A stretch of 36,984 bases of DNA from NCBI GenBank assembly GCA_913048065.1, contig CAJWVG010000009.1, positions 1 through 36,984 of the forward strand. Reading direction: 5' to 3'. The notes below the pieces were generated by a model that did not search any database, was not told where the DNA came from, and saw nothing but the letters and a program-made list of their open reading frames with translations. Within the stretch, counting starts at the first letter, position 1; every line of letters begins with the position of its first letter. Below are positions 1-36,984 of this stretch, in pieces. The position numbers were made by a program, and so were the translations under genes. Source of the stretch: an uncultured Gammaproteobacteria bacterium (lineage in GTDB: Bacteria; Pseudomonadota; Gammaproteobacteria; GCA-002705445; GCA-002716945).

Positions 1-8
1 CGATTCAT
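1..8 (-). CDS. Putative start of a CDS running off the left edge (ATGAATCG...), product unknown
   Basis: Minus strand reads AAAAAGGAGTTAAACATGAATCG: an AGGAG Shine-Dalgarno 6 nt before an ATG at position 8. Only 8 nt of coding sequence are visible. Confidence 0.4.
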
Positions 9-210
9 GTTTAACTCCTTTTTCTCGGTTATCTTCATATATTAATATATTAACTAAATAGTACAAGCTATGTACTTACCGCAAATTTGGCCCATTTATT
101 GATGAACCGCAACCATTATATTATACTATCAATAAAACCCTTAAAACTCCAACCTGATTTAAACATTAATCAAATCTTGAAAAAGTGCTAATGAATTTAT
201 TGAAAAATAT

Positions 211-1503
211 CTATTGATTTTTATTAAATGAATAAGAGAGAGAAATACCTAATCCATAGTTACTATCTTCTCCAACAATAAAACCAGTGATAGTAGTTTG
301 TCTAGATATCAACTTACTAAGTTCCAACTTAAACTTAATACTATCATGGGCATTTATATCTCTTGCTGCTTTAACTTGATATTGATTAGAGAAAATTGTT
401 CCATTTATACCAATATTAATTAATTTAATGAACTGTTCTTCAGTAAAATAATTCGTATTCACAAATGGGTTTCCAATAATTCTATCTTTATATGCCCAAC
501 CTGGGCGATATTGGTAATTCCAATAGTAATAATCATTACCATAGTCAGAAACTGTACTAGAGTTTGTAGTATCTAAATACTCAATTAATAAAGTGCTATT
601 AGGGATATAATTATTCAACTCTAATCCCCATAGACCATCTATTTTATTCTTAAATCTTAAACTACTGGTATCTTCAAAAAAATGCTGATAGTACAGTTTT
701 ATTTTTTTTTCATTATCATTTTTTTCATAGTAAAAGTCCCATATACCTATATGGCTTCCAAGTGCATTAGCATGAGGGGGAGTATATGGACCATCTGCAG
801 ATATGAATACTTTTAGAAAATCTTCAAAGGTATCTGGAAGTTGTCCAGATTCAGGATTAGCACCTCCCCACATTGCTTCATGAACAAATCCTATACTAAT
901 TTTATCTGTTTCGTGACGATTAATATTAAGATATAAGAATTTTTCATGTAAATAAGGTGCTTTGGTATAGTACCCCTCATCTGTAAGTACCCCATGAGCC
1001 ATTCCAAAATTAAAATTAATATTTTTACCAATATTTTTGTTAGTTACTAAGCCTATCTTAGGCATAGCTTGAGCATTCTTACTTATGATCATAGATCCAG
1101 AACTCAGGTCGTCATTCAGATATTGACTGAAATCTCTGTAGTATTGACCTACCCTTAGGAATGTTTGATCAGAAAAATTATATTTAATGTATGATTCGCC
1201 CAAAAGTAACCAATGATCAATTGTGTAGTCAATATAGCCATCATATGACATATCATGTTGAGATCTATAGCTCTTATATGCATTTGAAATTGTAATTTGA
1301 TAAGTAGTTTTTTTATTTTTTAGGTTCCATTTATATTCAATTTCTGTATCGATTACAGATTTACCATAATTATTTTTTTCTAACCACCAAAAAGTACTGT
1401 TTTTAGGATTTGAATGTATTTGTAATATTGAATGATGATCCTGTGCTGATACAAGCGAAATGAAAAATAAAGAAATTATTATTTTATGATTGGAATTAAT
1501 CAT
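211..1503 (-). CDS. Wzi-family capsule assembly / outer-membrane beta-barrel-like protein
   Basis: 430 aa with N-terminal signal peptide. Wzi-type features include 'HEAMWGG' and 'DGLWGLELNNYIPNSTLLIEYLDT'; beta-barrel-like alternation; last gene of the minus-strand polysaccharide operon. Confidence 0.7.
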   Translation of the reverse strand: MINSNHKIIISLFFISLVSAQDHHSILQIHSNPKNSTFWWLEKNNYGKSVIDTEIEYKWNLKNKKTTYQITISNAYKSYRSQHDMSYDGYIDYTIDHWLLLGESYIKYNFSDQTFLRVGQYYRDFSQYLNDDLSSGSMIISKNAQAMPKIGLVTNKNIGKNINFNFGMAHGVLTDEGYYTKAPYLHEKFLYLNINRHETDKISIGFVHEAMWGGANPESGQLPDTFEDFLKVFISADGPYTPPHANALGSHIGIWDFYYEKNDNEKKIKLYYQHFFEDTSSLRFKNKIDGLWGLELNNYIPNSTLLIEYLDTTNSSTVSDYGNDYYYWNYQYRPGWAYKDRIIGNPFVNTNYFTEEQFIKLINIGINGTIFSNQYQVKAARDINAHDSIKFKLELSKLISRQTTITGFIVGEDSNYGLGISLSYSFNKNQ

Positions 1504-1515
1504 AAATGTACATAA

Positions 1516-2601
1516 CTAAGTATTCTTTATAACATTATTATCTAGAATATCGCTTATAATGTTAAGGCCATTAGATATAACAACATTTTCTCCAATTTTA
1601 ACACCAATAAATATGGAAGCATTCATGCCAATAATTGTATTCTCACCGATATAAACAGAACCAGCTAAAGTACCCCCAGGAGTTATATGCACATTATTTT
1701 TTAGTACAGAATCATGACTAATTATACTTCCAGAGTTTATGATGCAATTATCGCATATATTAACTCCACTTCCTATGATAGCACCACCCATGATTTGGTT
1801 GCCCTCACCAATAGATACAGAATTTTCAATAATTGCAGAAGGATGTATTAAGTTTGGTATATTGTAACCTATTTTCTTTAGTTCAAGATATTTTTCTGAT
1901 CTAGATTTGGGATTATTAAGAGCACCAAAACCTATAACTGCATTTTTTACACCTTCTTTAAATAACTTTTCTATATCTTTGTCTGTACCTATAATTGGAA
2001 TATCTAAAATAGATTGACCAATATTAGATTGATCATCAATAATACCAACAATATTAAAATCTTTAATCTGCATAAGAATATCGATACACATCTTAGCATG
2101 CCCACCGCCTCCAATAATAATTATATTATTTTCAGATTTTTTAATTGTATAAGAAACGTCGACTTTTTCATTGATATTTAATTCATCAACTTGATTTTTT
2201 AGTATATTTTTGTATTCTTTTTCTACATCTTGTTCTTTAACTGTTTTATAGTTTGAGAAAATAGATTCTTTGATTTTTAGCTGTTTCATTCGCATTAGAG
2301 CTTTTTTCGAAAAAATTACATCACTCTTTGTTTCTTTACTTAAAATTTCTTCTTTATATGGCTCTTCAAAAATAGAGGCAATTTTATCGCCAACTTTTAC
2401 TATAGCACCTTCCTTAAAATAGAAGTTTATATAGCCTGAAAAAGTTGAATGAATTTCAAATAGAGCTTTCGAGGTTTCAAATTCAGCTAATAATACACCT
2501 TTATCAACTTTAGCTCCATTCTCAAAATATATATCGGTAATCTCTACTTCGCTATCATTGACAGTTTCTTGGGGGATAAATATATTTTCTAGAGGCTTCA
2601 T
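1516..2601 (-). CDS. Lipoyl domain + PSBD-like linker + NeuD/PglD-type sugar O/N-acyltransferase fusion
   Basis: Residues 1-80 are biotinyl/lipoyl-like ('AEFETSKALFEIHSTFSGYINFYFKEGAIVKVGDKIASIFEE', candidate lipoyl Lys45). Residues ~96-128 resemble a peripheral-subunit-binding domain. From ~158 on it is NeuD/PglD-like ('IIIIGGGGHAKMCIDIL', hexapeptide repeats, 'GSIISHDSVLKNNVHITPGGTLAG'). Start overlaps the E1 stop by 4 bp. Confidence 0.85.
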   Translation of the reverse strand: MKPLENIFIPQETVNDSEVEITDIYFENGAKVDKGVLLAEFETSKALFEIHSTFSGYINFYFKEGAIVKVGDKIASIFEEPYKEEILSKETKSDVIFSKKALMRMKQLKIKESIFSNYKTVKEQDVEKEYKNILKNQVDELNINEKVDVSYTIKKSENNIIIIGGGGHAKMCIDILMQIKDFNIVGIIDDQSNIGQSILDIPIIGTDKDIEKLFKEGVKNAVIGFGALNNPKSRSEKYLELKKIGYNIPNLIHPSAIIENSVSIGEGNQIMGGAIIGSGVNICDNCIINSGSIISHDSVLKNNVHITPGGTLAGSVYIGENTIIGMNASIFIGVKIGENVVISNGLNIISDILDNNVIKNT

Positions 2602-4529
2602 ATTTTAGAGCCTACAACATCAACTATTTTTTTACTATTCACTAAAAAATTCTCTTCTAGATTTTTTACAGAAGGTATAGAATAATTCTTTGATCCGATT
2701 CTCATATACTTTTTCGATGAGTGACCAAAAATTTCTACAAGATTAGCAATAATTTCAGATCCATATCCTCCTTCAATATTACTTTCTTCAATAGTAGCAA
2801 TATATTCGCTTTCTGATACAACGTCTGATATTGTTTTCATATTAAGTGGGTATATTTGTGTAAGGCATATAACTTGTGCAACAAGCTCATGCTCATAGTA
2901 TAATTTATCTACAGATTCAAGTGCAACATGAAGGCCTCCTCCATAGGTAATTAAAGATATGTCAGGCGATATATCTTTAGGTTTTAATAAAATTGCAGGA
3001 TAGTCGCTGTTTTCAGATAATTGCTCCATAATTATATCTTTTGGCATATCAATATTTAATTTACTATAATCAACCTTGTTTTCTATAAGAAGAACAGTAT
3101 CAAGTTCTTTCGATATATTTTTATAAACAGAATCGATATGTGACAAGTAATTCAAAGCAATAATTTTAATATTATTCATGCCGTTAAAAAACTTTTCTAA
3201 TGATTGCGAATGTGTAGGCCCATAGCCACGTCCACCACCCATTGGAGTACGAATCACTAGCGGAACTCTAGCTTTATTATTGTACATTTCATAAAACTTA
3301 GATGCATTAGATAAAATTTGATCAAATGCATATGATATAAAATCACCAAACATAATTTCTACATATGGCTTAAATCCTGCTAATCCCATACCAATTCCAA
3401 GCCCTGTAATACCGGCTTCGCTAATGGGTGTAGATATTACATTGTTTGGGTAAAGTTTCGATAAATCTTTAGTTATTTTAAAAGCTCCACCGTATGGATG
3501 CGCTATATCTTCTCCAATAAGACATATATCATCTTTATCCTTCATAGCCTTCTTAAAATACTGATATATATTGTCTGATTGCCTTCCACCCTGATTTGAC
3601 TCTAAGGGTGTCCATTTTAGTTTTTCAGGACTCGGTTTATTTTTTCCCTCAAAGTTCAATAGAGATAATTCATTATCTCCAATTAAATCTTCAACAACAA
3701 GATCTACCTCTTCTTTGATTTTATTATAAATAGCTTGCACTTCTTTTCTATTTAACATCTTATTGATTGGATCCTTTTCTTGATATAGGTCTACTTCCTT
3801 TTTAGAACGATCATCATCACCCTTTGAATGAGCATTTAACCTATATGTATCAACCATGAAAAAGGATGGTTTATTTTCTCTTGCAGCATTTATTGCGTTA
3901 TTGGCAGAATCTATTAACTCTTCATAATCCCATGTGTTTCCTGAAAAAGTATTAAGTCCAAAAGACTCTGCTCTTTTAATAATTGAGCCAGATAAATTGT
4001 TTGAAATATGTGTTGATTGAGCATACTGATTATTTTCACAAACATATATTACAGGTATTTTATAAAGTGCACTTAAATTCATGCTCTCATAAATTATTCC
4101 TTCACCCATTGTGCCATCACCTATAAAACAAATAGCAATATTACCTTTACCTTTCTTTTTCATTCCAAGAGCCATTCCTGCGGCTACTGGTGTTAAAGAT
4201 CCCTGAGGCCCATTTGAAAAAAAATTTGATTCACAAAGATGTTGACTACCACCAATTCCACTACATACTCCAGATTTTTTACCCATTAATTCAGCCATTA
4301 ATGACTTAGTATCTTTTGTTACAGCCAGATAATGCCCGTGACATCTATGATTACTGAAAACAGCATCGCCATCTAGAAGATTATTACAAAATGCGACAGC
4401 AGAAAATTCTTGCCCAACACTTGTATGTACTGTGCCATTTAACATACCCGCAGAAAACATTTGTAGAAATTTATTTTCAACAATTCTAATCCGTAATGCC
4501 AGCTCTATGTTATCCATTTTTACTTTCAT
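2598..4529 (-). CDS. Fused alpha-beta thiamine-diphosphate-dependent 2-oxoacid dehydrogenase E1
   Basis: N-terminal half is E1-alpha (TPP motif 'GDGTMGEGIIYESMNLSALYKIPVIYVCENNQYAQ', 'HSKGDDD'). C-terminal half is E1-beta ('GEDIAHPYGGAFKITKDL', 'TPISEAGITGLGIGMGLAGFKPYVEIMFGDF', 'EESNIEGGYGSEI'). Confidence 0.9.
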   Translation of the reverse strand: MKVKMDNIELALRIRIVENKFLQMFSAGMLNGTVHTSVGQEFSAVAFCNNLLDGDAVFSNHRCHGHYLAVTKDTKSLMAELMGKKSGVCSGIGGSQHLCESNFFSNGPQGSLTPVAAGMALGMKKKGKGNIAICFIGDGTMGEGIIYESMNLSALYKIPVIYVCENNQYAQSTHISNNLSGSIIKRAESFGLNTFSGNTWDYEELIDSANNAINAARENKPSFFMVDTYRLNAHSKGDDDRSKKEVDLYQEKDPINKMLNRKEVQAIYNKIKEEVDLVVEDLIGDNELSLLNFEGKNKPSPEKLKWTPLESNQGGRQSDNIYQYFKKAMKDKDDICLIGEDIAHPYGGAFKITKDLSKLYPNNVISTPISEAGITGLGIGMGLAGFKPYVEIMFGDFISYAFDQILSNASKFYEMYNNKARVPLVIRTPMGGGRGYGPTHSQSLEKFFNGMNNIKIIALNYLSHIDSVYKNISKELDTVLLIENKVDYSKLNIDMPKDIIMEQLSENSDYPAILLKPKDISPDISLITYGGGLHVALESVDKLYYEHELVAQVICLTQIYPLNMKTISDVVSESEYIATIEESNIEGGYGSEIIANLVEIFGHSSKKYMRIGSKNYSIPSVKNLEENFLVNSKKIVDVVGSKI

Positions 4530-4663
4530 AATTCCCCCAAAAAACTTAAATATATAAAACGAATTAAAAAAGATGTAAAATAATTTCTATGATATGATTT
4601 AAGCAAATTCTTTTTATTTTTCATTTATTATTTTAGTTGCTATTTGTTAGCTTTTGTTGTTAA
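4530..4663. promoter_or_regulatory. Divergent intergenic region between the E1 operon and neuB; presumed bidirectional promoter
   Basis: 134-bp AT-rich gap between two divergently oriented operons. No specific promoter motif confidently identified. Confidence 0.4.
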
Positions 4664-5698
4664 ATGATTATTAAGGATACAACATTGAAAATAGATAAAA
4701 AAACATTTATTATTGCTGAGGCGGGAGTTAACCATAATGGATCAATAGATATAGCAAAGCAAATGATTCATATCGCAAAAGAAGCAGGAGCAGATGCTGT
4801 TAAATTTCAAACATCAATTCCAGAAGACTTAGTTACTGATTACGCTAAAAAAGCAGACTATCAATACAAGCATACCATAAGAAATGAATCTCAACTTGAA
4901 ATGCTAAAAAGGATTCACTTACCATTAGATGATTACAAAATATTAAAGCGGGAGTGTGAAGATCAGGGTATAGAATTTATGTCAACGCCATTTGATTTAA
5001 AAAGTTTAGAATGTCTACATGAAATAGGAATGTATTATTATAAAATACCTTCTGGAGAGTTAACTAATTTACCATTAATAAGAGAAATTGCAAAGGTAGC
5101 TAAGAAAGTTATTCTCTCAACAGGAATGTCTAATCTAGATGAAATATCTGAGACAATTGATATATTAGTCAGCGGAGGTGTTTCAAAAAAAAGTATCTCG
5201 GTTTTGCATTGTAATACAGAATATCCTACTCCAATGAAAAATGTGAACCTAAACTCGATGCTAACCTTAGGCGAACAATTCAAAGTTAATATTGGCCTAT
5301 CTGATCATACACTTGGTATTGAGGTTCCAATTGCAGCAGTAGCAATGGGAGCTACTATTATCGAAAAACACTTTACAACAGATCAAACACTAGATGGCCC
5401 AGATCACAAAGCCAGTCTCAATCCAGAAGAATTAAAGAGCATGATTAAAGCGATTAGGAATATTGAAGCTGCTTTTGGTAATCATACTAAAGTACCTACA
5501 GAAGGGGAATTGAAAAATATTAATATTGCAAGAAAATCTATTGTTGCATCTTCAAATATTAGCAAGGGAGAGATTTTTACAATTGATAACCTTACCACTA
5601 AAAGGCCCGGTAACGGCATTTCTCCAATGATGTGGGATAAAATAATAGGTGAAAAATCAAATAAAGATTATTGTAAAAATGAGCTGATTGAGTTGTGA
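4664..5698 (+). CDS. legI: N-acetylneuraminate/legionaminate synthase family protein (NeuB/LegI)
   Basis: NeuB motifs 'FIIAEAGVNHNGS', 'DAVKFQT', 'STPFD', 'KIPSGELTN', 'STGMS', 'HCNTEYPTP', 'GLSDHTLG', 'EKHFTTD', plus C-terminal SAF domain. Confidence 0.9.
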   Translation: MIIKDTTLKIDKKTFIIAEAGVNHNGSIDIAKQMIHIAKEAGADAVKFQTSIPEDLVTDYAKKADYQYKHTIRNESQLEMLKRIHLPLDDYKILKRECEDQGIEFMSTPFDLKSLECLHEIGMYYYKIPSGELTNLPLIREIAKVAKKVILSTGMSNLDEISETIDILVSGGVSKKSISVLHCNTEYPTPMKNVNLNSMLTLGEQFKVNIGLSDHTLGIEVPIAAVAMGATIIEKHFTTDQTLDGPDHKASLNPEELKSMIKAIRNIEAAFGNHTKVPTEGELKNINIARKSIVASSNISKGEIFTIDNLTTKRPGNGISPMMWDKIIGEKSNKDYCKNELIEL

Positions 5699-6861
5699 AA
5701 AATAGAAAAATCTGTATAATTACTGGTTCGAGAGCAGAATATGGCTTATTAAAGCCATTAATCCATATTCTGAATATAGATTCAGAAATAGACTTGAAGA
5801 TTGTTGCTACGGGAATGCATTTAGACAAGAAATTTGGTCTTACTTTTAAGGATATAGAAAACGATGGATTTCATATTTATCGAAAGTGTGATATTTTACC
5901 CAAAACTAATTCACAGTCGTTTGTCCATGAGTCTATTGGAAAGGGAATTATAAAATTTTCAGATATTTTTTTAGAAATGAAACCTGATATAGTAGTTGTC
6001 CTGGGAGATAGATTTGAAATTTTTGCTGCAAGTATTGCTGCTTATTTTCTAAAAATTCCTATTGCACATATTCATGGAGGAGAAACAACAGAGGGGGCTT
6101 TTGATGAAGGTATTAGACATTCAATCACAAAGATGTCACACTTTCATTTTGTAGCTGCTGAAGAATATAAAAATCGCGTTATCCAATTAGGAGAAGATCC
6201 TGCAAGAGTCTTTATGAGTGGAGCCTTATTCGTTGATACTATTAAAAATACAAAGCTTTTATCCAGAAATGAGATTGAAAAAACAATGAATATCAATTTT
6301 AAAGAAAAAAATATTTTATTAACATATCATCCGGTCACTTTAGCAAATAACTCTTCTCAAAATTCGTTTAAAGCATTATTGAGTGTTTTAAATGAAAGAG
6401 CAGATATAAATATTATTTTTACTGGGCCAAATGCAGATCCAGGTAGTGATATTATACTTAAAATGATTAAGGATTTTATAAAGAAAAATAAAAATAGATC
6501 TGTATTCTTTACATCTATGGGGCACTTGAAGTATCTTTCATGTTTACAGTTTGTTGATGCGATGGTTGGAAATTCTTCAAGCGGTATTACTGAAGCACCA
6601 GCGCTTAGTATCCCTACAATTAATATAGGAGATCGACAAAAAGGTAGGATTCAAACACCAAGTATTATTAACTGTGAACCAACTTTATCATCAATTAATT
6701 CAGCTTTTGAATTACTATATAGTACCAAGTTTCAATCAAATCTTGTAGATATTTTTAATCCTTATGGTGGGGGAGAAGCTGGAAAAAAGATAGCTAATAA
6801 ATTGAAAGATATTAAATTACCAAAGAATATTAAAAAAACTTTTTTTGACTTAAAGATATAA
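5695..6861 (+). CDS. legG: UDP-GlcNAc 2-epimerase family, hydrolysing (NeuC/LegG-like)
   Basis: 'ITGSRAEYGLLKPL', 'LGDRFEIFAA', 'HIHGGETTEGAFDEGIRHSITKMSHFHF', 'GNSSSGITEAP'. GTG start overlaps neuB stop by 4 bp. Confidence 0.88.
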   Translation: MKNRKICIITGSRAEYGLLKPLIHILNIDSEIDLKIVATGMHLDKKFGLTFKDIENDGFHIYRKCDILPKTNSQSFVHESIGKGIIKFSDIFLEMKPDIVVVLGDRFEIFAASIAAYFLKIPIAHIHGGETTEGAFDEGIRHSITKMSHFHFVAAEEYKNRVIQLGEDPARVFMSGALFVDTIKNTKLLSRNEIEKTMNINFKEKNILLTYHPVTLANNSSQNSFKALLSVLNERADINIIFTGPNADPGSDIILKMIKDFIKKNKNRSVFFTSMGHLKYLSCLQFVDAMVGNSSSGITEAPALSIPTINIGDRQKGRIQTPSIINCEPTLSSINSAFELLYSTKFQSNLVDIFNPYGGGEAGKKIANKLKDIKLPKNIKKTFFDLKI

Positions 6862-6872
6862 AATTATTTAAA

Positions 6873-7979
6873 ATGAAATTTCTCGATCTTAAAACTCAAC
6901 AAAAACGTATTCGCAAATCATTGCAAGTAAGGTTTGATAATATTTTAGATCATGGCGCTTATATAATGGGCCCTGAGGTTCACGAATTAGAGGAAAAATT
7001 AGCAGATTATTGTGGTGTAAAACATGCAATTTCATGTTCTTCGGGAACAGATGCATTATTAATTCCTTTAATGGCGTGGGGGATAGGTCCTGGAGATGCC
7101 GTATTTACTACTCCATTTACTTATGTTGCTACCGCAGAAGTGATCTCTTTGTTGAGAGCGACTCCTGTTTTTGTCGATGTATATGATTCTACTTTTAATA
7201 TTGACTGTGATAAGTTAGAAACTGCTATTCAAGATACTATTAAAGATGGGAAGCTAACGCCAAAAGCAATTATTCCTGTTGATCTATTTGGAGTACCTGC
7301 CCGCTATCGATTAATCGATAATATAGCTAAAAAATACAATTTAAAAGTAATCGAAGATGGTGCACAGAGCTTTGGTGGAGCTATTGGGCAAAAAAAAGTA
7401 GGGACTTTTGGTGATGTTGCTGCAACTTCATTTTATCCAGCAAAACCATTAGGCTGTTATGGAGATGGTGGGGCTATTTTCACCGATAGTGATGATTTGG
7501 CAGATAGATGTAAATCAATTCGAATTCATGGAACAAGCTCAGACAAGTATAATAGTGAAATTATTGGGTTAAATGGTCGACTAGATAGTATGCAAGCGGC
7601 AGTTTTATTAGAAAAACTTAAAATTTTCGATGAAGAATTAGATATGAGAGAGCATGTGAACAGTTATTATAGAAGATATCTAAACAATGCTCAGTATATA
7701 CCAAAAAATTATCAGTCCGCGAATGCATTATTTTCTATTATTTTAGGTTCTAATCAAAAAAGAGAAGATTTGGTACTTAAGTTGAAAAAAAATAGTATAC
7801 CAAATGTTATTTATTATAAATATCCTATTCATTTAATGAAAGGATTTGATTACTTAAAATATAAAAATGGAGATTTTCCCGTTTCAGAAAACTTGTCACA
7901 AACAATTGTTAGTTTACCAATGCATCCTTATCTTACCGAAACAGAAATTGATTTAATTATAGAGGTATTGAAAAAATAA
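6873..7979 (+). CDS. DegT/DnrJ/EryC1 (WbpE-like) PLP-dependent sugar aminotransferase
   Basis: 'SCSSGTDALLIPLMAWGIGPGDAVFTTPFTYVATAE', 'VIEDGAQSFGG', Lys motif 'SFYPAKPLGCYGDGGAIFTD'. Confidence 0.88.
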   Translation: MKFLDLKTQQKRIRKSLQVRFDNILDHGAYIMGPEVHELEEKLADYCGVKHAISCSSGTDALLIPLMAWGIGPGDAVFTTPFTYVATAEVISLLRATPVFVDVYDSTFNIDCDKLETAIQDTIKDGKLTPKAIIPVDLFGVPARYRLIDNIAKKYNLKVIEDGAQSFGGAIGQKKVGTFGDVAATSFYPAKPLGCYGDGGAIFTDSDDLADRCKSIRIHGTSSDKYNSEIIGLNGRLDSMQAAVLLEKLKIFDEELDMREHVNSYYRRYLNNAQYIPKNYQSANALFSIILGSNQKREDLVLKLKKNSIPNVIYYKYPIHLMKGFDYLKYKNGDFPVSENLSQTIVSLPMHPYLTETEIDLIIEVLKK

Positions 7980-9004
7980 TGAGTAAAAAAATTTTAATAA
8001 CAGGAGGTGCTGGATTTATCGCTCATCATGTAATTGATAAGATTTTATCTTCTACAGATTGGAAGATTATTACATTAGATAGACTGGATTTTAGCGGAAA
8101 TCTCAATAGACTAAATGAGGTTGTTATGGCATATCCTGAGATTGAGAGGAAAAGAGTTAAAGTTATTCATCACGATTTGAAAGCAGAGATTAACCCTGAA
8201 ATTGCTGCTTCAATTGGTAGAGTAGATTACATTAGTCATCTTGCGGCGGGTTCCCATGTTGATAGATCGATTACTTATCCGTTAGAATTTGTAATGGATA
8301 ACGTTGTAGGAACAGCACATATATTAGATTATTCAAGAAAATTAGATAGTCTCGAAAGATTTGCATATTTCAGTACGGATGAAGTATTTGGACCGGCACC
8401 TTATGGAGTAAATTATAAAGAAAATGATAGATATAATTCCACCAATCCTTATTCAGCAACTAAAGCTGGGGCTGAAGAATTAGTAGTAGCATTTGAAAAT
8501 ACATATGGTTTGCCATCTTTAATCACTCATACTATGAATGTTTTTGGAGAAAGACAAAATCCTGAAAAATACATTCCAATGGTTATCAAAAAAGTGAGAG
8601 ATGGTGACTTGGTGACTGTTCATGCAAACTCGAAAAAAACTGTTGCAGGGTCAAGACACTATATTCATGCAGAAGATGTAGCAGATGCACTATTATTTTT
8701 ATACAATTATGATATATCTTCAATGAGTGCAGATATAACTGGAGCAAAATGTCAAAAATTTAATATTGTTGGAAAGGATGAGATCGATAATCTTGAACTA
8801 GCAGAGTTCATTGCTAAGACTCAAAAAAAAGGACTAAATTATGAAATGGTTGATTTTCACTCTCAAAGGCCGGGACATGATTTACGATATGCATTAGATG
8901 GATCAAAGATGGCTAATATGGGATGGACTCCCCAATCAGCATATGAAAGACTTGAAAAAACAATTAATTGGTCATTAAAGAATGATAGGTGGCTATCTAT
9001 ATAA
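7979..9004 (+). CDS. NAD-dependent SDR, dTDP-glucose 4,6-dehydratase (RmlB)-like
   Basis: 'ILITGGAGFIAHHV', 'HLAAGSHVDRSI', 'STDEVFG', 'YSATKAGAEELV'. Start overlaps previous stop. Confidence 0.82.
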   Translation: MSKKILITGGAGFIAHHVIDKILSSTDWKIITLDRLDFSGNLNRLNEVVMAYPEIERKRVKVIHHDLKAEINPEIAASIGRVDYISHLAAGSHVDRSITYPLEFVMDNVVGTAHILDYSRKLDSLERFAYFSTDEVFGPAPYGVNYKENDRYNSTNPYSATKAGAEELVVAFENTYGLPSLITHTMNVFGERQNPEKYIPMVIKKVRDGDLVTVHANSKKTVAGSRHYIHAEDVADALLFLYNYDISSMSADITGAKCQKFNIVGKDEIDNLELAEFIAKTQKKGLNYEMVDFHSQRPGHDLRYALDGSKMANMGWTPQSAYERLEKTINWSLKNDRWLSI

Positions 9005-9043
9005 TCTATTTGTAAACAACCTATTTAAAACTAAATTCAAAAT

Positions 9044-10957
9044 ATGAAAAACTTACATATTACTTTAATACTTTTTTTAACTACTGTTTTTGCTCAAATA
9101 TCAATGAGCGATATTAATAAAGTTTCGAATCAGCAGTTAGATAAAATCAAAGAAGAGTTACAAACCAATAGCTCCGAAACATCATTGGATGAAAGCAATT
9201 TAGATATTATTAATATAGATGAAATTGAGATTGAACCTGATATTACCTCTCAGGTTATTGATAGTAAATATTATGGATATAACTATTTTCAAACATCAGT
9301 TAATTTTTTTGATAATATGCCCGCTCCATCTGATTTTAAACTAGGTCCAGGCGACGAAATTACTTTGTCTTTATGGGGCGAAACAAATTCGCGACAAACA
9401 TTTATTATTAGTAGAGAAGGGTTAATCTATTATAAAAATATAGGATTTATTAATCTGTCAAATAAAACAGTTAAAGAAGCAGAAATCCTACTAATCAATG
9501 AATTATCTAAGATTTACTCAACCTTAAAAGATGATAAAAATTCTACAAAACTGATGATTGAGCTTGGTAAATTAAAATCTATAAATATATATTTTTCCGG
9601 CGAAATATTTCAACCTGGTATCCATTTAGTTCACCCATTCTCAGATATTTTTGTCGCATTAGTTCAAGCAGGAGGCGTCAATCAGGATGGTTCTTTAAGA
9701 AATATACAATTAGTTAGAGAAGGCAACATTATAGATAAAGTAGACTTCTATACTTTTTTCAATAAAGGTACCAGCTCACCCTTCAATGTAAGGTTAATTG
9801 ACGGAGATACCATACATGTTCCTGCAGTTAAAGATCGTATAGAAATTGAAGGTGGAGTTATTAGGCCTGGTTTTTATGAGATCTTAGCTAACGAAAAAGT
9901 GACTGATGTAATAAGTTACGCCGCAGGACTAAAAGCAAGAGCTTTGTCGACAATTACGATCGATACAGTGATACCTGTTATCAGTCGTTCCTCTGATGAC
10001 AATGCCTTATCGAGTATTAATATAAATTTAAAAGATACTGATAATATTTCTTTAAATAATGGTGACTTAATAACTATTAGAGAGATGGGGACTGTAGATT
10101 CAAAAGTTGAAATTCTTGGTAGAGTAAAAAATCCAGGATCTTATTCAGCTATAAACATGACCCTTAAAGATATTTTAGATATTGCTGGAGGATTTGATGA
10201 TCCAACATTTAGAAAAACTATTCTCGAAGATAAAATTAAAGTTCTTCGACCCAATTCTGATCAATTTTATAGTATAGAGCTTGATGTTTCCTATAAAGAT
10301 GCAGATCAATTCAAATTAGAGATAAATGATAAAATTCTAGTTTACGAAGATATAAATTATAGCAATAGTTTTACTTACCGAATTGAAGGAGAGGTTGCGA
10401 ACCCAGGGACATATCCTTTGAATAGCTCTAAAATCACTGTAGGTAAAGCAGTAGCATTGGCTGGAGGTTTAACGGCCTTAAGTTCAGAAAAGAATCTTAT
10501 TGTAAAACAAGAGTTTACATCAATAGATGAAGAAGGAAATAAAACTACTTTTTCAGAGCCTGTTAATAATGTCAACATAGATTTTGAAGTCGGAGTTAAT
10601 TCAGTAATTATAGCATCTCCATTTGAAAATGTAGTAAGAGTTGAGGGTAATGTTTTCAATCCAGGGTTAGTGTCTTATCAAAGTGGCCTTACTATGTCCC
10701 GAGCTATTATTCTAGCTGGAGGCTACAAGCCCAATAGTATGAAAAAAAGAGCATATGTTAAAAAAGCTAACGGGGCAGTAGATAAAGCAAATTTGTTCAG
10801 AGGTAGAACCAAGAGATTGTCTCCAGGAGATACTGTAGTCGTTCCTGTTAATCCAGACCCGTATGATTTTGATGTAACAACTTTTATAGCGGACTTTTCG
10901 ACAACATTAGCTAACATAGCAGCTATCCTTCTCATAGTTGATAATCAATCCGATTAG
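9044..10957 (+). CDS. Polysaccharide export protein with multiple SLBB domains (Wza-like)
   Basis: Signal peptide; 'FKLGPGDEITLSLWGETN' (Poly_export); repeated SLBB-like 'V.NPG.Y......T...AI.LAGG' segments; 637 aa. Confidence 0.88.
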   Translation: MKNLHITLILFLTTVFAQISMSDINKVSNQQLDKIKEELQTNSSETSLDESNLDIINIDEIEIEPDITSQVIDSKYYGYNYFQTSVNFFDNMPAPSDFKLGPGDEITLSLWGETNSRQTFIISREGLIYYKNIGFINLSNKTVKEAEILLINELSKIYSTLKDDKNSTKLMIELGKLKSINIYFSGEIFQPGIHLVHPFSDIFVALVQAGGVNQDGSLRNIQLVREGNIIDKVDFYTFFNKGTSSPFNVRLIDGDTIHVPAVKDRIEIEGGVIRPGFYEILANEKVTDVISYAAGLKARALSTITIDTVIPVISRSSDDNALSSININLKDTDNISLNNGDLITIREMGTVDSKVEILGRVKNPGSYSAINMTLKDILDIAGGFDDPTFRKTILEDKIKVLRPNSDQFYSIELDVSYKDADQFKLEINDKILVYEDINYSNSFTYRIEGEVANPGTYPLNSSKITVGKAVALAGGLTALSSEKNLIVKQEFTSIDEEGNKTTFSEPVNNVNIDFEVGVNSVIIASPFENVVRVEGNVFNPGLVSYQSGLTMSRAIILAGGYKPNSMKKRAYVKKANGAVDKANLFRGRTKRLSPGDTVVVPVNPDPYDFDVTTFIADFSTTLANIAAILLIVDNQSD

Positions 10958-10964
10958 CAGTGCA

Positions 10965-11714
10965 ATGAAGCTAGTCCTTCTCCGTCATGGTGAAAGTCAA
11001 TGGAACCTTGAAAATAAATTTACAGGTTGGAAAGATGTCTCATTAACACAAACCGGAATTGAAGAAGCAAAATTCTCAGGGAAGCAATTAGTTAAAGCTA
11101 ATATTAATATACAAAGTGTTTACACTTCTCTTTTGAACAGAGCAACTGAAACTACCGATATTGTCACCGATATTATAAATTTTTCTAAAAAAAATATTCA
11201 CTATGATTGGCGTTTAAATGAGAGACATTATGGGGCACTTCAAGGGCTAAATAAATCCGAGACAGCTGAAAAATATGGAGAAGAGCAAGTACAAATATGG
11301 AGAAGGAGTTATGATATTCCACCACCACCACTAAATGAAGATGATAAGCGACACCCAAGATTTGATAAAAAATTTGGTTCTATTGAATGTAAATTGCCAG
11401 CTGGTGAAAGTTTAAAAAATGTCATTAATCGCTTAAATCCGTTTTGGAATGAATATTTTACATATATAAGAAAAAACATGGGAAATCATTTAATTGTGGC
11501 TCATAGTAACTCTTTGAGAGCAATTGTAAAATTACTAGAAAACTTAACTGACAAAGACATTATAAAAGTAAATATACCTACAGGAATACCACTAGTATAC
11601 GAATTTGATCAAAATTTTAATATCTTAGATAAAAAATTTTTAATTGATCAAAATACTTTAAATTCAAAATTAGATGCTGTAGCTAAGCAGGGTAAAATAA
11701 AGGAAAAAAAATGA
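10965..11714 (+). CDS. gpmA: 2,3-bisphosphoglycerate-dependent phosphoglycerate mutase
   Basis: 'MKLVLLRHGESQWNLENKFTGWKDVSLTQTG', 'RLNERHYGALQGLNKSETAEKYGEEQVQIWRRSYDIPPPP', 'VAHSNSLRAIVK'. The family N-terminus places the start at 10965, not the ORF start 10938. Confidence 0.92.
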   Translation: MKLVLLRHGESQWNLENKFTGWKDVSLTQTGIEEAKFSGKQLVKANINIQSVYTSLLNRATETTDIVTDIINFSKKNIHYDWRLNERHYGALQGLNKSETAEKYGEEQVQIWRRSYDIPPPPLNEDDKRHPRFDKKFGSIECKLPAGESLKNVINRLNPFWNEYFTYIRKNMGNHLIVAHSNSLRAIVKLLENLTDKDIIKVNIPTGIPLVYEFDQNFNILDKKFLIDQNTLNSKLDAVAKQGKIKEKK

Positions 11715-12715
11715 ATAATTTTTGGAATAAACATGATGTGTTAATAACTGGAGCTGATGGTTTTATAGGAAGTCATTTAACTGAAAAGCTCGTTTCTTTG
11801 AATGCTAATGTAACTGCGCTTAGTTATTATAATTCAAGAGGTAGTAATGGATGGCTTGACAATGTATATGATAAAATACCCGATAATCTAATAGTTAAGC
11901 AAGGAGATATTCGAGACGCTCATTTCATTGACGGAATAATAGGCAATGCTACTACAGTTTTTCATTTAAGTAGCTTAATTGCAATTCCTTATAGTTATAC
12001 AGCTTATCAAAGCTATATAGACACTAATATTACGGGATTATCGAATTTACTGACATCTTGCAGAAGATACGATGTACAAAAAATAGTTCATACATCCACT
12101 AGTGAGGTATATGGATCTGCACTATATACGCCAATTGATGAAAAGCATCCCTTACAAGGACAATCTCCATATTCTGGATCAAAGATTGCAGCAGATGTGA
12201 TTGCAGACAGTTTTTTTAGATCATTTGATTTACCTATTACTACCGCAAGACCATTTAATACATATGGACCAAGACAATCATTAAGGGCTGTTATTCCAGC
12301 TGTAATACAGCAGTTAATAAATAAAGAAGATGGAAGCTTTTTAGATATTGGAGATATTACCCCAAAAAGAGATTTCAATTTTGTTTCTGATACAGTGGAT
12401 GGATTTTTATCTCTTGGAGAGGAAAAAAATGTTTTAGGTAAGGTTTATAATATAGGTTCTGGAGTGGATGTATCAATTAAAGAACTATGCGATATTTTGT
12501 TTGAAATTTCTGGTAAAAAGCTTGAATATAGAACTGATACTCAACGATTAAGACCAGATAAAAGTGAAGTAAATAGATTGTTATGTGATTCTTCACTTAT
12601 TAAGAAATCTACTGGATGGGAAAGTAAAATAGATTTATATGATGGCTTAAAAATAACTTATGATTGGTTTAAATCAAACTCTGACCAATATGGGAAAGAA
12701 ACTTTTTTACTTTGA
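11711..12715 (+). CDS. legB: LegB-type NDP-GlcNAc 4,6-dehydratase (SDR)
   Basis: 'VLITGADGFIGSHLTEKLV', 'SSLIAIPYSYTAYQSYIDTNITGL', 'TSTSEVYGSA', 'YSGSKIAAD', 'RPFNTYGPRQSLRAVIP'. Adjacent to LegC and LegF. Confidence 0.82.
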   Translation: MNNFWNKHDVLITGADGFIGSHLTEKLVSLNANVTALSYYNSRGSNGWLDNVYDKIPDNLIVKQGDIRDAHFIDGIIGNATTVFHLSSLIAIPYSYTAYQSYIDTNITGLSNLLTSCRRYDVQKIVHTSTSEVYGSALYTPIDEKHPLQGQSPYSGSKIAADVIADSFFRSFDLPITTARPFNTYGPRQSLRAVIPAVIQQLINKEDGSFLDIGDITPKRDFNFVSDTVDGFLSLGEEKNVLGKVYNIGSGVDVSIKELCDILFEISGKKLEYRTDTQRLRPDKSEVNRLLCDSSLIKKSTGWESKIDLYDGLKITYDWFKSNSDQYGKETFLL

Positions 12716-13848
12716 TGTCAATTCCTTTATCAATACCAAACTTAAGCGGAAATGAATTAAAATATGTTTCTGATTGTTTAAATTCCGAATGGGTTTCTAC
12801 AGAAGGTTCCTATGTTGAAAAATTTGCAGAAGCTACTCAAGAATACACAAAGGCAAAATATGCTATTCCATGTGTTAACGGTACTAGCGCACTTCAGACT
12901 TGTTTAAGATTAATAGATTTAAAGCCTGGAGAGGAAGTTATTATGCCCACCTTAACATTCATAGCGCCAGTAAATGCAGTAAGATATTTTTATGCAGACC
13001 CTATCTTTTTTGATTGTGATAATTTTTTTAACATAGATATAAATCAACTATATGATTTTTTAAAAAAAAATACATCATATAAAAATGGTAAGCTAATTAA
13101 CAATGTTACCGATAAGATTATAAGAGCCATTATTCCCGTTAATATTTTTGGCAATTCACTAGATATTGATGCCCTACTAGAAATCTCAGATCAATTCGAT
13201 ATACCGATTATAGAAGATGCATCTGAAGCTATTGGAACATTTTATAAAAAAAATAGGCATGCTGGGACTGCAGGTTTGATGGGTTGTCTATCTTTCAATG
13301 GTAATAAAATGATTACTACTGGGGGAGGAGGTATGATACTGACTAATGATAAAAAACTAGGTGAAAAAGCATCCTATCTTACAAGGCAGGCAAAAAATAA
13401 TAAGGTATTTTATGTTCATGATGAAGTCGGATATAACTTTAGACTTACCAATGTTGCAGCAGCAATAGGTTTAGCACAATTAGAACAGATTAATCAATTT
13501 CTTGAAATTAAAGAAAAAAATTTTGAGTTATACAAAAAAATAATGAATAATAAAAACTTTATTGATATTGTTTCTCCCCCAAGTTACGGTAAAAGTAATC
13601 ATTGGTTTTATGCAATAAAAATAAATAGAAACTACCACAGAAATATACCCCAGATTATAGATTTTCTTGAAAAAAATGGTGTTCAAGCAAGACCAATCTG
13701 GAAACTAAACCATACACAGAAACCTTATAAAGATTGTTTTCATGTTGATTTATCCAATGCAAATAATTTGTACGATAAAATATTTAATGTTCCTTGTAGT
13801 ACTAATTTGTCAGAAGAATCCATTATGACAGTTTGTGATTTACTATAA
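12712..13848 (+). CDS. legC: LegC-type PLP-dependent aminotransferase
   Basis: 'IPLSIPNLSGNELKYVSDCLNSEWVSTEGSYVEKFE..', 'VNGTSALQTCLRL', 'IIEDASEAIGT', Lys motif 'SFNGNKMITTGGGGMI'. Confidence 0.85.
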   Translation: MMSIPLSIPNLSGNELKYVSDCLNSEWVSTEGSYVEKFAEATQEYTKAKYAIPCVNGTSALQTCLRLIDLKPGEEVIMPTLTFIAPVNAVRYFYADPIFFDCDNFFNIDINQLYDFLKKNTSYKNGKLINNVTDKIIRAIIPVNIFGNSLDIDALLEISDQFDIPIIEDASEAIGTFYKKNRHAGTAGLMGCLSFNGNKMITTGGGGMILTNDKKLGEKASYLTRQAKNNKVFYVHDEVGYNFRLTNVAAAIGLAQLEQINQFLEIKEKNFELYKKIMNNKNFIDIVSPPSYGKSNHWFYAIKINRNYHRNIPQIIDFLEKNGVQARPIWKLNHTQKPYKDCFHVDLSNANNLYDKIFNVPCSTNLSEESIMTVCDLL

Positions 13849-13855
13849 CCTTTTT

Positions 13856-14533
13856 ATGATTCAAAATAAAAAAATTTTAGCTATAATACCCGCCAGAGAA
13901 AATTCAAAGCGAATAAAGAATAAGAATATTAAAATGTTTTGTGGAAAACCATTAATTCACTGGACAATAGATCAAGCTCTAAATTCTTTTATTATTGACA
14001 GAGTGATTGTTTCTACTGACTCAGATGTCATTAAAAAAATATCAATTGCAAGTGGGGCAGAAGTACCTTTTTTGAGACCAAAAAATCTTGCTCAAGATCA
14101 TTCGAGTACTAATGATTGTATTCTTCATTTGCTTAATAATCTTGAAGAGATTTATGATATAATTATATTGTTACAGCCAACATCTCCTCTAAGAAAAGAT
14201 TTTCATATTACTGATTCAATTGAGCATTTTACTAATTATGATAATATTGAATCATTAGTTAGCGTAAAAAAAAATACAAACCATATTTACGAAAAAAAAG
14301 ATTTGATATATAACCTGTTTGATAAAACTACACTTAATCTAAATGAAAAAACTGCGCCAAAATCCTTTTCTCCAAATGGATCAATTTATATATCTACCAG
14401 GCATCACTTTTTAACAAATAAAACCTTTTATACAAAAAAAACATACTTATATATTATGGATAGTAAGCATTCGGTAGATATAGATTATGATAAAGATTTT
14501 TTGTATGCTAAAAAGTTGTTTGAAAAGGTATAA
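13856..14533 (+). CDS. legF: CMP-nonulosonate (legionaminate-type) cytidylyltransferase (NeuA/LegF-like)
   Basis: 'ILAIIPARENSKRIKNKNIKMFCGKPLIHWTIDQAL', 'VSTDSDVIKKI', 'LLQPTSPLR', 'SPNGSIYIS', 'HSVDIDYDKDF'. ATG at 13856 fits the family N-terminus. Confidence 0.87.
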   Translation: MIQNKKILAIIPARENSKRIKNKNIKMFCGKPLIHWTIDQALNSFIIDRVIVSTDSDVIKKISIASGAEVPFLRPKNLAQDHSSTNDCILHLLNNLEEIYDIIILLQPTSPLRKDFHITDSIEHFTNYDNIESLVSVKKNTNHIYEKKDLIYNLFDKTTLNLNEKTAPKSFSPNGSIYISTRHHFLTNKTFYTKKTYLYIMDSKHSVDIDYDKDFLYAKKLFEKV

Positions 14534-14540
14534 AACTATA

Positions 14541-15446
14541 ATGAATTTAGACTGTTCAAATATTAAAGTATTATTAATTGGAGATTTTATGATAGATCAT
14601 TATATCATAGGTACATCTAGTAGAATGTCTCCAGAAGCTCCAGTTCCAGTAGTAGTTCCACAAAGAGAATATTCAATTCCTGGAGGCGCAGGTAATGTTG
14701 CTATGAATTTGAGTAAAATGGGTGCCGATGTAACATGTGTTGGATTTGTTGGAGATGATAGTTGGGGAAATAAGATGCTTTCAATGTTGAAGAATTTAGA
14801 AATTAATATTGATAACATAGAAATTATTAAAAATCATCCTACAACACTTAAAAAAAGAATTTATTGTGATGGTAAACAGATAGCAAGAATTGACACTGAA
14901 AAAGTAATAGATTGGAACTCTAAGTTATTATCTGAAAATCTTAATAATTACAATATTTGTATATTCTCAGATTATAATAAGGGGGCAGTAAAAAATATAA
15001 ATATCAAACATGACACCCTTATAATAGATCCTAAAAAAGATGATTTTTCATTCTATAAAAATTGTACTATTATTACGCCAAATTTAAATGAACTCCAGAG
15101 AGCAACTGATATTCAAATTAAAGATGATCAATCGCTTGTTGTTGCTTGTAATGAATTAATTAAAGAGAACAACTTTAGTTATATAATCGCAAAAAAGGGT
15201 GAAAAAGGAATGACGATAGTCGGGCAAAATGATTATGTTAAGCATATCCCTGCTCACTTTGTTGAAAATCCAGATGTTACAGGGGCCGGAGATACAGTTA
15301 TTTCGACTCTCTCATTAGTATATACAAAAACAAAAGATATTGAATTGTCTGCCAAGATTGCTAATGCCGCCGCCGCAGTTGTTGTAGGAAAATCTGGCAC
15401 AGAAACCGTTACTATGACTGAGATACTCAAATCTCCATTTATATAA
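14541..15446 (+). CDS. HldE N-terminal-domain-like heptose-7-phosphate kinase (PfkB/ribokinase family)
   Basis: 'VLLIGDFMIDHYIIGTSSRMSPEAPVPVV', 'PGGAGNVAMNLSKMGADVTCVGFVGDD', 'VTGAGDTVISTLSL'. No cytidylyltransferase domain. ATG at 14541 fits the family. Confidence 0.83.
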   Translation: MNLDCSNIKVLLIGDFMIDHYIIGTSSRMSPEAPVPVVVPQREYSIPGGAGNVAMNLSKMGADVTCVGFVGDDSWGNKMLSMLKNLEINIDNIEIIKNHPTTLKKRIYCDGKQIARIDTEKVIDWNSKLLSENLNNYNICIFSDYNKGAVKNINIKHDTLIIDPKKDDFSFYKNCTIITPNLNELQRATDIQIKDDQSLVVACNELIKENNFSYIIAKKGEKGMTIVGQNDYVKHIPAHFVENPDVTGAGDTVISTLSLVYTKTKDIELSAKIANAAAAVVVGKSGTETVTMTEILKSPFI

Positions 15447-15449
15447 ATA

Positions 15450-17138
15450 TTAGTTAATTTTTTCTAGAGAATTACTATTTTTGATCGAAACATAGAACTT
15501 CCAATCCATTACCTCAATAGTAGCATGATTTGAAATATCAAATGATTGGAATTCTTCTAGAGGAAAAACTCTTTTTTCAATACCGTTTACTAATAAGCTT
15601 ATTGGCATAATAAAATTTGCGTTAACATTGTTCCATTTATAGAAAAACTTTGAATCTGTTTGATAGTACTCTAACTCTGGTTGATTTGGAGTGTATAAAT
15701 ATTGTTCAGAAAAATATGAATAATCACTACCAGTTTTCTCTTGAACTTTTTCAAAAAAGTCTTCTGTGCTAACATGACTTTTTGCATTTTCAACCATGAA
15801 TTCTTTTAATATTGCAAACCAAATAGGGTCGTCATTTATAACGCTCCTTAGCGTGTGCATTACCCAAGCACCTTTCATATAAGTATCACCATTTAAAGCC
15901 CAATAATTTTCATCTTCTGGTCCTACAATAGGAATTTTATTTTGAATCCTAGATTTAATGCTTTTTAAGTAATCAACACTTACTGGGTAGCTATTAAATT
16001 TATCTTCAAAATATAATGCCTCAGAGTAGACTTGCAACCCCTCATGAATCCAAATATGTGTTGGATCGATCGCAGTAACACTATTTCCAAACCATTCATG
16101 ACCCGTTTCATGAATAATAAGCGGATCAATAACACCATACATAGCCCAACTACTACTTCTAACACCATTATAGATGCTAAAACCATTTCCGTAAGTTACA
16201 GCGGATTGATGTTCCATTCCTAAATAAGGGACTTCAATAAGTTTATATCCGTCATTCCACCACTGATATTCCCCAAAATATTTTTCATAGAAACGAATAA
16301 CCTCTTTTGCCTGTAAGAAGTAATTTCTTCCAATTTCTTCGTTATAGTCTAAAACATAATGATTCAAATAATGAATCATATCATCTTTTATAAATGTATC
16401 TTGAACTGCAACATAGTTTCCGATCTGAACTGAAATATTATAGTTATTAATTGGATTATTCACAAACCACTCATAGGTAGTTTTATCATTATCTTGTTCT
16501 ACAATACTTCTAAGTTGGCCATTACCAACACTAACTAAATGAGATGGTACAGTAAAAGCCATTCTAACGCTATCAGGTTCTTCAGTAATATGATCTTTAT
16601 TAGGCCACCAAATTCTTGCACCTTCCCCTTCACAAGAAACTGCAACCCAATCTCTGTTATCTTTATCTTTAGACCATGTGAATCCTCCTGACCAGGGTGG
16701 ATTATCAGCACCTTGAGGCACTCCATTATAATGAACGGTAAAATCAAATAGTAAATCTTTATCTATAGTTTTATTGAATATTACCATAACAGCATCTTCT
16801 TCTCTACTGTATTCAATAGAATTATTTTGATGAGTAATTTTTGTAATATTTAAATTTTTAGCTAGATCTACTTGAAGAGTATCAATATTATCAAGACTTT
16901 TTGCTTTAATAGTTACAAAGCCATCTATTGATTTTTGTTCTATATCAAAATCTATATTAATATCATAATAAGATACATCATATGATGTACGATATTCGTT
17001 TAAAAATCCCATCAAATAATTATTACGAGTTAATTTTGGCATATCAGTTTGTGATCCATGAGGCCTCAAATTATCAACATTTGCATTGCAAGCAATTAGC
17101 AAAAGATAGAATGTAAGTAAGCTATATATTTTTTTCAT
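15450..17138 (-). CDS. M1-family zinc metallopeptidase (aminopeptidase N-like), lipoprotein
   Basis: Gluzincin motif 'HETGHEWFGNSVTAIDPTHIWIHEGLQVYSEALYFE' (HExxH-X18-E). 'GMEHQSAVTYG'. Lipobox-like N-terminus 'MKKIYSLLTFYLLLIACNAN' sets the start at 17138 rather than ORF start 17222. Confidence 0.9.
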   Translation of the reverse strand: MKKIYSLLTFYLLLIACNANVDNLRPHGSQTDMPKLTRNNYLMGFLNEYRTSYDVSYYDINIDFDIEQKSIDGFVTIKAKSLDNIDTLQVDLAKNLNITKITHQNNSIEYSREEDAVMVIFNKTIDKDLLFDFTVHYNGVPQGADNPPWSGGFTWSKDKDNRDWVAVSCEGEGARIWWPNKDHITEEPDSVRMAFTVPSHLVSVGNGQLRSIVEQDNDKTTYEWFVNNPINNYNISVQIGNYVAVQDTFIKDDMIHYLNHYVLDYNEEIGRNYFLQAKEVIRFYEKYFGEYQWWNDGYKLIEVPYLGMEHQSAVTYGNGFSIYNGVRSSSWAMYGVIDPLIIHETGHEWFGNSVTAIDPTHIWIHEGLQVYSEALYFEDKFNSYPVSVDYLKSIKSRIQNKIPIVGPEDENYWALNGDTYMKGAWVMHTLRSVINDDPIWFAILKEFMVENAKSHVSTEDFFEKVQEKTGSDYSYFSEQYLYTPNQPELEYYQTDSKFFYKWNNVNANFIMPISLLVNGIEKRVFPLEEFQSFDISNHATIEVMDWKFYVSIKNSNSLEKIN

Positions 17139-17319
17139 AAAAGGTTTTTGATTGAAACACACTCTTAGCAAAGATGATATAGTACAATAAAATACAAAAC
17201 AAAAACCAAAGGACAATTGCAAAGGCTTCTTTTATTGCAAATAGTACGTAAGCAATAGCAAAGTAAATTATCCACTTCACCCAATTAGGTTGATGCCAGA
17301 GTTTTAATAATAAATTCAT
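17122..17319 (-). CDS. Small hydrophobic membrane protein
   Basis: 65 aa with two hydrophobic stretches. ATG overlaps the upstream stop by 4 bp and the 3' end overlaps the M1 start by 17 bp, consistent with an operon gene. Confidence 0.6.
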   Translation of the reverse strand: MNLLLKLWHQPNWVKWIIYFAIAYVLFAIKEAFAIVLWFLFCILLYYIIFAKSVFQSKTFYEKNI

Positions 17320-18032
17320 TCTTCTGCAAAATAGTATAATTTATTATAATAATCTAATGCTTCATCATAAATCGATTGATATTTTTTATCTAAATTACTT
17401 TGAATAGATGAAAATTTCTGAAAATGAGTAGTTGTAATCACATTATCATACCAATGTTTCCACCAAATGCCATCTTGTGAATGATTTCCCTTATTCCAGC
17501 TTAGCATAGAATTATCAAAATCTAAATCAATGCTAGCACACCACCGGGATAATGTTTTTTTAGGATTTTTAAGTAAAATCTCTGAATCAATTACAATAAA
17601 CTTTTTTTTCATATTACCTAAATGCTTTATGATTTTATATTGTTGGGGGTATCCAAGCTCAATTACATGATTAAGAGTATTTTTTTTAATGTAGGAGTTG
17701 ATTACATCTTTAGGGTGTCGTATTAAAATACAATTTTTAAAATTTTCAATCCAATCTATATTTGTAGTATCAACTAAATGATGTGCCATATGTTTCTGAT
17801 ACCAATACTTTTTATCGTTGGGGATTTTAGATTCAAGACTTAAAACAACATCATCATAGGTATTGGGATAATAATCAATAATCTCTTTATACATTGGGTG
17901 TTTTAACTTTGTCTCTTTAAGATAGTAAGCATAAAAGGGTTCATCGGAAACAAATGTATCGTTTCTAGATGACCAAGATCTCATAAGTGCAGTAGATATA
18001 TTTCTTGGACCTGACCAACAAGCAATCCTCAT
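17316..18032 (-). CDS. Sulfotransferase-like P-loop protein
   Basis: N-terminal 'MRIACWSGPRNISTALMRSWSSRND' resembles the 5'-PSB loop; 'NCILIRHPKDVINSY' resembles the 3'-phosphate-binding region. Directly downstream of the class IV aminotransferase. Confidence 0.7.
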   Translation of the reverse strand: MRIACWSGPRNISTALMRSWSSRNDTFVSDEPFYAYYLKETKLKHPMYKEIIDYYPNTYDDVVLSLESKIPNDKKYWYQKHMAHHLVDTTNIDWIENFKNCILIRHPKDVINSYIKKNTLNHVIELGYPQQYKIIKHLGNMKKKFIVIDSEILLKNPKKTLSRWCASIDLDFDNSMLSWNKGNHSQDGIWWKHWYDNVITTTHFQKFSSIQSNLDKKYQSIYDEALDYYNKLYYFAEE

Positions 18033-18033
18033 A

Positions 18034-18939
18034 CTAGCCTATATATTCTTCAATTTGTTTATTATAGAACGCTCTAATTTGATTTACTAAAGAATCAGAA
18101 TTAGTAGATTCTAATTTTCTTCCCTCTAATTCTGAAACTGGAATAATTCCTGCAAATGTTCCTGTTACAAAAGCTTCATTACAGTTTTTAATATCATCGA
18201 ATGTAAAATCAGTTTCAGAGCACATTATATCATTTTGATTACATACTAAAATAGCTTTTCCTCTTGTAATACCATTTAAACAATATTGACCTGTAGAAGT
18301 AAGTACCCTATCATTTTTAATGAAAAAAAGATTTGTGGAGTTGCATGTACTGACATTACCATTTATATCATTCATAATACCTTCGTCATATCCGAGTTTA
18401 TTAGCCTCAATACTAGCTAAAATACAATTTAGCTTGCTTAGAGTATTGTAATGAGGGCTTAATATACTTTCATTTGGTCTAATATTGGGGACTCTGCCAA
18501 TACTTACCCCATTGGTATAAGTGTTTGGATTGGTTTTTTTATATTCAGGAATAATCACCATATTAATAGGTCCAACATTCGCATTAGGATTCTGGTATGG
18601 AGTTATCTTATCTCCTCTAGAAATGACTAATCGAATATGTATATTGTTATCCATTTTATTTTTATCTAATACTTTATTTATTTCATTTATTATTTCTTGT
18701 TTCGAAAAAGGAATATCCAACGAAATACCTTGTGCGCTTGCGAACAATCTATCAAGATGATCTTCAATAAAAACAAGAAAAGATTTATGAAGTCTTATTC
18801 CTTCCCAAACACCATCTCCTAGCAAGAATCCACTATCAAAAACAGAAATTTTTGCTTCATTTCTATGAAACAATTCTCCATTGATATTAATAAAAATATC
18901 CTTGTTTTTTGGATTCGATATGTATGAATGACTGCTCAT
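18034..18939 (-). CDS. Class IV PLP-dependent (branched-chain/D-amino-acid) aminotransferase
   Basis: 'AKISVFDSGFLLGDGVWEGIRLHKSFLVFIEDHLDRLFASAQ', 'NTLSKLNCILASIEANKLGYDEGIMNDINGNVSTCNSTNLFFIK', 'GITRGK'. The ATG at 18939 is chosen because the longer GTG start lies inside the tRNA. Confidence 0.88.
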   Translation of the reverse strand: MSSHSYISNPKNKDIFININGELFHRNEAKISVFDSGFLLGDGVWEGIRLHKSFLVFIEDHLDRLFASAQGISLDIPFSKQEIINEINKVLDKNKMDNNIHIRLVISRGDKITPYQNPNANVGPINMVIIPEYKKTNPNTYTNGVSIGRVPNIRPNESILSPHYNTLSKLNCILASIEANKLGYDEGIMNDINGNVSTCNSTNLFFIKNDRVLTSTGQYCLNGITRGKAILVCNQNDIMCSETDFTFDDIKNCNEAFVTGTFAGIIPVSELEGRKLESTNSDSLVNQIRAFYNKQIEEYIG

Positions 18940-18942
18940 GTG

Positions 18943-19016
18943 TGGGCCCACAGGGACTTGAACCCCGAACCTGCGGATTATGAGTCCGTTGCTCTAACCA
19001 ATTGAGCTATGGGCCC
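18943..19016 (-). tRNA. tRNA with anticodon CAT (elongator Met or Ile2)
   Basis: Minus strand: GGGCCCATAGCTCAATTGGTTAGAGCAACGGACTCATAATCCGCAGGTTCGGGGTTCAAGTCCCTGTGGGCCCA. 7-bp acceptor stem GGGCCCA/TGGGCCC, D, anticodon (loop CTCATAA) and T arms; CCA not encoded. Confidence 0.93.
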
Positions 19017-19087
19017 CCTTTTTTATAAAAAGTAAAATAATATAGTAAATCTAGTTTTTCTATAAATATCTTTATATAATTTAGCTC

Positions 19088-19933
19088 ATGAATAGCATTA
19101 ATATAGGAATTATTGGTTTAGGCTATGTTGGTAAGGCATGTGAATCTATATTTAGTAACTTTTTCAATACATATACATTTGATATTAATGGCAGTGGTTC
19201 TGAAAATTCACTAAAAACATTAGTAGGTAAGGTGGACATCTTATTCATATGTGTACCTACTCCAATGAATGCTGACGGTTCATGTAATTTAGAGATTGTT
19301 GAAACAGTTTTAACTGATATTAATGATTGTAAGAATAGTATTTGTATCATTAAATCAACCATTACTCCAGGTTCTTCTACATATTTTGAAAAGAAATTTA
19401 AAAATCTCAAAATCTATTTTAATCCTGAATTTCTCACAGAAGCTAATTTCATCGAAGATTTTAAGAATCAAACTCAAATTATAATTGGATCATCAGATAA
19501 GAACTTTAATTTGATTGAAAAGATATATCAACTGTCCCTGCCTAATGCTAAAATTATTAAATGTAATTTTGAAGAGGCTGAGATGGTTAAATATTTCATC
19601 AATACTTTTCTTGCTGTCAAAGTAAGTTATGCAAATGAATTATTTAATCTTTGTAATAAGATGAATATTGACTATAAAAAAGTATCCGAAATAGCACAAC
19701 ATGATGACAGGTTAGGGAGTTCACATTTTAAAGTTCCTGGGCCAGATGGCAAATTTGGTTTTGGAGGATCTTGTTTCCCAAAAGATATAAATTCTCTTAT
19801 TGATATTTTTAATAAAAAAGGAGTAAAGTCTTATGTCTTAAAAGCTGCTTGGGATAGGAATACTAATGAAGATAGAATAAATAGAGATTGGGAGCAGTTA
19901 ATAGGAAGAGCCGTGGTTAAAAATGATGAATAA
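19088..19933 (+). CDS. Short UDP-glucose/GDP-mannose dehydrogenase-family protein lacking the C-terminal UDP-binding domain
   Basis: 'IGIIGLGYVGKA', 'CVPTPMNADGS', 'STITPGS', 'NPEFLTEANFIEDF', 'EAEMVKYFINTFLAVKVSYANEL', catalytic Cys 'GFGGSCFPKDI'. Only 281 aa. Confidence 0.82.
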   Translation: MNSINIGIIGLGYVGKACESIFSNFFNTYTFDINGSGSENSLKTLVGKVDILFICVPTPMNADGSCNLEIVETVLTDINDCKNSICIIKSTITPGSSTYFEKKFKNLKIYFNPEFLTEANFIEDFKNQTQIIIGSSDKNFNLIEKIYQLSLPNAKIIKCNFEEAEMVKYFINTFLAVKVSYANELFNLCNKMNIDYKKVSEIAQHDDRLGSSHFKVPGPDGKFGFGGSCFPKDINSLIDIFNKKGVKSYVLKAAWDRNTNEDRINRDWEQLIGRAVVKNDE

Positions 19934-20390
19934 AAAATATAGAATTTTATGGCTAACAGGCCAACCTGGATCAGGTAAAACAACGCTATCTAATGCGATT
20001 ATAAAAATAATATCTAATAATGAAAAGTTTGCTAACATCAAAACCATGCAAATTGATGGAGATGATCTTAGAGATTTAACAGATAATAAAGACTATTCTG
20101 AAAAAGGAAGAAGAGAAAATATTAGTTTGAGCCAAAAGATTGCTTTCTTTTGTCAAAATAAAGGATACTTTGTCATTGTTTCACTTGTTGCCCCATATCT
20201 TGATTTGAGAGAAAGTTTTAAAAAGAAAACTGAAGTTTGTGAAGTATATTTACATACAACAGAAAATAGAGGAAAGGAAAAATATTTTTCATCTGATTAT
20301 GAAAAACCTTTAGACAATTTCCTGAACTTGGATACAACCAACAAAACAATCGAGGATACGGCGAATGAGATACTCTCTTTTTATTGGTAG
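19923..20390 (+). CDS. Adenylylsulfate-kinase-like (CysC-like) small-molecule kinase
   Basis: Walker A 'LWLTGQPGSGKTTLS', 'IDGDDLRDLT', 'YSEKGRRENI', 'VSLVAPYLDLRESF'. Confidence 0.75.
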   Translation: MMNKKYRILWLTGQPGSGKTTLSNAIIKIISNNEKFANIKTMQIDGDDLRDLTDNKDYSEKGRRENISLSQKIAFFCQNKGYFVIVSLVAPYLDLRESFKKKTEVCEVYLHTTENRGKEKYFSSDYEKPLDNFLNLDTTNKTIEDTANEILSFYW

Positions 20391-20703
20391 ATGGCAACCA
20401 TGGCATGATGGCCATCGATGGCTTATCGATCAACAATTAAATAAAGGCAAAAAGGTATGCATTGCGATAAGAGACATGCCAAAAGATAAAAATAACCCTT
20501 TCTCCCCAAATGAAATTAAAGAAAATCTCGAAAATGAATTGAGTAGTTTAATTCAAAATGGTTCCGTGAAAGTAATTGTCATACCTGATATAGAATCTGT
20601 AAATTATGGAAGAGGTGTAGGTTATGATATTATTGAACACGTACCTCCAGAAAAAATAAAAAGAATATCTGCAACTAAGATTAGGGAAAAGATGAATGCT
20701 TGA
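20365..20703 (+). CDS. Small HxGH-type nucleotidyltransferase
   Basis: 'SLFIGRWQPWHDGHRWLIDQQL' (HxGH) and C-terminal 'RISATKIREKM' (SxTxxR). 112 aa; overlaps the kinase ORF by 26 bp. Confidence 0.8.
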   Translation: MRYSLFIGRWQPWHDGHRWLIDQQLNKGKKVCIAIRDMPKDKNNPFSPNEIKENLENELSSLIQNGSVKVIVIPDIESVNYGRGVGYDIIEHVPPEKIKRISATKIREKMNA

Positions 20704-21661
20704 AACACGATTATATGATCTTCTATTTATAAATTTACGACTAAAATTCAAAGTCCTAGTCAAGATATTTTGTGGAGCATTTTTTATCATTGCCATACTT
20801 ACTTTTTTTCTAGATCAACGATACACAAGTACTTTATCTGTTATGCCAAATCAATCGGAGAGCAGTATGTCATCATTAGGAATGTTAGTACAAGATTTTG
20901 CGATTGATGGAGGTGGTGGTAACTTTCCTATATCCGAAATTGCTAGCTCTAACTCTATATTAGATAAAATTTATAATACATCTTTTGATTCAAATGTTAA
21001 TCAAGGTAAAATAAATTTAGCAGATTTATTAGGTACAAATAAAACTACATTTATAAGTAAGATCATGGGAATTATTACCAATAAAGATATTAACAACCCA
21101 GATATGTTAAAATATTCAACAATTAAAAAATTTAAAGAAAGACTCAATATTAAATATGATAGAAAAACTAATATAACCTCAATATCGGTAACCGTGGAAG
21201 ATCCTTTAGCCTCCAAACAGATTGCTGATCTATTTTATTATGAAATATCTTCTTTTATAAATAAAACAATTAATGATTCAGGAAAGATGAAACAAAATTT
21301 TCTCAATGAGAGAATTCAATCTATCGAAACTGAATTAGTCAAAAATGAAAAAATTCTTGAAGATTTTTTAAGTGAAAATAAGTCAATAAATCAGTCACCT
21401 AAATTATTACAAGAACTGACAAGACTTCAAAGAGAAGTAACTTTAAAAGAAACTGCTTACCTATTATTAAAGAAGGAGTTAGAAATTGCAAGGATAGATG
21501 AAGTGAAAAGAACTTTAAAACTCATAGTCATTGAAAAACCTGATATTCCTGTAGTCAAAAGTTATCCCTCAAGACTTAGTCTTAGTCTATCAATAGCATT
21601 TTTCCTTACAATATCTTTTTTCTTTTATATAATAATTAGGGATACTAAAAAAGCTTTATAA
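20696..21661 (+). CDS. Wzz/GumC-like chain-length determinant protein without kinase domain
   Basis: Two flanking transmembrane segments, coiled-coil central region, C-terminal 'IEKPDIPVVKSYPSRLSLSLSIAFFLTISFFFYII'. Confidence 0.8.
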   Translation: MLETRLYDLLFINLRLKFKVLVKIFCGAFFIIAILTFFLDQRYTSTLSVMPNQSESSMSSLGMLVQDFAIDGGGGNFPISEIASSNSILDKIYNTSFDSNVNQGKINLADLLGTNKTTFISKIMGIITNKDINNPDMLKYSTIKKFKERLNIKYDRKTNITSISVTVEDPLASKQIADLFYYEISSFINKTINDSGKMKQNFLNERIQSIETELVKNEKILEDFLSENKSINQSPKLLQELTRLQREVTLKETAYLLLKKELEIARIDEVKRTLKLIVIEKPDIPVVKSYPSRLSLSLSIAFFLTISFFFYIIIRDTKKAL

Positions 21662-21674
21662 TTTTAGACCTTCA

Positions 21675-22718
21675 ATGAATAATAAAACCAAATATAAAAA
21701 AAATATTATTAAATCTGATGAAAGAGTAATTGATGTTCTTAATAAGCTAGATCTTCTAGATATTAAAACTTTATTAGTAAATCATAATAGCCGGTATTTA
21801 GGTAGTATAACAGACGGTGATATTAGAAGAGGACTTTTGAAAAATTTTGCCTTAGAAGATCCTATTAAAAATTTCACAAATAAAAATTCCAGAATCGTTA
21901 ATTATAGTGATTATATAAGTAAAAATTATAACAATATAGCTGGGCTAGATCTAATACCGGTAATAAAATCGGGTAAAATTTTTGATTTGATTATAAATGA
22001 AAAATTTGATCATTCTTCAGATTATCAAGCAAGTATTGAAGAGTTATGTGAGGTAGTTATTATGGCAGGTGGAAAAGGCACTAGAATGCAACCCTTAACT
22101 AACCTAATCCCTAAACCTCTTATACCCTATAAAGACAAAACCTTAATTGAGCATGTTATGCATAATTTTACGAAGTTTCAGAAAAGTGATTTCATTGTAT
22201 CTGTAAATTATAAAGCTGATCTAATAATAGATCATTTGTCTAAAAATGAAGCTATATCTGTTAAAAAATATTTATATGAAGATTTTCCGATGGGTACTAT
22301 TGGTGCAGTGCATCAATTAGAAAATGAGGTTGACAAACCTATTTTCATTTGTAATTGCGATTCGTTAATTAATATAAATTTTCATAATATGTATGAGTTT
22401 CACAATAAAAATAATTTTGATTTTACTATAGCTGCATGTAAAGATATTATTGATATACCATATGGAGTTTGTGCTATAAATGAAGATTTTAGCCTTGCAA
22501 GCATGACCGAAAAACCTCAGATAAATCATTTGGTTAATTCTGGTCTTTATCTTATGAATACTAATGTATTAAAATTAATTCCTAAAGATAAAAAATATAA
22601 TGCAACAGATTTGATTAGTGATTGTTCCAATCATGGTCTGTCAGTAGGTGTTTATCCGTTTAGTAAGGAATCATGGCTTGATATTGGTTTATTGAGCGAC
22701 TACTTAGCAATATTATAA
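21675..22718 (+). CDS. CBS-domain + sugar-1-phosphate nucleotidyltransferase (PtmE-like, glucosamine-1-P guanylyltransferase candidate)
   Basis: N-terminal CBS-like 'YLGSITDGDIRRGLL', then 'VVIMAGGKGTRMQPLTNLIPKPLIPYKDKTLIEHVM', 'FICNCDSL', 'TEKPQINHLVNSGLYLMN'. Confidence 0.83.
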   Translation: MNNKTKYKKNIIKSDERVIDVLNKLDLLDIKTLLVNHNSRYLGSITDGDIRRGLLKNFALEDPIKNFTNKNSRIVNYSDYISKNYNNIAGLDLIPVIKSGKIFDLIINEKFDHSSDYQASIEELCEVVIMAGGKGTRMQPLTNLIPKPLIPYKDKTLIEHVMHNFTKFQKSDFIVSVNYKADLIIDHLSKNEAISVKKYLYEDFPMGTIGAVHQLENEVDKPIFICNCDSLININFHNMYEFHNKNNFDFTIAACKDIIDIPYGVCAINEDFSLASMTEKPQINHLVNSGLYLMNTNVLKLIPKDKKYNATDLISDCSNHGLSVGVYPFSKESWLDIGLLSDYLAIL

Positions 22719-22727
22719 GTATCAATA

Positions 22728-23882
22728 ATGAGTTTTTTATCTCAATTAATTCTTCTATTAATTATCGTTTCTCTTGGATTTAACTATAGCATTATACCAG
22801 GTTATATCTATTTATCTAATATTATATCTGCTATTATTTCATTGATTCTTTTTTCTCAGTTAAAAGTTTCCCAGATTATTGACGAAAGAAGAAATATCAC
22901 AGTATTAGCATTTCTTATATTTTATATTTTATTGAACCTTAGTTCATTTGAAGGAATAAAATGGATTTATTTATTTATAATGTATTATTCATTTTCAATT
23001 TACTTTAGGTATTTAAATCCTTCCATCAATCATATTCTATCGGCGTATTTAATAGGAATTTTTTTGGGAACTATTTTTTCATTTCAATTTGTTGATATTT
23101 CGTTATTAGGTTATAATGTTCTGTCTAATGAATCTAGAGGTTCAATTGATGCTCTTGGTGGATTTAATACTTTTGGTCTTTTAGCAGCAATTGCAATAAT
23201 AATTGCAATTCATTTTCAAAATATATATAAAAACATCACTATAAGAATACTGCTATGTATTCCAATTATTTTTTTATTGTATGCGGAGATTTCCACTTTA
23301 TCGAGAGGTGGATTCTTAACAATGATAGCGGCTTTATTTTTTTATAATTTGTTTAATAATTCAATTAAAGTTTTTTTTGGATTCATGCTAGTAGCACTTG
23401 TAGCAATATCTTTAATTTCACAGACTATTGATATTAGAAATTTATTAGATAGATATCTTTTTTATGATGATTTGACAGGAAGTGGAAGGACAGAATTATG
23501 GGCATATGTTTTAAGCATAATGAATAATCCTATAAATATACTTTTTGGGTACGGAGCAGGACCATTAAATATTGATACTAACGTTATGACTGGATCATCT
23601 ATAGCAATATATGCTGAGAGCGCTCATAATACATACTTAGAAATCTTTTATCAGTTTGGTATTCTTGGACTTTCTTTTTTTCTGATATTCCTTTTCAATA
23701 TATCAACCTCTTTGGAAAAAATCAAAGACAGTAAAGATAAAATGATATTAAAAACTATCTTTTTTGCACTTTTATGTAGTATGTTTTTTGACTCATACTT
23801 TTTTTCATTGCAGGTAGCTGCAGTTTTTTCTCTTTTTTATGCAACATTTAATTATGGCGGGTTAGATGAAAAATTTATCTAA
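22728..23882 (+). CDS. O-antigen polymerase/ligase-like (Wzy) membrane protein
   Basis: Polytopic; Wzy_C-like 'LSRGGFLTMIAALFF', 'GSGRTELWAYVLSIMNNPINILFGYGAGPLN...SAHNTYLEIFYQFGILGLSFF'. Confidence 0.8.
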   Translation: MSFLSQLILLLIIVSLGFNYSIIPGYIYLSNIISAIISLILFSQLKVSQIIDERRNITVLAFLIFYILLNLSSFEGIKWIYLFIMYYSFSIYFRYLNPSINHILSAYLIGIFLGTIFSFQFVDISLLGYNVLSNESRGSIDALGGFNTFGLLAAIAIIIAIHFQNIYKNITIRILLCIPIIFLLYAEISTLSRGGFLTMIAALFFYNLFNNSIKVFFGFMLVALVAISLISQTIDIRNLLDRYLFYDDLTGSGRTELWAYVLSIMNNPINILFGYGAGPLNIDTNVMTGSSIAIYAESAHNTYLEIFYQFGILGLSFFLIFLFNISTSLEKIKDSKDKMILKTIFFALLCSMFFDSYFFSLQVAAVFSLFYATFNYGGLDEKFI

Positions 23883-25086
23883 ATTAACATTTTACACAAT
23901 TTTAATTAGAGTTATTAACCTATCCCTAAGACTATCCTTAATAGTGATTCTAGGAAAGTTTTATTCATTAGAATTTGTTGGAATCTATGGCTTAATTTTA
24001 GCTTTAGTGGGTATTTGTGTACAAATGATACCATTTGAATTTTATAGTTATACTACTTTAGAAATATTAGAAAAAAATGAAATGAGCACTAATAAAGTGT
24101 TAGCAAATCATTTCTTTTTTATTTTTTTAATGGGCTGTATTTGTTCCCCAATTTTTTATGCTACCTATGGATACTTCAGTTTAGATTACAGCTTATTTTT
24201 TTATATATCTTTTGTGCTCGTTTTTGAAATTTTAGCCAGAGAGCTGTCTAGAGTATTAGTTGCATTAGAGCATCCAATAGCTACATATATTATAGCTTCA
24301 ATTCATTCATCTCTGTGGATTTTTGTTATAATCATTGGTTTATTTCAAGACAAACTTTTTTCAATAGAAGAAGTATTAGTGCTATGGGGATCTTCTGGAA
24401 TTATTGCCGCTATTACGGGTTTATATTTTGTTAAACAGAAGGTATCTGATAAAATTTTTCACTTTAACTTTCTTTCAATAGATTGGATTAAAAATGGAAT
24501 ATTTTTCACTTTCCCTCTTTTGATTGGTAGCTTAAGTCATGCAATGAACCAATACGTAGGAAGATTTTTTTTAGGTAACAATATATCTTTAAGCGATATT
24601 AGTGTATTCACAATTTATTTTCAAATATCTGCACTGGTATTAATTACAGTTGAAGTTTTACAAAATATTTATATCCCGACTTATGTTAGAAATAATTCAA
24701 TGAAAAAAAGTAATAATAATTATGAATATGCGATGCTTATTATTATAGCTTTTATAGCACTAATTATTACGTTTCTCCAGGAGCGGATTTTTATATTTAT
24801 AAACCCTGAACTACTAAATGATTTAGATACTATGCATATGCTATTGTTAGCAATGTCAGCGCTATCTTTCGCTGCGGTTTTAAGAAACAGACTTTATGTT
24901 AAGCGATTAAAGTACAAGATCATGTACTCTTATTTTATTGCTATGATTGTGTCATTGATAGGTAATTCTGTGTTTGTGCCTAGGTATGGAGCTTATGGAT
25001 CTGCCAGTACAATGTTTATTTCAGGCCTATTTTTGTGCCTATCTATATACTTATTTGATAAATTTAATAGACCTAAAATAGTATGA
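23866..25086 (+). CDS. Polysaccharide flippase (Wzx/PST-like)
   Basis: Polytopic, 406 aa; position between Wzy and GTs; C-terminal 'FVPRYGAYGSASTMFISGLFLCLSIYLF' typical of Wzx. Confidence 0.78.
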   Translation: MKNLSKLTFYTILIRVINLSLRLSLIVILGKFYSLEFVGIYGLILALVGICVQMIPFEFYSYTTLEILEKNEMSTNKVLANHFFFIFLMGCICSPIFYATYGYFSLDYSLFFYISFVLVFEILARELSRVLVALEHPIATYIIASIHSSLWIFVIIIGLFQDKLFSIEEVLVLWGSSGIIAAITGLYFVKQKVSDKIFHFNFLSIDWIKNGIFFTFPLLIGSLSHAMNQYVGRFFLGNNISLSDISVFTIYFQISALVLITVEVLQNIYIPTYVRNNSMKKSNNNYEYAMLIIIAFIALIITFLQERIFIFINPELLNDLDTMHMLLLAMSALSFAAVLRNRLYVKRLKYKIMYSYFIAMIVSLIGNSVFVPRYGAYGSASTMFISGLFLCLSIYLFDKFNRPKIV

Positions 25087-26195
25087 ATAATAAGTATCTA
25101 CATTTATTTATTTATTTAGAAAATAAAAGTGATGACAAGTATTTTGGTATCAAAAAACAATTATCTGATCAATCACATCTTTTAGAAAATATTGTATTAA
25201 CTGATAAATCTCAGACTATTTTTAATAAGGTTGAATATAGTAGCAGGAAGCTCTTACGTGAATTTTTTTATAAAGATGTTTTTAAGGAACTTGAAACAAA
25301 AATAATATCTAGAATAGAAAGCAATAAAAACAGTCGTCATATATTCATTTATACTCTTGATGAAGGTGTATGGTCTGAGTTTATCAGATTTCTGATAAAA
25401 AAATATAACATTAATGATGTAAAGTTTATAAATGTTCAACATGGCTTTCTGCTCAATTACAAAAAGAATTCTTTAAGAACAAAAATTATTAAGCTAATAA
25501 ATAATTTTTATATCACTTTTTTTGGATTTCCAAAGTTTGGAATTGGACCATTTCATGGGCCTTTTGACCATTATTTATTATTTCATGATGAACAAAGAAA
25601 ACTTGTAATTCCTAGTGCAAAAAGTATATCATGTCCAAATCTAATTTATAGATCTTTTATTGATAAATTTCTAGAGATTAACAAAAGCAATTACGATAAA
25701 AAATCAGTATTGATTGCTTTACAATATTTTGTAAAATTTGGTTCTACTTCAGTTGAAATGCTTGATTTCGAAAAGACACTATTAAGCATAAAACCATTAA
25801 TAAAAACATTAAACATTAATTTTAAATATAAAGTTTTTTTAAGAAGACATCCGAATATGGATAAAAATGAATTTTCTAAAATATTGTCAAAAGTAAATCT
25901 AAAAAAATATATTATTGTAGATACACTCCCTATTAATGAAAGTATTTATAGGTCTCCAGTAATTTTTTCATTGTTTTCTACCACACTTTTTGAAGCTAAG
26001 TTAGTAGGTAGGACACCAGTTGTAATTGATAATAAATCTTTTAATATGAATCTTTTTCCAATAAAATTTCAAAGTATAAATTTAGATAAAGATATTAATC
26101 AACAATTAGAGAAAATCTTAAATACTCACCAAGTCATTAGAAATTATAATGATGAAATTAATTGGAAAGAAATCGTAGAGCATTATTTTGACTAA
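25083..26195 (+). CDS. Candidate nonulosonic-acid (sialyl/legionaminyl) transferase, GT-B-like
   Basis: Motifs in sialyltransferase order: 'YTLDEGVW' (D/E-D/E-G, residues 93-95), 'FLRRHPNMDKNEF' (HP, residues 256-257), 'SLFSTTLFEA' (S/T motif). 'VQHGFLL' also present. Confidence 0.5.
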   Translation: MNNKYLHLFIYLENKSDDKYFGIKKQLSDQSHLLENIVLTDKSQTIFNKVEYSSRKLLREFFYKDVFKELETKIISRIESNKNSRHIFIYTLDEGVWSEFIRFLIKKYNINDVKFINVQHGFLLNYKKNSLRTKIIKLINNFYITFFGFPKFGIGPFHGPFDHYLLFHDEQRKLVIPSAKSISCPNLIYRSFIDKFLEINKSNYDKKSVLIALQYFVKFGSTSVEMLDFEKTLLSIKPLIKTLNINFKYKVFLRRHPNMDKNEFSKILSKVNLKKYIIVDTLPINESIYRSPVIFSLFSTTLFEAKLVGRTPVVIDNKSFNMNLFPIKFQSINLDKDINQQLEKILNTHQVIRNYNDEINWKEIVEHYFD

Positions 26196-27357
26196 TTATA
26201 GTAAAAATAGCATTTGTTTTTTTTATGACGCTGATTATCCAAGTAATCAGGCTGGCGGCGAGAAAAGATTATTTATGATCGCAAAAGAGGCAATGAAAAG
26301 AGGATCAGATGTCAAATGGGTTTGTTTCAATTTCTGGGGAAAAAGTTCATTTTCTCATAATGAACTGGGAATTGAGCATATAGGAGTCATTTCAAAGCCT
26401 AATTTTTATAACAAAGATGGTAATCGTAACAAAAAAGAACCTATTCTATATTTAATGAATTGTTTTCTATCTATACCTTATTTTCTTAATTCAAAAGTTT
26501 GGGTCATTGGTCAATGGCCAATGATTCATATTATCCCATTAATTTTGCTAGGATCATTATTGAGAAAACAAATCTATGTCGAATGGTGGGAGACTCTTGA
26601 GAAACAATGGCTTAAAAGAGGAATTATTGGCCAGTTGGGAAGTATAATTGAATATCTCACACTCAAAATGTCTTCATTGATACCTTTTGTAGTTGATTGT
26701 GAGAGTGAAAGAGAGTTATTGTTAAGCAAAAATTCTTTTGCCAAAGTAATGGTTGTGCCAAATGGAGTCAATATTGACTTATTTCCAAAAAGTGATAGTC
26801 AATATAAGTTTGATTTTGTTTCAATGGCTAGATTAAAAAATCATAAAAGAGTCGACTTGCTTATAAGTGCAACCAGAAAATTTATTGATGAAACAGGCGA
26901 TGATGATATCCAAGTGGCAATAATTGGTGAGGGCCCAGAAAAGAAAAAGCTTTTAAACTTAGTAGACAGTCTAAATCTCCAGAGCAATATTACGTTTTTT
27001 GGTTTTATTGAAGATTATAAAGCCGCAGTATCAATTTTACAATCTTCAAAAGTTGGGATTTTAACAACAGTTGCTGGAGGTAAAGGAAGTGTTTTAATTT
27101 CTGAGCTTTTCGCTTCAGGATTGCCCGTTTTAGCGATAGGATGCGATGAAGGTATTGATCCTAGGTATATTCAAAAAGGAGTAAATGGATATATGACTCA
27201 AAGTATTTCAAGTAATGAGCTAGCGGAATTAATGATTAAAATTGTTTCAGATAATAAGAAACTAATACTTATGAAAAATAAACTATCAGAACAAAAACAA
27301 GACTTAGATTGGAGTGTATCACTTGAAAACCATCCAATACTTAATATTGGTAATTAA
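26188..27357 (+). CDS. GT4-like (GT-B) glycosyltransferase
   Basis: 'YPSNQAGGEKRLFMIAKEAMKRG', 'VVPNGVNIDLFP', 'FVSMARLKNHKRVDLLISA', 'VAIIGEGPEKKKLLNLVDSLNLQSNITFFGFI', 'SELFASGLPVLAI'. TTG start. Confidence 0.85.
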   Translation: MTNYSKNSICFFYDADYPSNQAGGEKRLFMIAKEAMKRGSDVKWVCFNFWGKSSFSHNELGIEHIGVISKPNFYNKDGNRNKKEPILYLMNCFLSIPYFLNSKVWVIGQWPMIHIIPLILLGSLLRKQIYVEWWETLEKQWLKRGIIGQLGSIIEYLTLKMSSLIPFVVDCESERELLLSKNSFAKVMVVPNGVNIDLFPKSDSQYKFDFVSMARLKNHKRVDLLISATRKFIDETGDDDIQVAIIGEGPEKKKLLNLVDSLNLQSNITFFGFIEDYKAAVSILQSSKVGILTTVAGGKGSVLISELFASGLPVLAIGCDEGIDPRYIQKGVNGYMTQSISSNELAELMIKIVSDNKKLILMKNKLSEQKQDLDWSVSLENHPILNIGN

Positions 27358-27419
27358 TAATTTATTAGCTAGTTTTCAAAATGATAGTCCTGCTATAAAA
27401 ATTAAATAATATAAAAATC

Positions 27420-28655
27420 ATGAAAAAAATTAAAAAAAATTTATCACCCACTCTTGTAGTAGAACACAATTGTTGTCGATTGTGTGGATCATCCAATTTA
27501 GAGCCAGTAATTTCATTGGGTAGTCAATATATCAACGATTTTCCAGAAAAAATTAATATAGGAAAAGGGGTTAAGGCTCCATTGGAGATAGTACATTGTT
27601 CCAATTGTGATTTAGCTCAATTAAAACATACTGCTCCTCAGGAACTGTTATATTCAAGACAATATTGGTATAGATCTGGGGTAACAGAAACAATGCAAAG
27701 AGAATTAAAAGATATTGTAACTGAATTACAGGATTTTGTAGCTTTAAAAGAAGATGATATTGTTTTAGACATAGGCGCAAATGATGGAACTATGTTGAAA
27801 TACTTTTCTGATGATTTAATTAAAATTGGCTGTGAACCTGCAAATAATCTTATCGATGAATTATCTAAAAATTGTGATAGAGTAATACATGATTTTTGGT
27901 CAGAAGAGATATACTTAGATAGCGTAAAAGATTTGAATGGTAAAAAAGCAAAAGTTGTTACAGCCATAGGAATGTTTTATGATCTCGATGATCCGGTAGC
28001 TTTTGTTTCTGATATCGAAAAAGTCTTAGATGACGATGGTATTTTTATTGCTCAGCTTATGACGTTAGCACCAATGCTAGAAAAAAATGATTTAGGTAAT
28101 ATTTGCCATGAACATATAGAGTTTTATTCTTATAAGTCTTTAGTGTATATGTATGAAAAATGTGGTCTTGAAATTACAAGAGTTACCGAGAATAGTGTTA
28201 ATGGTGGCAGTTATAGAATCTATGCAAGAAAGCTTAAAGAAGGATCAATTGATTATTCAGAAAATGCTTCTAAGCAAGATTTAATAAATTTTCAAAACAG
28301 GATAGATAGTATTAAAACTGAATGTATTAATTTCATGAAAGAAGTAAAGAAGCAAGGTAAAACAATACATGTATATGGTGCATCAACAAAAGGTAATGTC
28401 ATTTTACAGTACTTTGGCTTGAATACAGATCTAATTGATTATGCGTCCGAAAGAAGCCCAGAAAAAGTTGGTCGCTTTACAGTTGGTTCCTGGATTCCTA
28501 TTATTTCTGAACAAGAAAGTAGAAATATGAAGCCAGACTACTATTTTGTATTACCCTGGGCTTTTTTTGATGAAATGTATGCCAGGGAAGTAGATTGGAG
28601 AGATTCAGGTGGAAAGTTTATAGTCCCATTTCCAGAATTTAGAGTAGTAGATTGA
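27420..28655 (+). CDS. SAM-dependent sugar C-methyltransferase (zinc-binding N-terminus + methyltransferase + C-terminal domain)
   Basis: 'CCRLCGSSNLEPVISLGSQYINDFP', 'CSNCDLAQLKHT', 'VLDIGANDGTMLKYF', 'NICHEHIEFYSYKSL', 'HVYGASTKGNVILQYFGL'. Confidence 0.85.
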   Translation: MKKIKKNLSPTLVVEHNCCRLCGSSNLEPVISLGSQYINDFPEKINIGKGVKAPLEIVHCSNCDLAQLKHTAPQELLYSRQYWYRSGVTETMQRELKDIVTELQDFVALKEDDIVLDIGANDGTMLKYFSDDLIKIGCEPANNLIDELSKNCDRVIHDFWSEEIYLDSVKDLNGKKAKVVTAIGMFYDLDDPVAFVSDIEKVLDDDGIFIAQLMTLAPMLEKNDLGNICHEHIEFYSYKSLVYMYEKCGLEITRVTENSVNGGSYRIYARKLKEGSIDYSENASKQDLINFQNRIDSIKTECINFMKEVKKQGKTIHVYGASTKGNVILQYFGLNTDLIDYASERSPEKVGRFTVGSWIPIISEQESRNMKPDYYFVLPWAFFDEMYAREVDWRDSGGKFIVPFPEFRVVD

Positions 28656-29083
28656 GTTTTATAAATAAATCTCTTTATCAACAAATCATTAAGTCTGTTC
28701 CAATTCTTTGCATTGACTTAATAGTCATACATAAAAAAAAATATTTACTTATTAAAAGAAATGAAAATCCCTTAAAAAATGAATGGTGGGTTCCCGGTGG
28801 CAGAGTTTTATCAGGCGAAACAATAGAAGAAACTGCAAAAAGAAAATTAGAGCAAGAGGTAGGAATTAAAATCGATACTGGTATGCAAATACATGCAATA
28901 TATGAAGACTTTTTTGATGAGTCATCTATGGGTTCACATCTTTATCACACACTATCAATAGTATTTAAAATCACAATTGATAATATTGATAATATAAAGC
29001 TAGATTCTACTAGCAAAAGATGGGCATTAAAAAATAATTTACCCACTAGATTTGAATCAAAGTTGGAGGTTTTAAATGGTTAA
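28652..29083 (+). CDS. Nudix-fold GDP-mannose mannosyl hydrolase (GDPMH/Gmm)-like protein
   Basis: 'EWWVPGGRVLSGETIEETAKRKLEQEVGI' degenerate Nudix box; 'YEDFFDESSMGSHLYHTLSIVFKI' aligns with the GDPMH region. TTG start overlapping the previous stop. Confidence 0.75.
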   Translation: MSFINKSLYQQIIKSVPILCIDLIVIHKKKYLLIKRNENPLKNEWWVPGGRVLSGETIEETAKRKLEQEVGIKIDTGMQIHAIYEDFFDESSMGSHLYHTLSIVFKITIDNIDNIKLDSTSKRWALKNNLPTRFESKLEVLNG

Positions 29084-30053
29084 GGTATTAATATTTGGTT
29101 GTACTGGACAGGATGGAAGTTATCTGACCGAAATATTATTAAAAGAAGGCTATGAAGTCCATGGATTAATAAGAAAATCTGCAACTAGTAATACAATAAA
29201 TATAGATCATATTATCAATTCAGAATTCTATAATTCAGGACAGTTTAAAATTGTAAGAGGAGATTTATTAGACCATGCTAGTATTTTTAAAGCGATTTCG
29301 CAAATTGAGCCTGATTTCATTTATAATGAAGCAGATCAAGATCATGTTTCTTGGAGTTATGACATACCAAGTTATTCTTTATCTACTACTACTACAGCTG
29401 CAGTAAATATATTAGAATCTATTAAAACTATAAATCCAAAAATTAACTTTTTTCAGCCCGTTTCATCGAATATGTTTGGTATTCCTATTGACAAAACTCA
29501 AAATGAAAAAACCTCCCATCATCCAGTAAGTCCTTATGGTATTGCAAAATCAGCAACATTTCATTTATGTAGATTCTACAGAGAATCCTATGACATGAAT
29601 GTTTCGACTGGTATACTATACAATCATGAATCACCTAGAAGGCCTGAAGAATATCTATCAAGAAAGGTTACTATGGCTGTAGCTAAAATCAAAAAAGGTA
29701 TCCAGCAAAAACTAGTACTTGGAGATTTAAACGGATACGTTGATTGGGGATATGCCAAAGAATTCATGGAAATAGCAAAAAAAATTAATGAATCTAATTT
29801 TGCAGATGATTTCGTTGTTGGAACTGGAGTATTAACTAAAGTAGAAGATTTTGTAAAAATTGCTTTTGATAAAGTTGATTTAAATTGGAAAGACTACGTC
29901 TCAACATCAGAGCAATTTAAAAGACCCGTACCAACAGGAGTATTATGTGCAGATACATCTAAGTTAGAACAGAAATTATCTATTAAACCTAAGATATTAA
30001 TTGACCAGCTCATCTCAATCATGCTAGAGAATGATTTAAAAAATGTCAGATAA
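29076..30053 (+). CDS. Divergent GDP-mannose 4,6-dehydratase-like SDR
   Basis: 'IFGCTGQDGSYLTEILLKEGYEVHGLIRK', 'YGIAKSATFH' (YxxxK), 'NHESPRRPEEYLSRKVT'. The catalytic-loop motif TSE/SSE is here 'VSSNMFG'. Confidence 0.8.
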   Translation: MVKVLIFGCTGQDGSYLTEILLKEGYEVHGLIRKSATSNTINIDHIINSEFYNSGQFKIVRGDLLDHASIFKAISQIEPDFIYNEADQDHVSWSYDIPSYSLSTTTTAAVNILESIKTINPKINFFQPVSSNMFGIPIDKTQNEKTSHHPVSPYGIAKSATFHLCRFYRESYDMNVSTGILYNHESPRRPEEYLSRKVTMAVAKIKKGIQQKLVLGDLNGYVDWGYAKEFMEIAKKINESNFADDFVVGTGVLTKVEDFVKIAFDKVDLNWKDYVSTSEQFKRPVPTGVLCADTSKLEQKLSIKPKILIDQLISIMLENDLKNVR

Positions 30054-30471
30054 TTTACAGATCAAAAAAGATATTATTGTAAAGGGTGAAAAAGTGGCAT
30101 TATTCATTCCTAATATTGGAACAGAAAAAAGGATTGAATTTTTCACAGATGCAGAAGATCAATTACAGATAGCTGCTTTTAATATGAATGAAGGTCAAAG
30201 GATTCAACCTCATGTTCACTTAAAAAATGAAAGAATGCTAGAAAAAACAGTAGAAATAATTTTTGTACAAAAAGGGCAAATGTCTGTTACATTTCACGAA
30301 AGCGAAGAAGATAAAACTGTCCTTAAAAGTATAGTAATGAATCCAGGAGATGTCATTTTTTTAAAGTCAGGAATTCATGGATTTATTATTGATAAAGATT
30401 GCAAGTTTTTAGAGTTCAAACAAGGACCTTTTACAGAATCTTTGGACAAGAAAAAACTATATAATCAATAA
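30043..30471 (+). CDS. Cupin-fold protein
   Basis: 'NEGQRIQPHVHLKNERMLEKTVEIIFVQKGQMSVTF', 'MNPGDVIFLKSGIHGFII'. 142 aa. Confidence 0.7.
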   Translation: MSDNLQIKKDIIVKGEKVALFIPNIGTEKRIEFFTDAEDQLQIAAFNMNEGQRIQPHVHLKNERMLEKTVEIIFVQKGQMSVTFHESEEDKTVLKSIVMNPGDVIFLKSGIHGFIIDKDCKFLEFKQGPFTESLDKKKLYNQ

Positions 30472-30493
30472 AAAGAGAGATATATTAATAAAG

Positions 30494-31543
30494 ATGGTTA
30501 AATCTAAAAAAAGAGCATTAATTACAGGGATCACAGGTCAAGATGGAGCATATCTTGCAAAATTATTATTAGATAAAGATTATGAGGTTTTTGGGACATA
30601 TCGAAGGATTTCTACTCCAAATTTCTGGAGATTACAATATTTAGGTATTAAAGAGAAAATTACAATTTTACCATTAGAGTTATCAGATTCTTCATCCATT
30701 ATAACTGCTATTGAAACTTCACAGCCTGATGAACTATATAACTTAGCAGCACAAAGCTTTGTTGGAGCATCATTTGAAAATCCTATTTACACTACAGATG
30801 TATCTGGATTAGGAGTAGTTAGATTATTAGAAGTAGTAAGGCATCATTGCCCACAAGTAAGATTGTATCAAGCCTCAACCAGTGAAATGTATGGAGATAA
30901 TCGATCAGGATTACTTTCAGAGGAAACATCTTTTATTCCATCAAGTCCTTATGCTGGCGCAAAGCTTTTAGCTCATAATTCCGTAAAAATATATAGAGAG
31001 TCATATAATCTATTTTTATCAAATGGAATTCTCTTTAATCATGAATCACCTCTTAGAGGACTTGAATTTGTTACAAGAAAAATTACTAACGAAGTAGCAA
31101 AAATAAAATTAGGTCTATCTAAATCTATTTCTCTTGGAAATATAAATAGTAGTAGAGATTGGGGGTACGCTCCAGATTATGTAGAGGCAATGTGGAGAAT
31201 ACTACAACACAGTGAGCCTCTTGATATTGTTGTTGCTACAAATACTAACTATACAGTTGAAAATTTTCTAGATGCAGCTTGTAAGCATGCAGGCTTAGAC
31301 TATAAAGACTTTCTTAAAGTAAATAAAAAGTTTCTTAGACCTTTAGATGTTAATTATTTACGCGGAGATAATTCTAAAGCAAAAGATGTCTTGGGGTGGG
31401 AACCGCAAGTTACTTTCGATAATCTAGTAAAAATTATGGTTGATTCTGACATAGCAAGGTGGAAAGCATATAAAGAGGGAAAACATATGCCTTGGGATGC
31501 TTTACATTATCCATCTGAAAATAATATGATATCTTTTAAATGA
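30494..31543 (+). CDS. gmd: GDP-mannose 4,6-dehydratase
   Basis: 'RALITGITGQDGAYLAKLLLDKDYEVFGTYRR', 'NLAAQSFVGASFENP', 'ASTSEMYGD', 'YAGAKLLAHN', 'FNHESPLRGLEFVTRKITNEVAKI'. Confidence 0.88.
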   Translation: MVKSKKRALITGITGQDGAYLAKLLLDKDYEVFGTYRRISTPNFWRLQYLGIKEKITILPLELSDSSSIITAIETSQPDELYNLAAQSFVGASFENPIYTTDVSGLGVVRLLEVVRHHCPQVRLYQASTSEMYGDNRSGLLSEETSFIPSSPYAGAKLLAHNSVKIYRESYNLFLSNGILFNHESPLRGLEFVTRKITNEVAKIKLGLSKSISLGNINSSRDWGYAPDYVEAMWRILQHSEPLDIVVATNTNYTVENFLDAACKHAGLDYKDFLKVNKKFLRPLDVNYLRGDNSKAKDVLGWEPQVTFDNLVKIMVDSDIARWKAYKEGKHMPWDALHYPSENNMISFK

Positions 31544-32694
31544 GCTATAAAAAATATCCAGTTAGTATTCCTGAGTTATCAGGCAATGAAAAAAAATATC
31601 TTAATGACGCTCTTGATACTAATTGGATTTCATCTACAGGTAAATATGTTGATTCATTTGAAAATAATTTTTCAGAATATTTAAATATCAATCATACTAT
31701 AACAGTATCTAATGGTACAGTTGCACTTCATCTAGCTCTTGTAGCTTTAGGGGTTCAGAAAGATGATGAAGTTATTGTTTCAAATCATAACGGGGTATAT
31801 GGTCCATTTGCCATTGAATATGTGGGAGCTAAGCCTATTTTTATTGAATCAAAAAAGGACACTTGGAATATTGATCCTTCTTTAATTGAAGAAAAAATTA
31901 CAAAAAAAACAAAAGCAATTATGATAGTTCATATATATGGATATGCGTGTGATATGAAGGCAATAATGAAAATTGCAAAAAAACATAATTTAAAAGTAAT
32001 TGAAGATGCTGCTGAGTCTCATGGTGCATCAATTGATGGTATGAAATGCGGGACCTTTGGAGATATTTCGATATTTAGTTTTTATGCTAATAAAATAATT
32101 ACTTCCGGTGAAGGCGGTGCAGTTGTAACCAACGATGATGAGCTAGCACTTAAATGTCGTTATTATAAAAATCTTTGTTTTAAAATAAATGGACCTCGCG
32201 ATTTCCAACATTCAGATATTGGTTATAATTATAGAATGTCAAACTTACATGCAGCATTATTATGTGCACAGCTAGAAAAAATTGATTATTATATTGATAA
32301 AAGGAACGATTGTTTTAATAATTTTAAAAATTATTTTTTATCTTCTGATCTCGATAATTTTTTTAGTTTTCCTAAACCTGAAATAGATTCTTTTAATGTA
32401 GCATGGGTAAATGTAATAAAACTAGAAAATACAAATATTAATATTAATGACTTAAGATTTGAGCTATCAAAAGTTGGCATAGATTCTAGAAATTTATTTT
32501 ACCCATCACATAAACAATTATTTTTAAAGAATGGATCTCCCAATGAATCTTTTTCTATTTCAGAGGATTTATATTTAAAAGGAATGTATGTACCTTCAGG
32601 AAGTAATTTAGAAAAAAAAGATATTCTATATATTTCTAAAACAATTGAAAAAACATTTTCCGAATTAAAAGCAAATAATGATAAAAATTCTTAA
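31540..32694 (+). CDS. DegT-family aminotransferase, GDP-perosamine synthase-like
   Basis: 'VSIPELSGNEKKYLNDALDTNWISSTGKYVDSFE', 'VSNGTVALHLALVALG', 'VIEDAAESHGA', catalytic Lys 'SFYANKIITSGEGGAVVTND'. Immediately after gmd (ATGA overlap). Confidence 0.82.
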   Translation: MSYKKYPVSIPELSGNEKKYLNDALDTNWISSTGKYVDSFENNFSEYLNINHTITVSNGTVALHLALVALGVQKDDEVIVSNHNGVYGPFAIEYVGAKPIFIESKKDTWNIDPSLIEEKITKKTKAIMIVHIYGYACDMKAIMKIAKKHNLKVIEDAAESHGASIDGMKCGTFGDISIFSFYANKIITSGEGGAVVTNDDELALKCRYYKNLCFKINGPRDFQHSDIGYNYRMSNLHAALLCAQLEKIDYYIDKRNDCFNNFKNYFLSSDLDNFFSFPKPEIDSFNVAWVNVIKLENTNININDLRFELSKVGIDSRNLFYPSHKQLFLKNGSPNESFSISEDLYLKGMYVPSGSNLEKKDILYISKTIEKTFSELKANNDKNS

Positions 32695-33355
32695 ACAAGA
32701 TTATGATTTTGACGTTCACCCAGAGCCATATTTAATTCAAGTTCTTGATAAATGTTTCAAAAATGCTAATAACTTTTATGATTTTGGCTGTGGAAGAGGT
32801 CATTGGGCTAAATTTTTAGTTAAAAGATATCAAATTCCATTTAATTGTTTCGATGTTGACAAAGATGCGGAGATGCACACAAGAAGAGAGCTTAGTAGTC
32901 ATTTATTAAATTCAAAAATTAAAGATTTTTCATATGACGTTATTTTTGTTTCTTGTGTTACAGAAATGATTAACGAAAATGAAGTGAGTTCGTCCATTGA
33001 TTCAATTATAAGTAAGCTAGATATTAACAAAAGAAAAGGTAAAATATTTCTTTCCAGTGCATTTTATAATCCTTTTTCAATAAAATGGATTATTTATAGA
33101 CTTTTAGGAAAAGGAGATGTAAAAAATTACTTTATTAAAAATAAACACTATAGGAATTTTTATAAGAAAAGTGAAATCATATCTTTTTTTAAAGAAAAGG
33201 GATTCAAATTAGTCTATAGTGTTAGAGGGGAAATAATACCAAAGGGACCAAAATGGATAAAATCTTTTTTAAGATTTATTTTTCCATTAGATTTTTTATA
33301 TGATAGATTTTATCTTGTTCTAGAATTTGATATTATTAATTCAAATAAAAAATAA
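32678..33355 (+). CDS. Class I SAM-dependent methyltransferase-like protein
   Basis: 'NFYDFGCGRGHWAKFLVKRYQIPFNCFDVDKDAE' motif I; 225 aa. Confidence 0.68.
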   Translation: MIKILKQDYDFDVHPEPYLIQVLDKCFKNANNFYDFGCGRGHWAKFLVKRYQIPFNCFDVDKDAEMHTRRELSSHLLNSKIKDFSYDVIFVSCVTEMINENEVSSSIDSIISKLDINKRKGKIFLSSAFYNPFSIKWIIYRLLGKGDVKNYFIKNKHYRNFYKKSEIISFFKEKGFKLVYSVRGEIIPKGPKWIKSFLRFIFPLDFLYDRFYLVLEFDIINSNKK

Positions 33356-33376
33356 TAAACTTTTTAAGGAGATTTT

Positions 33377-33925
33377 ATGCTTGATTTAAAAAAATATTTA
33401 GACTCATATAAAGATTTAATTTTGAGTGATTCTTGTGAAAGTAAATTATTTGATATTCAAGAATTAATTTTAAAGTCACGCGGTTCAAGGATTTTTGTTT
33501 TTGGCAATGGTGGAAGTGCATCAATAGCAGACCATTTTGCTGTAGATATGACCAAAAATGCTGGAGTTCCTACTCTATCGATGAATAGCAGTTCAATGAT
33601 AACTTGTTTAGCTAATGATTATGGATATGAAAATTGGATGCAAAAATGCCTAGAGTATCACGCCTCATCTAATGATTTTGTCTTTTTAATTAGCTCAAGT
33701 GGACAATCTAAAAATGTATTAAACGCATGTAATTATGCAAATAATGAAGATATTACCTCAATAACTTTTACTGGTTTTAAAACAGATAATCCTTTACGTA
33801 GAGCCGGAAAAATTAACTTTTGGGCTGATTCCAAATCCTATAATATTGTCGAGAATATTCATCAAATATGGATTTTAAGTCTTGTTGATTTAATTATTGG
33901 GAAGTCAGAGTATTCCGCTTCATGA
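33377..33925 (+). CDS. gmhA: SIS-domain sedoheptulose-7-phosphate isomerase (GmhA-like)
   Basis: 'RIFVFGNGGSASIADHFAVDMTKN', 'VFLISSSGQSKNVLNACNYA'. AAGGAG Shine-Dalgarno at 33366-33371. Confidence 0.82.
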   Translation: MLDLKKYLDSYKDLILSDSCESKLFDIQELILKSRGSRIFVFGNGGSASIADHFAVDMTKNAGVPTLSMNSSSMITCLANDYGYENWMQKCLEYHASSNDFVFLISSSGQSKNVLNACNYANNEDITSITFTGFKTDNPLRRAGKINFWADSKSYNIVENIHQIWILSLVDLIIGKSEYSAS

Positions 33926-34530
33926 TTTTAAAGGTAATTTTTGATTTTATTATATCAATTATAGGATTGATTTTATTGCTACCTTTTTTAGCATTAATGT
34001 CAATAGCAATATTATTTGAATCAGGCTTTCCAATTCTGCATAGAAGGGAAGTTCATTCTTCTTCTTCTAAAACTTTTAACTTCTATAAATTTAGAACAAT
34101 GTACAAAGACGCAGACAAAAGATTAGAAATACTCTTAAAAAATAATCCCGAAATAAAATTAGAATATGAAACATATTATAAATTAAAAAATGATCCTAGA
34201 ATCACAAAGTTAGGTAATATATTAAGACAGTTAAGTTTAGATGAACTACCACAACTATTAAATGTGGTATTTTTACAGATGTCTTTAGTAGGACCAAGGC
34301 CAAAAACTACATTCGAGTTAAATAAATATTTTGATAAAAAAGATCATCAATTACTCTTCAGCGTTAAACCTGGAATAACATGTATTTGGCAAATTTCTGG
34401 TAGATCTAATATTGATTATGCTCAAAGAGTAGAAATGGATTTAGACTATGCAAAAAATAGAAGCTTTATTATGGATATGAAAATTTTATTTGAAACCCCA
34501 ATTGCTTTATTGAAAAAGGATGCTGTTTAA
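33922..34530 (+). CDS. PglC-like monotopic phosphoglycosyltransferase (undecaprenyl-P sugar phosphotransferase)
   Basis: 'FNFYKFRTMYKDAD', 'NDPRITKLGNILRQLSLDELPQLLNVVFLQMSLVGPRPKT', 'KPGITCIWQISGRSN'. Only 202 aa. Confidence 0.88.
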   Translation: MILKVIFDFIISIIGLILLLPFLALMSIAILFESGFPILHRREVHSSSSKTFNFYKFRTMYKDADKRLEILLKNNPEIKLEYETYYKLKNDPRITKLGNILRQLSLDELPQLLNVVFLQMSLVGPRPKTTFELNKYFDKKDHQLLFSVKPGITCIWQISGRSNIDYAQRVEMDLDYAKNRSFIMDMKILFETPIALLKKDAV

Positions 34531-34533
34531 AAA

Positions 34534-35487
34534 ATGAATATTTTGGTTACAGGAGGCGCTGGTTACATAGGAAAGGCTTTCATTAATAAATATTTTGAAA
34601 ATTTTGATAAAATATTTGTCATTGATAATCTTTATGATAGTTTTAATAAAGATTTTCCTGAAAATGTTATTTTTTTTGAATCAAACTTCGGAAATAAATC
34701 AGTTTTAGAAAAAGTATTTAATAATAATATTGATTGCGTATTTCATTTTGCAGCCTATGCAAGAATCGGTGAATCAAATTCTAATCCAAGTCCTTTCTTT
34801 GATAACAATGTAAAACAAATGATTATGCTATTAGATGTAATGAATGATTATAATTGTAAAAAAATTATTTTTTCATCTTCAGCATCTGTTTTTGGTAATC
34901 CAACAACTATTCCTGTTGATGAGAATCATCCAAAACTGCCAATTAGCTCATATGGTGAAACTAAATTAATGGGAGAAAAGATTTTAGAATGGTACCATAA
35001 AGCATATAAAATAAATAGTATCTCTCTTCGTTATTTTAACGCTGCCGGTGCTTTTGGAGATTTTGGTGAACAAAGAAAGCATGAAACGCATATCCTGCCA
35101 TTAATCTTTAAATCAATTAGAGAAAAAAAAGTTTTTAATATTTTTGGTAATGATTATAAAACTAAGGACGGTACATGTGTGCGCGACTATATTCACGTTG
35201 AAGATTTAGTTGATGCTCATATGCTGGCATTTTCTAATTTAGATAAAATTAAATTTGATGCTTTTAATTTAGGTTCTGAGTACGGAGTATCAAACTTGGA
35301 GCTTATTAAGCTAATCTCAGATTTATTGAACGTAGAACCAAATTATGAATTTCAAAGTAGAAGGTATGGTGATCCTGATGAGCTAATAGCTTCCTCTGTT
35401 CGTGCAAAAAAGTACTTGAATTGGAATCATAAACATTCAATTACTGATATTGTTCAATCGCTAATAAAATACTATAATGCCAAATGA
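34534..35487 (+). CDS. galE: UDP-glucose 4-epimerase-like SDR
   Basis: 'ILVTGGAGYIGKAF', 'HFAAYARIGESNSNP', 'FSSSASVFGNP', 'YGETKLMGEKIL', 'RYFNAAGAF', 'DGTCVRDYIHVEDLVDAH'. Confidence 0.85.
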   Translation: MNILVTGGAGYIGKAFINKYFENFDKIFVIDNLYDSFNKDFPENVIFFESNFGNKSVLEKVFNNNIDCVFHFAAYARIGESNSNPSPFFDNNVKQMIMLLDVMNDYNCKKIIFSSSASVFGNPTTIPVDENHPKLPISSYGETKLMGEKILEWYHKAYKINSISLRYFNAAGAFGDFGEQRKHETHILPLIFKSIREKKVFNIFGNDYKTKDGTCVRDYIHVEDLVDAHMLAFSNLDKIKFDAFNLGSEYGVSNLELIKLISDLLNVEPNYEFQSRRYGDPDELIASSVRAKKYLNWNHKHSITDIVQSLIKYYNAK

Positions 35488-36437
35488 TAATTTCTAGAAC
35501 CCCTTTAAGAGTTTCATTTGTAGGTGGGGGCACTGACATGAAATATTTCTATAAACAAACACCTGGCAGTGTTATATCTATGGCCATTGATAAATATATA
35601 TATATTATAGTAAAAAAAAGATATGATAAGAATATTGTTTTAAACTATAGCGAAAGAGAAATTGTTTCTTCTGTAAAAGAAATTAAGCACACCTTAATTA
35701 AGGCATGTCTAGACATGGTTGATATTAAAGATTCTATTGAAATCACCTCAATAGCTGATATTCCATCTCAAGGCTCTGGACTAGGCTCTTCTAGTACATT
35801 TACAGTAGGACTTTTGAATGCTCTATTTACACTAAAAGGGGAGAATCTAGATCAAGAAGAGTTGGCTAGATTAGCATGTAAAATTGAAATTGATATTTGT
35901 AATGCACCTATTGGAAAACAAGATCAATATGGCGCTAGCATTGGAGGATTAAAAAAGATTACTTTTCAATCAAATGAAGATGTTAAAATAGAAATTATTG
36001 CGGATAATAATAACCTTTATAGGAATCTAGAGAATCAACTTATTATAGTGAATTCTAATATTGTGCGATCTGCTTCAGAGATATTAGAAAAGCAGAAGAA
36101 AAATATTTCAACAAATATTGATAGATTAAAGTTTTTTCCTGCTTTAGTTGATCAATTTGAAGAATACCTTAATAATCAATCTTTTGAAGCAATATATGCA
36201 CAACTAGATCATTACTGGAAAGAGAAGAAAACGTTAGTACAGTCTTCTGTTAAGAAAGATTTAGAGAAGATATACGACTTTCACGTACCTGAATATTGCC
36301 ATTCTGGAAAAATATGTGGGGCAGGAGGTGGAGGATATTTTATGTTCTTCAAAAAAGAAGATAATGGTTTAAATTTAAAAGAATATTTTGATGTGAAGAT
36401 TGATAGATCTGGATCAGTTATTATATATAATAACTGA
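35484..36437 (+). CDS. hddA: GHMP kinase, D-glycero-D-manno-heptose 7-phosphate kinase (HddA)-like
   Basis: 'ISRTPLRVSFVGGGTDM', 'IPSQGSGLGSSSTFTVGLLNAL', 'GKQDQYGASIGG', 'KICGAGGGGYFMFF'. Confidence 0.82.
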   Translation: MIISRTPLRVSFVGGGTDMKYFYKQTPGSVISMAIDKYIYIIVKKRYDKNIVLNYSEREIVSSVKEIKHTLIKACLDMVDIKDSIEITSIADIPSQGSGLGSSSTFTVGLLNALFTLKGENLDQEELARLACKIEIDICNAPIGKQDQYGASIGGLKKITFQSNEDVKIEIIADNNNLYRNLENQLIIVNSNIVRSASEILEKQKKNISTNIDRLKFFPALVDQFEEYLNNQSFEAIYAQLDHYWKEKKTLVQSSVKKDLEKIYDFHVPEYCHSGKICGAGGGGYFMFFKKEDNGLNLKEYFDVKIDRSGSVIIYNN

Positions 36438-36442
36438 TCCAG
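36409..36442. repeat. Perfect 34-bp palindrome spanning the hddA stop codon, between convergent genes
   Basis: CTGGATCAGTTATTATATATAATAACTGATCCAG is its own reverse complement (17-bp arms). Contains the last hddA codons and stop TGA at 36435-36437. Confidence 0.9.
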
Positions 36443-36454
36443 CATATTTAATTA

Positions 36455-36984
36455 CTAGTATCTGTATTCATCTTTCTTAAATGGACCCTCAACCTTAACT
36501 CCAATGTAATCTGCTTGATTTTTTGTCAGAATAGTCAAGTCAGCATCAAGATGTTCTAGGTGTAATCTTGCAACCTCTTCATCAAGCTCTTTAGGTAAAT
36601 TATATAGTCCAACTTCAGGCTTTTCTTTTGCTAAAAATAGCTGCGCTAGTACTTGATTTGCAAATGATGTTGACATAACAAAGCTTGCATGTCCTGTTGC
36701 ACATCCTAAATTTACTAGTCTACCTTCGGCTAATAGAAATATTTCTTTACCATCAGGAAAGGTGTACCTATCATATTGAGCTTTGATTTGTTCTCTCTTA
36801 GCATCTGAGTCATTTAAAGCATCTACTTGGATTTCATTGTCAAAGTGACCAATATTGCAAACAATAGCTTGATCTCTCATTTGTCTCATATGTTCGAGAG
36901 TGATGATATCTTTATTTCCAGTAGTTGTTACAAAAAGATGACCTTTATCTAGCACACTTTCTAGTGTTCGAACTTCAAAACCTT
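36455..36984 (-). CDS. ahcY: S-adenosylhomocysteine hydrolase, C-terminal part (truncated by window edge)
   Basis: '[44 protein letters not shown]', '[28 protein letters not shown]', C-terminal '[13 protein letters not shown]'. Frame stays open to 36984. Confidence 0.93.

Follow-up and report, generated by a model that had tools for sequence, protein, structure and literature searches.

P0001, a divergent candidate GT-B transferase encoded within a Wzx/Wzy polysaccharide operon of an uncultured gammaproteobacterium

A polysaccharide operon and a separate nonulosonate operon

The window analysed here, meaning the whole stretch of 36,984 nucleotides, contains a Wzx/Wzy polysaccharide operon spanning positions 19088-36437. 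Within this operon, a 370-aa orphan protein and putative GT-B transferase, P0001, is encoded on the plus strand at 25083..26195, as described from its ORF, its translation, a TIGR04326-like profile, AlphaFold and Foldseek. The ORF starts at ATG, has a 4-bp overlap with the stop of the Wzx-like gene upstream and one of 8 bp with the gene that follows, and lies, co-translated, between the flippase (Wzx-like) and GT4 genes. The upstream neighbour (23866..25086, +; 406 aa) is without a Pfam match and is a putative Wzx-type flippase, an assignment made from its repeated hydrophobic segments and its position. The Wzy/O-antigen ligase-type polymerase is encoded at 22728..23882 (+; Pfam PF04932), the GT4-type glycosyltransferase co-translated 3' of P0001 at 26188..27357 (+; PF00534), and an initiating phosphoglycosyltransferase (bacterial sugar transferase) at 33922..34530 (+; PF02397). 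A Wzz-like gene is also present. At 23.5% G+C, the P0001 gene is below both its operon (28.5%) and the window (29.7%).

The sugar genes of the operon include a nucleotidyltransferase gene resembling HddC/guanylyltransferases (21675..22718, +), two Gmd-like dehydratase genes (29076-31543), and a group at 33377..36437 (+) in which SIS-domain (GmhA-like), GalE-like and HddA-like genes accompany that of the initiating transferase. Since GmhA-, HddA-, HddC- and Gmd-like genes are all present, GDP-heptose-type donors are likely in this operon, whose sugar genes point towards GDP- and away from CMP-donors. At the operon head (19088..20703, +), three overlapping genes encode a 281-aa UGD-like dehydrogenase whose match is confined to the NAD-binding and central domains, an APS-kinase-like protein and a nucleotidyltransferase-like protein of 112 aa; together they possibly lead to a nucleotide-activated donor of an unusual kind.

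A separate operon (4664-15446) contains NeuB-, NeuC-type, LegB-like, LegC and CMP-nonulosonate synthetase genes, and three minus-strand genes separate it from the operon of P0001. The NeuB/LegI-type synthase and NeuC/LegG-type epimerase genes (4664..6861, +) match TIGR03569 and TIGR03568, both above cut-off. At 11711..14533 (+), the LegB-like gene matches TIGR04180 with 413 bits, under the cut-off of 475, the LegC gene matches TIGR04181 over its cut-off, and the CMP-nonulosonate synthetase gene (PseF/LegF-like) matches PF02348 and, under cut-off, TIGR03584. No glycosyltransferase gene was recognised within 4664-15446. Two genes are interleaved with those of LegB, LegC and the CMP-nonulosonate synthetase: a full-length phosphoglycerate-mutase gene at 10938-11714, which scores over the NF010713 cut-off, and an HldE-kinase-like one at 14487-15446. 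On the minus strand at 1516-4529, alongside the NeuB gene, a fused E1-type dehydrogenase (643 aa) adjoins a fusion of biotin/lipoyl and PglD-type acyltransferase domains, and these proteins might produce an acyl group of an unusual kind and pass it on. The source genome has two more NeuB loci on contigs C8 and C14 (L115-L117), one of which, on C8, lies within an open frame of 642 aa. Contig C8 also carries a TagF-like gene (L041, C8:23508-24548).

Sequence motifs and distant homologues of P0001

Several short motifs can be located in P0001, all encoded on the plus strand: DEG (codons 93-95, nt 25359..25367), in a loop after predicted strand 86-92, with LDEG beginning at codon 92; QHG (codons 119-121, nt 25437..25445), in a loop after predicted strand 113-118 that would be the equivalent of the TagF WHG loop; RRHP (codons 254-257, nt 25842..25853), a (K/R)xHP nucleotide-binding motif with HP at 256-257 (nt 25848-25853); and FSTTLFEA (codons 298-305, nt 25974..25997), a putative S/T phosphate-binding turn with E304. 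The positions of DEG, HP and FSTTLFEA (near codon 300) in the sequence agree with those of the original prediction, which had read them as the motif order of bacterial sialyltransferases; QHG is a further motif, absent from its list. When P0001 was shuffled 20,000 times, a loose D/E-D/E-G...HP...S/T-S/T pattern turned up in 0.26% of the shuffles, and it is present in 13 of 464 ORFs (300-450 aa) from the polysaccharide regions of relatives, so that the order of the motifs, taken loosely, is weak evidence on its own. A stricter pattern, requiring (K/R)xHP and a following E, was found in none of the 20,000 shuffles and none of the 464 ORFs, this form having been written after the sequence was seen.

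The view that P0001 resembles no common GT family was borne out by profile searches. Hmmscan against Pfam-A returned no family at E<=10, PADLOC gave no match and PHROG no meaningful match, and the only NCBIfam match was to TIGR04326 (O_ant_LIC13510), at E=0.029 and 12.7 bits, under the curated cut-off of 250 bits. P0001 shares with TIGR04326 the order of a (D/E)N...W loop, an xHx loop, (K/R)xHP and S/T...EA...G, whereas TIGR04326 proteins are ~600 aa long with an extra N-terminal half, and P0001 is a stand-alone 370-aa module. No paper on TIGR04326 turned up in the literature collection searched. Close relatives of P0001 were found neither in two genome-collection scans and two viral-contig scans, nor in phage and plasmid records, nor in 186 related genomes. 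Searching 369 genomes of the class gave weak matches only, and the ORFs read were unrelated except for L012, which shares just the S/T-turn stretch. More distant relatives include L198, which is likewise stand-alone, and L201 (L201:49-1977:+), a 643-aa TIGR04326-like protein from a genome of the same family, in which ENG, QHG, KxHP and STT follow the order of P0001.

A profile was constructed from the C-terminal halves of seven TIGR04326-like loci, with P0001 left out. It scores P0001 at 26.5 bits, against 3.1 bits for the best of 2000 shuffles, which rules out chance motif order as the whole explanation. The match runs over two colinear segments, with 5.2 bits for 70-127 and 19.4 bits for 236-332. 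Among 729 reported ORFs, P0001 was the best non-member, ranked directly after the seven members, and behind it came L032 (a weak TIGR04326 match), a TagF-like locus and KpsC loci. By hhalign, the C-terminal segment of P0001 scored 37.8 against the TIGR04326-like set (shuffle maximum 24.0), and the margins were narrower for TagF-like sets. The profile of a 12-row alignment, searched against the PDB, placed Bcs3 at the top (E=0.0037), with the aligned stretch within its CroT domain, and also matched KpsC (E=0.016-0.023) and KrkA; adding TagF-like rows improved Bcs3 to 2.3e-6, a gain that is partly circular. The N-terminal half is weakly anchored, segment 70-127 contributing so few bits and the MAFFT register of DEG and QHG being lost in some runs that were untrimmed or trimmed another way. 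The HP-S/T half of the motif set is, as judged by sequence comparison, backed by homology, and P0001 is most likely a very divergent stand-alone member of the superfamily that includes TIGR04326, TagF-like enzymes, KpsC and the bacterial polysialyltransferases, among which are the makers of capsules, teichoic acids and polysialic acid. Membership of GT38, GT52 or GT80, the sialyltransferase families invoked in the original prediction, found no such backing: Pfam-A gave no match (PF07388 and PF07922 included), and hhalign against PF07388 (GT38-type; three poor loci only) was no better than shuffles. GT52 members were looked for in 143 genomes, and none was found.

Conserved residues and predicted fold

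In alignment A5, the R254 column is K/R and the H256 column is H in all 11 relatives, and S299-T300 are also conserved among aligned relatives. The column of H120, within QHG, is H in 10 of 11 relatives (A5) and in 15 of 16 (A6). At DEG, all 11 A5 relatives have D or E in the D93 column, N predominates in the E94 column and G95 is not kept; D93 falls on the acid that the TIGR04326 relatives conserve in their (D/E)N...WE motif, the register of the first two motifs being dependent on trimming in some MAFFT runs. This column conservation marks HP and S/T as family features, while DEG would be the form that a (D/E)N loop takes in this one protein; of the motifs expected to be kept in homologues, HP and S/T are indeed conserved in the aligned relatives and only the first acid of DEG appears to be retained.

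In sialyltransferases of the GT38/GT52/GT80 type, the D/E-D/E-G motif carries a catalytic second acid and an essential glycine on the base-bearing loop. In MhPST, strand 5 and helix 5a are joined by the loop that bears the catalytic E153 (PMC5517516), and H96 of the CroT domain of Bcs3 is on loop 4, after strand 5 (PMC10299916). The spacing from this loop to HP is 138 in MhPST (E153-H291), 137 in Bcs3 CroT (H96-H233) and 140 in TagF (H444-H584), and for QHG of P0001 it is 136. From DEG to HP the spacing in P0001 is 163, a value that taken by itself would recall GT80 PmST1 (170); as PmST1 has ~50 extra residues there (Freiberger et al., PMC2169525), spacing alone cannot discard DEG. When the spacing is weighed alongside the Bcs3 alignment and the two predicted strands (86-92 and 113-118), QHG is more likely the equivalent of the base loop, and QHG (119-121) appears to occupy the catalytic-base loop position in P0001. 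The assignment of DEG as the sialyltransferase D/E-D/E-G motif is therefore probably wrong, since the homologues read (D/E)-N-x there and conserve H120 of QHG instead.

AlphaFold modelling of P0001 alone (single sequence) gave a pLDDT of 38. With the 12-row alignment A5, pLDDT rose to 57 and pTM was 0.54, with the C-terminal core (231-310) at 70-90 and residues 1-64 below 50. Foldseek with the A5 model returned polysialyltransferase 5wcn as the top match (E=9.9e-9; also 5wc6), followed by epimerases, KrkA, TagF and others, with TM-scores of about 0.25-0.42 for all matches. This ranking is soft, given the low pLDDT of residues 1-64, the low TM-scores and the mixing in of epimerases and other GT-B enzymes, and the model is not independent of the profile evidence, having been built on the same alignment. 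Among viral predicted structures, the matches were mostly glycosyltransferases, with no informative relative among them. We assign P0001 a GT-B fold with moderate confidence; in this respect the model, with 5wcn as its top match, resembles the GT-B sialyltransferases as originally predicted. P0001 has in common with MhPST (GT38; 5wcn) the predicted GT-B fold, the HP motif and the S/T pair, but the D/E-D/E-G loop is apparently replaced by QHG at the same topological place, and there is no sequence match.

Proposed reaction and candidate donors

P0001 is probably a GT-B transferase of the cytoplasm, adding a single residue to the lipid-linked repeat unit from which a Wzx/Wzy surface polysaccharide is assembled. 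In the proposed mechanism, its C-terminal Rossmann domain would bind the donor nucleotide and the acceptor would come in from the N-terminal domain. By analogy, the base of the nucleotide would lie next to R254, its phosphate next to H256 and S299/T300, and its ribose next to E304. In the QHG loop, H120 would act as base or as phosphate ligand, possibly aided by D93. The (K/R)xHP motif binds cytosine and phosphate in sialyl- and Kdo-transferases (PMC12887879; PMC5517516), and its description as the CMP-binding motif of these enzymes (PMC12887879) favours a cytidine-type donor for P0001.

KpsC, WbbB and KrkA (GT107/GT99/GT140) have the GT-B fold predicted for P0001 and the (K/R)xHP cytidine-type site in common with it, their profile matches being weak. 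TagF-like phosphotransferases use CDP-glycerol or CDP-ribitol, and KpsC uses CMP-Kdo. A retaining ulosonate transferase of the KpsC, WbbB and KrkA kind would accord with this superfamily kinship, with KpsC and KrkA among the PDB profile matches and with KrkA among the Foldseek matches. However, the QxxxD nucleophile motif, which is present upstream of HP throughout the fetched PF05159 (KpsC-family) control loci, occurs nowhere in P0001, and the YE motif is missing as well. The retaining Kdo-type mechanism is thus disfavoured and the corresponding assignment is highly improbable. Lacking QxxxD as its nucleophile, P0001 would transfer by single displacement.

The motif order of P0001 also recalls the TagF-like enzymes (PF04464; Bcs3 CroT), with which it shares the HG loop, (K/R)xHP and S-S/T-x-x-x-D/E at a similar spacing (HG-HP 136 versus 137-140). 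Their WHG and HP histidines and SSxxxD appear in P0001 in a variant form (H120, H256, S299-T300-xxx-E304), with Q for W, T for S and E for D; the counterparts in CgoT are H479/G480, R607/H609 and S647/S648/D652 (PMC11666461). P0001 could then be a phosphotransferase moving a sugar-1-phosphate or polyol-phosphate and leaving a phosphodiester in the repeat unit. Besides the best PDB profile match being Bcs3 CroT, this would be in keeping with the small nucleotidyltransferase-like and kinase-like genes in the operon, and with the QHG variant reported in TagF-like hexose-phosphate transferases (PMC11666461). However, QHG is also carried by L028, L198 and L201, which are without assigned chemistry, PF04464 fails to detect P0001, TIGR04326-like proteins are closer, and the CDP-glycerol/CDP-ribitol synthase family was not recognised within the window. 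We consider such a phosphotransferase unlikely.

An ordinary NDP-sugar glycosyltransferase using a GDP-heptose-derived sugar would find its donor in its own operon, where the HddA-, HddC-, GmhA- and Gmd-like genes lie together with P0001. Those donors could nevertheless be consumed by the GT4 enzyme and the initiating transferase, and (K/R)xHP with S/T is a cytidine-type site in characterised relatives, which makes this assignment doubtful.

The original prediction had P0001 transfer the CMP-nonulosonate made by the LegF pathway. As a GT38/GT52-like legionaminyl (nonulosonate) transferase, it would use the product of genes 4664-14533, a specific-donor version of the transferase function favoured above. 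The CMP-nonulosonate pathway is encoded in the window in an operon lacking a recognised transferase, of the transferases noted there P0001 alone combines (K/R)xHP with S/T, a site common to CMP-using transferases, and a polysialyltransferase is its closest Foldseek match. On the other hand, the D/E-D/E-G triad is not kept in distant homologues, QHG appearing in its place, sialyltransferase families are without a sequence match to P0001, and the nonulosonate genes belong to a different operon. In addition, no P0001 homologue was found in the fetched polysaccharide regions of related genomes, where NeuB, LegB and CMP-synthetase homologues are common. This last argument is weak: Wzy, the flippase, GT4 and several other genes of the P0001 operon are likewise without homologues in those regions, and as most of the operon is variable or missing from relatives, the absence of P0001 says little about its donor. 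We regard the legionaminyl assignment in its GT38/GT52-like form as tentative and less likely than not. A CMP-nonulosonate is the leading single donor candidate for P0001, with a likelihood that we place well below one half. That P0001 founds a family of inverting nonulosonate (legionaminyl) transferases, with the QHG histidine instead of the D/E-D/E-G acid and linking TagF-like and sialyltransferase chemistry, seems quite unlikely.

To our knowledge, the identified transferases for legionaminic acid and its relatives are few. The GT-B superfamily around TagF, KpsC and the polysialyltransferases keeps giving new CAZy families, such as GT118 and GT140 (PMC12887879). P0001 and its uncharacterised TIGR04326 relatives appear to share a donor site and to have a histidine loop where sialyltransferases have an acid. 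Finding the donor of P0001 or of a TIGR04326 relative would give an unassigned branch a function, and the activity of P0001 would tell whether the histidine loop accompanies phosphotransfer or sugar transfer.
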